64,000 nt of DNA, taken from the NCBI GenBank assembly GCA_018436095.1, contig JAHDMJ010000006.1, forward strand, positions 1-64,000. The letters run 5' to 3'. Each line of letters begins with the position of its first letter. The stretch's first letter is position 1. Below the pieces are notes generated by a model. That model was not told the DNA's origin. It saw only the letters and a program-made list of their open reading frames with translations, and did not search any database. The stretch is from Clostridia bacterium (GTDB lineage Bacteria > Bacillota > Peptococcia > DRI-13 > UBA5745). The translations under genes were made by a program, and so were the position numbers. This document shows, in pieces, positions 1-64,000 of this stretch.

Positions 1-87
1 CAAAGGTGCATGGATGCCCTTCAAGCCATTAAACCGAAGCTCCTTAAAATTGCTCAGGAACAGATCAAGTTACTCAAAGCAGCTTAA
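1..87 (+). CDS. C-terminal end of an unidentified protein (partial)
   Basis: The first frame is open from base 1 to a TAA at 85-87 and encodes 28 residues, rich in Lys, Leu and Gln, ending in LLKAA. The start lies outside the window. The tail looks helical but is too short to assign to a family. It is followed directly by the first cluster of dispersed repeats, so it may be the last gene of an adjacent unit or part of a mobile element. I cannot tell which. Confidence 0.4.
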   Translation, partial: QRCMDALQAIKPKLLKIAQEQIKLLKAA

Positions 88-120
88 CCAACTCGAAAAA
101 ACTACAGCCGAACGAATTTA

Positions 121-661
121 CACACAAATTTGGACTTGACCGGCTAACTGTGCAAAATTGCAGGTTTGTAACCCTTAAATCTCCCTTTTGGAACAAATTT
201 GATCCGAAAATGGGGTGAAAACCTGTTTTTAGGCCAAATCACATACTACAAACCTGCAATTTTGCACAAAAGCCATAACTATATAAACAAACTTGCAATT
301 TTGCACAACCACTGCCAAACGACGCTACAAACCGAGACCACTAAAAAAGTTGCCTTAGTCTTAGCTGGGTGTACAAATTTTGAAGTATTGTGTGATTCGC
401 TCTGTTAAAATAGGCGTTTCAATCTGCCTAAGACACTAAATGTAGGCAAAAGACGGTGCTTGGTGCGGTAAAACTTGAAATTCTGGGCAGTTAGCCGAGG
501 AAAATACACGTAAAACCTCATTTTTTGTACACGCGGCTGGATAGGAGGGGGCTTGTTCAGGGGTTGAGTGTTCAAAAATCGAAGTTGTACGGTGGAAAAT
601 AGGTAAGTTTTGATAATCTAAGGAAAAAATGGTTGCACAACTTCGATTTTTGAGTGGCCGG
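121..661. repeat. Cluster of dispersed ~28-bp repeats, gene-free region
   Basis: This AT-rich stretch between the partial CDS and the lyase promoter holds about nine degenerate copies of a repeat seen in other intergenic regions of the window. Copies lie near 121-143, 142-170, 245-271, 289-309, 367-392, 464-494, 508-540, 568-595 and 633-661, in both orientations. The core is TGCACAAAAATCGAGGTTG with variation after the A-run. Bases 572-588 and 637-653 are a perfect 17-bp inverted repeat. The small open frames here (199-408, 436-672) consist of repeat sequence, have no Shine-Dalgarno site and are not called as genes. Confidence 0.7.
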
Positions 662-769
662 ACCCAACCCAACTCAACTCAACCTGGATTTACACCCCAT
701 GGATTCACCGCTCCATCTATCAACCTGTCCTCTTTAATTATAAAAAATTTTTAGTCTTACAAAAAATTG

Positions 770-797
770 TTGACAGTACGGAATTTTCTGATATAAT
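770..797 (+). promoter_or_regulatory. Sigma-A promoter of the tandem beta-lyase genes
   Basis: TTGACA at 770-775 and TATAAT at 792-797 are separated by 16 bp, with a TGn extension before the -10. This would start transcription near 804, about 60 nt before the first lyase ATG. Both hexamers match consensus, so strong expression is expected. Confidence 0.8.
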
Positions 798-863
798 TAA
801 AATTGAAATTGCGTGATGTAATCAGCCGTGTAATTAAAAATAAGGGAATGGAGGTATTTGTTC

Positions 864-2339
864 ATGAGAATCTCTAGGGAAGAAATGCTGGCGCCAACGG
901 ATTTGCCATTTGATAAGGTTCCGCCTTATCGGGTCAAGGTTGTGGAGTACACTGAACCCACCACCAGAGAGCAGCGTAAACAACTGATTAAAGAGGTCCA
1001 GTATTCAGCTTGCAATCTGCCGGCAAAATACGTGTATGTCAACATGACCACCGACTCCGGCACCAGCGCCATGAGCGACCGGCAGTGGGCGGGCATGTGG
1101 CTGGGCGACGAATCTTATTTCAACTCGAAAAGCTGGGAGCCGCTGAAAAAGGCCCTCCAGGAATTTTCCGGCATGGAATACGCGCTACCTACCCATCAGG
1201 GCCGTTCAGGCGAGGCTATTTTGTATGAAGCCTTTGTTAAAGAAGGGGACGTGGTTCCTTCCAACATGCACTTTACGACCACCCGGGCCCATTGCTACTA
1301 CTACGGCGCCGAGCCAGTGGATATGACCTGCAAAGAATATTACGATGAGCACGATCCCTCTTGGTTTAAAGGCAATATGGATATCGAGGCCCTTAAGCAG
1401 CTCTTCATTGAGAAGGGCGACAAAATTGGCTTTGTCGAGCTGGTCGTTCCCAACAACCTCTGCGCCGGCCAGCCTGTTTCTATGCAGAATATTAAAGAAG
1501 TCCGGGAAGTTATCGACAAATATAAAAAGCGGGACGTCATATTCTCCCTGGATATTGCCCGTATCTCGGAAAATGCCTGGATGATTAAAAAACATGAGGC
1601 CGGTTACGGCCATATGTCCTGCTTGCAGATTGTTCAGGAAATGATGTCTTATGCCGACGTATCCCACATGAGCGCCAAAAAAGCCGCTTTGGTCAATATG
1701 GGCGGTTTCGTCACCGTAAGGGACTATACGAACTATATGCGCTTGCAGCCTAAGCTAATCCGTTTAGACGGCTTTTTGACTTACGGCGGCCTGGCCGGCC
1801 GGGATTTGGAAGCCTTGGCTATCGGCTTAATGGAAGGTATCAATGATTATTACCTGGAAGACAAGCAGCGCCAGAGTGACGTTTTTGCCAATGCCTGCAA
1901 GAGATTGGGCGTCGCTACCTATAATCCCGCCTGCACCCTGGGCGTTTGGATTTTAGCCGAGCATTGCCTGCCTCATATTCCCAAGCATCAGGGTCCTGGT
2001 ACCGCTCTTGCCAGCCAGGCTTATATTGAAGGCGGCATCGGCCTCACCTCCATGGACTCCCTGCACCGGGGCCACTTAGATCCTGATGATCCCACCAACT
2101 ATGCCAAGATTCAGTTAGCTCCTTTTGAACTGATCCGCTGCGCCTTCCCCCGCCGGGTCTACACTGATTCCCAATACGAATGGTGTGCGGAAGCTTTATA
2201 CAAGGCTATGGAATGGGGCGACAAGGTACCCGGTTACCGCCGCTATGATATGGGCGACGCCAGACCTCAATTAGAGGACAGAGACTTTGGCACCCATACG
2301 TTCTTTGACGAATTTGAGCCTTTGTTTGAGCATCCGTAA
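864..2339 (+). CDS. PLP-dependent beta-eliminating lyase (tryptophanase/tyrosine phenol-lyase family), copy 1
   Basis: A 491-residue member of the beta-eliminating lyase family (PF01212), cytosolic PLP enzymes that split aromatic or thiol amino acids into pyruvate, ammonia and a leaving group. The ATG at 864 is 9 nt after GGAGG; a TTG at 858 is too close to it. Visible family landmarks are THQGR (Arg114), FTTTR (138-141), Asn198 in PNNLCAG, Asp230 and Arg233 (D-I-A-R), and the PLP lysine Lys273 in MSAKKAALVNMGG. The region aligned with the tyrosine phenol-lyase phenol-binding Arg (SMERG in that enzyme) reads SMDSL, so phenol binding as in classical TPL is not supported. It is some 20-35 residues longer than TPL or TnaA. 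The substrate is unknown; tryptophan, tyrosine, cysteine conjugates or related amino acids are all possible. It is paired with a paralogue just downstream. Confidence 0.9.
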   Translation: MRISREEMLAPTDLPFDKVPPYRVKVVEYTEPTTREQRKQLIKEVQYSACNLPAKYVYVNMTTDSGTSAMSDRQWAGMWLGDESYFNSKSWEPLKKALQEFSGMEYALPTHQGRSGEAILYEAFVKEGDVVPSNMHFTTTRAHCYYYGAEPVDMTCKEYYDEHDPSWFKGNMDIEALKQLFIEKGDKIGFVELVVPNNLCAGQPVSMQNIKEVREVIDKYKKRDVIFSLDIARISENAWMIKKHEAGYGHMSCLQIVQEMMSYADVSHMSAKKAALVNMGGFVTVRDYTNYMRLQPKLIRLDGFLTYGGLAGRDLEALAIGLMEGINDYYLEDKQRQSDVFANACKRLGVATYNPACTLGVWILAEHCLPHIPKHQGPGTALASQAYIEGGIGLTSMDSLHRGHLDPDDPTNYAKIQLAPFELIRCAFPRRVYTDSQYEWCAEALYKAMEWGDKVPGYRRYDMGDARPQLEDRDFGTHTFFDEFEPLFEHP

Positions 2340-2424
2340 AAAGAAGAGGCCCAAACCCGGCAATGCATAATAAACAGACAGCAGCTAAAATAAATAGAAA
2401 TAGCTATTGAGGAGGTAAGCGCAG

Positions 2425-3897
2425 ATGAGAATCAGCGATCAGGAAATGATGGTAAAAACCGACTTGCCATTTCACAAAGCACCGCCTTACCGCACTAAGG
2501 TAGTGGAATATACTATTCCCACCACCCGCCAGCAGCGGCAAGAAATCATGAAAAAACACGGCTATTCCGGCCGTTTGCTCCCTGCAAAATACGTGTTCAT
2601 TAACATGGTCACCGACTCCGGTACCGGCGCCATGAGCGACCGTCAGTGGTCTGCTATGATGGAAGGGGACGAATCCTACTTCTATTGCCGCAGTTATGAG
2701 TATTTTGAAGAGGTAGCGCAAAACTACACCGGCATGCCGTACATTCTGCCCTCTCACCAGGGACGCAGCGCCGAAGCACCCCTTTATGAATGCCTGGTGC
2801 AGCCGGGAGATAAAGTTCCTTCCAATACCCACTTTACCACCACCAGCGCCTGGAGCTTCCAGAGGGGCGCCGAGCCTGTAGACTTTGTGGAAGTTTCCTA
2901 TTTTGATCCCAATGACACCACCAGCCAATTTAAGGGCGGCATCGATACGGCAGCATTGGAGCGCTACTTTGAGCTGCATGCCGAGAAGATTCCCCTGGTT
3001 GACCTGGTTGTGCCCAATAACCTCAACGGCGGTATGGGCGTATCCATGAAAGACATTAAAGAGACCCGCCGCATTATTGACAAGTACAATAAGAGAGGTA
3101 CCTTGCTTTGCTTAGATATCGCCCGTATCTCGGAAAACGCCTGGATTATCAAAAACCACGAAGAAGGCTACGAAGATAAATCTTGTGCGGAGATTGTCAG
3201 GGAAATGCTTTCCTATGCCGATTGCTGCCATATGAGTTCTAAAAAATGCGGTTTGGTCAACATGGGCGGCTTCTCGGCAGTAAGAGACAAACAGCTTTGG
3301 TACCGTATGCAGCCTAAGGTTATCCGCACCGACGGCTACATCACCTATGGCGGCATGAATGGCCGGGATCTGGAAGCCTTGGCCGTTGGGCTGGTAGAAG
3401 GCGTCAACGACTATTATCTCCAGGACCGCCAGCGCCAGGTAGAGTATTTTGCCAATGCCTGCAAGAAACGGGGCGTTCACATCTTAGAGCCCGCTTCCAG
3501 CTACGCCGTTTACATCAATGCCGGCAAATGCGTACCCCATTTAGATCATACTCAGGGTCCCGCCACCTGCTTGTCTGCCCAGGCTTATATTGAAGGCGGC
3601 TTTGCCTCCACAGCCATGGACTCTCTGCAAAGGGGCAGGATCGATCCTGAAAATCCCCTGGATACCAGCAAACGTATCAAGGCCCCTTATGAATTGATTC
3701 GCTGCGCCATCCCCCGCCGGGCCTATTTTGAGCCCCATTATGACTGGGCTGCCGAGTGCTTAGCCAGGGCTATGGCCCACGGCACCAAGCTGCCGGCCTT
3801 CAAACCCATTGCAGACGACCGGCCCCCTTTAGAAATCAGTGAGATCGGGCTGCACACCTTCTTTGATGATTATGAGCCCGTTACTCCCCTCCCTTAA
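2425..3897 (+). CDS. PLP-dependent beta-eliminating lyase, copy 2
   Basis: A 490-residue paralogue of the preceding gene, roughly 60% identical by eye along its length, so this is a tandem duplication. The ATG follows GAGGAGG by a good spacing. The PLP lysine is Lys274 in MSSKKCGLVNMGG, and Asp231/Arg234 (D-I-A-R), Asn199 and THQGR-like SHQGR are kept. Differences from copy 1 lie around the active site: FTTTS replaces FTTTR, and the glycine-rich loop reads NGGMG instead of CAGQP. The equivalent of the TPL phenol-binding Arg is again missing (STAMDSLQRG). The two copies therefore probably differ from each other in substrate, and may differ from TPL and TnaA. They share one promoter, with 85 bp between them, and a terminator follows. 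Confidence 0.9.
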   Translation: MRISDQEMMVKTDLPFHKAPPYRTKVVEYTIPTTRQQRQEIMKKHGYSGRLLPAKYVFINMVTDSGTGAMSDRQWSAMMEGDESYFYCRSYEYFEEVAQNYTGMPYILPSHQGRSAEAPLYECLVQPGDKVPSNTHFTTTSAWSFQRGAEPVDFVEVSYFDPNDTTSQFKGGIDTAALERYFELHAEKIPLVDLVVPNNLNGGMGVSMKDIKETRRIIDKYNKRGTLLCLDIARISENAWIIKNHEEGYEDKSCAEIVREMLSYADCCHMSSKKCGLVNMGGFSAVRDKQLWYRMQPKVIRTDGYITYGGMNGRDLEALAVGLVEGVNDYYLQDRQRQVEYFANACKKRGVHILEPASSYAVYINAGKCVPHLDHTQGPATCLSAQAYIEGGFASTAMDSLQRGRIDPENPLDTSKRIKAPYELIRCAIPRRAYFEPHYDWAAECLARAMAHGTKLPAFKPIADDRPPLEISEIGLHTFFDDYEPVTPLP

Positions 3898-3932
3898 TCC
3901 ATAGAAGTGAACCATCCTCCAAACCAATAGGG

Positions 3933-3980
3933 AAAGCAAAAGAGGTATTATCCCAAGGGATAGTGCCTTTCTTGCTTTTG
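3933..3980 (+). terminator. Terminator after the tandem lyases
   Basis: Two near-complementary 22-base arms (3933-3954 and 3957-3978) with G-U pairs and a 2-base loop form a long hairpin ending in CTTGCTTTTG. It lies 35 bp after the second lyase stop and separates it from the chemoreceptor gene. Confidence 0.75.
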
Positions 3981-4137
3981 TTCATCATTTTCCGGGGATA
4001 TGATTTAAATCAGCCATAATTTCAGAGAGATGGAACTTCTAAAGCTTTTCGACATATTTTAAAGTGAGGTAAGGATAAGCCTTAGACTTTGCTCAATGGC
4101 AAACCATGAGCATATGATTTCAATTTGAAGGATGGAA

Positions 4138-5946
4138 ATGATGAATATAATGAAAAACTTATCCGTCAGCAAAAAGTTAGTCCTTGGTTTTGGGATTATG
4201 CTTATTTTACTGATGGTGTCCGCAGCATTGTTTATGTTCAGTATCGGCAGTATAGGCGGGCAGGTAAGGTTATATGAAAACTATACTGTGCCAAATAGCG
4301 AGCAGATCAGGGCTATGCAAGTAAATCTGCAAAATACCCTCAATAAGCTATTAGAGGCCCTGCTGTCGGAAGATGTTAAATACACAGAGGAATCTCTGAA
4401 CCTAGCCCAAAATTACGGCCAGGCCACAGCCGATGCTCTGGCCGCATTTAAAGATACACAGCGCAATGAAGATAAAGAGGAAGCCCTTAAAAGTCTCAGC
4501 GATATGATAACGGAAGCCGCCGCAAAAAGGGGTGAGATCACTGAGCTTATTCGCATAGGAACGGAGGCGGCCCACCGCCAAGCTCTCAGGCTCTATTGGC
4601 AGGAATACCAGCCGAGAATAGAGCGGATCACGGAGTCTTTGCTTGATTTTTCGGCAACACAAAAAGTGCAGGCCGATCAGCAAAGCATTGATGCGGAAGC
4701 TATGATGAGGCTGGCCTGGGTCATGTTTATCTTCTGCACTGCGGTTTCGCTTTTTTTGACGGTGGCCGTAGTCATTGCCATTCGGCAATCCATTCTCAAT
4801 CCGGTGTGGGAAATAGTCGGCGCCTATGAAGAAATCGCCAAGGGTAATATTAAGACCGCTGTTTCCTATGAAAGCAAGGATGAAATGGGCCAAATGGCTA
4901 AACTGATACGGGAATCCAATAAAATGCAAAGCGGTTTTATTGAAGATGTGATTGAAAAATTAATGAAGATATCTGATGGGGATTTACAGATTCAGGTGGA
5001 TTTGGATTACCCCAATGATTTTGCTGTCCTTAAGATTGCCATCGAAAAAACCGTAGCCAATCTCAACCGTATCATGGCAAACATCAATGCTATCGCCGGG
5101 CAAGTCAGCATCGGAGCCAGTCAGGTTGCCGGCGGAGCCCAGGCTCTGGCGGCAGGCTCCACTGAACAGGCCGCTTCCCTTGAAGAGCTCCATGCTTCAG
5201 CCAGTGAGATAGCCAGGCAGGCCAAACAAAACTTAGCCAATGTGGAAGCGGCGGCGCAATACATGGAACAGGCCAGCGCCGGCGTCAGCATCGGCAATGA
5301 ACATATGGGGCAGCTTACGGAAGCCATGGCGGACATTGATGCTTCTTCCCGGCAGATTGTCAGCATTACCAAAATCATTGAGGATATTGCTTTCCAAACC
5401 AATATCCTGGCGCTGAACGCTACCATTGAAGCGGCCCGGGCGGGAGCCGCCGGCAAGGGATTTGGGGTGGTGGCTGATGAGGTCCGTAATTTGGCGGCAA
5501 AATCCGCAGAGGCGGCCCGCCAGACTGCGGAGCTTATTCAGAATTCCGTAGATAGGGTATCCAAGGGTACGCAAATAACGGAACAAACGGCTGCACTTCT
5601 TCAGGAGGTAGGAATGAGCACGCTAAAGGTGGCGGAAAGCTTTACAAAAATTGAAGACGCTTCTACCAGGCAGGTTAGCGCCATTGAGCAAATCAACCAG
5701 GGGCTGTCTCAAGTCTCCTCAGTGGTCCAGACAAATGCGGCTACGGCGGAAGAAAACTCCGCCACCAGCGAGGAAATGGCAGCCCAGGCTGCGGCTTTGC
5801 GGGAAGAAGTAGGCCGGTTCAAGCTCAATGCTGAATTCAATGATGAATTCAATGACGAACTTAATCATGAACACAATGCAGCCGGCAGGCGGAATCAAAC
5901 AGGCAAGATCATTGCTTACCGCGGCAGGGAGCGGGGAAAATACTAA
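4138..5946 (+). CDS. Methyl-accepting chemotaxis protein
   Basis: Transmembrane chemoreceptor of about 602 residues. TM1 lies near residues 14-36, an extracytoplasmic four-helix-type sensor at about 40-185, TM2 at about 192-214, then a HAMP segment, a second HAMP-like segment and the cytoplasmic signalling domain. The hairpin tip is the conserved stretch around [20 protein letters not shown], which binds CheA and CheW. The Shine-Dalgarno AAGGA sits 5 to 8 nt before ATGs at 4138 and 4141; the upstream ATG at 4132 overlaps it. The C-terminal tail carries a short Asn/Asp/Glu/Phe repeat ([11 protein letters not shown]) and then a basic end, with no obvious CheR-binding pentapeptide. The ligand is unknown. 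Proximity to the lyases may suggest an amino-acid signal, but a terminator separates them. Confidence 0.93.
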
Positions 5947-5967
5947 GATGCTTAATAGAAAATAAAA

Positions 5968-6015
5968 AAAGAATGGAGCATATCCCGTTAATATTGGGGG
6001 TATACTCCATTCTTT
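5968..6015. terminator. Bidirectional terminator between convergent genes
   Basis: AAAGAATGGAG at 5968-5978 pairs with CTCCATTCTTT at 6005-6015, with further pairing inside. An A-run precedes it on the plus strand. It lies between the convergent chemoreceptor and ABC-F genes and can serve both. Confidence 0.8.
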
Positions 6016-6057
6016 ACTATGGTTCAGAATTATGGGCCGGAGGATGAGGCCGAAGGA

Positions 6058-7614
6058 TCAGACCACTTTTGTGGTCCATTTCTCACAGTTCCAGACGTCG
6101 CCCACAACATCCCTGTAAAACTCCGGCTCGTGGCAGACCATTAAGATACTGCCGTTGTAAGCCTGGAGGGCTTCTTTGAGAGCCTCTTTAGCATCGGCGT
6201 CCAGGTGATTGGTAGGTTCGTCCAGTAGCAGCACATTGGTGGGCCTGTTTACCAATTTGCAAAGCCGCAGCTTAGCCTGCTCGCCGCCGCTGAGAACCAT
6301 AACCTTGCTTTCAATATGCTTGGTAGTGAGGCCGCATTTGGCCAGTGCCGCCCTGATTTCTCCCTGGTTCCAGTCGGGGAACTCCTGCCACAATTCCTCG
6401 ATGCAAGTCTTGGTGTTGCCCTCGGCACTCTCCTGCTCAAAATAGCCCTGACTGAGAAATTCTCCTGTATCTACTGAACCGGACAAGGCGGGAATCAGGC
6501 CGAGAATGCTTTTCATCAAGGTGGTTTTGCCGATGCCGTTGGCGCCGGTGAGGGCGATTTTTTGCTTGCGCTCCATAGAAAGGGAGAGGGGACGGGAGAG
6601 AGGGCTGTCGTAGCCGATGACCAGGTCTTTCGTTTCAAAAATCACCCGGCCCGGAGAGCGGGCCTCCCGAAACTGGAAAACCGGCTTGGGATTTTCCTTG
6701 GCCAGCTCAATAACTTCCATTTTGTCCAGTTGTTTTTGGCGGGACATGGCCATATTGCGGGTGGCGTACCTGGCCTTATTTTTGGCCACGAATTCTTTGA
6801 GGGATTCGATCTCCTGCTGCTGGCGTTTATAGGCGGACTCCAACTGACTTTTGCGGGCTTCGTAAGCCGCCAGAAACTCGTCGTAATCGCCCACATAGCG
6901 GGTCAGCTCATAATTGTCCACGTGGTAAATTAAGTTGACTACACTGTTGAGAAAAGGAATGTCGTGGGAAATCAGCACGAAAGCATTTTCGTACTCCTGG
7001 AGATAACGCTTCAGCCAGACGATGTGCTCTTCGTCCAGGTAGTTGGTGGGCTCGTCAAGGAGCAGAATATCCGGTTTTTCCAGCAGCAGCTTGGCAATGA
7101 GCACCTTGGTGCGCTGGCCGCCGCTTAAGTCGGTGACGTCCCTGTCTAAACCGAGATCGATTAGGCCCAGAGCTTTGGCCACTTCACTTACTTTGGCGTC
7201 GATCATATAGAAATCATTGTGGTTCAGGAGATCCTGGATTTCACCTACCCGCTCCATAGCCTGGTTTAAAGCGTCCTCTTCCATATCGCCCATTTGCTCG
7301 TAGAGGGAAATCATCTCCTGCTCCTGAATAAAGAGATACCCAAAAGCGGAGTCCAGGATGTCCTTGATGGTTTTACCCGCTTCCAGCGTGGTATGCTGAT
7401 CCAGATAACCTACCCGGATACGGCGGGCCCATTGAATGGTGCCCTCGTCAGGCTGGAGGTTGTCGGTGATGATATTGATAAAGGTGGATTTGCCGGCGCC
7501 GTTGGCGCCGATGAGGCCGATGTGCTCCCCTTTCAGCATGCGAAAGGAGATATTGTTGAAAATAGCCCGGTCGCCGAAGCCGTGGGTCAGGTTGGATACG
7601 GTAAGAATGCTCAT
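6058..7614 (-). CDS. ABC-F family ATPase (duplicated ABC domains, no membrane domain)
   Basis: A 518-residue soluble protein with two ATP-binding cassettes. Walker A motifs are GANGAGKST near residue 36 and GANGIGKTT near 354. Signature motifs are LSGGQ and LSGGE, and both Walker B motifs are followed by DEPTNYLD and DEPTNHLD, the hallmark of the ABC-F class. The linker between the cassettes is long and charged (about 240-310), matching the P-site tRNA interaction motif of ribosome-binding ABC-F proteins. Known ABC-F proteins act on the ribosome, in translation factor roles or antibiotic protection; the overall form resembles the YbiT/YkpA housekeeping type more than resistance proteins, but this is inference. 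The ATG follows AAGGA and the gene stands alone behind its own promoter. Confidence 0.92.
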   Translation of the reverse strand: MSILTVSNLTHGFGDRAIFNNISFRMLKGEHIGLIGANGAGKSTFINIITDNLQPDEGTIQWARRIRVGYLDQHTTLEAGKTIKDILDSAFGYLFIQEQEMISLYEQMGDMEEDALNQAMERVGEIQDLLNHNDFYMIDAKVSEVAKALGLIDLGLDRDVTDLSGGQRTKVLIAKLLLEKPDILLLDEPTNYLDEEHIVWLKRYLQEYENAFVLISHDIPFLNSVVNLIYHVDNYELTRYVGDYDEFLAAYEARKSQLESAYKRQQQEIESLKEFVAKNKARYATRNMAMSRQKQLDKMEVIELAKENPKPVFQFREARSPGRVIFETKDLVIGYDSPLSRPLSLSMERKQKIALTGANGIGKTTLMKSILGLIPALSGSVDTGEFLSQGYFEQESAEGNTKTCIEELWQEFPDWNQGEIRAALAKCGLTTKHIESKVMVLSGGEQAKLRLCKLVNRPTNVLLLDEPTNHLDADAKEALKEALQAYNGSILMVCHEPEFYRDVVGDVWNCEKWTTKVV

Positions 7615-7650
7615 GGTTGTATATTGTCCTTTTATGATGAAGATTCCTAC

Positions 7651-7679
7651 ATTGTACTTGATGTGACTTTGCCTGTCAA
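7651..7679 (-). promoter_or_regulatory. Sigma-A promoter of the ABC-F gene
   Basis: On the minus strand TTGACA (7679-7674) and TACAAT (7656-7651) are separated by exactly 17 bp. Transcription would start about 30 nt before the ABC-F start codon. Confidence 0.7.
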
Positions 7680-7848
7680 TCGCGGGGCTAATTCAGCCGC
7701 TGCCCGGAATAGAACGAGCTCCGGCAAATAACCGGTTTGATCGCGTTTTTTCCGAAAATGGGGGATTTGCCAAGCAATAGTGCTTATTAATTAGCTGAAA
7801 CAACTTTAATAATTGCAAAACAATCCGGCACATGGTACAATTTCTTCT

Positions 7849-7931
7849 GGGAATGAGGTTCTCCCCCGGCTTTGCCGAAACCGCTTTTTAAGCTGATGAC
7901 TTCTGCCAATGGCAGCGGCATCGGCTTTTTT
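7849..7931 (+). ncRNA. Fluoride riboswitch (crcB motif) with terminator-type expression platform
   Basis: The stretch GGGAATGAGGTTCTCCC (7849-7865) followed by AAACCGC (7878-7884) and GCTGATGACTTCTGCC (7892-7907) matches the fluoride aptamer consensus of GGnRATGnnGTTCnCC, AAACGC and GCTnATGACnnCT. The required pseudoknot is present: loop GAGGT can pair with ACTTC, with one G-U wobble. An extra small CGGC/GCCG hairpin lies in the internal insertion. Downstream CTGCC-AAT-GGCAG and a T-run at 7925-7931 form a terminator overlapping the aptamer 3' end. Fluoride binding would keep the terminator from forming and switch on the CLC gene that starts 50 nt later. The identity of that gene supports the call. 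Confidence 0.92.
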
Positions 7932-7981
7932 AATGAGAAGAACATCCAGATGAAAAAAACTGAACATGGCAGGTGGAAATA

Positions 7982-9220
7982 ATGTTCCAAAATCCATTGT
8001 TGCAACGAATATTTTTATCCTATAGAGACGTGATTCTGCTTGCCTTTGTCGCAATACCAACCGGTATTGCTGTGGGAATTCTGACTGCCATATTTGGCAA
8101 AATTCTGTTGCTTTTCACGGAAATAAGAATGGAATACGCCTATTGGCTGCTTCCCTTTCTTGGCCTAATCGGCGCAATGCTTGTTTGGGTTAATCAAAAG
8201 ATCGGCGGCTCAAGCCGCAAAGGTATGGCTTTGATCTTTGAAGCCGGTCATGGAAAAGCTAAAGATATTCCCCTGCGTTTGATTCCGCTGACGATTATGG
8301 GCACTTGGCTTACCCACCTTTTCGGGGGCAGCGCCGGACGGGAGGGGGTGGCTATACAAATTGGCGGCACCTTGGCTCACGGTATAAGCAAACGTCTGCC
8401 TATTGCCAATAGCTCCAAAATACTGCTGATTACCGGCATGGCCGCCGGGTTTGCCGGCTTGTTCGGTACCCCTATCGGCGCGACCTTTTTTGCTATAGAG
8501 GTGCTCACGGTAGGCAGCATAGAGCACCAGGCTGTGCTGCCCGCTTTGGTTGCCGCTTTTGCGGCAAGCTTTACCTCGTCATACCTTGGCCTTGAAAGGT
8601 TTTCCTTTATGCTGACCGACCAACTGTCTTTGTCAGGACCCCTTGCGATAAAGTTGCTGACTATAGGCGTTATATTCGGCGTCAGCGGCGGCCTGTTTTC
8701 CGCCTCACTGCACAAAATGAAAGAATTATTAGCCAGATATTGGACGAACCCCATTCTGCGCATTTTTATTATCGGTATTGTTATAAGTGTTTTCTCCCTG
8801 TTGTGCTGGGGCGGCAGGTACTCCGGCCTCGGCACAAACCTGATCGGAGCCAGTTTTGGAGGGGGAGAAGAATTTGCCTGGGATTTTGCTATGAAATTTA
8901 TTTTCACCGTGGTAACCCTGGCCGCCGGTTTTCAAGGCGGGGAAGTTACGCCGTTGTTTGCCATCGGCAGTACCCTGGGCGTGGCCTTGGCCGGCCTTTT
9001 GGGGCTGCCTCCGGCTTTTGCCGGGGCGCTGGGCTATACGGCTCTATTCGGCAGCGCAACAAACACCTTGATCGCTCCCATACTGCTGGGGGCGGAGGTG
9101 TTTGGTTACGCTTATACGCCCTACTTTGTCGTCGTTTGTGCCTTAGCCTATGTATGCAATGGCAATATTTCTATTTATCCTTTGCAGAAGGGGGCCTGGG
9201 CTTGGCGAAAGGAGCTATAG
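7982..9220 (+). CDS. eriC: CLC-F type fluoride/proton antiporter
   Basis: A 412-residue CLC-family membrane protein. The ATG at 7982 follows AGGTGG; a GTG at 7973 lies inside that Shine-Dalgarno site. Family motifs are GGSAGREGV (gating Glu121), GTPIGATFFAIEV (about 162-174) and GGEVTP (Glu321, Thr323). It carries Met82 where chloride CLCs have the central Ser. The spacing of Met82, Glu121, Glu321 and Thr323 equals that of Met79, Glu118, Glu318 and Thr320 as I recall them for the fluoride exporter CLC-Eca, with a constant offset of three. Together with the upstream fluoride riboswitch this supports export of fluoride in exchange for protons across the cytoplasmic membrane. The gene is single and has no partner. 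Confidence 0.93.
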   Translation: MFQNPLLQRIFLSYRDVILLAFVAIPTGIAVGILTAIFGKILLLFTEIRMEYAYWLLPFLGLIGAMLVWVNQKIGGSSRKGMALIFEAGHGKAKDIPLRLIPLTIMGTWLTHLFGGSAGREGVAIQIGGTLAHGISKRLPIANSSKILLITGMAAGFAGLFGTPIGATFFAIEVLTVGSIEHQAVLPALVAAFAASFTSSYLGLERFSFMLTDQLSLSGPLAIKLLTIGVIFGVSGGLFSASLHKMKELLARYWTNPILRIFIIGIVISVFSLLCWGGRYSGLGTNLIGASFGGGEEFAWDFAMKFIFTVVTLAAGFQGGEVTPLFAIGSTLGVALAGLLGLPPAFAGALGYTALFGSATNTLIAPILLGAEVFGYAYTPYFVVVCALAYVCNGNISIYPLQKGAWAWRKEL

Positions 9221-9568
9221 GCGAGAGGCTGTAGGGATGCCGCCGGGCTGGACGGCAGAGCAGGCAGTCAACAGGTTTCGTCCGCAGGCTGGTTCGGCTC
9301 TGGCCCTGCGGCGGCGGAAAAATGTGCAGAAATTGCGGCTGTAGGTAGGTTAGCAGCTTCGCTTGAGCAAAAATTGCGTTTGCAGGTAAAATGCAAGGCC
9401 AATAACTACATACAATCGAAAAATTTGCACCGATTTGGCCTGAAATCGGCTTAGCTGTTGCTGCAATTCACCCACAAGCGAAAAAACTGCACAGGCGGCG
9501 GTAAGAATCTGCATACAAACGAAAAAATGGAACAGAATCGCTAAGGTTCATTGGACTGATTAAAAGAG
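9221..9568. repeat. Gene-free stretch with degenerate dispersed repeats
   Basis: No gene is visible here. Degenerate copies of the dispersed repeat lie near 9321-9345, 9361-9386 and 9408-9440, with the TGCA-A-run core and varied flanks, and a further A-rich fragment near 9511-9533. The open frame at 9150-9344 is a shadow of the CLC gene end. Confidence 0.5.
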
Positions 9569-9608
9569 AAATCCCGAAGGCTGCATAAATGCAGGACCTC
9601 CGGGATTT
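9569..9608 (-). terminator. Terminator at the end of the V4R/GGDEF/EAL/GMP-synthetase operon
   Basis: AAATCCCG at 9569-9576 pairs with CGGGATTT at 9601-9608, and the inner arms CTGCAT/ATGCAG extend the stem to a two-base loop. On the minus strand it is followed by TCTCTTTT. It lies 30 bp after the stop of the 48-aa gene. Confidence 0.8.
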
Positions 9609-9638
9609 GCTGTTTTTACTTTTAATTATATCGCCTTT

Positions 9639-9785
9639 TTACAGCCTGAGCTTTATTTCTTTTGAAACCTTTTTTATTTGCTTAATAAATGCATCCTCGG
9701 GTCGTTTTCGTAAAACTTCCTCATCACTTGTTGCTGCCCAACGATATATTTGCTCTGCCATAACCGCGTTTAAATAAAACTGCAT
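9639..9785 (-). CDS. Small 48-residue protein of unknown function
   Basis: An open frame of 48 codons begins with ATG at 9785, 8 nt after AGGAG, directly behind the stop of the GMP-synthetase-like gene, and ends at TAA 9641-9639 just before a strong terminator. The product starts MQFYLNAVMAEQIYRW and ends in a basic, probably helical tail (KQIKKVSKEIKLRL); it has no signal peptide or transmembrane segment. The good ribosome-binding site and position inside the operon argue that it is translated. I do not recognise a family. It could be a small partner or modulator of a neighbouring enzyme, which is inference only. Confidence 0.6.
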   Translation of the reverse strand: MQFYLNAVMAEQIYRWAATSDEEVLRKRPEDAFIKQIKKVSKEIKLRL

Positions 9786-9798
9786 TAATATTACTCCT

Positions 9799-11139
9799 CT
9801 ATTCCCACTCAATGGTTGCCGGCGGCTTCGGCGAAATGTCGTAGAGCACCCGGTTGACCCCGGGCACCTCCGCCAAAATCCGGTTGGTGATCTTTTGCAG
9901 CAGGGCCCAGTCGATTTGGGGCACCTCCGCCGTCATAGCGTCTACCGTATTGACCGCTCTCAAAATAACGGGATATTCAAAGGTGCGGTAACCGTCTTTC
10001 ATGCCTACGGATTTGAAATCGGGCACCACCGTAAAGTATTGCCAGATCTGGCGGTCCAGGCCGGCGGCGGCAAATTCTTCCCGCAAAATGGCGTCGGCCT
10101 CCCGCAGGGAATGGAGCCGATGGGCGGTGATAGCCCCCAGGCAGCGCACGCCTAAGCCGGGACCGGGGAAGGGCTGGCGGAAAACCATGGTTTCCGGCAA
10201 GCCGAGTTCCAGACCGCAGGCCCGGACTTCGTCTTTAAATAAGAATTTAATGGGCTCCACCAATTGGAATTTCATATCTTCCGGCAGGCCGCCCACATTA
10301 TGATGGCTTTTGACGACTTTCGCGGTCTTGGTGCCGCTTTCGGCAATGTCGGGGTAAATGGTACCCTGAGCCAGAAAGTCCATCTTGCCCAGTTTGACGG
10401 CTTCTTCTTCAAAAAGCCGGATGAATTCGCTGCCGATGATTTTGCGCTTTTCTTCGGGATCGGCCACGCCGGCCAGCTTGCCCAGGAAGCGCTCAGAAGC
10501 ATCCACATAAACGAGATTGGCCCCCAATTGCTGGCGGAAAACCTCTACCACTTGCTCGCTTTCGCCTTTACGCATCAGGCCGTGGTTGACATGGACGCAA
10601 TGAAGCTGTTTGCCGATGGCTTTAATCAGCAAAGCGGCCACCACCGAAGAGTCCACGCCGCCGGAAAGAGCCAGCAGAACCTGCTTGTCCCCTACTTGCT
10701 GACGAATCAGGGCAACCTGGTCGGCAATGAAGTTGGACATGTTCCAATTGGCCTCGGCTTTGCAATCCTCAAAGATGAAAGGAGAGAGCAGAGCGGCCAG
10801 ATCCTTGTCGTCAGCCGGCAGGGAATCGGCCTGGCGGCAGAGGGGAGAAGGGGCAGCGGAGTCGGAAATGGAGCCGGTACAGGGATAGTCCACCAGGAAA
10901 AGGGGAATGCCCAAGGTGAACAGCCAAGGCTCCACGGCGATGGGCTGGCCGTCCACTACGTTGTTTTTGCCGCCGTTGATAATAATACCCCGGAGGTTTG
11001 TCATGGCTTCTATTGACCGGCGGGAAATATCATGGGGATAAATTTCACTGTATACGCCCAAGGTACGGATAGAGCGGGCAAGACGGACATTTTCTTCGCT
11101 GCCTAAGTCCAGGATCAGGATCAAGTCTTGTTTCATCAT
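9799..11139 (-). CDS. guaA: GMP synthetase with vestigial glutamine amidotransferase domain
   Basis: A 446-residue GuaA relative. Residues 7-85 align with the start of the class I glutaminase domain, but the GICYG nucleophile region reads FLVDYPC, with Asp84 at the Cys position. About 100 residues carrying the catalytic His and Glu are missing, replaced by a short unrelated linker (about 88-115). The ATP-pyrophosphatase domain is intact, with SGGVDSS at 159-165 and the GTIYPD and SHHNVGGLP motifs, and the XMP-binding/dimerisation domain ends in KPPATIEWE. It should aminate XMP using free ammonia, or ammonia from a separate glutaminase as in archaeal GuaAa/GuaAb. A full-length GuaA is encoded at 33.4-35.0 kb, so this is a second, specialised copy. 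AAGGAG precedes its ATG. It lies 24 bp after a phosphodiesterase gene in a c-di-GMP operon. Confidence 0.88.
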   Translation of the reverse strand: MMKQDLILILDLGSEENVRLARSIRTLGVYSEIYPHDISRRSIEAMTNLRGIIINGGKNNVVDGQPIAVEPWLFTLGIPLFLVDYPCTGSISDSAAPSPLCRQADSLPADDKDLAALLSPFIFEDCKAEANWNMSNFIADQVALIRQQVGDKQVLLALSGGVDSSVVAALLIKAIGKQLHCVHVNHGLMRKGESEQVVEVFRQQLGANLVYVDASERFLGKLAGVADPEEKRKIIGSEFIRLFEEEAVKLGKMDFLAQGTIYPDIAESGTKTAKVVKSHHNVGGLPEDMKFQLVEPIKFLFKDEVRACGLELGLPETMVFRQPFPGPGLGVRCLGAITAHRLHSLREADAILREEFAAAGLDRQIWQYFTVVPDFKSVGMKDGYRTFEYPVILRAVNTVDAMTAEVPQIDWALLQKITNRILAEVPGVNRVLYDISPKPPATIEWE

Positions 11140-11162
11140 CAGGAAAGCTCCTTTTCGTCAGG

Positions 11163-13334
11163 TTATGCTTTATTATACATGGCTCGGCGTTTTTTTTCAA
11201 TTCCGGGCTCCTGGTCATTTACGGCTGCATCCACCATGCCATGCTGTCTCACATATTCAAGAAATTGATGGTTAACCAGGGAGCGGCTGAAATGGAAGCC
11301 TTGGAAATACCGGCAACCAAGGCTATTTAGCACTTGAAGCTGTTCTTGCGTCTCTACGCCTTCAGCCACAGCCTTAACCTTCAATTGGTCACAGAGAGAC
11401 AGGATGGAGCTTACGATCTGCCGGCTCTGCCGGTCATCGACAACCCCGCAAACAAGGGAGGCGTCGATCTTTACAACATTGACGTAATAATCGCGAATAT
11501 AAAGCAGGGAACTGTGGCCCATACCAAAATCATCGATGGAGATATTTACGCCCAAGTCCTTGATTTCCTCTAATCTGCTGCGGGAGGAGCCGCCGGAATC
11601 AATGGTTGTATTTTCGGTAAGCTCCAACTCCATATATCTAGGCTCAATGCCTGTCTGGTCAATGTAGGAATAGATTGCCTGTACAAGGGAAGCGTCTTTT
11701 TTTAGCTGCCGGGGACTAAGATTCACCGAAAGCGATAGGTTGCTTAAGCCCTGTTCATGCCAGTATTTTAAAGCGTTGAATGCTTGAGCCATAATCCAGC
11801 GTCCAAGATCATTGGTCAGATCGGCCTCGTCACATATACCCAAAATGATCAAAGGCGACACATCCCCATAAACAGGGTGAGTCCATCGCAGCAACGCTTC
11901 GGCCCCCATGACCCGGCCGCAGCTATCCACTTTAGGCTGATATTCCAAGTGAAGGGGGACACAATTCTTGGCCAATCCCTCTTTGATCTCAGCCATCAAA
12001 GCCCGGGCAAGAAAACCGGTATCATCCTGACGGCTCAGAATACTCTTTTCCTGTTGCTCCTCTACGTACTTAATCTGTTTTCCTAAGCTTTTGAACACAG
12101 AAATACGGATGTTTTGCTGGTGGCTTTGCTGTAAACGAATGAAAGGAATATAGATCAACATGGCCAATGCCAGATTAACAGCCTGCAAAATAATGCCGGC
12201 AACGGAACCGGTACTGAGGTAAGCCGACATAAAAATAGGAGTTGTCCATTGAACTGCCTGCATTGGCGCCGGTACCCAACCTAGGCTCAGGGATACCCAA
12301 GAGGTGAAGCTCAGGACAACAGGAGAAAGTACAAAGGGGATAAATAAATAGGGATTGAATATGATGGGCAGTCCGAAAACCAGGATTTCATTGATGTTAA
12401 ATATGCAGGGCAGGATTGAGGCTTTGGCCAATCTGCTTTCGTTGTTGTTTCTTCCGACTAATAATAATGCGATCAACAGGCCCAAGGTGGCGCCGCAGCC
12501 TCCAAGATAAACATAGGTGTCAAAGAATTCTTTGGTGATGATGCCTGCATTTGCAGATGAGGCTGCAACCGGCGTTGCGCCGGACATTGCATCCATGACC
12601 ACATTACCGCCGTGAATACCTAAAAACCATAGGATGTGGGTGATAAGGATAATGCCCAATGCAGAAAAGTAGTTTTGCCCATTCCATAATTTACTGAGTA
12701 CTTTTACAAGCATGGATTCGCCGCCGCCGGCTAATCCTATGGCTTTTATCAGCACCCCCCCTGCGGCGAAAATCGTAACCGTAAGAAGGGCCGGTACAAC
12801 CGCCCGAAAGGAAGCCAGGGTCAGCAGGCTTCCATTATAGTTATGCAGGTCTGTATGCCAAAAATAGTCCCGCCATTTGTAAAAAAAGCAAAAAAGATTG
12901 CAGGCCAATCCTGAAATGATTAAGGCTCCAAACATGCCGGTAGAGCCGGCCTCCGACGCACCGATAATCCCATCCGGATTATTGGTGAAAGCGATATAAG
13001 AAGCAAATGCCGTAATAATGATAATAACGGGATTGATCTCACCGGATTTGACAAAGGGTTTTTCCTGTGAAAAAGCATAGCATACGGTGATCAGCGTCGT
13101 AAGGGCCATGATCTGAAGGGTGCCTTTATGGATTGCCAGACCGATATCCCGCCACCTTTCACCAAAGATGGCCTGTATAATATTCTGATAAGCCGGGACA
13201 GGCAAATTGAGCAATGCCAGGACTATCGATCCGATGAGGATCAGAGGCGTCAAGTACAGCAAGCCTCTGCGCAGGGCGCCCACCAATTGCCGGTTTGCCA
13301 GTTTCAATACAAAGGCTTCAAAATTGTCCATCAT
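11163..13334 (-). CDS. PTS EIIC (lactose/cellobiose type) fused to EAL c-di-GMP phosphodiesterase
   Basis: A 723-residue fusion. Residues 1 to about 425 form a sugar phosphotransferase EIIC domain with about ten membrane helices; the HGGNVV and NINEILVFGLPI segments are typical of the cellobiose/lactose class. Residues about 475-715 form a cytoplasmic EAL domain. All catalytic positions I can check are present: EALLR, N in SVNLSPRQL, E in ELTEN, DD in SIDDFGMGHSS, KID, and the final AEGVET and Q-GCRYFQGF. It should hydrolyse c-di-GMP to pGpG. No EIIA or EIIB gene lies nearby, so the EIIC part may act as a membrane sensor of a sugar or of PTS state rather than as a transporter. That is inference. 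It is co-transcribed with the GGDEF gene upstream (63 bp gap). Confidence 0.9.
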   Translation of the reverse strand: MMDNFEAFVLKLANRQLVGALRRGLLYLTPLILIGSIVLALLNLPVPAYQNIIQAIFGERWRDIGLAIHKGTLQIMALTTLITVCYAFSQEKPFVKSGEINPVIIIITAFASYIAFTNNPDGIIGASEAGSTGMFGALIISGLACNLFCFFYKWRDYFWHTDLHNYNGSLLTLASFRAVVPALLTVTIFAAGGVLIKAIGLAGGGESMLVKVLSKLWNGQNYFSALGIILITHILWFLGIHGGNVVMDAMSGATPVAASSANAGIITKEFFDTYVYLGGCGATLGLLIALLLVGRNNNESRLAKASILPCIFNINEILVFGLPIIFNPYLFIPFVLSPVVLSFTSWVSLSLGWVPAPMQAVQWTTPIFMSAYLSTGSVAGIILQAVNLALAMLIYIPFIRLQQSHQQNIRISVFKSLGKQIKYVEEQQEKSILSRQDDTGFLARALMAEIKEGLAKNCVPLHLEYQPKVDSCGRVMGAEALLRWTHPVYGDVSPLIILGICDEADLTNDLGRWIMAQAFNALKYWHEQGLSNLSLSVNLSPRQLKKDASLVQAIYSYIDQTGIEPRYMELELTENTTIDSGGSSRSRLEEIKDLGVNISIDDFGMGHSSLLYIRDYYVNVVKIDASLVCGVVDDRQSRQIVSSILSLCDQLKVKAVAEGVETQEQLQVLNSLGCRYFQGFHFSRSLVNHQFLEYVRQHGMVDAAVNDQEPGIEKKRRAMYNKA

Positions 13335-13397
13335 TTTTTCATATTCTCCCTTTCAAGCAAGGGTAAGGAAGCGAGGAAGCGTCAGAATCCGGTTTGC

Positions 13398-14720
13398 TTA
13401 TGGGGTTTTTGCTGATTTTTCATATCGGGGATTCTTATAAATATAGAGTATCTTGTGAAGTTGCTGCTGTTCCTTGTTTTTTTTTAGCTTGCATTGGTAC
13501 ATCTTTTTATCTGCCAATTTCAGCAGACCGGGAACCGTATAAGCGGTACCGGAACAATTTGAGAATGATGCAATGCCGTAGCTGAAAGATAGTGCGTAAG
13601 GCTTGGGATTTTGCTCGTTTATTTTTTTTAATTTTTCGTACATTCTCAGGATGATTTTTTTCGCTTCTTCCTCTTCACATTTCTCGAAGATAATTAAAAA
13701 TTCATCGCCGCCATACCGGCAAACGATATCTGTGCCGCGTACAGAGGTGAGAAGTATTTTCGCAATACTCTGTATTGCATAATCGCCTTCACTGTGACCA
13801 TAGGCGTCATTAATGGTTTTTAGGTAATCAATATCGATAAAAGATATACAGTGGGAGCAGGCCGGGGCAGGCTGCAAAAGAGTTGATTCCAGCCGGGCCA
13901 ATCCTTCCTTTCGGTTGTAGGTTCCTGTCATTGCGTCCATTGTTGCCGAGAGTTTTAGCTGATGTTCTTTTAGCTTCCATTCGGTTATGTCTTCGACGGT
14001 GTTAAAGAAAAATGCTTGTCCGTTAGGAAGTTTAAACCTGTCGGAAGTAATTCGATACCATAATTTACTTTTGTCCTCATAAATCTCCCGGCAAGCGGGA
14101 AAGACTGTCTCTTCCCGGTTTAACTTTGCGATGAGCTTCAATGCATTATTTTGCGTATGCTCCGGATTGATTTTTTCCAACGGGCCTAATTTTTCCTTTG
14201 CGGAGCGGTTAGCATATACCAAGCATCCGGCGTCGTCCACCTCCAACACCATTATATGCAGAAGATTGAGGGTTTGAAGAATCTGATGATGGCGCCAACT
14301 ATTCACCGATGCCGAAGTCTTCGCCGCTGCCTGGGTGGAGGCTGCCGCTACCTGATCTACAATACCGTTAAAGGCCTCAAAAAGCTCTCCCGTATTTTCT
14401 AGTTTATTGACGATAAATCCCGAGTGAAGCTGCCGGAAACTCCAGGCCAGATACCTCAACTGGGAGTGAAGTTCTTTCAAGGGGCCGGCCAAATAGTTGT
14501 GGCGGCAGGGCAGCGGGCCGTCCAGCTTGCCTTCGGCAAGATCCGTTGCCAGACGGCTCATCTCGTTGAAGTTTTGCGTCAACTGATTTATCTGTCCGGC
14601 CAGCTTCTGCAATTGGGGCGCAGAGGTTTGCAGCTTGAATCCTTCAAATTGCTTGCCGGATAACAATATTGCCAGGGCTTCTTCCATAGCGGCAATTGCT
14701 TTTTTGCTTTCATCATCCAC
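13398..14720 (-). CDS. PAS-GGDEF diguanylate cyclase
   Basis: A 440-residue soluble protein beginning with GTG after GGGGGGTG. The N-terminal 130 residues are helical and HAMP-like without a membrane segment. A PAS domain spans about 150-255, and a GGDEF domain about 270-415. The active site reads RYGGDEFLIIF and is intact. An RxxD product-inhibition site (RGTD) lies five residues upstream of GGDEF, so feedback by c-di-GMP is expected. It should condense two GTP to c-di-GMP. The next genes degrade c-di-GMP and make GMP. The C-terminal 25 residues are basic and probably disordered. Confidence 0.92.
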   Translation of the reverse strand: MDDESKKAIAAMEEALAILLSGKQFEGFKLQTSAPQLQKLAGQINQLTQNFNEMSRLATDLAEGKLDGPLPCRHNYLAGPLKELHSQLRYLAWSFRQLHSGFIVNKLENTGELFEAFNGIVDQVAAASTQAAAKTSASVNSWRHHQILQTLNLLHIMVLEVDDAGCLVYANRSAKEKLGPLEKINPEHTQNNALKLIAKLNREETVFPACREIYEDKSKLWYRITSDRFKLPNGQAFFFNTVEDITEWKLKEHQLKLSATMDAMTGTYNRKEGLARLESTLLQPAPACSHCISFIDIDYLKTINDAYGHSEGDYAIQSIAKILLTSVRGTDIVCRYGGDEFLIIFEKCEEEEAKKIILRMYEKLKKINEQNPKPYALSFSYGIASFSNCSGTAYTVPGLLKLADKKMYQCKLKKNKEQQQLHKILYIYKNPRYEKSAKTP

Positions 14721-14760
14721 TTTTTATCACCCCCCTTCATCGACATCCAGAATTCCTATG

Positions 14761-15282
14761 CTATTTTAAAACGGCGGTAAACCGGCAGGTTCTGTCGCCG
14801 GTTGCCCAGCAGTCGATCTCCCGGACCGTAAATGAGCGCCCGCTATATGCTTCCAGAATGCCGGCGATAAATCCCTCGTCATAGTCACACACGGTTTCAT
14901 TGGTGATAGGCAGGCCCGAGCAATCCAAATCCTCTGAAACCGTCAAGGTAAAAGAAAGGGAATTCAAATCGGCATTTTCAATTCGCAGAATGCCGATTTT
15001 GAGTTCCCGAAGCTTATTGGTCAAATTGGCAATGAAAAAATCAAAGTCGCCGGAGAGGTCTAAAAGATTTTTGGCAAGCTGTGTGCCTGCCAGATATCCG
15101 GCGGCTCGATACAGATTGCTGGCTGTTTCGGCATCGTATTCCCGGGAAAGGATATCCTTGAGGGTGTATTGGAACAAACGGTAAACTAATACCGGCATAT
15201 CCGGACCAAGGCTTTTTCTGCCTTCACCGATATCCCCAAGGCCTGACCAGGTGAACTTGGATGGGCTGTTTTCGTATTGCAT
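14761..15282 (-). CDS. V4R-domain sensor protein
   Basis: A 173-residue soluble protein. The ATG at 15282 lies 8 nt after AAGGAGG; an upstream ATG extending the frame to 15348 lacks such a site. The C-terminal half shows the V4R (4-vinyl reductase) pattern: CDYDEGF, then EIDCWATGDRTCRF, with three cysteines that may bind a metal or ligand. V4R domains are ligand-binding modules found in bacteriochlorophyll enzymes, phenol-type regulators and signalling proteins. As first gene of the operon, 40 bp before the GGDEF gene, it is a good candidate for the sensory input, binding a small hydrophobic molecule. The ligand is unknown. Confidence 0.8.
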   Translation of the reverse strand: MQYENSPSKFTWSGLGDIGEGRKSLGPDMPVLVYRLFQYTLKDILSREYDAETASNLYRAAGYLAGTQLAKNLLDLSGDFDFFIANLTNKLRELKIGILRIENADLNSLSFTLTVSEDLDCSGLPITNETVCDYDEGFIAGILEAYSGRSFTVREIDCWATGDRTCRFTAVLK

Positions 15283-15481
15283 ACAGATTTCCTCCTTGTC
15301 ATATAAAAAATGGGCGCGGTACCCTGCGAGTAATGCAGATTTGCTCATATAGCTATAAGAATAAAGCAGCTATTGAATACTTTGGTTTTTCATGTGCTTA
15401 ATTCGCCTTTTTTTGCGCCCAATTGATAATGTTAGGAGGCTTATCCGGCTAAAAGAGTTGGTAACAGTATAAGCAAACAGT

Positions 15482-15520
15482 TTCGGCCCCTGATTAGTAA
15501 AAAACTAACCAGAGGCCGAA
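15482..15520 (-). terminator. Hairpin after apbE (possible terminator)
   Basis: Arms 15482-15498 and 15504-15520 (TTCGGCC...GGCCGAA with the AAAAA loop) form a 17-bp stem with two mismatches, 50 bp after the apbE stop. There is no clear T-run directly after it on the minus strand, so termination may be partial. Confidence 0.45.
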
Positions 15521-15570
15521 GCCGGGAGCTTGGCGGGAAGCAGCGAAGTCCCTATTTGTTCCGTACCAAT

Positions 15571-16542
15571 TTATTTTTTGGGTGTGAAATCTACATTGGC
15601 GGAATGGAGGATTTTATGGTCCTCCGTGACGGCCACATAGCCGATAAATTCGCCGGATTCCCCGGCCAATTCCTCCACCAGCTTAGCGCCGCATTCCGGG
15701 CCCAGCATGAAAAAGGCGGTGGAAAGGAAATCCGTATAGGCCCCATTTGAGGATAGGATGGATACGCTTTGGAGGGTGAGAGGCCTGGGCTGGCCGGTAA
15801 AAGGGTCCAGCAGGTGGTGATAAATGCGGCCGTCTTTGCGGAAGGAATGCTCATACCAGGAGGAAGTGGCAACACCCATATCCCGCAGGCTGACGGTACC
15901 TATGTAAGTATTCCTATCCGCCGGATCGATGAGGGCAATGCGCCAGGGATGCTCTGTCCCCCCGGCAGCTTCACCGTCCCGCCGGCCGCCGATGAGGTAG
16001 AGATTGCCTCCAAAGTCCAGCACGGCGTTTTGAATCCCTTCCTGCCGCAGCAGGCCGGCAACCAACCCCAAGGCATAGCCTTTGCCGGAAGCCCCCGGAT
16101 CAATGACGATACCGGGTACATCCAGGCGTACCAGCAAACGGTCGGCATCCAGATGAATATGCCGATAGCCCACAGCGTTCCGGACCTTGGCGATTTCCTC
16201 CTCCGCGGGTACCCGGGGATCATCGGCAAGGAAATCCCACAGCCGCATCAACGGGCCTACCGTTGGGTCGAAGGCGCCTTTGGTACGGCGGCAGAACATA
16301 AGGTTCAAAGCCAAAAAATCCGCTAACATAGGAGATAGGGGATAATCTTTACCCGGGACATATCCGGCGCATAGGCGGGATAACTCCGACGCCGGATCAT
16401 ACATGCTCAGGGTGGTTTCTACCTTCAGAGCCAGCTTTTGGCTCCGATCCAAAAGGGAATCAACCTTTTCCTGGCTTTGAGCCTCCAGTTTGATCCGGCA
16501 CAAGGTATCATAGGCCAGAAAGGTGCGCTGGCCTCCGGTCAC
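15571..16542 (-). CDS. apbE: ApbE, FAD:protein FMN transferase
   Basis: ApbE attaches FMN covalently to a Thr or Ser in FMN-binding domains, using FAD. The protein is 323 residues if it starts at the GTG at 16542, which overlaps the upstream stop as GTGA and suggests translational coupling; the longer frame to 16608 would overlap the previous gene by 70 bp. Visible ApbE landmarks are the TEHPWRIALIDP and GVATSSWYEHSF segments, GGNLYLIGG, the FDPTVGPL motif, and HLLDPFTGQP with the metal-binding Asp. No signal peptide or lipobox is seen, so it probably acts in the cytosol. It closes the operon with three FMN-binding proteins, its likely targets. Confidence 0.9.
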   Translation of the reverse strand: MTGGQRTFLAYDTLCRIKLEAQSQEKVDSLLDRSQKLALKVETTLSMYDPASELSRLCAGYVPGKDYPLSPMLADFLALNLMFCRRTKGAFDPTVGPLMRLWDFLADDPRVPAEEEIAKVRNAVGYRHIHLDADRLLVRLDVPGIVIDPGASGKGYALGLVAGLLRQEGIQNAVLDFGGNLYLIGGRRDGEAAGGTEHPWRIALIDPADRNTYIGTVSLRDMGVATSSWYEHSFRKDGRIYHHLLDPFTGQPRPLTLQSVSILSSNGAYTDFLSTAFFMLGPECGAKLVEELAGESGEFIGYVAVTEDHKILHSANVDFTPKK

Positions 16543-17426
16543 GCTAAGCGCACATCCTTTACGGCTTCTGCATGAATGCGCGCCGCCAGGCTCAGATAAC
16601 GGTCCCATTCAGCGGAATGCTTGCGTTTTTCCGTATCTGCCGTCCAGGGTAACCCGGAAACGTCGGTGAGATTCTGAGTGAGCAGTACCCGCTGCTCCAG
16701 GAGATCAAATAGGGAATTAAAGCCGTCGGGATAGTCCGATTCGTAGGAAACACTGTCGTACTTGCTCATGCGGTAGTATTTTTTCAGCCGTTCATCGGCG
16801 ATCTCTTCAGGGGTATCCGCAAGGATCTCATTGTAGAAGCAACGCAGAATACGGCCGTTTTCCACAACTACCTGCAGCCAGGCCGTGATGCCATCCCCGT
16901 ATCTTTCGGAAAGGCCATAGTAATATTTGCTATTGGGTTTATCCAGCAGCGCGTCGATCTTGGCAGCCAAGGGCAGCAGGGAACGCTTGACGCTGTTGGA
17001 AGCGCCGGTGGCCATATCAAAATCTCCGGTCAGCCGGTTTTCCCGCAGCATTTGTCCCTCCACAGTGGTAAAGCCGTTATTCAGCACATGAAGGGTTTGG
17101 GCGGTGCGCTCCTTAGTAGCCTGGAAGAAGCAGTATTCGCTGCGCCGCTTGGACGTATTCTGATACATCCGGGCATAGTAGGCCGGGGAGGTGTATTCGT
17201 TGAATTCCACATGGACCAGCCGTCCCTCCGCACGCACCACTTCCAGAATACCGTGATAACCCGGGTCCGTGGCAAAATGGGGGGCAAAGAAATTTTCTTC
17301 ACGGAAATAGTCGCCTTTAATCAGGCCGGCAGGGGGCTGCACAGTCCAAGAGAGCTTTTCCAGCACATCCACGGTACGCTCTACGCCTTCCAAAGGCTTT
17401 TTGCCAGTCCAAGTCTTGTTTTCCAT
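16539..17426 (-). CDS. Two-domain FMN-binding protein, paralogue 3
   Basis: A 295-residue protein starting at ATG 17426 after AAAGGAGG. The N-terminal half has the FMN_bind layout: HGILEVVRAEGRLVHVEFNE, then a helical stretch, then D-M-A-T-G-A-S-N-S, matching the ApbE flavinylation signature D-x-x-[ST]-G-A-[TS]-x-[ST]. The C-terminal half repeats the layout (AWLQVVVENGRILRCFYNE) but ends in D-V-S-G-L-P, with Pro where the acceptor residue would be. Only the first site thus looks competent. There is no signal peptide, lipobox or membrane segment. It is the last of three paralogues before apbE. The redox partner is unknown. Confidence 0.75.
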   Translation of the reverse strand: MENKTWTGKKPLEGVERTVDVLEKLSWTVQPPAGLIKGDYFREENFFAPHFATDPGYHGILEVVRAEGRLVHVEFNEYTSPAYYARMYQNTSKRRSEYCFFQATKERTAQTLHVLNNGFTTVEGQMLRENRLTGDFDMATGASNSVKRSLLPLAAKIDALLDKPNSKYYYGLSERYGDGITAWLQVVVENGRILRCFYNEILADTPEEIADERLKKYYRMSKYDSVSYESDYPDGFNSLFDLLEQRVLLTQNLTDVSGLPWTADTEKRKHSAEWDRYLSLAARIHAEAVKDVRLA

Positions 17427-17463
17427 GAGTTCCTCCTTTTGGCAGATTGAGTCCGTAGGATTT

Positions 17464-18390
17464 TTAGGCAAGAGCCCCATCCTTTTGCATCTCATCTAAA
17501 ACCACTTTAGCCATGCGCAGATAATTGGTCCAGGCGGGATACATGGGCCGTTCGCTCATATCTAATTCTTTTTTCTCCGGGCTGGGATCGTCCCACAGGG
17601 GGCCTAAATCCTTGCCTGCAGCATGGGGCAGGCCGGTGAGGTCCAACATATCCTGAGTGGCGCAAACCTTGAGGTTTAAGTTATCCATCTGAGTGCGGTA
17701 GCCAACCAAAAAGGCATGGCGGTCAAAGCCGGGGGGGAAAGGGTCCTCATAGGTGGGGCAATCGTATTTGCTCTGACGGTAATACTGTTTCAGCTCCGGA
17801 TGGACGATTTGCTCCGGTTCATCGGCAAAAATCTCATCGAAGCGGCAACTAATAATTTTTCCGTTTTCCACAACCACCTTGAGCCAACCCGTAAGGCCGT
17901 AGCCATAATCCTCGCTGTAGCTGTAAATGGTTTGCGCAGAGGGCTTATCCAGCTTTTCCTGGAGCTGGGCGGCAATTTTGAGCAGTTTTTTTACGCTGCC
18001 GGAAGCGCTGGCCAGCATGTCAAATTCCCCGGTCAGGCTCTGTCTTTCCATCATCTGGGCTTCCACCAATTCCATACCCATGGTCAGGGTTGCCTTAGCC
18101 TTCTGCATGCGCTCCTTGGTGTATTGCCAGAAACTATAGCTGCTGCGGCGCTTGGAAATGCCTTGATACAGATGATTATAATAGCTTTCAGCAGTGATCT
18201 CGTTGAGTTCGATGAACACCAGCTTGTCGTTGCTTTTGATTACCTCTACGATGCCCAGATGGCCGGGATCGGCGGGAAACTGGCCTTCTACGCCTGTATA
18301 ATAAGGCGGAAACCGCTCTTCGATACAGTAATAATCGCCCTTAATTAACCCTTTAGGGGGCTGTACAGTCCATTGGGGTATGGTTACCAT
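17464..18390 (-). CDS. Two-domain FMN-binding protein, paralogue 2
   Basis: A 308-residue paralogue with ATG after AAGGAGA. The first domain carries HLGIVEVIKSNDKLVFIELNE and the site D-M-L-A-S-A-S-G-S, a weaker match to the flavinylation signature because Gly is Ser. The second domain carries GWLKVVVENGKIISCRFDE and D-L-T-G-L-P. The shared block KYDCPTYEDPFPPGFDRHAFL is also in paralogue 1. No export signal is visible. FMN binding may be covalent or not; the altered site makes this copy the least certain of the three. Confidence 0.72.
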   Translation of the reverse strand: MVTIPQWTVQPPKGLIKGDYYCIEERFPPYYTGVEGQFPADPGHLGIVEVIKSNDKLVFIELNEITAESYYNHLYQGISKRRSSYSFWQYTKERMQKAKATLTMGMELVEAQMMERQSLTGEFDMLASASGSVKKLLKIAAQLQEKLDKPSAQTIYSYSEDYGYGLTGWLKVVVENGKIISCRFDEIFADEPEQIVHPELKQYYRQSKYDCPTYEDPFPPGFDRHAFLVGYRTQMDNLNLKVCATQDMLDLTGLPHAAGKDLGPLWDDPSPEKKELDMSERPMYPAWTNYLRMAKVVLDEMQKDGALA

Positions 18391-18404
18391 GCTCTTTGTC
18401 TCCT

Positions 18405-19397
18405 TTATTTCAGAATACCGTCCTTGACCATTTCGTCATGGAGGACCTTAGCCATACGCAAGTAGTTGTTCCAGACCGGGGAGCGGGGGCGTTCCACGCT
18501 GCGGGCTGTAGCATCGCTGTCAGAAACCAGGGGAGCTTCGTCTTCCCGGGGTTTATCCCAAACCACGCCCATATCCGGGCCATCCACACAGGGCAGGCCG
18601 GCGATGTCGAACATATCCTGGGTCTGGCAGACCTTGGCGTTTAATTGGTCGCTGAGCTCTTTGAAGCAAACCAGCCAGGCATGGCGGTCCCAGCCTGTGG
18701 GGAAGGGATCTTCATAAGTGGAGGACTCGTATTTGCTCTGGCGGTAGAACTGCTTGAGATCATCATAGACGATTTCGGCGGTATGGTCGGCAAAGATTTC
18801 GTCGTAGAAGCAACGGACGATTTTACCGTCTTCCACCACCACCTGGAGCCAGCCGGTAAGGCCATAGCCGAAATTTTCCACATAGCCGTAATATAGCTGC
18901 TTTTTATGGTTGGGGTCCTTGATCTGGGCGTCCACATCCTTGGTGAGGCCGATCATGCTCTTCATGGAAAAAGAGGCGCCGTGGAGCAGGTCAAAATCTC
19001 CGGCCAGGTCCTGCTTTTCCAGAATCTGATCTTCAACATATTTAAAGCCGTTGGCCAGAACTGTGCCGTAGGCTACGCTGCGGCGTTTGTCATGGAAATC
19101 CTGGAAGAACTGAAACTCTGTGCGCCGCTTGCTCAGGCCCTGGAAATGCCGCACATAGTAATTATCCATAGTGTTTTCGTTGAACTCGGCAAAAACGATA
19201 TTGCCATCTTTTACGGCAACATCCAGCATGCCTTTGTGGCCTTTGGCGCCCCAACGGCCGCTATAATACAGCTCGGCGTGGTAATAATCACCTTTGACAA
19301 GCCCTGTATAAGGAGGCTGTGCCGTCCAAGAAATAAGCTCACTTTCATTGTCTTCATGCCAGGGGCCGCAGCCCAGCCAGCGTGTTTTATTTGCCAT
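18405..19397 (-). CDS. Two-domain FMN-binding protein, paralogue 1
   Basis: A 330-residue paralogue. ATG 19397 follows GGAGGG by 10 nt, and the ATG at 19415 is part of that ribosome-binding site. The first domain shows GHKGMLDVAVKDGNIVFAEFNE and the site D-L-L-H-G-A-S-F-S. The second has GWLQVVVEDGKIVRCFYDE and D-I-A-G-L-P. It lies 65 bp after the ABC ATPase gene, and all three paralogues and apbE are on the same strand with short gaps. The proteins probably form a flavin-based electron carrier set, but no reductase with an FAD domain is present in the operon. Confidence 0.74.
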   Translation of the reverse strand: MANKTRWLGCGPWHEDNESELISWTAQPPYTGLVKGDYYHAELYYSGRWGAKGHKGMLDVAVKDGNIVFAEFNENTMDNYYVRHFQGLSKRRTEFQFFQDFHDKRRSVAYGTVLANGFKYVEDQILEKQDLAGDFDLLHGASFSMKSMIGLTKDVDAQIKDPNHKKQLYYGYVENFGYGLTGWLQVVVEDGKIVRCFYDEIFADHTAEIVYDDLKQFYRQSKYESSTYEDPFPTGWDRHAWLVCFKELSDQLNAKVCQTQDMFDIAGLPCVDGPDMGVVWDKPREDEAPLVSDSDATARSVERPRSPVWNNYLRMAKVLHDEMVKDGILK

Positions 19398-19462
19398 AGC
19401 TCGATATCCCTCCATAATTCATTGTTTGGTTCTATTGTTTGGTTTGATTATTCAGCAATTCG

Positions 19463-20446
19463 TTATTCGGCGGCGCCGGCAGCTTCTTCCCGCAGCTCTT
19501 CTGCACGGAAACAGGCGCAAAAATGGTTGCCGCCAAAATCCTGGAGCACCGGATCCTGGCCGGTGCAATAGGGAGCTGCATACAGGCAGCGTTTGGCAAA
19601 GCGGCAGCCCGGCTCCGGGTTGATGGGGCTGGTCAGTTCGCCGGTAAGCTTGACCCGCTGCATCTTGTGATGAGCCCGGGGCTCCGGAATGGCGGAAAGC
19701 AGCGCCTGGGAGTAGGGGTGAAGCGTATTGCGGAACAGCTCGTCGGAATCGGCGGTTTCTACCAATTGCCCCAAATACATAACCGCAATCTTATCGGAAA
19801 AATATTTGACCACAGAAAGGTCATGAGTGATAAATAAATAAGTGAGTCCGAATTCCGCCTGCAAATCCTTGAGCAGGTTCAGCACCTGGGCTTGAATGGA
19901 AACGTCCAGGGAGGAGACGGGCTCGTCGCACATAATAAATTGAGGCGTCAGAGACAGGGCACGGGCAATACCTACCCGTTGCCGGCGGCCGCCATCCAGC
20001 TCATGGGGATAGGAGTTTTCCAAGCGTTGGCTCAAGCCTACCACATCCATCAGCTCCAGAACCCGCTTATCCAGCTCTGCCCTGGAGGAGACTATCTTGT
20101 GGATAATCAAGGGTTCACCGATGATTTCGCTGATGGACATGCGGGGATTGAGGGAAGAAAAGGGATCCTGGAAGATAATCTGCATTTGGCGGCGCATAGA
20201 GTGCATTTGCTGGGCGTCCATCCTGCAGATATCCTGGCCGTTAAAGAGAATCTCGCCGCTGGTGGCGGAATGCAGCCCCAAAATCAGGCGGCCGATGGTG
20301 CTTTTGCCGCAGCCGGATTCGCCCACCAGGCCTAAGGTTTCTCCCTTGCGGATGGAGAAATTGACATCATCCACGGCATGGAGAGTGCCCCGGTTGGTTT
20401 TAAAATATTTTTTCAAATGCTTAACTTCTAAAATATTATCGGCCAC
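19463..20446 (-). CDS. Dpp/Opp-type ABC transporter ATPase, DppF-like
   Basis: A 327-residue ATPase of the peptide/nickel importer class. Walker A is GESGCGKST near residue 43; the signature is LDGGRRQ in place of LSGGQ, a variant I believe occurs in some OppF-type proteins; Walker B is FIMCDEPVSSLD. The C-terminal extension has the cysteine-rich oligopeptide motif (CRFAKRCLYAAPYC). The GTG start overlaps the end of the preceding ATPase gene by 11 bp, and GGAGGTG lies inside that gene. The two ATPases would form a heterodimer. Confidence 0.92.
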   Translation of the reverse strand: MADNILEVKHLKKYFKTNRGTLHAVDDVNFSIRKGETLGLVGESGCGKSTIGRLILGLHSATSGEILFNGQDICRMDAQQMHSMRRQMQIIFQDPFSSLNPRMSISEIIGEPLIIHKIVSSRAELDKRVLELMDVVGLSQRLENSYPHELDGGRRQRVGIARALSLTPQFIMCDEPVSSLDVSIQAQVLNLLKDLQAEFGLTYLFITHDLSVVKYFSDKIAVMYLGQLVETADSDELFRNTLHPYSQALLSAIPEPRAHHKMQRVKLTGELTSPINPEPGCRFAKRCLYAAPYCTGQDPVLQDFGGNHFCACFRAEELREEAAGAAE

Positions 20447-21449
20447 GTTTAATCACCTCCATCAAGGCTTCGTCAGGCAGCTCCCAGCCCAGGGCAAAAC
20501 AACGCAGCTCGTGGGTCTCTTCTCCGGGAATGCGGGTGATACCGGGCTTTTCCTTGTGGCATTCCGCCCGGGCATAAGGGCAGCGGGGGCTAAAGGAGCA
20601 GCCCGCCGGCAGCTCTGTGGGGTCCGGCATCTGTCCATCGATGGGAGTAAGCTTGGTGCTGGACATGCTCAGGGTTGGGATGGAGCCAAAGAGGCCGATG
20701 GTATAAGGGTGGGCAGGATGGTCAAAGACCTCCGGTATAGTACCCTGCTCCACAATCTCTCCGGAATACATGATGGCTACCCGGTCGCAGACCTGGGCTA
20801 CCACACCCAGATCATGGGTGATCAGCAGCATGGAGGTTTGCAGCTTCTCCTTGAGATCGTTCATCAGTTCCAGCACTTGGGCCTGAATGGTCACATCCAA
20901 AGCGGTAGTAGGCTCATCGGCAAGAATAATCCGGGGCGAGCAGGCCACGCTCATGGCGATGACTACACGCTGCTTCATGCCGCCGGAGAATTGATGAGGG
21001 TACTCATCATAGCGTTCTTTGGGAATCCCCACCATCTCCAGCATTTCCCCGGCCTTGCGGCGGGCTTCCTCCTGGGAGCAGCTTTCGTGGAGCCGGATGA
21101 CCTCGGCAATTTGAAAGCCCACGGAGTAAACGGGATTCAAGCTGGTCATAGGATCTTGAAAGATCATGGAGATTTTGTTGCCCCGCACGGAGCGCAGGAG
21201 AGATTTTTTTGTTTTGAGCAGATCTACTCCCTCAAAGAAAATTTCTCCGCCCATAATTTTGCCTGGGGGATCGGCCACCAGCTGCAAAATACTCAGGGCG
21301 GTGGTGGTTTTCCCCGCCCCTGTTTCTCCCACTAGGCCCAGGCTCTCACCCTGGCGCAAGCTTAGGCTCAAGCCGTTTACCGCACGGACGATTTCGCCCT
21401 GGGTGTGGTATTCTACGGTAAGGTTTTTGATTTCCAACAGGTTTTCCAT
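20436..21449 (-). CDS. Dpp/Opp-type ABC transporter ATPase, DppD-like
   Basis: A 337-residue ATPase with Walker A GETGAGKTT, signature FSGGMKQR, Walker B IILADEPTTALD, and the C-terminal oligo_HPY extension PTELPAGCSFSPRCPYARAEC. It pairs with the DppF-like subunit to energise the two permeases. It starts 10 bp after the DppC-like gene. Confidence 0.92.
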   Translation of the reverse strand: MENLLEIKNLTVEYHTQGEIVRAVNGLSLSLRQGESLGLVGETGAGKTTTALSILQLVADPPGKIMGGEIFFEGVDLLKTKKSLLRSVRGNKISMIFQDPMTSLNPVYSVGFQIAEVIRLHESCSQEEARRKAGEMLEMVGIPKERYDEYPHQFSGGMKQRVVIAMSVACSPRIILADEPTTALDVTIQAQVLELMNDLKEKLQTSMLLITHDLGVVAQVCDRVAIMYSGEIVEQGTIPEVFDHPAHPYTIGLFGSIPTLSMSSTKLTPIDGQMPDPTELPAGCSFSPRCPYARAECHKEKPGITRIPGEETHELRCFALGWELPDEALMEVIKRGR

Positions 21450-21459
21450 ATGTATATCC

Positions 21460-22350
21460 TCAGTTCTTAAGCTTGGGGTCCAATGCGTCCCGCAGGCCGT
21501 CGCCCAGCAGGTTCAGGGAAAGAATGGTCAGCATGATAGCGATGCCGGGGAAGGTGCAGACCCACCAGGCAACGCGAATATACTGGCGTCCGTTGCTAAG
21601 CATGGAACCCCATTCAGGTGTAGGGGGCTGAATGCCCAGCCCCAAAAAACTTAGGCTGGCAATGGAGAGCACAGAGCCGGCAATGCACATGGTAGCTTGC
21701 ACGATCATCGGGGCCATGGCATTGGGCAGAATGTGCTTAAATATGATGCGTTTGTCACTGGCGCCAATAGCTTGGGCTGCTTCAATGAATTCCTCGTTGC
21801 GGATGGTGATCACCGAGGAACGGATGATGCGGGCAAAGGGCGGAATATTGGAGACCGCAATAGCGATCAGCAAATTGCGGATGCTGGAGCCCAGTGTGGC
21901 TACGATGGCGATGGCCAGCAGGGTGCTGGGGATGGCCAGAAACATATCCATTATCCGCATGATAACATTATCTGCGGTGCGGCTGCCGTAGCCGGCTATA
22001 GCGCCCAGCAGGCCGCCGATGACGGCGGCGATCAGGATAGTAGCAAAGGCTACGGGCAGGGAAACCCGGGCTCCGAAGACGATGCGGGCCAAAATATCGC
22101 GGCCTACTTCATCAGTGCCCAGCCAGTGCTCGCTGGAAGGAGGGTTGAGACGGATGGAAGCGTTTTGTCTCACCGCCATGGCCTCGTAGTCAAAAAGCAG
22201 GTTGGCAAATACAGCGGCCAGCACAATAATGCTGAGAATCACCAGGCCTGCCACTGCCAGCCGGTTTTGCTTGAGACGTTCCCAAACCATAACGAATTGA
22301 GACTTTTTCTTGCGTCTTTTCACTGTTGTTGTTGTCATGAAATTCACCAT
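21460..22350 (-). CDS. Dpp/Opp-type ABC transporter permease, DppC-like
   Basis: A 296-residue inner-membrane permease with a basic N-terminus, a first membrane helix at about 28-50 and the typical DppC segment DEVGRDILARIVFGARVSL. The EAA loop, EEFIEAAQAIGASDKRIIFKHILP, contacts the ATPases. TAGGAG overlaps the previous stop. The exact start is uncertain: ATG 22350 is only 2 nt from this site and GTG 22347 would be better spaced. Confidence 0.92.
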   Translation of the reverse strand: MVNFMTTTTVKRRKKKSQFVMVWERLKQNRLAVAGLVILSIIVLAAVFANLLFDYEAMAVRQNASIRLNPPSSEHWLGTDEVGRDILARIVFGARVSLPVAFATILIAAVIGGLLGAIAGYGSRTADNVIMRIMDMFLAIPSTLLAIAIVATLGSSIRNLLIAIAVSNIPPFARIIRSSVITIRNEEFIEAAQAIGASDKRIIFKHILPNAMAPMIVQATMCIAGSVLSIASLSFLGLGIQPPTPEWGSMLSNGRQYIRVAWWVCTFPGIAIMLTILSLNLLGDGLRDALDPKLKN

Positions 22351-22355
22351 GGCTC

Positions 22356-23282
22356 CTATTTGTACTGCGCTTTGACCCGGGGGTCAAAAAAGGCATATAA
22401 AATGTCAATAACGAGGTTGATCACCGTGAAGGAGACCGCCATGACCAACACCAGCCCCAGTACCAGCGGCGTATCCTTGAGCTTGATAGCGTCCACCAGC
22501 AGCCGGCCGATGCCCGGCCAGGAAAATACGGTTTCCACCAGCACGGCGCCGCCGAGGGCAAAGCCGAATTGCAGGCCGGCACTGGTGATGATGGGAATCA
22601 TGGCGTTGCGCAGCGCATGGCGGAATACAACCACGCTTTCCCTCAGGCCCTTGGCCCGGGCCGTGCGGATGTAATCTTGCCGGATGATTTCCAGCATGGA
22701 AGACCGGGTCATCCGGGTGATGGTGGCCAGGGAGTTGGCGCTGAGGGTAATAGCCGGCAGAACCAGGGATTTGAAGCCCACGTCTCCGGAGGCAGGGAAA
22801 ATTCCCAGGTTGGCGGCCAGCAGCAGAATCAGCATAATCCCCAGCCAGAAATTAGGCATGGATACGCCCAATAACGCTACCAGCATGGAAGCGTTATCCG
22901 TTAAAGAATATTGCTTGACGGCGGAAACAATACCCAGGGGCATGCCCACCGCAATAGCAAAGAACAGCGCCGCACCGGCCAACCGCACCGTAGCGGGGAA
23001 GCGGGCGAAGATTTCTGTGGTGACCGGGCGTTTGGTGGAATAGGTATTGCCCAGGTCGCCTTGCAGCGCATTAAATATATATTTAGCATAGCGAATGAGG
23101 AAGGGATCATTCAAACCCAACTCTTCAGAAATCTGGTCGTGTGCCTCCTGGGAGTAATTATCTCCCAGGTAGAGCTGGACCGGATCGCCGGGCGTAAGGC
23201 TCATGATGGTGAACACGATGAAGCTGACGCCTAAGAGTACAGGGATGAGCATGAATAGCCGTTTCAGGATAAATTTATACAT
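22356..23282 (-). CDS. Dpp/Opp-type ABC transporter permease, DppB-like
   Basis: A 308-residue permease with the DppB N-terminal motif (FILKRLFMLIPVLLGVSFIVF), a large second segment with TPGDP, and the EAA loop near DYIRTARAKGLRE. It forms the translocation pathway with the DppC-like protein. GGAGA precedes its ATG. Confidence 0.93.
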   Translation of the reverse strand: MYKFILKRLFMLIPVLLGVSFIVFTIMSLTPGDPVQLYLGDNYSQEAHDQISEELGLNDPFLIRYAKYIFNALQGDLGNTYSTKRPVTTEIFARFPATVRLAGAALFFAIAVGMPLGIVSAVKQYSLTDNASMLVALLGVSMPNFWLGIMLILLLAANLGIFPASGDVGFKSLVLPAITLSANSLATITRMTRSSMLEIIRQDYIRTARAKGLRESVVVFRHALRNAMIPIITSAGLQFGFALGGAVLVETVFSWPGIGRLLVDAIKLKDTPLVLGLVLVMAVSFTVINLVIDILYAFFDPRVKAQYK

Positions 23283-23316
23283 GGGCTAATCTCCAGATGT
23301 TTTGGACGGTGGGTGA

Positions 23317-23352
23317 GCGCCTTCCCCCGGACCAAAGCCGAAGGGAAGGCGC
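23317..23352 (-). other. Intercistronic hairpin between binding protein and permease genes
   Basis: GCGCCTTCCC (23317-23326) and GGGAAGGCGC (23343-23352) form a perfect 10-bp stem with a 16-base loop in the 99-bp gap. It has no T-run, so it probably protects the upstream binding-protein message from decay or slows transcription, giving more binding protein than permease. That is the usual arrangement for such importers. Confidence 0.65.
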
Positions 23353-23381
23353 ATAAAAACAAGAGAAATATTCGGGAAGGG

Positions 23382-24938
23382 TTATTCGCCTATATGGGTA
23401 CCGTAGATGTAATGGGTTTTGCCGGGATAGAGCTTAAAGTCATTGACGTCGGCTTGCATACCTACATTGAGGTATTCTACGGCAAGAGGATACAGGGGTA
23501 CGTCTTCAGCCACAATGGCCTGAATCTGCTTATACAGGTCCTTGGCATGCTCGCTATCGGTGGTGGCCAGGGCTTCATCCAGCATTTCGTCGATTTCCGG
23601 CACTACATAGAAGGTACGGTTGCCGGAGGCGCCCAGGGAGTCCTCGGAATACATGGCCCGCAGCATGGAATCGGGATCGATGGAGGTCTTGGACATGAAG
23701 AAGAGCTGATGCTCGCCATTGGAGGTAGCGGAGGTAAAGGTGGCGCCATCCATGGATTTAATCTCCACGGTGATGCCGATCTGCCGCATGGCTTCCTGCA
23801 GGGCTACGGAAGCATCTTTGTAAATCTGGGCGTCCTGAACATAGAGGGTGCAGGAGAAGCCGTTGGGATAACCGGCTTCCGCCAGCAATGCTTTGGCCTT
23901 TTCTACATCGTAATCATAGGTAACCAGGTCCGGAGCATAGCCCATGAGGTAAGGGCTCATCATGGTATTGCGGGCATCCTCTGCATTGCCGTTGAAAGTC
24001 AGGGTGATGAAATCCTGCTTGTTGATGGCATGGGCCATGGCTTGACGAACCTGCTTATTGGAAAGAATGGGATCTTTTACGTTGGCGCCCACATACCAAA
24101 CGGTGCCGGAGGTGGTGGTTGCCATCTTGAGCTTGGGATTTGCTTCTACGGTAGCGAAGTCGGTGGCGGCCAGGTCGTAAGCGATATCCACTTCACCGGT
24201 CTCCAAAGCTACAGTTCTGCTGATGCTCTCAGGAATGGTCTTGAAGACCAGAGTTTTGATGGGAGAGGCGCCTGCCCAGTAATCTTCAAAGGCAGCCAGG
24301 GTGATGTCGCCGCCCAATTCCCAGGAGACGAACTTGAAGGGACCGCAGCCTACGGGAGCGGCGTTGAAATCCGCAGTGCTTTCAGCGGCAGCTTTGGAAA
24401 CGATGGAGGCGGCGTCCAGAGTGAGCCGGTAAAGCAGGACGCTGCAGGGCTCGGAGGTGACGATCTCTACCGTATACTCATCGATGATATTGACTTCGCT
24501 GATGATCAGGTAGTTGTAGTTAACGCCGGAACTGGCGATGCAGCGCTCCAGTGAATACTTGACGTCTTCAGCGGTCATGGTGTTGCCGTCATGGAATTTT
24601 ACGCCCTGGCGCAGGTGGAATACGGTAGTTGTAGCATCCTTAATATCCCAGGATTCGGCCAGGGTAGGCACCAGGTTCATGTCCGCATCCAATTCGACCA
24701 GACGGTCAAAAATCTGGGTAACGACACGGTAGGAGCCGATGGCTGCCTGGATCTGAGGGTCTACATAGGTGGGGGTTTCGGGGATGGCCACAACCAACCT
24801 GTCTCTTACGGCGGCGCCGGCACCCTCCGGTGCGGTTGAGCCTTGGGTGGCTGTGCTGTTCCCGGCGGGGGAGCCGCAACCGGCCATTGCTGATGCAATG
24901 AAAACAACGGTGAGTAGCAAAGCTGCGATTTTTTTCAT
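23382..24938 (-). CDS. Peptide/nickel-type ABC transporter substrate-binding lipoprotein
   Basis: A 518-residue family 5 solute-binding protein. The ATG at 24938 lies 10 nt after GGAGG; the TTG at 24947 is too close. A signal peptide with lipobox AMAGC puts the lipid anchor on Cys21, so the protein is tethered outside the membrane. A Ser/Thr/Gly/Ala linker follows. The family motif is seen as TVFHLRQGVKFHDGNTMTAEDV. Substrates of this family range from di- and oligopeptides to nickel chelates and opines, and sequence alone does not decide. It is the first gene of the operon that ends in apbE. Confidence 0.92.
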   Translation of the reverse strand: MKKIAALLLTVVFIASAMAGCGSPAGNSTATQGSTAPEGAGAAVRDRLVVAIPETPTYVDPQIQAAIGSYRVVTQIFDRLVELDADMNLVPTLAESWDIKDATTTVFHLRQGVKFHDGNTMTAEDVKYSLERCIASSGVNYNYLIISEVNIIDEYTVEIVTSEPCSVLLYRLTLDAASIVSKAAAESTADFNAAPVGCGPFKFVSWELGGDITLAAFEDYWAGASPIKTLVFKTIPESISRTVALETGEVDIAYDLAATDFATVEANPKLKMATTTSGTVWYVGANVKDPILSNKQVRQAMAHAINKQDFITLTFNGNAEDARNTMMSPYLMGYAPDLVTYDYDVEKAKALLAEAGYPNGFSCTLYVQDAQIYKDASVALQEAMRQIGITVEIKSMDGATFTSATSNGEHQLFFMSKTSIDPDSMLRAMYSEDSLGASGNRTFYVVPEIDEMLDEALATTDSEHAKDLYKQIQAIVAEDVPLYPLAVEYLNVGMQADVNDFKLYPGKTHYIYGTHIGE

Positions 24939-24982
24939 TCTAGTCAATCCTCCATTTTTGTAGTTGTTAAAGAAAAAATAAA

Positions 24983-25042
24983 GGGCACCCCAAAATATGG
25001 TTTAATAAAGTCGTTAAACTTAAAACCAGAGAAGGGGGTGCC
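24983..25042 (-). promoter_or_regulatory. Leader hairpin of the importer operon (possible attenuator)
   Basis: GGGCACCCC (24983-24991) and GGGGGTGCC (25034-25042) form the outer stem, and an inner GGTTTAA/TTAAAC pair extends the structure. On the minus strand the outer stem is followed by CTTTATTTTTTC, then the binding-protein Shine-Dalgarno site. A terminator-like leader is therefore possible. Alternatively it is the end of a degraded mobile element; on the plus strand a 7-codon ATG frame (25047-25070) follows it. No other gene is visible in 24939-25271. Confidence 0.45.
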
Positions 25043-25271
25043 ACTTATGAACACCGAGGGACTTAACTAATATTTCAGCATAAATAAAAAATTTGCGACT
25101 ATTCAGGTTCTTGAATTCAGTCCTTTGCTTGTGCTTTCTTATCAACTATTGTATCATAGGAAACGGAACTGTGATATTCCAAATCCAGCTACCGATATGG
25201 GCAATTGCGATAAGTTTCGGAAAAAGTCGAAACCAGTATAGCGGAAAAAGAACCGCTAAAGGGGGGATAAG

Positions 25272-26171
25272 GTGAATATCAAGCACATGGAATATGTTCT
25301 GGAGGTATACCGCTGCGGCTCGATCAATAAAGCCGCCAAAGCCTGCTACATTTCCCAATCCCACCTGAGCAAGATTGTCAAAGACGTTGAAGCTGAGCTG
25401 GGGTTTGAGCTGTTTACCCGTTCTTCCAACGGGCTGGAGCTAAACCGCAACGGCTTGTTTTTTATGGACTCTGTGGAGCATATTGTGGCGGAATTCCAGA
25501 AAATCCGCCGTATTCCCCAAATGATAAACGACAATAGCCACATGCACGTGGTCAGTTCCCCTTCTGCCGTGGTTATGCAAGGCTTTTTGGCCTTCCGCCG
25601 GCCGGAGGCTGCCACCGACCATGGCGCCAGCGATATTTATAAGGAAGCGGGGCTTAATGATATTTTGCAGCAAGTCATTTCCAGAGAGACTCCCCTGGGC
25701 ATTATGCTTATTTTTGAGCGGATGGTGCCTAAATATATCAATATTACGGAGCGTTACGGCCTGAGCCTGGACCTGGTTAAAGAAAAAATGCCCGTTCATC
25801 TCCTGATGAGCCTGCGGCATCCCCTTGCTAAAAAAGAAAAGATTTATGTGGCGGATCTGGAGCGGTATCCTTTTGTACGGGATGCCCAGATCGATTACGA
25901 CGATACCCTGGTGGGGCGGATGAAGCTGAATAATTCCCAGAATTCCCTGATTGTTTCGGACCGGGCCGGCCGTATGGACGCCATTTTGAGCGGTTACTAT
26001 ATTTGCCACACTACGGGTATTTCGTCGGAGGAACAGCAGAGGTTAGGCGTATGTACGCGCCCCATCGAGGATTTCTGCGAATACATCTCCGTCTATAGTC
26101 TCAAATATGCCAACCGCTGCTATTCCGTACGGGAAAGCGAATTCATCAGCCTTTTGAAAAAACAGCTATAG
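25272..26171 (+). CDS. LysR-family transcriptional regulator
   Basis: A 299-residue LysR protein. The winged helix-turn-helix is at residues 1-60 (MEYVLEVYRCGSINKAAKACYISQ is the first part), followed by the linker helix and a ligand-binding domain of about 200 residues. GTG 25272 follows GGGGGGATAAG. It is divergent from the importer/FMN-protein operon and is its most likely regulator, as LysR genes usually control the neighbouring divergent unit. An imperfect GGAA-n8-TTCC dyad lies in the shared region (25165-25180) and is a possible binding site, though weak. The ligand-binding domain is unusual in sequence, and I cannot predict the ligand. Confidence 0.9.
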   Translation: MNIKHMEYVLEVYRCGSINKAAKACYISQSHLSKIVKDVEAELGFELFTRSSNGLELNRNGLFFMDSVEHIVAEFQKIRRIPQMINDNSHMHVVSSPSAVVMQGFLAFRRPEAATDHGASDIYKEAGLNDILQQVISRETPLGIMLIFERMVPKYINITERYGLSLDLVKEKMPVHLLMSLRHPLAKKEKIYVADLERYPFVRDAQIDYDDTLVGRMKLNNSQNSLIVSDRAGRMDAILSGYYICHTTGISSEEQQRLGVCTRPIEDFCEYISVYSLKYANRCYSVRESEFISLLKKQL

Positions 26172-26201
26172 TTCGGTTGCTGTCCGGACAATTTAGCGCA
26201 G

Positions 26202-26258
26202 AAAACCCCGGAGACCTTGACCGTTGGTGCATACCACCTTTCAAGGCCTCCGGGGTTT
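26202..26258. terminator. Bidirectional terminator between LysR and AspT-type genes
   Basis: AAAACCCCGGAG (26202-26213) pairs with CTCCGGGGTTT (26248-26258), and inner arms CCTTGA/TCAAGG extend the stem. A T-rich run follows on the plus strand and an A-run precedes it, so it can serve both convergent genes. Confidence 0.85.
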
Positions 26259-26309
26259 ATTTAATTATGCCTGCCTATTTATTCCCCTCAATGGTTGCCG
26301 GCGTCTTCC

Positions 26310-27431
26310 CTATAGGATGGCCAGCAAAATTTGTGCGCCGGCCACCACGAGAATTAAGGCGATGGGATAAGTTGCGGCATAAGCGACGGTTACCTGATCC
26401 GTCTTGGCAGAAGAGATCAGAGCGCCTAAAGCCGGGGTGCTGGTCATGCCGCCGCAGATGGCGCCCAATACGGCGATGGTATTCAGCTTCAGCAGCTTGA
26501 TGGCCACGAAAGAGCCGATAATCATCGGCACCAGCGTAATCAGCAAACCTTGTACAAACAGCTGCCAGCCGTAATTCCGGAGAACTTCCAGAAAACCTTG
26601 GCCTGCGTCTACTCCCGCACCGATCAAAAACAGCATCAAACCCAACTCTCTCAAGGCGCCCAATGTTTTTGTATCAGGTAAAGCAATGGGGGCTTTTTGC
26701 AGGAAATATCCTGCAAGAATGCCCAAAAACAACGGACCCCCCGTAGTGCCAAGGCTGAATTGGATGCCGCCAGGCAGCGCAATACTGACTTTTCCCAGCA
26801 AGAGGCCCATCAATAAGACGATGGTTATTACCGGCAGGCCGGCAGCTTCCGGCGATGGCTTATGTCTGGGCATTTCTTTGGCTTCATTAGAGCTATCGCC
26901 TAAAAAGGCCGCAAACTCGGCGGCTTCCTTTTGGAGGTCTTTCCCCAAAATCTTCGGGCAAACTTGAACATAAAGGACCACGCCAATCACACCAAAAAGA
27001 TAGGCAATACCATACCCTACGGGAATAAGAGGATCGGCTGCGGCTTCCATAGCGGCTGCCAAAGCGGGCGTGCTGGTGAGAGCGCCGCTGAATATGCCTG
27101 CGCCCAAGCCGGCAGGCGTGTCCATAAGACTGCAGACTGCCCAGGTTGTGGACACTCCGGCGGCGATAATCACTGCACCCAAGATAATATAGGCAAAGGC
27201 TTTTTGTTTGAAATTCTGGAAAAAAACCGGACCTGCAATCAGGCCGACTGAGCCCACAAAAATCACCAGCCCAAAATCCTTGATGACCCCGGGAACTTCA
27301 AAGCCCAAATGGCCGAAAACCAAAGCCACCATAAGTACCATGGACGTGCCCAATCCAATGCCTTTTATTTGGATGCTGCCCAATAGGTACCCGATTGCCG
27401 CTATGCCGAAAATAACTAAGACTAGTTGCAA
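26310..27431 (-). CDS. AspT/YidE-type membrane carrier (aspartate:alanine exchanger family)
   Basis: A 373-residue membrane protein built from two homologous halves, each with the family motif: ALTSTPALAAA in the first (about 115-126) and GMTSTPALGA in the second (about 335-345). About ten helices are visible, with a central hydrophilic loop (about 170-195). The TrkA_C domains found between the halves of many YidE/YbjL proteins are absent. Known members exchange aspartate and alanine. Here it is the last gene behind an M20 amidohydrolase and a YfcC carrier, so amino-acid or dicarboxylate exchange is plausible. The start is a TTG 8 nt after AAGGAG; an ATG within the ribosome-binding region runs into a stop. 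Confidence 0.8.
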   Translation of the reverse strand: MQLVLVIFGIAAIGYLLGSIQIKGIGLGTSMVLMVALVFGHLGFEVPGVIKDFGLVIFVGSVGLIAGPVFFQNFKQKAFAYIILGAVIIAAGVSTTWAVCSLMDTPAGLGAGIFSGALTSTPALAAAMEAAADPLIPVGYGIAYLFGVIGVVLYVQVCPKILGKDLQKEAAEFAAFLGDSSNEAKEMPRHKPSPEAAGLPVITIVLLMGLLLGKVSIALPGGIQFSLGTTGGPLFLGILAGYFLQKAPIALPDTKTLGALRELGLMLFLIGAGVDAGQGFLEVLRNYGWQLFVQGLLITLVPMIIGSFVAIKLLKLNTIAVLGAICGGMTSTPALGALISSAKTDQVTVAYAATYPIALILVVAGAQILLAIL

Positions 27432-27453
27432 AATGACATCTCCTTATAGCAGA

Positions 27454-28878
27454 CTATATTCCCAGCATCACGGCTATGGACAGCATAATCATTTGCGTTA
27501 CAAACATAATGCCGAAAAGGGGGATAAAAAACCGCAGCCATCTATCATAGGGAATACCGGAAAGACCGCAAATAACGGTGATGCCGCAGGTGGGCCACAG
27601 CATATTGGATAAGCCGTCGCCGAACTGGAAGGCCAGGACTACCGTTTCTCTGGTGAGGCCCAGAATGTCGCCAATGGGAGCCAGAATAGGGATGGTGGTG
27701 GCTGCCTGGCCGGAACCGGAAGGAACGATAAAATTGAAGAGTGTCTGGACAACCAGCATGCCTTGGGCGGCCAGCAAAGGAGGCAAACCCTCCAGGTTGG
27801 ATACCAGGCCATTGATGATGGTATCCACGATCATTCCCTCCTGAAGCAGCACCAGGGTAGCCCTGGCAATACCGGTAACCAAAGCGCCGAAGGCCACGGA
27901 ACGGGCGCCTTCCAGAAATTCTTTAGCAATTCGGTCAACATTCCAGCCATCGATAACAGCAGCCAGGATACCCATAAAGACAAAGACTGCCGTTAGCTGA
28001 ATCATGCCCCAGCTTTGCTTGACGGAACCGTAAATGATCCAAACAAGAGCCAGCAGCACCACGCCCAGGATAATTTTGTGCTTACTGGTCATGGCGACGC
28101 CCATCAGCTCATTTTGGTCGGTGCCGCCGTCTAGCTTGATGCTGAGGTCATGGATGCCGACTATGCTGGCGGAGGGGTCCTTCTTTATCTTGCTGCCGTA
28201 ACGCAATAACCAAAAAATAGAGATGGAGCAAAACAAAATAAAGCAGGCAATCCTAAAGGGGGTATTACTGTACAAGGGTATGCCGGCAATGCTCTGAGCC
28301 ACGACTACGGTATAGGGATTCATGATAGAGCTCATGAAGCCGGTGTAAGCGCCTAAGCCAACGATAGCCATACCGAAAAGGGGATCGTAGCCCAAAGCTA
28401 TACCCAGCCCCACAAAAATAGGATAAAAGCCATTATATTCATTTAGCATGCCAAAAAGAGAACTGCCCAGAGCAAAGACGAGAAACATAATGGGCACCAA
28501 TATTTTATCTTTACCTTTAAAAGTTTTTAATAGGTTGGCCAATAAGGCATTGAAAGCACCGGTCTTGATGACCATGCCGAAGGCGCCGTTAACTAAAAAG
28601 ATCAGCATGACAACGTCGGCGGCGGCAATCAAACCCTTGTGGAAAGAGCCGAAGAAATCTATTATTCCGGCTTGTTTTGCTTCGCTGGGATCAATAGTGG
28701 TATATGAACCGGGCACTACCAGGTTTCTCATGGTGCCGTTGACGTCAACTCTTTCGTATTGGTATTGGCCGGGAGGTAACACCCAGGTCAAAATGGCGGC
28801 GAATAAAGCAAGAAAGAATAAAAGGACAAAGGTATGGGGAACGCGGGCCCGTTTCTTTTCTTTTTTCTCAACACTCAT
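27454..28878 (-). CDS. YfcC/DcuC-family membrane transporter
   Basis: A 474-residue carrier of the PF03606 family, with about 12 helices. Characteristic segments are VPHTFVLLFFLALFAAILTWVLPPGQY at the start, the EYNGFYPIF and MNPYTVVVAQSIAG repeats, and FIVPSGSGQAATTIPI near the end. Family members are thought to carry C4-dicarboxylates, arginine/ornithine or other amino acids and peptides. The ATG overlaps the M20 gene stop (ATGA), so the two are translationally coupled and the carrier probably brings in the amidohydrolase substrate. Confidence 0.9.
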   Translation of the reverse strand: MSVEKKEKKRARVPHTFVLLFFLALFAAILTWVLPPGQYQYERVDVNGTMRNLVVPGSYTTIDPSEAKQAGIIDFFGSFHKGLIAAADVVMLIFLVNGAFGMVIKTGAFNALLANLLKTFKGKDKILVPIMFLVFALGSSLFGMLNEYNGFYPIFVGLGIALGYDPLFGMAIVGLGAYTGFMSSIMNPYTVVVAQSIAGIPLYSNTPFRIACFILFCSISIFWLLRYGSKIKKDPSASIVGIHDLSIKLDGGTDQNELMGVAMTSKHKIILGVVLLALVWIIYGSVKQSWGMIQLTAVFVFMGILAAVIDGWNVDRIAKEFLEGARSVAFGALVTGIARATLVLLQEGMIVDTIINGLVSNLEGLPPLLAAQGMLVVQTLFNFIVPSGSGQAATTIPILAPIGDILGLTRETVVLAFQFGDGLSNMLWPTCGITVICGLSGIPYDRWLRFFIPLFGIMFVTQMIMLSIAVMLGI

Positions 28879-30065
28879 GGTTTTGCTCCTCTCAAATAAT
28901 CATAGGCCACTTTGGCATGGACGGCGCTCAGGATAGGCAGAGCGTCCTCATCGATGTTGAATTGGCTGTTGTGTAGAGAGACCGTGGGGGTTTTTGCCGG
29001 ATTGGCCACTCCTGCCTGATAAAAACAACCGGGGACATGCTCCAGAAAGATACCGAAGTCTTCGGTGCCCATACTGGGATTTTCGACGGCTACCAGCTTA
29101 TCTGCGCCTAACAGCTCGGCAATGGAGTCGCTGGCCAGCTTCGTCATCGCCGGGTCATTGACTACGCCGGGATAGCTTTCGTGAATGACAATATCCGCTT
29201 TGGCGCCGAAGGCCTGGACAATACCCTCCGTGATGCGGCGTACGGCTTCCACTGTGTTTTTACGCTTTTCGGGGCCTAAGGTGCGGATGATGCCGGTGAT
29301 AGTTACTTCGTCACAAATGACGTTGCGCTGGAAACCGCCATGAAAGGTGCCGACAGTGATGACGGCGGAATCCAGGGGATCTGTTTCCCGGCTGATATAA
29401 AGCTGCAAGGCGCCCACCACCTGACAGGCAATGGCAATGGCGTCGATACCCTTGTGAGGACGGGCGCCGTGGCTGCCAAAGCCACGGATAGTGATATCAA
29501 AAGGATTGGAGGCGGCATAACTTTTGCCGGAGCGGGTGCCAATATAGCCAACAGGGATATCAGGTGTGACGTGGGCGCCGAACATAGCGTCTACCTTAGG
29601 GTTTTCCAATCCTCCATCAGCGACCATGGGAGCGGCGCCGCCATCCCCTTCTTCATCGGGCTGAAAGAAAAATTTCACATTTCCCGGTAGTTCTTTACGG
29701 AAGGCAGCAAGGATTTTTGCCGCTCCCAAAAGGGTTGCAGTATGGGCGTCATGACCGCAGGCATGCATGATTCCCGGATATTTGGAAGCATAGGACACGC
29801 CGGTCTTCTCCTGAATCCTTAAGGCGTCCATATCGGCTCTTAATCCCACGGTAGAGCCGGGTAAGCCTCCCTCGAGCAGACCGAGAACGCCGGTGCCGGC
29901 TATTCTCTTTGTTTTTATACCCAGCTTTTGTAAATATCCCTCCACCAGCTTTTGGGTTTCCACTTCAGTTCTCCCTATTTCCGGATGCTGGTGAATTCTT
30001 CTGCGCAAATCAATGATTTCATCCTTTATTAATGAAGCTTCTTTCATAAAATCGGGCTGCGTCAT
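28875..30065 (-). CDS. M20 family amidohydrolase (N-acyl amino acid / hippurate hydrolase type)
   Basis: A 396-residue zinc-dependent amidohydrolase. Metal and catalytic motifs are RADMDAL, HACGHDAHTA, the QPDEEGDGG glutamates and GTEDFG near the C-terminus; HNSQFNIDE is also typical. The family removes acyl groups from amino acids (hippurate, N-acetyl amino acids, indole-acetyl conjugates) in the cytosol. AAAGGAGGTG precedes the ATG. It is first in a three-gene operon with two carriers, read from a sigma-54 promoter, so it probably supports catabolism of an acylated amino acid or peptide. Confidence 0.93.
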   Translation of the reverse strand: MTQPDFMKEASLIKDEIIDLRRRIHQHPEIGRTEVETQKLVEGYLQKLGIKTKRIAGTGVLGLLEGGLPGSTVGLRADMDALRIQEKTGVSYASKYPGIMHACGHDAHTATLLGAAKILAAFRKELPGNVKFFFQPDEEGDGGAAPMVADGGLENPKVDAMFGAHVTPDIPVGYIGTRSGKSYAASNPFDITIRGFGSHGARPHKGIDAIAIACQVVGALQLYISRETDPLDSAVITVGTFHGGFQRNVICDEVTITGIIRTLGPEKRKNTVEAVRRITEGIVQAFGAKADIVIHESYPGVVNDPAMTKLASDSIAELLGADKLVAVENPSMGTEDFGIFLEHVPGCFYQAGVANPAKTPTVSLHNSQFNIDEDALPILSAVHAKVAYDYLRGAKP

Positions 30066-30103
30066 AGAATCACCTCCTTTCTTATCGTATTGATTGTATG
30101 ATT

Positions 30104-30120
30104 TGCAAGTTTTATGCCTA
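30104..30120 (-). promoter_or_regulatory. Sigma-54 promoter of the M20 operon
   Basis: On the minus strand AGGCAT-n5-TTGCA matches the -24/-12 consensus TGGCAC-n5-TTGCA, with the GG and GC exactly 10 bases apart. Transcription would begin about 28 nt before the M20 start codon. A sigma-54 activator gene lies divergently next door. Confidence 0.8.
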
Positions 30121-30189
30121 TCGCCAAAAAGGTAAGAAATACTAAAAAATCTGCGGAAATGCGAGAATTTACCTGTAATATCTCCGCCC

Positions 30190-30218
30190 TTGCCAATAAA
30201 AAAAATATTCAGTATAAT
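30190..30218 (+). promoter_or_regulatory. Sigma-A promoter of the sigma-54 activator gene
   Basis: TTGCCA (30190-30195) and TATAAT (30213-30218) are separated by exactly 17 bp. The start would lie near 30225, directly at the inverted repeat 30227-30247. Confidence 0.8.
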
Positions 30219-30226
30219 AGAATAAA

Positions 30227-30247
30227 AACCTAGGTAGAACCTAGGTT
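30227..30247. promoter_or_regulatory. 9-bp inverted-repeat operator
   Basis: AACCTAGGT and ACCTAGGTT form a perfect inverted repeat with the spacer AGA. It overlaps the expected start of the activator gene and lies about 108 bp upstream of the -24 element of the sigma-54 promoter. It could thus serve both as autorepression site and as upstream activating sequence. Confidence 0.65.
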
Positions 30248-30262
30248 GATAAGAGTGATGAA

Positions 30263-32530
30263 ATGAATAAATTACCGGTTTTGGCGGTGCTTACCGTCAG
30301 AGATAATCTTACGGAATCCAATTGCTCTCAATTGCGGGAGCTTATTGGTGATTCCATAGAAATTCGGGGCTATACCGTGAAGGATAAAAGCTTGCGGATG
30401 TTTGACCCGAAAGCCGATCTTTGCCTTGTGGTAGGGCCGCCGGCCACTGCCTCCCGTATTATTGCTATGCTGCATCCCGAAGTGAAATACCTGGTCAAGG
30501 AGCGCTCCGTGGATTTGGTAAGACTTCATCTGCTGCAGCAGATTCCAGCCGGCGTTGATGTTTTATTGGTTAACGACATGTATCTCAATGCCGTTGAAGT
30601 AGCGGATGAGCTGAATGCAATGAATTTCCATCCCATGAAGCTTTATCCCTATAGTCCCGAGGGTCCCAACAGGCTGGAGGATAACCCGCCGGTCCCCCGG
30701 CGGCCGGACGGCAGCTCTTTTCAATATGCGATTACGGTAGGCGAGCCCCAATTGGTTCCGCCGGGAATACCGGTTGTTGTGGATATCGGCCATCGCCAGA
30801 TCAATATCATGACGGTGGCAAATATTTTGCGATGCTTGAAAAAGGATCAAAGCATGGACGCCATGGTGGGTACCCGTTATCTGCGGTCCTTTGCCAGCCT
30901 CAGCCTGATGATGGCAAAAAAGCATCAGGAAGTTTCCTTGCTCCAGGCCCAGCTGTCCTCGGTTATTGCGAATATAGACAACGGTATACTTCTGATCAAT
31001 GAGAGCCAGGAAATTTTAATTTTTAATGAAAGCGCTCAAAATATACTGGGGGAAAAAGATTTGTCGGGCCGGCTGGCTAAGGAATTTCTCGGAGGTGATT
31101 TTTTTCCGGATAATCCTGAGAAAAAATTTATTCATATCCAGGGCAGCTTGGTTTATGTCATCGTCACGGAAATAGTGGCTTCCTTCCAAGTGGGCAAATG
31201 CTATTTGATCAGTATTGAAAGCATGGAACAACTGCAAAATATCGGCTGGGATTATCAGAAACAGGTGAGTCAGGCCAATAAGGCCCGTTACCACTTTCGC
31301 GATATTGTTTATCGCAGCCAGGCCATGGGCAGGGTAGTAGAGAAGGCCTGGAGCTTTGCTAAAAGCAATGCCAATATTTTAATTACCGGCGAAAGCGGCA
31401 CCGGCAAGGAGCTCTTGGCCCAGGCTATTCATAATGCCTCCAGCCGCAAGGCGGCGCCTTTTTTGGCGATTAATTGCGGAGCTTTGACGGAGACTTTGCT
31501 GGAAAGCGAGTTGTTCGGCTATGAGGAGGGGGCTTTCACCGGGGCTAAGAAAGGCGGCAAGAAGGGGCTTTTTGAGCTGACTCACGGCGGCACCTTGTTT
31601 TTGGACGAGATCGGCGACACACCCCGCAGCATTCAGGTTAAGCTTCTCAGAACTCTGCAAGAAAAAGAAATCCTGCGGGTGGGGGGCAACAGGACGATTC
31701 CGGTAGATGTGCGGATTATTGCCGCCACCAACCAGGACTTGATCGAGCTGCAGCGCCAAGGCCTTTTCCGGCAGGATTTATACTACCGGCTCAATACCCT
31801 GCCCTTGACCATACCGCCTTTACGGCAGCGGAAAGAGGATATAGTGCCTCTCTTTATATATCTGATGAATAAAGCCATAAGCCGCCAAAACCGCCGGACC
31901 CGCCAGGGCCGGCAGAGCCGCCAGGCCGGCCAGGACCAACAGAGCAATCAGAACCGGCAGGACGGGAACGATCAGGAGAAAGCGGTTCAGCAAATGCAGA
32001 TAATGCCGGAGGCTATTGCCTTACTGGAGCGGCATTCCTGGCCCGGTAATGTGCGGGAGCTGGAGAATATGCTGGATTATCTGTTGAGCATTGACGCTTT
32101 GGGCAAGGGCCAGGCCGCGGCTATAGGTGAGCTGCTGGGGATGGAGGTCAGGGCGGCGGCAGAAACAGGGGAGAAAGGGACGGCAACGGTGAGGCGGGAA
32201 CCGGCGGGAAAGGAAAAAAATGAAGCGGACTACAATAGGTCGGCGCAAAATAAAAACCTTCATCCTGGGGCTGTCCAGTTTTCCAGCCGTCAGATGAAGG
32301 AAGAGTGTGAGGCGATTTTGCGGGTTTTGCTGAGAGCTAAAAATAGCGGAATGGCCTTGACCGGCCGGGGAGATTTGCAGCGGTTCCTGCGCCTGGAAGA
32401 GGAGCTGGTATTATCTTTGGATCAGATCAAGCTGCGGTTGAATGCCTTGCGGGGCTTTGGCTATGTGGAGGCTAAAATGGGCAAGGGCCATTATTTATTG
32501 CCGGCCGGGGAGACGTATATTGCTAAATGA
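30263..32530 (+). CDS. Sigma-54-dependent transcriptional activator (PrpR-like N-terminus, PAS, AAA+)
   Basis: A 755-residue enhancer-binding protein. Residues 1-230 resemble the periplasmic-binding-like sensor of the PrpR/propionate-type activators, and 230-330 contain a PAS-like domain. The AAA+ domain follows (about 345-590), with Walker A GESGTGKE near 376 and the sigma-54 contact loop GAFTGA near 423. A stretch of about 35 residues rich in Arg, Gln and Asn (about 539-575) is inserted before the HSWPGNVRELEN motif. The C-terminus lacks a clear Fis-type helix-turn-helix; it ends in what looks like a winged helix (DLQRFLRL to GKGHYLLP). It probably activates the divergent M20/carrier operon. 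The ribosome-binding site is weak. Confidence 0.92.
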   Translation: MNKLPVLAVLTVRDNLTESNCSQLRELIGDSIEIRGYTVKDKSLRMFDPKADLCLVVGPPATASRIIAMLHPEVKYLVKERSVDLVRLHLLQQIPAGVDVLLVNDMYLNAVEVADELNAMNFHPMKLYPYSPEGPNRLEDNPPVPRRPDGSSFQYAITVGEPQLVPPGIPVVVDIGHRQINIMTVANILRCLKKDQSMDAMVGTRYLRSFASLSLMMAKKHQEVSLLQAQLSSVIANIDNGILLINESQEILIFNESAQNILGEKDLSGRLAKEFLGGDFFPDNPEKKFIHIQGSLVYVIVTEIVASFQVGKCYLISIESMEQLQNIGWDYQKQVSQANKARYHFRDIVYRSQAMGRVVEKAWSFAKSNANILITGESGTGKELLAQAIHNASSRKAAPFLAINCGALTETLLESELFGYEEGAFTGAKKGGKKGLFELTHGGTLFLDEIGDTPRSIQVKLLRTLQEKEILRVGGNRTIPVDVRIIAATNQDLIELQRQGLFRQDLYYRLNTLPLTIPPLRQRKEDIVPLFIYLMNKAISRQNRRTRQGRQSRQAGQDQQSNQNRQDGNDQEKAVQQMQIMPEAIALLERHSWPGNVRELENMLDYLLSIDALGKGQAAAIGELLGMEVRAAAETGEKGTATVRREPAGKEKNEADYNRSAQNKNLHPGAVQFSSRQMKEECEAILRVLLRAKNSGMALTGRGDLQRFLRLEEELVLSLDQIKLRLNALRGFGYVEAKMGKGHYLLPAGETYIAK

Positions 32531-32583
32531 AGCCTGAGGCCAGGCAGGACCCCTTTTGGGTGAAAGGAATTCCTATTAAGCCT

Positions 32584-32609
32584 ATAAAACCTCAAATTTG
32601 TACATTGGG
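32584..32609. repeat. Single dispersed-repeat copy
   Basis: AAAACCTCAAATTTGTACA (32587-32605) and its flanks match the dispersed family in the reverse orientation. It lies between the convergent activator and purC genes. Confidence 0.5.
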
Positions 32610-32647
32610 AGTTGGAGGTGAGAACCTGGACCCCGTTGGGCCCGGCC

Positions 32648-33352
32648 TCAGCCCAGCAGCCGTTTGACCATTTCCTGATAAGCTTCCTCCACTTGGCCCA
32701 GATCCTGGCGGAAGCGGTCCTTATCAAGCTTCTTGCCGGTTTTCACATCCCAAAGGCGGCAGGTATCGGGAGAAATTTCGTCGGCCAGCACAATTTCTCC
32801 TTGAAAACGGCCGAATTCCAGCTTGAAATCGATGAGTTCCACCCCAAGGTTTAAAAAGTAGGCTGACAGGATTTCATTGATCCGGAAGGCGTATTCCTTC
32901 ACCTTTTCCATTTCCTGATCGCTGGCCAGTTGGAGAGCCCGAACATAATAGGAATTGATAAAAGGATCGCCAAGCTCATCGTCTTTATAGCTGTATTCCA
33001 AGATAACGCAATGCAAAGGCGTACCTTCCGCCACACCCATGCGTTTGGAAAAGCTGCCGGCAGCCCGGTTGCGGATAATCACTTCAAGAGGCAGAATTTC
33101 CACCCGTTTTACGGCCGTTTCCCTGTCCGAAAGCTGCTCAATATAATGGGTGGGAATACCCTTTTCCTCCAAAAGCTTAAAAAGGTGGTTGGACATTTTA
33201 TTGTTCACCACGCCTTTGCCGCTGATGGTGCCCTTTTTCAAACCATTGAAGGCTGTGGCGTCGTCCTTATATTCAATAATAACTGTGTTAGCGTGGTCGG
33301 TGGCAAAAACCTTTTTGGCCTTACCCTCGTAAAGTTGCTCCAGCTTTTTCAT
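32648..33352 (-). CDS. purC: SAICAR synthetase (PurC)
   Basis: Phosphoribosylaminoimidazole-succinocarboxamide synthase, 234 residues, the usual short bacterial form. It joins aspartate to CAIR with ATP in de novo purine synthesis. Motifs include LYEGKAKKVF at the start, EVIIRNRAAGSF (about 89-100), LVDFK-like LIDFKLEFG and DEISPDTCRLWD. It is the last gene of glnN-guaA-purC, 25 bp after guaA. Confidence 0.96.
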   Translation of the reverse strand: MKKLEQLYEGKAKKVFATDHANTVIIEYKDDATAFNGLKKGTISGKGVVNNKMSNHLFKLLEEKGIPTHYIEQLSDRETAVKRVEILPLEVIIRNRAAGSFSKRMGVAEGTPLHCVILEYSYKDDELGDPFINSYYVRALQLASDQEMEKVKEYAFRINEILSAYFLNLGVELIDFKLEFGRFQGEIVLADEISPDTCRLWDVKTGKKLDKDRFRQDLGQVEEAYQEMVKRLLG

Positions 33353-33377
33353 TGTCTTTCCTCTCCGATAATTTTAT

Positions 33378-34967
33378 TTACTCCCACTCAATGGTGCCCG
33401 GGGGCTTGCTGGTGATATCGTAGACCACCCGGTTGCAGCCGGCCACCTCGTTGATGATACGCTGGGATACTTTGCGCAGCAGGGCATAAGGCAATTCCGC
33501 AAACTCCACGGTCATGGCGTCGCTGCTGGTGACGGCCCGCAGTGCCACTACAAAATCGTAAGTGCGGCCGTCGCCCATGACCCCTACGGTCTGCACGCCG
33601 GTAAACACGGTAAAATATTGCCAGACGGCTTCGGCAAGGCCGGCTTTGGCTACTTCCTCCCGGAAGATCCAATCGCTTTCCCGGACAATGAACAGCCGTT
33701 CCGGCGTAATCTCCCCCATGATGCGGATGGCCAGGCCGGGGCCGGGAAAGGGCTGCCGCCAGACCAGGGCCTTAGGTATGCCTAAGGTCTCGCCCAGGCG
33801 GCGGACTTCATCTTTAAATAAGGAGCGCAGGGGCTCAATCAGGCCTTTAAAGGAAATATCCAGAGGCAGGCCTCCCACATTGTGGTGGCTTTTGATGACG
33901 GCGGATTTGCCGTGGCCGCTTTCGATAACGTCGGGATAAATGGTGCCTTGGACCAGATAGTCGGCGCCTCCCAGCTTGCGGGCTTCTTCTTCAAAAACCC
34001 GGATAAACTCTTCGCCGATGATCTTACGTTTGGCTTCCGGTTCCGTTATACCCCGGAGCTTGCCGAGGAAGCGCTCCGATGCGTCCACCTTGATAATGTT
34101 CATGCCCAGGGTGTCTTTGTAGAAAGCCATAACCTCGGCGGCCTCATTTTTTCGCAATAAGCCGTGGTCCACAAAAACGCAGGTCAGCTGGTCGCCGATG
34201 GCCTTGTGAACAAGGGCGGCGGCCACCGAGGAATCCACGCCGCCGGAAAGGCCGCAGAGAACGGCGCTGCCGCCGGCTTGGCGGCGGATATCCGCCACTA
34301 AGGTTTGAGACAGATCCGCCATCTGCCAATCCCCTTGACAGCCGCAGATCTCATAGCAGAAATTTTGCAGGATGCGGCGGCCGCCGGGGCTATGGCGTAC
34401 TTCAGGATGAAATTGCAAGCCGTAAAGCTTGCGGTTTTCGTCAGCAAAAGCGGCATTGGGGCAGTTTTCTGTTTTGGCGATGGCGGTAAAGCCCGGGGGC
34501 AGCTGCAAGACTGCATCCCGGTGATTCATCCAGACATGGCGGCCGGCCCCTTGCTCCCCGGTTTCTTCTTCGGACAAGCCGGCAAAAAGCCGGTGCCCGG
34601 CAAAAGCGATATCGGTATGGCCAAACTCGCTGACTTCCGCAGGACCTACCTTGCCCCCCAAGAGCTGTGCCATAAGCTGCATGCCGTAGCAGATGCCTAA
34701 AACCGGCACTCCGGCATTGAAAATTTCCGGATCGCAGTTGAGAGCGTCTTCCACATAAACGCTATCAGGGCCACCGGTAAGAATAATGCCCTTCAGCCGG
34801 TGGGGGCCGGCCTGAATTGCCGCCAGGGGAGCGTCGTAAGGCAGGATCTCCGCCAAAACTCCGGCCTCCCTGACGCAGCGGGCAATCAGTTGATTGTATT
34901 GCCCGCCGAAATCCAAAACGACGATTCTTTCATATATTTTAGAAGTAAAGGGAGAAGCTGATTGCAT
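33378..34967 (-). CDS. guaA: GMP synthase, glutamine-hydrolysing (full length)
   Basis: A full-length GuaA of 529 residues that converts XMP to GMP with glutamine. The glutaminase domain has GICYGMQ with the nucleophile Cys and FHPEVRH with His and Glu; the ATP-pyrophosphatase loop is SGGVDSS; the C-terminal domain ends in [12 protein letters not shown] 34967 is 7 nt after GGAG and is preferred; ATG 34988 would add 7 residues. It stands between glnN and purC. A second, glutaminase-less copy is at 9.8-11.1 kb. Confidence 0.96.
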
Positions 34968-35012
34968 TGATGCACTCCGATCTAACATTTATTTCCAGGT
35001 AAATGTCTAAAC

Positions 35013-37109
35013 TCAAACACTGAACAACAGTTCGCCATAGGTGGGGAAGGGCCAGTATTCTTCACCAACCAAGGTTTCCAGGCAATCGGCGGTAGCCCGC
35101 AGCTCCTGCATGGCCGGCAATACCTGGGCATGGAAGGCTTTGGCCTGCTCTAAGGCGTCGGCAATGCCCTTGGCCTGGATCAGCAACGATTCAAGACTTT
35201 CCGTTTTGCGGTAGAGATCGGCTGCCACTCCATCGATTTTTTGCAGCAATTGTTGCTCCATTTCGCAGGGGAGGCCTGCCAGTTTTGCTTTATTTAAGGC
35301 CGAACGGCTCAGCATTTCCTGATAGGAGGCCAAAGCCGGCATGATTTGGCGGCGGCTCATCTCCAGCATGGTTTGGGCCTCAATGGCCACAGTCTTATGG
35401 TAAATTTCCAAAGTGATTTCATAGCGGGAATGGATCTCGGTTTCCGTAAAGACGCCATGGCGGACAAAAAGATCAATGCTCTCTTTGCTGACAAAGGCAG
35501 GAAGAGCCTCCACGGTGGAAGTTAAATTGGAGAGGCCCCGTTTTGCCGCCTCTTTAACCCATTCCTCGGAATAGTTATTGCCGTTGAAGATGATCCGCTG
35601 ATGCCGGCTGATAGTATCCTTCAGCAAAGCGGTGAGGGCTTCCGAGAGGTCCCGGCCTGCCGCTTGGTCTTTTTCCAGCCTGTCGGCGAAAATCCTCATC
35701 GACTCCGCCACAATGGTATTGATCACAAAGTTGGGTCCGGAAAGGGAGAAGGAGGAACCGGGCATGCGGAATTCAAATTTATTGCCGGTAAAGGCAAAGG
35801 GAGAGGTACGGTTCCTGTCGGTGGTATCCTTGGGAATAGGAGGCAGGGCCTTAACGCCGATGGTCATATCGGTATGGTCGGCTTTATAGATTTTATCATC
35901 GGCAATAGCCTGCAAAATAGCGCTGAGCTCATCGCCCAGAAACATGGAAACGATGGCCGGCGGCGCTTCATTGGCGCCCAGCCGGTGGTCGTTGCCGGCG
36001 CTGGCTACGGAGCAGCGCAGCAGGTCCTGGTATGTGTCTACGGCTTTAATGATGGCGGCCAATACCACCAGAAACTGAGCGTTATCCTGGGGATTGTCTC
36101 CCGGCTCCAACAGGTTGACGCCGGTATTGGTGGATAAAGACCAGTTGTTGTGTTTGCCGGAGCCGTTGACGCCGGCAAAGGGCTTTTCATGGAGCAGACA
36201 AAACAGGCCGTGCTTACAGGCGATTTTTTTCATCATTTCCATGGTTAGCTGGTTGTAATCCGTAGCGATGTTGGTGGTGGAATAGATAATGGCCAGCTCA
36301 TGCTGACTGGGAGCTACCTCATTGTGCCTGGTTTTGGCGGGAATGCCCAGCCGCCACAGGGTTTCATCCAATTCCTTCATAAAGGCGGAGACTTTGGGCC
36401 GGATAGCGCCGAAATAGTGGTCATCCTTTTCCTGGCCTTTGGCAGGTTTGGCGCCAAATAAGGTGCGGCCTGTAAAGAATAAGTCTTTTCTCTGGCGATA
36501 GAGTTCCCGGTCGATGAGAAAATATTCCTGCTCCGGTCCCACGGTGGTGGTTACCCTGGTAATCTCCGTTTTGCCTAAAGCGTGGAGGAGCCTTACGGCC
36601 TGGTTATTGATAGCTTCCATAGAGCGCAAAAGAGGCGTTTTTTTGTCTAAAGCTTCGCCGCTATAAGAGCAGAAGGCTGTGGGAATACATAAGGTATTGT
36701 CCTTAATAAAGGCATAAGAGGTAGGATCCCAGGCCGTATAACCCCGGGCTTCAAAGGTATTGCGCAGGCCGCCGGAGGGGAAGCTGGAAGCGTCAGGCTC
36801 ACCTTTGATCAGTTCCTTGCCGGAAAAAGTCATCATCAATTGGCCTTCGGGGGTCAGGGAGATAAAGCTGTCATGCTTTTCCGCCGTAATGCCGGTCATG
36901 GGCTGGAACCAATGGGTAAAATGAGTGGCTCCTTTTTCCAAGGCCCAATCCTTCATGGCGCTGGCGATGATATCTGCCGCCGCCGGGTCCAGAGGACTGC
37001 CTGTGGTCATGGTATGGGCCAGGGAGCGGTAGGTTTTGGCGGGAAGCCGCCGCTGCATTACGCTGTCACTGAAAACGTCGCTGCCGAAAAAATCCGATAT
37101 ACTGCTCAT
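35013..37109 (-). CDS. glnN: Glutamine synthetase type III
   Basis: A 698-residue GSIII, the large hexameric-ring type of glutamine synthetase, which makes glutamine from glutamate, ammonia and ATP. Diagnostic segments are [31 protein letters not shown] and [17 protein letters not shown] 37109 is 6 nt after AGGAGGA; the longer frame to 37166 has no such site. It is first in the glnN-guaA-purC operon and sits behind a leader with an intrinsic terminator. A type I enzyme is encoded 2 kb away on the other strand. Confidence 0.95.
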
Positions 37110-37167
37110 GAAGATTCCTCCTAAATATAATGCTTTACGCCAGAATACGACCGCTGATTTTAGCAAT

Positions 37168-37209
37168 AAAAAAAGGGCTGAGAAGCCTCACAAGCTTCCC
37201 AGCGCCTTT
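37168..37209 (-). terminator. Leader terminator (attenuator) of glnN-guaA-purC
   Basis: On the minus strand GCGCTGGGAAGC pairs with GCTTCTCAGC around a 7-base loop and is followed by CCCTTTTTTT. It lies between the promoter (-10 at 37231-37226) and the glnN start, so transcription from that promoter must pass it. The leader before the hairpin is only about 15-20 nt long. Confidence 0.75.
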
Positions 37210-37225
37210 GCTGATTGATAGAATG

Positions 37226-37255
37226 ATTATAAACGCCAACACCTTGGACTGTCAA
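37226..37255 (-). promoter_or_regulatory. Sigma-A promoter of glnN-guaA-purC
   Basis: TTGACA (37255-37250) and TATAAT (37231-37226) on the minus strand are consensus hexamers with an 18-bp spacer. An intrinsic terminator follows within the leader. Confidence 0.75.
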
Positions 37256-37335
37256 CAGAAAATTCTATGTATACAAACCTTTGCGAACTCATGTTCTTCT
37301 CTTGTATGTATACACCATATATCGGCTGCGCCACG

Positions 37336-37364
37336 TTGACAAGGGCCGGCAGACCAAGTATTCT
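37336..37364 (+). promoter_or_regulatory. Sigma-A promoter reading toward purA
   Basis: TTGACA (37336-37341) and TATTCT (37359-37364) with a 17-bp spacer. The start would be near 37371, only about 23 nt before a strong terminator hairpin. It may serve purA through read-through or a small RNA. Confidence 0.6.
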
Positions 37365-37393
37365 AATAGGAGATAGTCGCATAAAAACCTCAG

Positions 37394-37450
37394 ACAAAGG
37401 CGTCTGTAAAGGGGCAGAAAAGCTGCCTCTCTACAGACGCCTTTGTTTTT
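37394..37450 (+). terminator. Strong hairpin terminator downstream of the rightward promoter
   Basis: ACAAAGGCGTCTGTA (37394-37408) pairs with TACAGACGCCTTTGT (37432-37446), and the inner arms GGCAG/CTGCC close a 5-base loop. A T-run follows. It is the longest and most regular hairpin in the window and lies nearly 390 bp before purA. Confidence 0.85.
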
Positions 37451-37523
37451 GGCAAGGAGGGTAGGCCTTAGTGAAACAAAAGAAGGACAGATCCGTATTC
37501 CGTCGGGCTGTGCTATAGCCGGC

Positions 37524-37727
37524 GCCATTTTCCCGGCTCTCCATCATGATATATATTCTATTGAAGACTTGCACTAATTGGTATATTCTTTAAAAGAAGC
37601 AACGGATTATCAAAAGCCGGTAATCCTCCCGGTTACCGCCTGGACCCATGAGATAGAGAGGTTTATGGAGGGATGGGCGTCAAACATGCCGGAGAGTAGA
37701 GCCGTCAAAAAAAGGCAAACCTATTAG
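37524..37727 (+). pseudogene. Possible gene remnant between the leader and purA
   Basis: One frame reads 67 codons with a single internal TAA. The part after the stop, LVYSLKEATDYQKPVILPV, recalls the ELSEKYxxPVILRxTxR segment of indolepyruvate or related 2-oxoacid ferredoxin oxidoreductase alpha subunits. A short GTG frame with AGGAGG (37471-37518) lies upstream in another phase. A decayed oxidoreductase gene fragment is possible but the similarity is weak. Otherwise 37451-37833 holds nothing I recognise. Confidence 0.2.
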
Positions 37728-37833
37728 AAACAAAGATTGTTGCGATGAAATCATTACTGTGATTAAAAACCTATTGCCATCAGGTTGTTATGGTGAAACT
37801 ATACGGAAGCGGAGAAGGGCAGGAGGAATAGAT

Positions 37834-39150
37834 ATGGATAAAAAAACAGCAGAACCCAGGCAAGGCCAATTGACAGCTATAGTGGGAATCAACTGGGGCG
37901 ACGAAGGCAAAGGCCGCATGGTGGACCTTTTGTCTCAGGAATATGACATAGTGGTGCGGTATCAGGGGGGGAACAACGCCGGCCATACCGTAGTCAACGA
38001 AAAGGGCAAATTTATCCTCAACCTGCTGCCTTCCGGCATTTTGCGCCAGGAGGTGGTCAATGTCATGGGCGGCGGCATGGTCATCGATTTGGAGCACCTT
38101 TGCCATGAGCTGGCAAGCTTAAAGGAAAAAGGGGTGGAGATCAGCCCGGATAATCTGAAGATCAGCCATCAGGCGACGATTTGCCTGCCTTACCATAAGC
38201 TCCAGGATATATACGAAGAAGACCGGCTGGGAGGCAAATACGGTTCCACCCGCCGGGGCATTGGTCCCGTATACAGTGATAAATATCTCCGTAAAGGCAT
38301 CCGCATGGGTGAACTTCTGTATCCGGAAGCTCTGGAAAAGACGGTAAAGGAATTTCTGGAATGGAAAAACCTGATGATTACCGGCGTTTATCAGAAGCCG
38401 GCCATGACAGTGGAAGAGCTCATGGATTGGCTGAACCGGTTTGGCGAAGGGCTGAAGCCGTTTATTTGCGATACCGGCGCTTTTTTGGATCAGGCGGCGG
38501 CAGAAGGCAAAAAAATTATGTTCGAGGCCCAATTGGGGGCCTTGCGGGATATCGACTTTGGCATCTATCCCTATACTTCATCTTCCTCGACTATTGCCGC
38601 ATACGCTCCCATCGGCGCCGGCATTCCCGGCCGGCGGCTGGATCAGGTGGTGGGTATCATGAAAGCTTATTCCAGCGCCGTAGGCGGCGGACCTTTTACT
38701 TGCGAGCTTTTTGGCCCTGAGGGAGAGGCTCTGCGGGAAGCCGGCGGCGAATACGGCGCCGCCACAGGCCGGCCCCGGCGGGTAGGGCCCTTCGATTGCG
38801 TCGCCTCCCGCTACGGCGTCAGGTTCCAGGGAGCAGACCAACTTGCCTTGACCAAGCTGGACGTTTTGTCTTATATGGAGAAGATTCCTGTCTGCGTAGC
38901 CTATTCCACAAAAGCAGGCAAGACGGAAGAATTCCCCTGGGGTCCGGCCCTGGAGGAAGCGGAACCGGTGCTGGTTTATTTGCCGGGCTGGCGAAAGGAC
39001 ATCGGCGCCTGCCGCAATTTTGCAGACCTGCCGGCAGAGGCCAGAGATTATGTAGAGTATTTGGAAAAGGCCGTAGGCTGCCCGATTACCTACATTTCCG
39101 TGGGGCCCAGCCGGGAGCAGTACCTGCTCAAAGGGCAGGTCAGGAAATAG
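37834..39150 (+). CDS. purA: Adenylosuccinate synthetase (PurA)
   Basis: A 438-residue enzyme that joins IMP and aspartate with GTP, the first step toward AMP. Motifs are GINWGDEGKGRMVDLL with the phosphate loop, YQGGNNAGHTV, GSTRRGIGPVYSDK and the C-terminal GPSREQY. ATG 37834 is 7 nt after GGAGG; the frame extends to 37759 without a ribosome-binding site. It lies 72 bp before glnA and may be co-transcribed with it. Confidence 0.95.
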   Translation: MDKKTAEPRQGQLTAIVGINWGDEGKGRMVDLLSQEYDIVVRYQGGNNAGHTVVNEKGKFILNLLPSGILRQEVVNVMGGGMVIDLEHLCHELASLKEKGVEISPDNLKISHQATICLPYHKLQDIYEEDRLGGKYGSTRRGIGPVYSDKYLRKGIRMGELLYPEALEKTVKEFLEWKNLMITGVYQKPAMTVEELMDWLNRFGEGLKPFICDTGAFLDQAAAEGKKIMFEAQLGALRDIDFGIYPYTSSSSTIAAYAPIGAGIPGRRLDQVVGIMKAYSSAVGGGPFTCELFGPEGEALREAGGEYGAATGRPRRVGPFDCVASRYGVRFQGADQLALTKLDVLSYMEKIPVCVAYSTKAGKTEEFPWGPALEEAEPVLVYLPGWRKDIGACRNFADLPAEARDYVEYLEKAVGCPITYISVGPSREQYLLKGQVRK

Positions 39151-39222
39151 CGCATTAGCGGTGCTCAGAATGTACATTAACATTTTAGAATTGCATTAAT
39201 AATTTTCAGGAGGTGACTGATT

Positions 39223-40542
39223 GTGAAGTATACGGAGGCGGAAGTAATCCAGTTCGTCCGGGAAAACAATGTCAAGTTTATCCGTCTGATGTTCTGCGAT
39301 ATCTTTGGCCGTATCAAAAACTTGTCCATTATGCCGGAAGAATTAGAGAGGGCCTTCAGCGAGGGTATATCCTTTGACGGTTCTGCCCTGCAAGGCTTTC
39401 AAGGCTCGGAGGCTTCCGACTTGTTCCTTTACCCCGATCCTTCGACTTTGGCAGTACTGCCCTGGCGGCCCTCCCGGGGACGGGTGGTCCGCCTGCATTG
39501 CCGGATTTGTTATCCCGACGGCAGGCCCTATGAAAACGATAGCCGCAGCATCCTGTACCAAACAGCCAAAAGACTGGAGAAAGCAGGCTTTCGTTGCCAA
39601 ATCGGGCCGGAATGCGAGTTCTATTTATTTAACCTGGATGACAAGGGAGAGCCTACGAAGATGCCCCAGGACCGGGGCGGCTATTGTGATATAGAGCCCC
39701 TTGACCGGGGAGAAAACCTGCGGCGGGAGATTTGCCTGACTCTGGAAGATATGGGGCTGCAGCCGGAAAGCTCCCATCACGAGCAGGGGCCGGGGCAAAA
39801 CGAGATTGGCTTCAAATATCAGGAATGCTGTCAGGCAGCCGATGACTTGATGACCTTCCGCTCCCTGGTGAAGGCTCTGGCAGCTCAAAACGGCCTCCAT
39901 GCCTGTTTTATGCCGAAGCCTCTGCCCGGCTATAGCGGCAGCGGCCTCCATATTAATTTGTCTTTGCTGCGGCAGGGCAAAAATCTCTTTGCCTCCGCCG
40001 ACCCGGCAGACCGGCAAATTGTCGAGAGCTTTTTGGCCGGCATACTGGAGCGGATTAGAGAGATTACCGTCTTTCTCAATCCCCTGACCAATTCCTACCG
40101 GCGATTCGGGGCTTTTGAGGCGCCGGGCTATGTCTCCTGGGGCCAAAAAAACCGCTCTCAGCTTATTCGTATCCCGGCGGCGGCAGGGGAGTTGAGCCGG
40201 ATGGAACTGCGTTCCCCGGACCCGGCGGCCAATCCTTATCTGGCTTTCGCTTTAGTTGCGGAAGCCGGCCTGGAGGGCATACAGCGGCAGCTTCCTTTAG
40301 CCGCCCCCCGGGGAGACAATCTCTATCTGTTAAACGACAGCCAGTCCGCCGGTTTGCTGAAGCTGCCGGCAACCCTGGGCGAGGCCTTGGCCCTGGCTGC
40401 AGAAAGCAGCTTTATCCGTCAAGTCTTGCCGGAGACATTGGTGCGCCCTTACCTTAAAGCCAAAGAGGAGGAGTGGCAGGCCTGCCGCCAGGCGCCGGAC
40501 CAGTTGCTCTGGGAAGAGATGCAGTATTTTCCGTATATTTGA
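39223..40542 (+). CDS. glnA: Glutamine synthetase type I
   Basis: A 439-residue GSI of the alpha (low-GC Gram-positive) size. It starts with GTG after CAGGAGGTG. Motifs are FDGSALQGF near the N-terminus, IGPECEFYLF (metal ligands), HHEQGPGQNEI, GSGLHINLSL and RMELRSPDPAANPYLAFA. The C-terminus is short, with no adenylylation loop visible. It makes glutamine for the surrounding amidotransferase enzymes. An ANTAR antiterminator gene follows, separated by a hairpin-rich repeat block. Confidence 0.94.
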   Translation: MKYTEAEVIQFVRENNVKFIRLMFCDIFGRIKNLSIMPEELERAFSEGISFDGSALQGFQGSEASDLFLYPDPSTLAVLPWRPSRGRVVRLHCRICYPDGRPYENDSRSILYQTAKRLEKAGFRCQIGPECEFYLFNLDDKGEPTKMPQDRGGYCDIEPLDRGENLRREICLTLEDMGLQPESSHHEQGPGQNEIGFKYQECCQAADDLMTFRSLVKALAAQNGLHACFMPKPLPGYSGSGLHINLSLLRQGKNLFASADPADRQIVESFLAGILERIREITVFLNPLTNSYRRFGAFEAPGYVSWGQKNRSQLIRIPAAAGELSRMELRSPDPAANPYLAFALVAEAGLEGIQRQLPLAAPRGDNLYLLNDSQSAGLLKLPATLGEALALAAESSFIRQVLPETLVRPYLKAKEEEWQACRQAPDQLLWEEMQYFPYI

Positions 40543-40583
40543 TTAGCCGGCAGGATGGCGGAACCGAAAGGATGGAGGCAACA

Positions 40584-40760
40584 GGCGCGGATGTTCCGCT
40601 ATCCGAAGATGCTTAGGGCGCGGATGTATCCGCTATCCGAAGATGCTTAGGGTGCGGATGTCCTGCGGACTCAATCCTGCGGATTTAATCTGCTATCCGT
40701 AGAAGCTTAGGGCGCAGATGTATCCGCTATCCGTAGATACTAAGGGCGCAGATGTCCGCC
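40584..40760 (+). repeat. Five tandem imperfect repeats with hairpin potential before the ANTAR gene
   Basis: A unit of about 33-34 bp is repeated: 40584-40616, 40617-40650, 40651-40710 (with a 26-bp insertion), 40711-40743 and a partial 40744-40760. Each unit contains GCGGAT-GT-ATCCGC or a variant and then CCGAAGATGCTTAGG, which can fold as CC-AAG-ATG-CTT-GG. In the fourth unit the latter reads CCGTAGATACTAAGG, where both sides of the stem change together (TAG/CTA). The paired changes suggest that the structure is maintained in RNA or DNA. The block ends directly at the Shine-Dalgarno site of the ANTAR gene. Confidence 0.7.
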
Positions 40761-40778
40761 AAAAAGGAGGTGAGAGTT

Positions 40779-41351
40779 GTGGAGCAAGTATTGATTGTAT
40801 CCGGCGCCCCCAAAGAAGGGCAGGAGGCGGCCCGTTTGCTGCAAGGGCAGGGTTATGAGCGGCTGCTTTTGATTAGCGGCGGCAATCAGGCCCGCCGCAA
40901 GCTGGCGGAGGCTGATTTTGACCTGGTGCTTGTTTGTCCGCCTCTCGCCGATGAAAATCCTTTTACCTTTGCGGCCTCAGTGGCTGAAACCTATGACGCC
41001 GGCGTACTTTTGCTGACGGAATGGGAAACGGAAGAAAATCTTGCCGCCGATATGGCCGACAGCGGCGTTTTCGTAGTGCCCAAGGCCTACGGCGATCAAT
41101 TCTTCCTCCAGGCTCTGCGGCTGGCCCAGGCTTACGGGCGCCGCTGGCACAACTTGAAGCGGGAAAACCGCTTGCTGCAGCAAAAAATTCAGGATATCCG
41201 CCTGATCAACCGGGCTAAGCTGGTGTTGATCCAATACCTGGGCATGACGGAGACCCAGGCCCATCGCTACATTGAAAAGCAGGCTATGGACTTGCGGCAG
41301 CCCCGGCAAAAGGTGGCTAAGGATATATTGCGAACCTATGAAAAAGAATGA
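40779..41351 (+). CDS. ANTAR-domain RNA-binding antiterminator
   Basis: A 190-residue protein, with GTG 40779 after AAGGAGG; the ATG at 40752 would add nine residues but has no such site. Residues 1-120 form a receiver-like domain that lacks the usual phospho-acceptor pattern, and 130-185 form the ANTAR helices (LLQQKIQDIRLINRAKLVLIQ is the first part, with YLGMTETQAHRYIE after it). ANTAR proteins bind dual-hairpin RNAs and prevent termination, often in nitrogen genes. Its place next to glnA and near two terminator-led promoters suggests control of the glutamine genes. The RNA target is not certain. Confidence 0.88.
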   Translation: MEQVLIVSGAPKEGQEAARLLQGQGYERLLLISGGNQARRKLAEADFDLVLVCPPLADENPFTFAASVAETYDAGVLLLTEWETEENLAADMADSGVFVVPKAYGDQFFLQALRLAQAYGRRWHNLKRENRLLQQKIQDIRLINRAKLVLIQYLGMTETQAHRYIEKQAMDLRQPRQKVAKDILRTYEKE

Positions 41352-41487
41352 TCTGCCTTAAGTGCTGAGGTATCGGTGCTTGGCAGTGAGGCAAGGTCTG
41401 CGGGATGGCGGGCCGAAAAGTGTTGATTTCTCAGGCGGCGGCGGCGGGCGGTGGTAGGCGTTGCGGTGTCGCGATGCAGCCCACAGA

Positions 41488-42400
41488 GATGTGCAAAACC
41501 TGCAAATTGCAGATTTGCACTTGATACCGGCAGGCACCGCCCCAGTGCTCAAAATTTCAAGTTTGCAGCGATCAAAGAGTTGCTTTGGGCCAAAAATTCA
41601 AGTTTAAAGTGTGTTGACTCTCTAGAATATGGCTTTGATTCTGTTTGCGACACTAGATACAGCTAAAAAATGCTGATCAGGCCCATAAAAGCGTGTTTCA
41701 AACACTTTAAACCGAGGCTGCTGAAAAAGTCGCAGGGTTATGTCCGTATAGTGGCTAAAATCGGATTCGCTGTTGCCAACTGCTCAAAAATCGAGGTTGT
41801 GTGACGGTAAGCAGGGGATTTTACCTGTTTTCGCTTCCAGATGCACAAAAATCGAAGTTGTGTGACGGATTATAGGGCAGTTTTTCGTAATCTGAGCCAA
41901 TTTAAAGGAAATAGTAAAACACAACCTCGATTTTTGTGCAGTTAGCCTCTGCTTTTAGCCTAAATTTGATGTCTGCTGCAACACAGCTTCGATTTCTGTG
42001 CACCTTACCTGATTTGCCGGCGACTTTTCAGTACCCTCCTTTAAACCTATAATTTTGCTCATTTTCCAAGGAGACTGGGCGGCAAACCGGGCACTGAAAA
42101 AGTCGGGCAAGCTGACCGTCGTAGGGCTGAAATGTACAAAATTTGAGGTTTTATGTTTATTGGCCAGGACTAACTGCGCAAAATCTCCAGTTTTACATTG
42201 ATAAGCACTATTTTTTCCTGCTATTTAGTGTCAATGATAATTTGAATCCACTATCTTAAAGGAGACGGCCAGCAAAAACCTCAATTTTTGTACACGCGGT
42301 TGGATGGGAAGCAACTTTTTAGTGCCTCCCCCCGATAAACCTAGCAAAATTGAGCAGTTAGCCTTTGCGAAGGGTAACAAAGCTGCAGGTTTGCACAGGA
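41488..42400. repeat. Large cluster of dispersed repeats in a 1.3-kb gene-free region
   Basis: No gene is visible between the ANTAR gene and purF. At least ten repeat copies occur, near 41488-41523, 41544-41570, 41586-41612, 41780-41807, 41842-41868, 41919-41947, 41980-42004, 42129-42155, 42171-42200, 42272-42312 and 42345-42400, in both orientations. Two copies share CAAAAATCGAGGTTGTGTG or its A variant plus ACGG. The copy at 42272-42312 matches the one at 508-546 over nearly 40 bp. Facing copies 41842-41868 and 41919-41947 could form a hairpin. Confidence 0.75.
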
Positions 42401-42577
42401 ATGCCGTCACAGAAGACCCTGCAGGTCTCAACCTGGCAGAGCGCCAACCCAGCGAGACGCCAAATCAGCAAAGTGCCAAGTGGCGGAGTTCCAACCCGGC
42501 AGAGTATTAACCCAAGATATCTTAGTATGTATACCTGCATAAATTTGCAAATTCCCATTCGTCTTGCGAAAAACCTG

Positions 42578-42586
42578 TGATATAAT
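42578..42586 (+). promoter_or_regulatory. Extended -10 promoter of purF-carA-carB-pyrG
   Basis: TGATATAAT is an extended -10 element; no good -35 is seen at the normal distance. Transcription would start near 42593, 45 nt before the purF ATG. No riboswitch fits in that leader. Confidence 0.6.
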
Positions 42587-42637
42587 ATTTCAGATAGAAA
42601 CCTGATAGAAAAAACCACGGGCTTGGGGAGGCGCAGC

Positions 42638-44059
42638 ATGGATAAAAAAAGCAGAAAACTAGGAGAAGAATGCGGTGTTTTTGGCGTCAGTCTCACGGAA
42701 CCCGAGGGGGCTGGCCTTACATATAATGCCCTTCTGGCTCTGCAGCACCGGGGCCAGGAAAGCGCCGGCATTGCCGTTTTGGTGGACAGGTCCATCCGCT
42801 GCTATAAGGACCAGGGTTTGGCCAGTGAGATATTTAATGATGAAGCATTGAAAAAACTGCCTGACGCCGCCATGGCCATCGGTCATGTGAGATACTCCAC
42901 TACCGGCGCCAGTTGCAGCGAAAATGCCCAGCCCATCGTTATCGAATACCTGCGGGGCCGTCTGGCCGTAGCCCACAACGGCAATATTGTCAACGGCATG
43001 GAAATCAAGGCGGAACTGGAAAAAGGAGGCTGCGATTTTACCGCAACCACAGATAGTGAAGTCATTGCCACCTTGATCGCTTATGAGGCCTTGTCCTGTA
43101 CCGATATAGAGGAGGCGGTGGCTAAGGCCGCGGCCCGGCTGCGGGGAGCTTTCTCCCTGGTGGTGCTTTCCAGCCAGGGCAAGCTCATTGCTCTCAGAGA
43201 CGGCTGGGGTTTCCGGCCCTTGTGCATAGGCGAGGGCAGCCTTGGCCTGGCGATATCTTCAGAAAGCTGTGCCCTGGAAAGCGCCGGTTTTGAGTTTTTA
43301 CGGGATGTTCAGCCCGGCGAAATGCTGGTCATTGACCGGGAGCAGCAGATGATCAGCAGTCAGGTGCTGAAAAAAGAGCGTCAAGGCCTTTGTATTTTTG
43401 AATATGTCTATTTTGCCCGGCCCGACTCCGTTATCGACGGGCTTAGCGTATATAAAGCCCGTTTCCGGGCGGGACAAGTTCTGGCCCGGGAATATCCTGT
43501 GGAGGCCGACGTGGTTTGCGGCGTACCGGACAGCGGGCTGGAGGCAGCCCAAGGCTACAGCGCCGCCAGCGGTATTCCTTTTGTCAGCGGTTTTTTGAAA
43601 AACCGCTATATCGGCAGGAGTTTCATTTTTCCCTCCCAAAAGCAAAGGGAAGCGGCGGTGCGTTTGAAACTAAACCCGTTAAAGACAAATATCAGCGGCA
43701 AAAAAATCGTGCTGGTAGACGATTCCATCGTTCGGGGCACCACCAGCGCTAAAATCATCAGAAGCTTAAAAGAAGCGGGAGCGGCAGAAGTCCATCTGCG
43801 GATATCCTCACCGCCTTTTAAATACACCTGCCATTTCGGCACGGATATCGGCGACGAAAAAAATCTTATCGCCAACCAAATCAGTCAAGAGGAGCTGAGA
43901 CAGCGTATTGGAGCCGACAGCTTAGGCTACATTAGCCTGGAAGGGCTGCAGGAAGCCTGCGGCGATTGTGCTTTGCCTTTTTGCGTAGGCTGTTTTAACG
44001 GCGATTATCCCGTAGCATTGGAGGAGGACGCTGAGCAAAAGGATAAATCAAAGTGTTGA
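42638..44059 (+). CDS. purF: Amidophosphoribosyltransferase (PurF)
   Basis: A 473-residue enzyme catalysing the first step of purine synthesis, PRPP plus glutamine to phosphoribosylamine. ATG 42638 follows GGGGAGG. The N-terminal propeptide is 11 residues (MDKKSRKLGEE) before Cys12, which becomes the N-terminal nucleophile, as in Bacillus. The PRPP loop is VLVDDSIVRGTTS. The C-terminal CGDCALPFCVGCFNG and the Cys near 250 are consistent with the 4Fe-4S cluster of the Bacillus type, which makes the enzyme oxygen-sensitive. It leads a run with carA, carB-dapF and pyrG at gaps of 34, 1 and -4 bp. Confidence 0.96.
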   Translation: MDKKSRKLGEECGVFGVSLTEPEGAGLTYNALLALQHRGQESAGIAVLVDRSIRCYKDQGLASEIFNDEALKKLPDAAMAIGHVRYSTTGASCSENAQPIVIEYLRGRLAVAHNGNIVNGMEIKAELEKGGCDFTATTDSEVIATLIAYEALSCTDIEEAVAKAAARLRGAFSLVVLSSQGKLIALRDGWGFRPLCIGEGSLGLAISSESCALESAGFEFLRDVQPGEMLVIDREQQMISSQVLKKERQGLCIFEYVYFARPDSVIDGLSVYKARFRAGQVLAREYPVEADVVCGVPDSGLEAAQGYSAASGIPFVSGFLKNRYIGRSFIFPSQKQREAAVRLKLNPLKTNISGKKIVLVDDSIVRGTTSAKIIRSLKEAGAAEVHLRISSPPFKYTCHFGTDIGDEKNLIANQISQEELRQRIGADSLGYISLEGLQEACGDCALPFCVGCFNGDYPVALEEDAEQKDKSKC

Positions 44060-44093
44060 GAAGGAGCAATTTCATTTTTAGGGAGGAAAGCAG

Positions 44094-45275
44094 ATGACTA
44101 AACGGATATATTTGACTTTGGCCGACGGCCAGGTGTTTCAAGGCCGGCCCTTCGGAGCTGCCGGGGAGGTTAGGGGAGAAGTCGTATTTACAACGGGCAT
44201 GACCGGCTATCTGGAGACAATAACCGACCCCAGCTATTTCGGCCAGATCGTCGTACAGACCTTTCCTCTCATTGGCAACTACGGAGTAATACCGGAGGAT
44301 TTTGAAAGCAATTACCCCAGGCTTAAAGCCTATATCGTCAAAGAATGGTGCCAGGAGCCCTCTAATTTCAGAAGCCAGGGGGATCTTGACACCTTTTTAA
44401 AAGATAAGGGTATTGTGGGCTTGTGGGATATCGATACCCGGGCTTTGACCAGAATCATCCGGGAAAAAGGGGTTATCAACGGTTACATTGGCAGCCGGCC
44501 TTTGACTCAAGGCGATCCGGAGTTTGCCGCTTTGCAGTCCTACCGGGTTAAGGATGCAGTAGCCTCGGTGGCGGTGGTTACAGAGCCTGAAACCGATGAG
44601 GTCCGGGCCGGAGAAAAGCCGGAAAAGTTGGAAAAACTCGAAAAACCGGAAAAGGTGGAAGAACCAGAAGAACTAAAGAAACCGGAAGAGCTGGGTAAAC
44701 ACGGGAAGCCGCTGACCGTAGTCCTCTGGGATTTCGGCGCCAAAGGCAATATCAAGCGGCAGCTTTTGGCCCGGGGCCTGCGGGTGGTGACGGTGCCTTA
44801 TTCTTATAGCGCCGCAGAGATTTTGGCTCTTAAGCCCGACGGCGTCATGCTGTCCAACGGCCCCGGGGACCCGGCGGAGAATACGGCCATCATCAGGGAG
44901 TTAAAGATACTGACGGAGCAGAACCTGCCTGTTTTCGGTATTTGCTTAGGGCACCAGCTTTTGGCTCTGGCCATGGGCGGCAAGACGGAAAAAATGAAAT
45001 ACGGCCACCGGGGGGCCAACCAGCCGGTGCGGGATATCAAAAAAGGTCATGTGCTGATCAGCAGCCAAAATCATGGCTATACGGTGAGTCTGGACCAGTT
45101 GCCTGACGGAGCGGAACTAAGCTTCGTCAACGCCAACGACGGTACCTGTGAAGGCTTGCAGTACATAGGCAAGCCGGTATTTTCCGTTCAGTTTCACCCG
45201 GAGGCTTGCTCGGGACCTCTGGATACCCGCTATCTCTTCGACGATTTCGTGGCATTGATGAAAGGAGAAAACTAA
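44094..45275 (+). CDS. carA: Carbamoyl-phosphate synthase small subunit (CarA) with charged insertion
   Basis: A 393-residue glutaminase subunit that supplies ammonia to CarB. The N-terminal CarA domain is residues 1-160, and the class I glutaminase domain 207-393 has GICLGHQ (Cys284) and QFHPEA (His368, Glu370). Between them, at about 164-206, is an extra segment made almost only of Glu, Lys, Pro and Leu, with repeated EKPEKLEK-like units. CarA is usually about 360-380 residues, so this is an inserted flexible linker. AGGGAGG precedes the ATG. Confidence 0.96.
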   Translation: MTKRIYLTLADGQVFQGRPFGAAGEVRGEVVFTTGMTGYLETITDPSYFGQIVVQTFPLIGNYGVIPEDFESNYPRLKAYIVKEWCQEPSNFRSQGDLDTFLKDKGIVGLWDIDTRALTRIIREKGVINGYIGSRPLTQGDPEFAALQSYRVKDAVASVAVVTEPETDEVRAGEKPEKLEKLEKPEKVEEPEELKKPEELGKHGKPLTVVLWDFGAKGNIKRQLLARGLRVVTVPYSYSAAEILALKPDGVMLSNGPGDPAENTAIIRELKILTEQNLPVFGICLGHQLLALAMGGKTEKMKYGHRGANQPVRDIKKGHVLISSQNHGYTVSLDQLPDGAELSFVNANDGTCEGLQYIGKPVFSVQFHPEACSGPLDTRYLFDDFVALMKGEN

Positions 45276-45276
45276 G

Positions 45277-51206
<5,930 letters not shown>

Positions 51207-51226
51207 AATTGACGGGCAGAGGCGGT

Positions 51227-52141
51227 TTACGGCAGTGGTTTTGCCCCATCGCCGGCGGCGGCAGATCCGGCATCTTGTTTTGGCGGCCTTGCCGGATGGA
51301 TGTGTTTTTTGCCCCGCTTTTTGATCAGGCCTTCCACGGCTTGCCGGAATTTGGCCTCTTCAGACCGCCGGCAGAGCAGTTGCCAGCTTTCCAAGCCCAT
51401 GACGCCGTCAACTTTAAGGTTTTCGGCTTTTTGGAAACGGTGAAGGGCCGTCAAAGTGCCCCGGCCAAAACGGCCGTCGGCTCCTCCGTTGTAATAACCC
51501 AGGATTTTCAGCATTTCCTGGAGCTGCATTACATCGCTGCCGATACGTCCATCCCTTAAAATGCGGAAGGGAGCGTTGTCTTGCTTAATAAAAACAGGAG
51601 TTCCTACGGTTACATATTTTTTTAATTGGGCCACATCGCCGTTTTTCATGCGGATGCAGCCGTGGGACACATTCTTTTTGCCCAAAAACCAAGGTTCCAC
51701 AGTACCATGAATACCATATTTACCCCAGGGAACATTAAGAGCAAGCCAGCTTCCGCCGAAGCCTTCGCCCCAGCGGGAAATACCTGCCACTTGCCATTGA
51801 CCGGTGGGTGAGGGCGTTTCTTTTTTGCCGCCGGAAACCGGCCAGGACTTAAATTTCTCACCGTCTTTGTACAAGGTAAGCACCAGTTGGTCCAAATCAA
51901 TAAGAATAGAATAGCCTTGGCCTGCCGGCAGAAATTCGCCGCTGCCGGAAAGTTCCCCGCTCTTCCAGGTATGGCTGGCGGTAGAGGGGTAGAAGGGATG
52001 AAAACGCCAAAAATCCGGCAGGGCAAAGAACCCGGCTGTTATCGCTAAAATAAGGAGCAAGGAAAATAACAGGGGTGTTTTGCTTTTTTTCCGGCAAAAG
52101 GGCTTAAACATAAAAAAGGCCATAAATCGCATAGCATTCAT
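51227..52141 (-). CDS. L,D-transpeptidase with peptidoglycan-binding domain
   Basis: A 304-residue membrane-anchored cell-wall enzyme. A basic start is followed by one membrane helix (about 23-42), then a YkuD catalytic domain (about 75-195) with GIHGT and the catalytic SHGCIRM motif with Cys. A peptidoglycan-binding domain (about 205-260, GSDVMQLQEMLKILGYY) and a basic tail follow. It should form 3-3 crosslinks or attach groups to diaminopimelate-type peptidoglycan outside the membrane. ATG 52132 (M4) has slightly better spacing from AGGA than 52141. It is convergent with pyrG and splits the glutamine island. Confidence 0.92.
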   Translation of the reverse strand: MNAMRFMAFFMFKPFCRKKSKTPLLFSLLLILAITAGFFALPDFWRFHPFYPSTASHTWKSGELSGSGEFLPAGQGYSILIDLDQLVLTLYKDGEKFKSWPVSGGKKETPSPTGQWQVAGISRWGEGFGGSWLALNVPWGKYGIHGTVEPWFLGKKNVSHGCIRMKNGDVAQLKKYVTVGTPVFIKQDNAPFRILRDGRIGSDVMQLQEMLKILGYYNGGADGRFGRGTLTALHRFQKAENLKVDGVMGLESWQLLCRRSEEAKFRQAVEGLIKKRGKKHIHPARPPKQDAGSAAAGDGAKPLP

Positions 52142-52217
52142 CCTGACTATATTAAACCTCTGAAGTCAATATATGCGGTTTTCGCGGCGATAAGACTTTT
52201 GAGTCTGATTGAAAAAT

Positions 52218-52225
52218 GGTATAAT
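52218..52225 (+). promoter_or_regulatory. Extended -10 promoter of nadE
   Basis: TGGTATAAT (52217-52225) is an extended -10; a weak TTTTGA lies 17 bp upstream. Transcription would start near 52232, about 44 nt before the nadE ATG. Confidence 0.5.
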
Positions 52226-52275
52226 ATCCGAAAAAATTATTATGCCTGTCAACACAGGTTAAGGAGAAGAGTAAG

Positions 52276-53028
52276 ATGAGGAATTACGAACAGGAGAAGC
52301 AGGAACGTATAGCCTTCATCCAGCAGGTTCTGGCCGACGCCGGCGCTGAAGGCATTGTTTTCGGCAGCAGCGGCGGCAAGGATAGTGTTCTCGTAAGCAT
52401 ACTCTGCCGTTTGGCTTGCAGCAATGTCCTGGGGGTGATGATGCCTTGCGGCAGCACCCGCAATTACGGCAGCGACATGGAGGATGCCTTGACGGTAGCC
52501 AAGCAATATGATATTCCCATGGTAACGGTGGATTTGACGGCAGCCAGAGATTCGCTGCTGGCCGCTGTGGAAAAAGCAGGAGAGCTGACGGCGGCGGCAG
52601 TGGCCAATATGGCGCCCCGGCTGCGGATGAATGCCTTGTATGCCTTGGCCCATAGCCGCAAAAGCCTGGTGGCCGGCACCGGCAACCGCAGTGAGCTTTA
52701 TATGGGCTATTTTACAAAATGGGGCGACGGCGCTTACGATTTTAACCCCATCGGCGACCTGACGGTGACGGAGATTTATGAATTTTTACGTTACCTGGAG
52801 GTCCCTGCCTCCATTATCGCAAAGGAGCCCTCCGCCGGCCTTTATGAGGGCCAGACCGACGAAAAGGAAATGGGGATTACTTATGAGGCGATTGACCGTT
52901 TCCTGCTGGAAGGCAAAGCCGATCCGGCTGATCTGGCAGTGATGGAACGCTATCATCAGCAAAGCCATCATAAAAGAGAAAAGGCCCGGATCTACGGGCA
53001 GCTAAGCTTGAATGTATTTTACAAATAG
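52276..53028 (+). CDS. nadE: NAD(+) synthase, ammonia-dependent type (NadE)
   Basis: A 250-residue protein of the N-type ATP-pyrophosphatase superfamily with the NadE layout. The phosphate loop reads SSGGKDSV, with Lys where most NadE have Ile or Val; later motifs are GTGNRSELYMGYFTKWGDGA, DFNPIGDLTVTEIY and KEPSAGLYEGQTDEKEMG. It lacks a glutaminase domain and would use ammonia to amidate deamido-NAD. AAGGAG precedes the ATG. It lies 42 bp before glmS. Confidence 0.9.
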   Translation: MRNYEQEKQERIAFIQQVLADAGAEGIVFGSSGGKDSVLVSILCRLACSNVLGVMMPCGSTRNYGSDMEDALTVAKQYDIPMVTVDLTAARDSLLAAVEKAGELTAAAVANMAPRLRMNALYALAHSRKSLVAGTGNRSELYMGYFTKWGDGAYDFNPIGDLTVTEIYEFLRYLEVPASIIAKEPSAGLYEGQTDEKEMGITYEAIDRFLLEGKADPADLAVMERYHQQSHHKREKARIYGQLSLNVFYK

Positions 53029-53070
53029 ACATATATTAGTGGAAAATGCCAAAACGAAGGTTGGGATATT

Positions 53071-54897
53071 ATGTGCGGAATTGTAGGTTACACCGGTCAA
53101 AAAGATTGTGTGGAGTTTATTTTGAAGGGATTGACCCGGCTGGAATACCGCGGCTATGATTCTGCCGGTATTGCGGTTATGGAAAAAGGCAGGATCGGTG
53201 TCCGTAAAGCTAAAGGACGCTTAAAAAACTTAAAAAATTTAGTGGAGGACAACCCGTTAAAAGGCCGTACCGGTATCGGCCATACACGATGGGCCACCCA
53301 TGGCGAGCCTTCGGATATCAATGCCCACCCTCATGTGGACGTTAATCACCAGATCGCTATTGTTCATAACGGCATTATTGAAAATAGCTATGTGCTGCGC
53401 CGGGGCCTGGAGCAAAAGGGCATCCGCTTTATTTCCGAGACGGACACAGAAGTGGTGGTTCAGCTTTTTGCCTACTATTATAAAGATGATATGCTGAATA
53501 CCCTCTACCGGGTGCTGCCTATGCTGGAAGGTTCCTTTGCCTTGGGCGTTATCGACCAGCACCGGCCGGATACCATTTATTGCACCCGCAAGGGCAGCCC
53601 CCTCATCGTAGGGGAAAGCAAAGAAGGAAATTTGATCGCCAGCGATATTCCCGCTATTCTGGAATACAGCCGGGATATCTACTTCCTGGAGGAAATGGAA
53701 ATCGCCGTAGTGGAGCCGGCCGCCATCCGGTTCTATGATGAGATGGGCAATTTTATCAAGAAGGAAAGCAGCCACATCGATTGGGATATGGAAGCCGCCG
53801 AAAAAGACGGCTACGCCCATTTCATGCTGAAAGAAATTTATCAGCAGCCAAAAGTGCTGGCTGATACGCTGAACCATTATGTGGATCTGGAGAAAATGGC
53901 CATCCGCCGGGAGATGATGCCCTTTAGCCCCTCGGAGGCCCAGGCTCTGGATAAGCTAACGCTGATCGGCTGCGGTACCGCTTACCATGCGGGACTGATG
54001 GGGCAGAGCCTGGTCAGCCGCCTGGCCCGGCTGCAATCGGAATGCGATATGGCCAGTGAATTCCGGTACAAAGATCCCATTATTGAAAAAAATGAAGCCT
54101 TCGTCGTCATCAGCCAATCGGGAGAGACGGCGGATACCATAGCGGCTCTGCGGCTGGCAAAGGCCAGCGGCAGCAAAGTAGCGGCTTTGTGCAACGTTAT
54201 CGGCAGCACCATTGCCAGGGAGGCCCACCAGCTATTGTATACGGTGGCGGGACCGGAGATAGCCGTAGCCTCCACCAAGGCTTATTCCGCCCAGGTGCTG
54301 GTGCTGATGATCTTGGCCCTGGACTTGGCTCATTTGCGGGGACGGCTGTCCGATGAGGAATTAAAGGCAGGCTTGGCGGAGCTGGCGGCTTTGCCCCAAA
54401 AGGCCGAGGCCCTTCTGGAGCAGAAAGAACACATCCAGTATTTTGCCAGCCGGCAGTTTAACTGCAAAAAAATCTTTTTCATCGGCCGTCTGCTGGATTT
54501 CTATCTGGCCATGGAAGCGGCTCTCAAGCAAAAAGAAATTTCCTATATTCATTCCGAGGCTTACAGCGCCGGCGAGCTGAAACACGGCCCTCTGGCCCTG
54601 ATCGAAGAGGGCACTTTGGTGATGGCCATGACCACCCAGCATCACGTTATGGACAAAATGGCCAGCAATATCCAGGAAGCCAGGGTCCGGGGGGGCACTG
54701 TGGTGGCTGTGGGTTCAAGTCCCACACCGGAACTCCGGGCTGTGGCCGAGGTTTGGGAGCTGCCCCCGGTGGACGACCGCTTTGCGCCGCTTCTGGCCAT
54801 TATCCCCATGCAATTGTTTGCTTACTACATGGCCTTGCAGCGGGGCTGCGATATCGATAAGCCCAGAAATCTTGCCAAAAGCGTTACGGTAGAATAG
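53071..54897 (+). CDS. glmS: Glutamine-fructose-6-phosphate aminotransferase (GlmS)
   Basis: A 608-residue enzyme making glucosamine-6-phosphate for cell-wall synthesis. It starts MCGIVGYTG, with Cys2 the N-terminal nucleophile. The first half is the glutaminase domain (HTRWATHGEPS), the second holds two SIS isomerase domains (ISQSGETADT, STKAYSAQ) and ends in KSVTVE. Only 42 bp separate it from nadE, so the usual glmS ribozyme leader of Bacillota is absent, and control by that route is unlikely here. Confidence 0.97.
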   Translation: MCGIVGYTGQKDCVEFILKGLTRLEYRGYDSAGIAVMEKGRIGVRKAKGRLKNLKNLVEDNPLKGRTGIGHTRWATHGEPSDINAHPHVDVNHQIAIVHNGIIENSYVLRRGLEQKGIRFISETDTEVVVQLFAYYYKDDMLNTLYRVLPMLEGSFALGVIDQHRPDTIYCTRKGSPLIVGESKEGNLIASDIPAILEYSRDIYFLEEMEIAVVEPAAIRFYDEMGNFIKKESSHIDWDMEAAEKDGYAHFMLKEIYQQPKVLADTLNHYVDLEKMAIRREMMPFSPSEAQALDKLTLIGCGTAYHAGLMGQSLVSRLARLQSECDMASEFRYKDPIIEKNEAFVVISQSGETADTIAALRLAKASGSKVAALCNVIGSTIAREAHQLLYTVAGPEIAVASTKAYSAQVLVLMILALDLAHLRGRLSDEELKAGLAELAALPQKAEALLEQKEHIQYFASRQFNCKKIFFIGRLLDFYLAMEAALKQKEISYIHSEAYSAGELKHGPLALIEEGTLVMAMTTQHHVMDKMASNIQEARVRGGTVVAVGSSPTPELRAVAEVWELPPVDDRFAPLLAIIPMQLFAYYMALQRGCDIDKPRNLAKSVTVE

Positions 54898-54983
54898 ACG
54901 GGGGAATGGGGCGGAGCTGCAGGGGCGTAGACTGCAGGGGCATAGACTGCGAAGGATGTGGCGCGGCAGTGGCCCCTGGTTCC

Positions 54984-55327
54984 GGTGTGCAAAAAACGAA
55001 GTTGTGCATGGATTTTGTCAGTGCGGTGGGGTGCGGTGCTCAAAAAACGAACTTGTGCATGGATTTTGTCAGGATATATGCAGTTCTTTGATTGGATATG
55101 CGGATATATAGAATCACTATACCGAGTTATGCATATTTCCACTTAAATTTAATACACAACCTCGATTTTTGAGCAGTCAGCCTTCATTTTAAGCAGTTAG
55201 CCTCTGCAAAACAGGTTCGAAACCCTCAAAATCATCGCACAACCTCGATTTTGAGCAGTCAGCCCCGTTTTTTGAGCAGTCAACCTCGTTTTTTGAGCAG
55301 TCAGCCTTGGTTTTGTGCACTGGGCCC
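54984..55327. repeat. Cluster of dispersed repeats between glmS and the liv genes
   Basis: The 580-bp gap holds no gene. Repeats lie at 54984-55021, 55035-55073, 55154-55182, 55237-55264, 55263-55284, 55284-55305 and 55307-55327. The first two are near-identical direct copies, including the shared tail TTGTGCATGGATTTTGTCAG. The next five are in the opposite orientation and share a TTTTGAGCAGTCAGCC end at intervals of about 21-30 bp. Confidence 0.75.
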
Positions 55328-55402
55328 TGTTCTGCCGAATGCGGTGCCGGGGCGCCCGCCAGTTTTTTCATGAACAGGCCCTGACTCTCTTAGCCGCAAT
55401 TA

Positions 55403-55431
55403 TTGACAAGCTTCTGGCAAAAAGATAAAAT
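55403..55431 (+). promoter_or_regulatory. Sigma-A promoter of the liv operon
   Basis: TTGACA (55403-55408) and TAAAAT (55426-55431) with a 17-bp spacer. The start would be near 55438, about 42 nt before the livJ ATG. Confidence 0.75.
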
Positions 55432-55479
55432 GAAAACCTGGTAGTAATATTTAAAATGATAAATAGGGGGAAACGGGTA

Positions 55480-56682
55480 ATGAACATGCGTAAAGTGTTA
55501 GCCGCATTGTTAGTGATGACTTTCGTATTCGGTCTTCTGGCAGGCTGCGGCAATTCCAGCGGGGCTGGCGGTAATGCCGGCGGAACAGCCGGCGGCGGGG
55601 AAGGCGACACCATTTTGCTGGGTGTCAATTTCGAGCTTTCCGGTGGTTTGGCCGCCTATGGCCAGAGCAAGATCAACGGCCTCAAGATCGCTTTGGATGA
55701 GATCAATGCTGCCGGCGGTGTTTTGGGCAAGCAGATCGTGCTGAAAGAGTATGACAACAAGGGCGACAATGCCGAAGCTGTCAACATCAGCACCCGTCTC
55801 ATGGGCGAGGATAAGGTTATTGCGATGATGGGTCCTGTTACCAGCGGCCGGGTTATGGCTTCCGTTGACGTGGCCAAGCAGTTCCAGGTGCCTATGGTTA
55901 CCGGTACCGGTACTTCCGCCGGCATCACGGTCAATGAAGACGGTTCCGTCAACGACTTCGTTTACCGTATCTGCTTCATCGATCCTTATCAGGGCACCCT
56001 GGCGGCCAACTATGCTGCCGATACCTTGGCAGTGAAGACTGCGGCTATGCTGGTAAACCAGTCCGACGATTACAGCATTTATATGGCAGAAGCCTTTAAG
56101 AAAACCTTCGAGGAAAAAGGCGGCCAAATCGTGGAAAGCAGCACCTTCATGGAAGGCGACCTGGACTTTAAAGCTGCTTTGACCAAGATCAAATCTTCCG
56201 GCGCCGAGCTGATCTTCTGCCCCAATTACTATGAGCCCGATGCCCTGATCGCCAAACAGGCCCAAGAGCTTGGCTATGACGGTTATCTGCTGGGCGGCGA
56301 CGGCTGGGACAACCTGGATCATCTGATCAAGACTGCCGGCGCTGACGCTCTGCAAAAAGCATTCTTTATCAACCACTATTTCCCCGGCGACACCACGGAG
56401 AAGAATCAGAACTTTGTAAAGAAGTATACAGAGTTGCACACAGATACGCCTCCTTCCTTTGCCGCTTTGGGCTATGACTTGATGTATTTCGTGGCTGACG
56501 CCATCGAAAGAGCCGGCACCACTGATCCCGTAGAGATCAACAAGGCTATGGCGGCCACTACCAATTTTGAAGGCGTTACCGGCAGTTTTGCCATGGGTGA
56601 AAACCACGATCCCATTAAGAGCGCCATGGTAATCGGTTATACCGCCGACGGCCAGTACAAATTAGTGGACAAGGTTCAGTAA
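55480..56682 (+). CDS. livJ: Branched-chain amino-acid ABC transporter binding lipoprotein (LivJ-like)
   Basis: A 400-residue family I solute-binding protein. ATG 55480 follows GGGGG; a signal peptide with lipobox LLAGC (Cys23) and a Gly/Ala/Ser linker precede the binding domain. Typical LivJ features are VNFELSGGLAAYGQSKINGL, the DNKGDNAEAVN stretch and MMGPVTSGRV. It binds leucine, isoleucine, valine or related amino acids outside the membrane. It is followed by two hairpins that separate it from the permease genes. Confidence 0.92.
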   Translation: MNMRKVLAALLVMTFVFGLLAGCGNSSGAGGNAGGTAGGGEGDTILLGVNFELSGGLAAYGQSKINGLKIALDEINAAGGVLGKQIVLKEYDNKGDNAEAVNISTRLMGEDKVIAMMGPVTSGRVMASVDVAKQFQVPMVTGTGTSAGITVNEDGSVNDFVYRICFIDPYQGTLAANYAADTLAVKTAAMLVNQSDDYSIYMAEAFKKTFEEKGGQIVESSTFMEGDLDFKAALTKIKSSGAELIFCPNYYEPDALIAKQAQELGYDGYLLGGDGWDNLDHLIKTAGADALQKAFFINHYFPGDTTEKNQNFVKKYTELHTDTPPSFAALGYDLMYFVADAIERAGTTDPVEINKAMAATTNFEGVTGSFAMGENHDPIKSAMVIGYTADGQYKLVDKVQ

Positions 56683-56692
56683 GCCGAATAGA

Positions 56693-56719
56693 AAAAGGGC
56701 GGGTTCTGCCCGCCCTTTT
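56693..56719 (+). terminator. Hairpin after livJ, partial terminator
   Basis: AAAAGGGCGGG (56693-56703) and CCCGCCCTTTT (56709-56719) form an 11-bp stem with a 5-base loop. The T-run is inside the stem, so termination is probably partial, giving excess binding protein over permease. Confidence 0.75.
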
Positions 56720-56738
56720 CTGGTTGTGTTATGACGGT

Positions 56739-56770
56739 AAACAGGAATTTCCTACGGGAAATTCCTGTTT
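56739..56770 (+). other. Second perfect hairpin in the livJ-livH gap
   Basis: AAACAGGAATTTCC and GGAAATTCCTGTTT form a perfect 14-bp stem around TACG. It has no useful T-tail. It may stabilise the upstream message or be a small repeat element. A dispersed-repeat copy follows at 56807-56835. Confidence 0.65.
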
Positions 56771-56806
56771 GTATAACGTAATGGGGCAGGAAAATTATGT
56801 ATAGTG

Positions 56807-56835
56807 TCCGGTTGCACAAATTTTATGGTTTTATC
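56807..56835. repeat. Single dispersed-repeat copy upstream of livH
   Basis: TTGCACAAATTTTATGG and its flanks match the dispersed family core. It lies within the 190-bp livJ-livH gap. Confidence 0.45.
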
Positions 56836-56874
56836 AATTTATGCAACTAGAAACTGGAAAGGGTCGCAGGTAGC

Positions 56875-57768
56875 ATGGAGCAGTTTTACGTATTCCTTCA
56901 GCAACTGATTAACGGCGTATCCCTGGGCAGTATTTATGCCTTGATTGCCTTGGGCTACACCATGGTTTACGGCATTATAAAATTGATTAATTTCGCTCAC
57001 GGCGACATTTATATGATGGGAGCCTTTATTGCTTATTTTTCCGTCTCCTATTTTCATTTAGGCTTTCTGAGCGCTCTGTTGATCTCGATGGCAGCTTGTA
57101 CCGTCTTGGGTGTGCTGATCGAAAGGATCGCCTACAAGCCTTTGCGGGGTGCCACCAGAATTGCGGCATTGATTACGGCCATCGGCATGTCCTTCTTTTT
57201 GGAATATGTCATGGTATTTTTTGTGGGCGCCCAATCCCGGGCTTTCCCCAATGTTTTGCCGGCCCTGCGTATCGAGTTTTTTGGCGGCAAAGTATTTATT
57301 ACCGGTAAGGAATTATTGATTTACGGCGTTACCCTGTTTTTGGTGGTGCTGCTGCAATTTATCGTCAGAAAGACGAAAACGGGCAAAGCCATGCGGGCGG
57401 TGGCCTTTGACCGGGAAGCCGCCATGCTGATGGGTATCAATATTGATTACACCATCTCCGCCACCTTCGCTTTGGGCTCGGCCCTGGCCGGGGCGGCGGG
57501 GGTACTGGTGGGCATTTATTACAGCGCCGTCAATCCTTTAATGGGCATGACCCCCGGACTTAAAGCTTTCGTGGCGGCGGTGCTGGGCGGCATCGGCATC
57601 ATTCCCGGGGCCGCTTTGGGCGGTATGCTGATGGGGCTCATTGAGACTTTTGTCATTGCTTACGGTCAATCCACTTACCGGGATGCGGTGGCCTTCGCTA
57701 TTCTGATCCTTATTCTTTTAGTCAAACCCTCGGGCATTTTAGGTACAAATGTCCGGGAGAAGGTTTAG
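56875..57768 (+). CDS. livH: Branched-chain amino-acid ABC permease (LivH)
   Basis: A 297-residue inner-membrane permease with about eight helices. The N-terminal QQLINGVSLGSIYALIALGY and the GLKAFVAAVLGGIG segment are typical of LivH. It forms the channel with LivM and lies 9 bp before it. Confidence 0.94.
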   Translation: MEQFYVFLQQLINGVSLGSIYALIALGYTMVYGIIKLINFAHGDIYMMGAFIAYFSVSYFHLGFLSALLISMAACTVLGVLIERIAYKPLRGATRIAALITAIGMSFFLEYVMVFFVGAQSRAFPNVLPALRIEFFGGKVFITGKELLIYGVTLFLVVLLQFIVRKTKTGKAMRAVAFDREAAMLMGINIDYTISATFALGSALAGAAGVLVGIYYSAVNPLMGMTPGLKAFVAAVLGGIGIIPGAALGGMLMGLIETFVIAYGQSTYRDAVAFAILILILLVKPSGILGTNVREKV

Positions 57769-57777
57769 GAGGGGCCG

Positions 57778-58743
57778 ATGAAAAAATTGCTATCCAAAAA
57801 AAATCTGGCCATCCTGCTGGGCGTCCTCCTTTTGTACGGGGTGATTCAGGCCTTGATCAGCCTTGGCGTTTTACGGACCTTTCACCAGGTTAACCTGATC
57901 ACTATTTGCATAAGCGTGATCATGGCTGTCAGCTTAAATTTGATCACCGGCTTCACCGGCCAGTTAACTTTGGGCCATGCGGGTTTTATGGCCGTAGGCG
58001 CTTATTTTTCCGCTGTGATGACCGTAAAATGGGGGATGTATTTTCCTGTTTCTATCTTCTGCGGGGCGGTTTTGGCGGCAGTTTCCGGCGCCCTTATCGG
58101 CCTGCCCACACTGCGCCTCAAGGGAGATTATCTGGCCATTGCTACCCTGGGTTTTGGCGAGGTGATCCGGGTGGTATTGCTCAATACCAAGTACGTTGGC
58201 GGCGCCGCCGGCTTGTTCGGCATACCCCGCCTTATGAATTGGACCTGGGTCTTTTTTGCCGCAGTTATCACCGTGGTGGTGATCCGCAACCTGCTGTGGT
58301 CCTCTTATGGCCGGGCTTGCATATCGGTGCGGGAAGACGAGGTTGCCGCCGAACTGATGGGCATCGATATTACTCATTACAAAGTCCTGGCTTTTAGCGT
58401 CGGAGCCTTTTTCGCCGGCTTGGGCGGCGGTATTTACGCCCATTACTTTTATGGCCTGCAGCCGGGAACCTTCGGCTTCATGAAATCCATCGACTATCTG
58501 GTGATGGTGGTGCTGGGCGGCTTGGGCAGCGTTACCGGTTCTATTTTGGCCGCGGTGGTGCTTACTTTAATTAACGTGGTGCTGCAGCAGTTCAGCGCCA
58601 TTCGCATGATTTTATACGCCTTACTGCTTATCCTGATCATGATATTCCGGCCCCAGGGCTTGATGGGCAGCAAAGAAGCCAGCCTGGAGCTATTCCGGAA
58701 GCTGGGAAGGAGGTCCGGCCATGGCTCTCTTGGAAGTAAATAA
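57778..58743 (+). CDS. livM: Branched-chain amino-acid ABC permease (LivM)
   Basis: A 321-residue permease with LivM features: LNLITGFTGQLTLGHAGFM, LKGDYLAIATLGFGE and MKSIDYLVMVVLGGLGS. Its 3' end overlaps livG by 23 bp, a sign of coupled translation. Confidence 0.94.
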   Translation: MKKLLSKKNLAILLGVLLLYGVIQALISLGVLRTFHQVNLITICISVIMAVSLNLITGFTGQLTLGHAGFMAVGAYFSAVMTVKWGMYFPVSIFCGAVLAAVSGALIGLPTLRLKGDYLAIATLGFGEVIRVVLLNTKYVGGAAGLFGIPRLMNWTWVFFAAVITVVVIRNLLWSSYGRACISVREDEVAAELMGIDITHYKVLAFSVGAFFAGLGGGIYAHYFYGLQPGTFGFMKSIDYLVMVVLGGLGSVTGSILAAVVLTLINVVLQQFSAIRMILYALLLILIMIFRPQGLMGSKEASLELFRKLGRRSGHGSLGSK

Positions 58744-59494
58744 TGTTTCCAAGGTTTTTGGCGGTTTGTCCGCCGTAACCAACGTCAAGATGAAAATCGA
58801 AAAAGGAGAGCTGGTGGGCCTTATCGGTCCTAACGGCGCCGGCAAAACCACTATCTTCAATTTGTTGACGGGAGTATATCCCACCACGGAAGGGGCAATC
58901 CTGTTTGACGGTGAGAACTTGGCCGGCCGCAAGCCCTCAGCCATCAACCGGCTGGGTCTGGCCAGAACCTTTCAGAACATCCGGCTTTTCGGCAATCTGA
59001 CGGTGTTGGATAACGTGAGAATTGCTTACCACAGCCACGTTAAGTACGGCTTGGCTTCGGCCATTCTCAGAGCGGGAGGCTTTTATCAGGAAGAAAGCAG
59101 CATGGCCCAAAAAGCCGAAGACCTGCTGAAGATTTTCAATCTGGATCACAAAAAGCAGGAGATTGCCAAAAGCCTGCCTTACGGTGAGCAGCGCCGCCTG
59201 GAGATTGTTCGGGCCCTGGCTTCAAAGCCTAAGTTTTTGTTGCTGGATGAACCGGCGGCAGGCATGAATCCCCAGGAAACGACGGAGCTGATGGAGCTGA
59301 TTCAGGAGATTCGGGACAAATTCGATTTGACCATACTGTTGATCGAGCATGATATGTCTCTGGTTATGGGCTGCTGCCAGCGCATTTACGTGCTGGAATA
59401 CGGCAGGATCATCGCTCAAGGCGTTCCTGAAGAAATCAAGAGCAATCCTAAGGTCATTGAAGCTTATCTGGGCGAGGAGGTATCCTATGCTTGA
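58721..59494 (+). CDS. livG: Branched-chain amino-acid ABC transporter ATPase (LivG)
   Basis: A 257-residue ATPase with Walker A GPNGAGKTT, the LivG insertion region after LARTFQNIRLF, the signature LPYGEQRR, and Walker B FLLLDEPAAGMN. The start lies within livM after AAGGAGG. Confidence 0.94.
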   Translation: MALLEVNNVSKVFGGLSAVTNVKMKIEKGELVGLIGPNGAGKTTIFNLLTGVYPTTEGAILFDGENLAGRKPSAINRLGLARTFQNIRLFGNLTVLDNVRIAYHSHVKYGLASAILRAGGFYQEESSMAQKAEDLLKIFNLDHKKQEIAKSLPYGEQRRLEIVRALASKPKFLLLDEPAAGMNPQETTELMELIQEIRDKFDLTILLIEHDMSLVMGCCQRIYVLEYGRIIAQGVPEEIKSNPKVIEAYLGEEVSYA

Positions 59495-60191
59495 GATTAA
59501 GGATCTTCATGTTTATTACGGGGCTATCCATGCCATAAAAGGCATATCATTAAAAGTAGATCAGGGCTCCATTGTGACGCTGATCGGCGCCAACGGCGCC
59601 GGCAAAAGCACAATTCTCAAGACGATCTCCGGTATACTGCGGGCCAGAGAAGGAGAGATTTCCTATGACGGCCGGTCCATCAAGGAGGCTACTTGCCGGC
59701 AGATTGTGGAGCAGGGTCTGATTCATGTGCCGGAGGGCCGGCGGATCTTTGCAGATATGAGCGTCAAGGAAAACCTGGAAATGGGCGGATTTTTGCAGAA
59801 GGATAAAGCTTGGCTTAAAGAAACGGAAGCAAGGGTCTTTGAGAAATTTCCCCGGCTGAAAGAACGGGTGAGCCAGTTGGCCGGCACCTTAAGCGGCGGC
59901 GAGCAGCAGATGCTGGCCATCGGCAGGGGCATGATGTCCAACCCGAAAATGCTGCTTTTGGATGAGCCCTCCATGGGCCTGGCCCCTCTATTGGTACGGG
60001 AGATTTTTACCATCATCAAAGAACTGAACCAGGCAGGCATCACTGTTTTATTGGTGGAGCAAAATGCCAATATGGCCTTGTCCATTGCCGATTACGCCTA
60101 TGTGCTGGAAACAGGCAAAATCACTTTGGAAGGCCCGGCGGCAGAGCTGGCCGCCAGTGCGGAAGTCAAAAAAGCCTATTTAGGCGGCTGA
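59487..60191 (+). CDS. livF: Branched-chain amino-acid ABC transporter ATPase (LivF)
   Basis: A 234-residue ATPase with ATG 59487 after GAGGAGG, overlapping livG by 8 bp; the longer frame from 59349 lies inside livG. Walker A is GANGAGKST, signature LSGGEQQ, Walker B MLLLDEPSMGL, and the ending is EVKKAYLGG. With LivG it energises LivHM. Confidence 0.95.
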   Translation: MLEIKDLHVYYGAIHAIKGISLKVDQGSIVTLIGANGAGKSTILKTISGILRAREGEISYDGRSIKEATCRQIVEQGLIHVPEGRRIFADMSVKENLEMGGFLQKDKAWLKETEARVFEKFPRLKERVSQLAGTLSGGEQQMLAIGRGMMSNPKMLLLDEPSMGLAPLLVREIFTIIKELNQAGITVLLVEQNANMALSIADYAYVLETGKITLEGPAAELAASAEVKKAYLGG

Positions 60192-60244
60192 TGTTGTTTG
60201 AGCCGGGTATGAATCCGGTATCATTAATTTAGGAGGTATGGTCT

Positions 60245-60892
60245 ATGCGGGTAAGCGAAAGAATGACGCCTCATCCGGTGACGGCTACCTTGGATATGCC
60301 GGTGACTGAGGCCATCCAGCTATTGGAGGACAACCGCTTCCGGCGCCTGCCGGTGCTGGATAAAGAAGGCAAATTAGTGGGCATCATCACCGATAAAGAG
60401 CTGCAGAAGGCCATGCCCTCGCAGGCTACCAGCTTAAGCGCCCACGAACTGAATTATATCCTGATGAAAACCAAAGTGGGAGATATCCTGCCCAAGCGCA
60501 AGCTGGTTACCATCGACGCCGAGGAACTGCTGGAGGAAGCGGCGGTGCTGATGCGCAACCATAAAATCGGCGCCATTCCCGTATTGAGAAACGGCAAGCT
60601 GGTGGGCATCATTACGGAGACCACAATCTTTGACGCTTTTATCGATATCATGGGCCTGAGAGTGCCTGGCTACCGGCTGCAAGCTTATATTCAAGGCAAT
60701 CCTCCCGGCATATTGGGCCGGGTGGCCACCATTATCGGCAACAACGGCGGCAATATTTCTCATGTTACCGCCGACGTCAACGATAAGGATTTGGCCAAGC
60801 TGGTATTGCGCTTCAGCCGGGAAGCGGATATCGACAACATCATCAAAGAGCTGGAGGCCATGGCCATCCGGGTAAGCTACGAGACGGTCTGA
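60245..60892 (+). CDS. CBS-pair and ACT-domain protein (AcuB-like)
   Basis: A 215-residue soluble protein. Two CBS domains fill residues 1-135 (RVSERMTPHPVTATLDMPV at the start; VGDILPKRKLVTIDAEELLEE in the second) and an ACT-like domain follows at 143-190 (PGILGRVATIIGNNGGNISHV). CBS pairs bind adenosine nucleotides and ACT domains often bind amino acids. It lies 54 bp after livF and shares the operon terminator, so it may sense energy state and branched-chain amino acids for transport control. AcuB itself has been linked to acetoin use, which is not supported by the context here. Confidence 0.85.
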   Translation: MRVSERMTPHPVTATLDMPVTEAIQLLEDNRFRRLPVLDKEGKLVGIITDKELQKAMPSQATSLSAHELNYILMKTKVGDILPKRKLVTIDAEELLEEAAVLMRNHKIGAIPVLRNGKLVGIITETTIFDAFIDIMGLRVPGYRLQAYIQGNPPGILGRVATIIGNNGGNISHVTADVNDKDLAKLVLRFSREADIDNIIKELEAMAIRVSYETV

Positions 60893-60939
60893 ACAAACTC
60901 AAGCCTCAGGAACAAGCCTCAGTTTCATACGATAGCGGT

Positions 60940-60976
60940 TGGGTGTCCATAACGGACACCCAGCTTTTCATTTTTT
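60940..60976 (+). terminator. Terminator after the liv operon and CBS-ACT gene
   Basis: TGGGTGTCC (60940-60948) and GGACACCCA (60954-60962) form a 9-bp stem around ATAAC, followed by GCTTTTCATTTTTT. Confidence 0.9.
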
Positions 60977-61088
60977 CCAGATTTCATTTACCATTAAAAT
61001 GAATACGTATCTTTTTTATTTTTTTAGCAGGATTTTTTGGGACAACAGCTAATTACATTAAGAGAATTCAAAAAGGGGAGAGATGGTC

Positions 61089-61688
61089 ATGCTAATTTTA
61101 GGAATTTCCGGTAGTCCGAATAATAAGGGTAATACAGCTTATATGTTGAATCTGGGCCTGGCGGAAGCGGCGCGCCTGGGTGCGGAGACAAAATTTATTA
61201 ATGTCAGCGAAGTATTAGATACTTGCGATACTCCTTTCTGCACTAGCTGCAGCAAGCCTTGTGCCGGTATCTGCCTTGAAGGCACGGCAATGGCAGATGT
61301 TTCCGAGCTGGTGCAAAAGGCGGACGGCATTATTTTTGGCACTCCCGTTTATTTCGGCACCATGAGCGCTCAGCTCAAGGCCTTTTTTGATAAATTAAGA
61401 CATTTGCGGGCCCAATTCGCCCTGTGCAATATCGTGGGCGGCGCCATGGCTGTAGGTCACAGTGAGTACGGCGGCGAAGAGCAGGCCATGTCGGCCGTCC
61501 GGGACGCTATGCTGGTCTATGGCATGACTATTGTGGGCAATACCCATCCGGAAGTCGGTACCGGCCACGGCGGTGTGGGCTTGACCGATCCCGCTGAAGG
61601 CAATAAGGGCGCAGAAAAAAGCATGATTGCCATGGCCCGCAGGATCTATGAAGTGGCTAAAGCCACCCAGGAATTGCGCCAGCGGTAA
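61089..61688 (+). CDS. Flavodoxin-fold NAD(P)H:FMN oxidoreductase / iron-sulfur flavoprotein family
   Basis: A 199-residue protein. ATG 61089 is 8 nt after GGGGAG; ATG 61083 is only 2 nt away. The FMN phosphate motif GISGSPNNKGNT lies at the N-terminus, and GTPVYFGTMSAQLKAFFD is typical of the NADPH-dependent FMN reductase family. Four cysteines in CDTPFCTSCSKPCAGIC recall the compact cluster-binding motif of iron-sulfur flavoproteins, though the spacing differs from the best-known Methanosarcina type. It may carry electrons in the cytosol. The gene is alone, after a terminator. Confidence 0.82.
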   Translation: MLILGISGSPNNKGNTAYMLNLGLAEAARLGAETKFINVSEVLDTCDTPFCTSCSKPCAGICLEGTAMADVSELVQKADGIIFGTPVYFGTMSAQLKAFFDKLRHLRAQFALCNIVGGAMAVGHSEYGGEEQAMSAVRDAMLVYGMTIVGNTHPEVGTGHGGVGLTDPAEGNKGAEKSMIAMARRIYEVAKATQELRQR

Positions 61689-61693
61689 TCAGA

Positions 61694-61780
61694 AATTACG
61701 CAAAAGGCAACTCACAAATTGCGTAAACCCCGGGCGCAATTGTGCAAACCCTCAAGAATTACATAAACGTTAAGCTTACA
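61694..61780. repeat. Degenerate dispersed-repeat-like tract before dnaG
   Basis: Fragments such as ATTACGCAAAAGG, CACAAATTGCGTAAACC and GCAATTGTGCAAACC resemble worn copies of the dispersed family. The stretch 61689-61899 otherwise holds no gene. The match is weak. Confidence 0.3.
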
Positions 61781-61899
61781 GGGATTTTACGGGTTTTTTC
61801 GCCTTAGTCAGACGAGCATGATTGTTAAATCTTTGTGAAATAGCAGGAAAAACCCATATTGATATCGAAATGTAGAAATCGACTGAGGCGGTGAAAGTA

Positions 61900-63690
61900 G
61901 TGAACGGGCGCATTCCCGAGGATATAATAGAAAGCTTGCGGCAGCAGGCGGATATTGTGGAAATTGTGGCCGGCTACGTCACCCTGAAGAAACAGGGCCA
62001 GAATTATACGGGGCTTTGTCCCTTCCACCAAGAAAAGACGCCCTCCTTTGTAGTATCACCGGCAAAGCAGATTTTCCACTGCTTCGGCTGCGGCAAGGGA
62101 GGCAATGTTTTTACTTTCCTGATGGAGCAAGAAGGCCTGGCCTTTCAGGAAGCGGCGGAGAAGCTGGCCCTCCGCTACGGCATTGCTTTGCCGGAGAAAG
62201 AAACTACACCGGCTCAGAAGGAGCAGGAGTCCAGAATCAAGCGGCTCCGCCAGATCAACCAGTGGGCCATGGAGCTTTACGAACAGGCGCTAAAGTCTAA
62301 GATCGGTACCCCCGGCCGGGAATATTTTTCCCGGCGGGGACTTAGTTCAGAAACTATCGGTCAGTTTCATTTAGGCTATGCTCCCGATCAATGGGATTTT
62401 TTGACGAAAGAGCTTACGGCCAAAGGCGTAAGCGAGCAAGAACTGCTTTTGTTAGGGCTTTCCGTTACGTCCAGCCGGGGTACCTTAGTGGACAAGTTCA
62501 GGGGACGGGTGATGTTTCCCATTCTGGATGAGCGGGATCAGGTTATCGGTTTTGGAGGCCGGATTATCGGTGAAGGCCAGCCCAAATACTTAAATTCCCA
62601 GGAGACTCCCCTGTTTCATAAAGGCAAAGGGCTCTATGGGCTTTCCCTGGCGAAAAATGCCATCCGGCAGCAAGACCAGGTGATTATCATGGAAGGCTAT
62701 ATGGATGTCATTGCAGCCCGCCAGCAAGGTGTAGCCAATGCAGTGGCTTCCCTGGGGACTTCCCTTACGGTGGAGCAAGTCAAGCTGTTGACCCGGTACA
62801 CCTACCGCACGCTGATTTGTTATGATGGCGATAGTGCGGGGGAAGCAGCCACCCTGAGGGGTCTGGATATTCTCGATCAACAGGGTTGCCGGGTAGGGGT
62901 TATGCGGATTCCCGAAGGCAAAGATCCCGATGATTTTTTGAAGATTAAAGGAAAAGAAGCCTTTATTCAACTGGCAGAAAAAGCTTTTTCCTTATTCGAG
63001 TATAAATTTCAGCTAAATATGGAAAAATTTGATAAAGAAGAGATGGCAGGTAAAGTAGCGATTATCCAAGCTTCTTTGCCGGAGTTGGCCAAAATCAAGA
63101 GTCCTGTGGCCCGCCAAGGTTATATTACGATGATGGCCGATACCCTGCATTTTCCGGAACCGGCCATTAAAGACGAAGTACGGCGATATTTTACCGGCGG
63201 CCAAAAGAAAGACAAGACGGCGCCGGCCCGGTCACCGGAGCTAAAGAGCCAAAGCTCGGAGGAGCTGGCCCAGGGTATTATTATCCGCTGTTTTTTGCGG
63301 GACGTGCGGAGGCAAGAGGCCATTGAAGAAGCGGGGGGAGCATCTCTTTTTGGCAATCCCCAGGCCAGGAGCCTTTACCAGACCCTGTCGGCTTTGATTA
63401 TGGCCGGATACGTTACGTTGAAGGAGGAAGACTTAGTAGCCCTCATTGACCGCCAGGAAGAACGCCAGTGGCTGACGGGGATATTGCTTCAAGAAAGCCC
63501 CCCCGGCGATGAGGAAAGGGTATTTCAAGACAGCCTGCTGACGTTAAGGCGCCAAAAAGTAGAACGTCAAATCAAAGATAAAATGGCAAAACTAGCGGCA
63601 GCAGAGAGGTCCGGAGATAACAGCGCCGCCAAAGAAATCATGATAGCCTTGTCCGGACTGAATATAGAGAAGCAGAAATTAAAACCCTGA
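61900..63690 (+). CDS. dnaG: DNA primase (DnaG)
   Basis: A 596-residue primase that makes RNA primers at the replication fork. GTG 61900 is well spaced after GAGGCGG; another GTG at 61891 overlaps it. The zinc-binding domain has CPFHQEKTPSF and CFGCGKGG; the TOPRIM domain has IIMEGYMDVIAARQ and YDGDSAGEAA; and the helicase-binding domain forms the C-terminus. It is followed after 17 bp by rpoD, the usual macromolecular-synthesis order. Confidence 0.97.
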   Translation: MNGRIPEDIIESLRQQADIVEIVAGYVTLKKQGQNYTGLCPFHQEKTPSFVVSPAKQIFHCFGCGKGGNVFTFLMEQEGLAFQEAAEKLALRYGIALPEKETTPAQKEQESRIKRLRQINQWAMELYEQALKSKIGTPGREYFSRRGLSSETIGQFHLGYAPDQWDFLTKELTAKGVSEQELLLLGLSVTSSRGTLVDKFRGRVMFPILDERDQVIGFGGRIIGEGQPKYLNSQETPLFHKGKGLYGLSLAKNAIRQQDQVIIMEGYMDVIAARQQGVANAVASLGTSLTVEQVKLLTRYTYRTLICYDGDSAGEAATLRGLDILDQQGCRVGVMRIPEGKDPDDFLKIKGKEAFIQLAEKAFSLFEYKFQLNMEKFDKEEMAGKVAIIQASLPELAKIKSPVARQGYITMMADTLHFPEPAIKDEVRRYFTGGQKKDKTAPARSPELKSQSSEELAQGIIIRCFLRDVRRQEAIEEAGGASLFGNPQARSLYQTLSALIMAGYVTLKEEDLVALIDRQEERQWLTGILLQESPPGDEERVFQDSLLTLRRQKVERQIKDKMAKLAAAERSGDNSAAKEIMIALSGLNIEKQKLKP

Positions 63691-63707
63691 GAGGGGGGAA
63701 TACCCAC

Positions 63708-64000
63708 TTGAAAAATGAGAAAGATCCTGAGCAGAATCGCATAGATAGGGTCAAGGAGCTGATTCAAAAAGGCAAAAAGCGCGGCATTCTGACCTATGCA
63801 GAGATCATGGACGCTCTGCAAAATATTGAGATGACGCCTGAGCAAATAGATGAAGTGTATGAGATGCTCGCCAATTTGAACATCGAAATCCAGGCCGATG
63901 AGGTTGTGGATGTGGTGCCCCTTGACGATCCGGATAATCAGGCGGATATAGATGAGGCTGTAGCGGCAGAGGCGGAAGTGGACATCGACCTGAGCGTACC
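63708..64000 (+). CDS. rpoD: Primary sigma factor RpoD, N-terminal part (partial)
   Basis: The frame starts with TTG 63708 after GAGGGGGGAA and runs off the window. The 97 visible residues match sigma-70 region 1.1: KELIQKGKKRGILTYAEIMD, then QIDEVYEMLANLNIEIQ, then an acidic linker with many Asp and Glu. Its place directly after dnaG supports the call. Confidence 0.92.
   Translation, partial: MKNEKDPEQNRIDRVKELIQKGKKRGILTYAEIMDALQNIEMTPEQIDEVYEMLANLNIEIQADEVVDVVPLDDPDNQADIDEAVAAEAEVDIDLSV

Follow-up and report, generated by a model that had tools for sequence, protein, structure and literature searches.

What might two promoters achieve that each run, within about 80 nt, into an intrinsic terminator? 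The question is raised by the intergenic region between glnN (minus strand) and purA (plus strand) in the 64,000-nucleotide stretch of Clostridia bacterium DNA analysed here, referred to as the window, where two divergent promoters are each directly followed by such a terminator (Table 1). A sequence-only reading had described this arrangement and had pointed to the AAAGGCG with which both terminator hairpins begin; both observations hold, the first by consensus scan, folding and conservation, the second with the addition that the left stem carries a 1x1 C.C mismatch after AAAGG. The left promoter (-35 TTGACA at 37255-37250, 18-nt spacer, -10 TATAAT at 37231-37226, minus strand) matches the consensus hexamers at 12/12 positions and is the top-scoring promoter-like site in a scan of 28000-46000; the right one (TTGACA at 37336-37341, 17 nt, TATTCT at 37359-37364, plus strand) matches at 10/12. 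Judged from these boxes, transcripts would start near 37219 and 37371, respectively. The left terminator-like hairpin, 37203-37177 followed by U7, is listed first in the scan of the same interval, with the most pairs (12). Compared with shuffles, the left leader folds at -24.9 kcal/mol (z = -3.56) and the right at -41.9 kcal/mol (z = -8.25). The scans as a whole are just mildly enriched (26 promoters against 15.2 in shuffles, 38 terminators against 24.0), and what carries the case is where these sites lie and that they are conserved: G004, a genome of the same genus, keeps both promoters, with a difference of one base in the right -10 box, both hairpins, and both TGTATACA palindromes.

Table 1. 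Features of the region around the two leaders, in positions of the window.
Feature	Positions	Strand	Basis
purC-like ORF (SAICAR synthase)	32648..33352	-	named from its own sequence and by the sequence-only reading
guaA, GMP synthase	33378..34988	-	profile search
glnN, type III glutamine synthetase, proposed left target	35013..37109	-	Pfam PF12437, PF18318, PF00120
Left intrinsic terminator, 5' arm includes the hexaloop and its 3' arm; U7 at 37174-37168	37168..37209	-	scan, folding
Left hexaloop hairpin UCAGC[AAAGGC]GCUGG, antiterminator and proposed ANTAR site, loop 37209-37204	37199..37214	-	folding of early transcript; model R1, 40.5 bits
Promoter of glnN-guaA-purC, TTGACA-18-TATAAT	37226..37255	-	consensus scan; kept in G004
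Palindrome TGTATACA upstream of left -35, possible operator	37268..37275		kept in G004
Palindrome TGTATACA upstream of right -35, possible operator	37307..37314		kept in G004
Promoter toward purA, TTGACA-17-TATTCT	37336..37364	+	consensus scan; kept in G004
Right hexaloop hairpin CAGAC[AAAGGC]GUCUG, 26 nt after -10 box	37391..37406	+	sequence, folding
Right intrinsic terminator (AAAGGCGTCTGTA.../TACAGACGCCTTT and T-run), nearly symmetrical	37396..37450	+	sequence, folding
Decayed remnants of glutamate synthase genes, between right terminator and purA	37474..37735	+	comparison with G004
purA, adenylosuccinate synthetase, proposed right target	37834..39150	+	PF00709
glnA, type I glutamine synthetase	39223..40542	+	PF00120, PF03951
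ANTAR protein (receiver-like domain without phospho-Asp, coiled coil, ANTAR domain), proposed antiterminator	40752..41351	+	PF03861; predicted fold

The palindromes are possibly, like the related TGTATAC sites, the operator of a DNA-binding regulator. TGTATAC is matched 9 times in the window, at 7 places (palindromes score on both strands), where 2.2 matches would be expected, and TGTATAC-like sites stand upstream of many GSIII promoters in relatives; it also occurs at 42528-42534, upstream of the purF promoter. Between the divergent promoters lies CGAACTCATGTTC (37284-37296), which we took to be a LexA-like box; it is missing from G004 and was dropped.

The shared AAAGGCG has a second role, overlooked in the sequence-only reading: it belongs to the first arm of the terminator and, at the same time, contains the loop of a smaller hairpin upstream that is able to form first. 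On the left this hairpin reads, as DNA, CAGC[AAAGGC]GCTG (37213-37200, minus strand) and would begin about 5 nt into the RNA, counted from the presumed start; on the right it reads CAGAC[AAAGGC]GTCTG. The early transcripts, when folded by themselves, adopt these hairpins at -5.3 kcal/mol (left) and -7.1 kcal/mol (right). In both leaders the loop is the hexaloop AAAGGC, its first base A and its fourth G, and it is closed by a terminal C:G pair. A six-base loop with these two bases is the feature recognized by ANTAR proteins, as given in the available text of PMC3369931, and SELEX with NasR, as far as the accessible part of that study reports it, added the terminal C:G pair (PMC7496416); the left site, AGCAAAGGCGCUG, matches 11/13 positions of the eut consensus AGCAANGRRGCUY printed there (PMC3369931). 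In both leaders the hexaloop hairpin overlaps the intrinsic terminator: bases of its loop and 3' arm also serve as the 5' arm of the terminator stem, so that only one of the two folds can be present at a time.

We read both leaders as ANTAR-controlled transcription attenuators with a single hexaloop, a reading to which we assign a probability of roughly 0.83. As polymerase leaves the promoter, the early RNA would fold into a hairpin of 4-5 bp with loop AAAGGC, as its sequence and covariation indicate; left alone, the loop and 3' arm would pass into the stronger hairpin before the U-tract, in keeping with the alternative folds, and transcription would by default stop after roughly 50-80 nt. At a nitrogen status that demands it, the ANTAR protein would bind the hexaloop, hold the small hairpin and block the terminator, and the resulting readthrough would allow glnN-guaA-purC and purA-glnA-ANTAR to be transcribed. 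Binding and readthrough are suggested by the ANTAR-type loop, by the co-occurrence of element and ANTAR genes described below, and by the known mechanism of EutV and NasR; as the ANTAR gene is part of the right-hand unit, the circuit would form an autoregulatory loop. The locus is best read as part of a nitrogen regulon that would be under single-hexaloop antitermination, with the ANTAR gene placed inside an operon that it would control. The sequence-only reading had considered attenuation of both units by the nearby ANTAR protein, and the hexaloop, the overlapping terminator, the covariation and the ANTAR co-occurrence all support this, binding and readthrough standing as its probable steps; there is no call for the other mechanism or other factor to which it resorted, since the loop is of the ANTAR type (A1, G4, C:G closing pair), single instead of dual.

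The same reading was right in finding no canonical pair of ANTAR hairpins: in each leader, from the -10 box to the last base of the small hairpin, that hairpin is the sole AnnGnn hexaloop of at least 3 pairs, with no second one on the left or on the right, and neither leader shows the P1 hairpin upstream of P2 that defines a dual-hairpin target. The alternative that survives best, though improbable, holds that the leaders are canonical dual-hairpin attenuators after all, the first hairpin having been overlooked and the start lying farther upstream than the consensus promoter. It draws on the relatives. GSIII and ANTAR were searched for in 299 genomes of the window's phylum and the leaders of the GSIII genes collected, giving 56 leaders from 48 genomes (3 of 59 GSIII rows, in G096 and two of G285, were left out as contig edges or fragments). 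Five leaders before GSIII (L015, L020, L024, L181 and L184) have two hairpins, and L133 has two hexaloops without a formal terminator; both designs exist. Against the alternative stands the spacing of promoter and hairpin. In a pool of 150 leaders from genomes with or without ANTAR (the 56 GSIII leaders, 16 relatives chosen for the element, and 78 of 80 named loci, 34 of the 78 with the element; the two left out are L054, a repeat of G008, and L088, which has hardly any upstream DNA), 52/79 distinct element leaders have a promoter of at least 10/12 matches with 7-15 nt between the end of its -10 box and the hairpin, this gap being 9-12 nt in 43; the remaining 27 comprise 4 with such a promoter only at another distance (0 to 119 nt) and 23 with none. 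Transcription usually starts 6-7 nt after the -10 box; if it does so here, the hairpin in those 52 leaders lies within a few nucleotides of the 5' end of the RNA, leaving no room for a P1. The left leader of the window fits this 5'-terminal design (gap 11 nt, 40.5 bits with model R1, described below); the right one fits it poorly (gap 26 nt, 8.8 bits, E = 4.3).

The pool also bears on whether the small hairpin is a structure in its own right. Because selecting elements for their stem would be circular, covariation was counted at sites anchored by CAANGRYG and a T-run only, with no stem requirement: stem pairs 2-4 are all formed in 62/81 distinct sites, whereas re-dealing the 3' arms yields 20.6 such sites on average and 31 at most. 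Of the 87 element sites, selected for loop AANG and stem, 52 have AAAGGC as their loop and 85 have C:G as closing pair, a pair that played no part in the selection. In the full fold of 74/80 distinct leaders the 3' half of the loop is base-paired, and the early transcript folds the hexaloop in 70/80. These counts weigh on a further explanation, to which we give little credence, namely that the leaders are factor-independent early terminators, damping transcription or insulating the divergent promoters from each other, with AAAGGCG as the A-tract side of the terminator stem. The right terminator, almost symmetrical and readable as a terminator on both strands, would suit such a role; a terminator alone, however, predicts neither a covarying small stem, nor the C:G closing pair at nearly every site, nor a link to ANTAR genes.

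That link is seen most directly before GSIII. The formal element, defined as an AnnGnn loop on a stem of at least 4 pairs overlapping a terminator, is present in 30/44 GSIII leaders from genomes with an ANTAR gene and in 0/12 from genomes without one, with 55/2800 (2%) of Markov-randomised leaders passing the same test; by genome the counts are 29/36 against 0/12, and by family 18/20 against 0/10, with families f10 and f32 in both groups. As related genomes are not independent samples, P-values for this co-occurrence are optimistic. The formal element is missing in 7/36 ANTAR-containing genomes; hairpin-like sites in G026, G212 and G276 that fail the T-run rule were counted as misses. By eye, among 40 nearer relatives, the element is seen in 22/23 GSIII leaders whose genome has ANTAR, the exception being G037, with both genes and no element; of the three GSIII leaders without ANTAR in this set, those of G002 and G027 show none, and that of G014 has, farther upstream, a hexaloop-like site with a T-run, which fails the formal test in the larger sample and appears in the relaxed list. 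In three leaders, L012 (G028), L165 (G277) and L199 (G256), two single-hexaloop attenuators stand in tandem upstream of a single GSIII gene, and each has a terminator of its own. The element also precedes GSIII in a contig titled Treponema (a MAG; L087), which would lie outside Bacillota if the title is right. The second GSIII paralogue of the window's own genome has no element (L202), and its co-regulation was rejected.

Could the element serve another RNA-binding factor, or be itself a metabolite-sensing RNA, its co-occurrence with ANTAR reflecting shared ancestry only? The non-independence of related genomes speaks for this, and ANTAR binding is itself a candidate interaction. We nevertheless hold it very unlikely: the element tracks ANTAR by family as well as by genome, and the antiterminator, at 14-16 nt with a fixed loop, is small for an aptamer. 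An Rfam search (gathering score, and E up to 5) found no known element at these leaders, its matches in the window being a fluoride riboswitch elsewhere and two sub-threshold chance matches, and gave 0 matches across 8 loci carrying elements. The riboswitch (RF01734, 46.4 bits) lies at 7840-7912.

The right-hand unit has a history that accounts for its long gap before purA. In G004 the same right leader is followed by genes for a glutamate synthase amidotransferase, a gltB-like protein, purA, a GXGXG-domain protein, glnA and ANTAR. The leader match between the window and G004 runs into the start of the amidotransferase gene, and 103 bp of the window (37519-37621) match the gltB-like gene at 88%; the amidotransferase and gltB-like genes, whose open counterparts lie at 11408-14025 of L031 in G004, are thus, judging by this comparison, decayed in the window, their remnants explaining the gap and making a free-standing small RNA unlikely. 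The suggestion of the sequence-only reading that the terminated right-hand transcript, which would be about 80 nt long, is such an independent RNA is the least probable of all, since in G004 this leader directly precedes the amidotransferase gene and heads the row that runs through purA and glnA to ANTAR, and the window gap holds the remnants of that row; nor is a sponge role like that of EutX likely, the hexaloop being sequestered in the terminated RNA. The stretch of about 1 kb beyond the ANTAR gene (41352-42357) looks, by eye, rich in short degenerate repeats resembling TGCACAAAAATCGA, and no ORF of at least 80 aa is listed for it.

The ANTAR gene encodes 199 aa and is the single ANTAR match in the genome, scoring 54 bits with PF03861 against a curated cut-off of 27.3. 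Its predicted structure (mean pLDDT 86.2, pTM 0.65) has a receiver, a coiled coil and a three-helix ANTAR domain, folded as in EutV and AmiR; structure matches of the model are Rv1626, EutV (6wsh_A, TMq 0.77; 6ww6_B, 0.70) and AmiR. At the position that we take, from the usual receiver motif, to be that of the phospho-acceptor Asp, the protein has C, and across it and 9 relatives the residue is C, N or G in all 10. Phosphorylation is thus unlikely to be the signal. The recurrence of glnA as neighbour suggests glutamine synthetase as a partner; such a partnership with the enzyme encoded beside the ANTAR protein is our guess.

The element reaches beyond GSIII. Model R1, comprising promoter and hairpin, was built from 41 of 56 sequences, 15 near-duplicates or odd ones having been removed by hand, and was run over the 299 genomes with stricter filters, at which weak matches are lost. 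It matches at E <= 0.002 in 22/299 genomes, all 22 with an ANTAR match, against 149/299 overall; 15 of the 22 had given training sequences and 7 (G026, G102, G166, G184, G192, G212, G276) had not. In G026 and G028 the element stands upstream of a gene for a glutamate synthase amidotransferase, after which come gltB-like, glnA and ANTAR genes (the gltB-like gene of G028 named from its sequence alone), and in G026 also asnB and pyrG; in G034 it precedes nadE-purC-purB-guaA and a pyrG-like ORF, the latter named from sequence only, and in G039 glnA-ANTAR. R1 matches before purF in G102, before a gltB-like gene in G257, and before a glnA-like gene in G136, where no clear terminator was seen. G008 has the element at two units, a purA-ANTAR-purF-carA-carB row and the GSIII gene that diverges from it (ANTAR found by search, the others named from sequence). 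In G192, a genome without a GSIII match, the promoter-hexaloop design stands before a gene for an allantoate/hydantoinase-type amidohydrolase (L268). The purF gene of the window appears by eye to have its own promoter, TTGCGA-TATAAT (42555-42638), with no hexaloop element.

In the window's own genome the element precedes asnB, with a weak R1 match (E = 0.27), and asnB would be the third target. R1 gives 8 matches there at E <= 1, of which glnN, asnB and C30 were inspected, the last being without the element (L248). A pattern search of this genome gives 14 matches against 5 in the reversed control; the six inspected fall at four places, namely the purA site, the asnB site, C29 and one inside a 778-aa ORF. 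C29 is a symmetrical terminator-like site, matched, as was the purA site, on both strands, and has no hexaloop element; the site in the ORF (L254) passes the element scan and is regarded as chance. A genome-wide IUPAC search for promoter, loop and T-run was too loose, its listed matches being about as many as those of the reversed control, and was dropped. Of eight new R1 loci screened for a downstream gene, four (L271, L274, L276, L277) gave no match to the promoter-plus-hairpin pattern.

The leaders may belong to a widespread class, an extension of our reading that we regard as evenly poised. In this class one hexaloop hairpin a few nucleotides from the start would be the whole ANTAR antiterminator, the 5' position taking over from the recruiting P1. 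A glutamine-economy regulon (glnN, glnA, gltB, asnB, purF, guaA, pyrG, nadE) would in this way be run by an ANTAR protein that does not depend on phosphorylation and is perhaps gated by the neighbouring glutamine synthetase. The leaders suggest how many anaerobes, including lineages with gut and rumen in their record titles, may match glutamine synthesis to the enzymes that consume it.

Published work, in the parts available, speaks on both sides of a single-hairpin reading. Against it, EutV depends on both hairpins in vivo and binds a lone stem-loop less well (PMC3369931), a longer linker between the two hairpins kills antitermination in vitro (PMC8934654), and NasR binds a single P2 hairpin only at about 12 uM (PMC7496416); for it, the EutV structure paper gives one hexaloop as the minimal site, with no significant difference in binding among P1, P2 and dual RNA (PMC8934654). 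The accessible text of that paper allows single sites where the time limit set by a moving polymerase is absent (PMC8934654); the single hexaloops described here overlap terminators. Dual stem-loops were a search criterion of an actinobacterial survey (PMC8164766), and a NasT study, in its available text, found clear hairpins at only some targets (PMC6759348). Among the papers listed, mostly non-subscription and screened by title and abstract, none reports a 5'-terminal ANTAR site or attenuators with one hexaloop at GSIII, and individual sites may stand in the supplementary tables of PMC3369931. Why two hairpins are used when the EutV dimer contacts one hexaloop at a time is a question raised, in the text available to us, by PMC8934654; natural leaders with a single hexaloop and a terminator make it testable, as either their 5' position or a different ANTAR protein would do the job of P1.

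Several known systems, as described in the accessible parts of their papers, resemble these leaders in part. The dual-hairpin ANTAR regulons of Desulfotomaculum and Pelobacter likewise comprise several nitrogen operons per genome, including glutamate synthase genes, but were found with a model that requires P1 by design (PMC3369931). The single hexaloops of PMC8934654, an extra one in EutX RNA and stem-loops of M. tuberculosis that are not always dual, are likewise lone candidate sites of the ANTAR type; that text, as available, does not describe them as terminator-overlapping antiterminators at the 5' end of a transcript. RAT antiterminators of the BglG/SacY type also consist of one small hairpin that excludes a terminator, and differ in protein family and in their RAT sequence of 29-30 nt (PMC3369931). 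The closest likeness in these sources is to EutV/eutP, NasR/nasF and AmiR/amiE, with which the leaders share the A1/G4 hexaloop, the C:G closing pair, the overlap of the hairpin with the 5' arm of the terminator, the protein fold and the association with nitrogen genes (PMC3369931, PMC8934654, PMC7496416). Unlike those targets, they have one hairpin, often at the 5' end of the RNA, a receiver without the phospho-acceptor Asp, and a set of glutamine and purine genes; we thus file them as leaders that would work like an ANTAR antiterminator, yet do not conform to the dual-hairpin definition.
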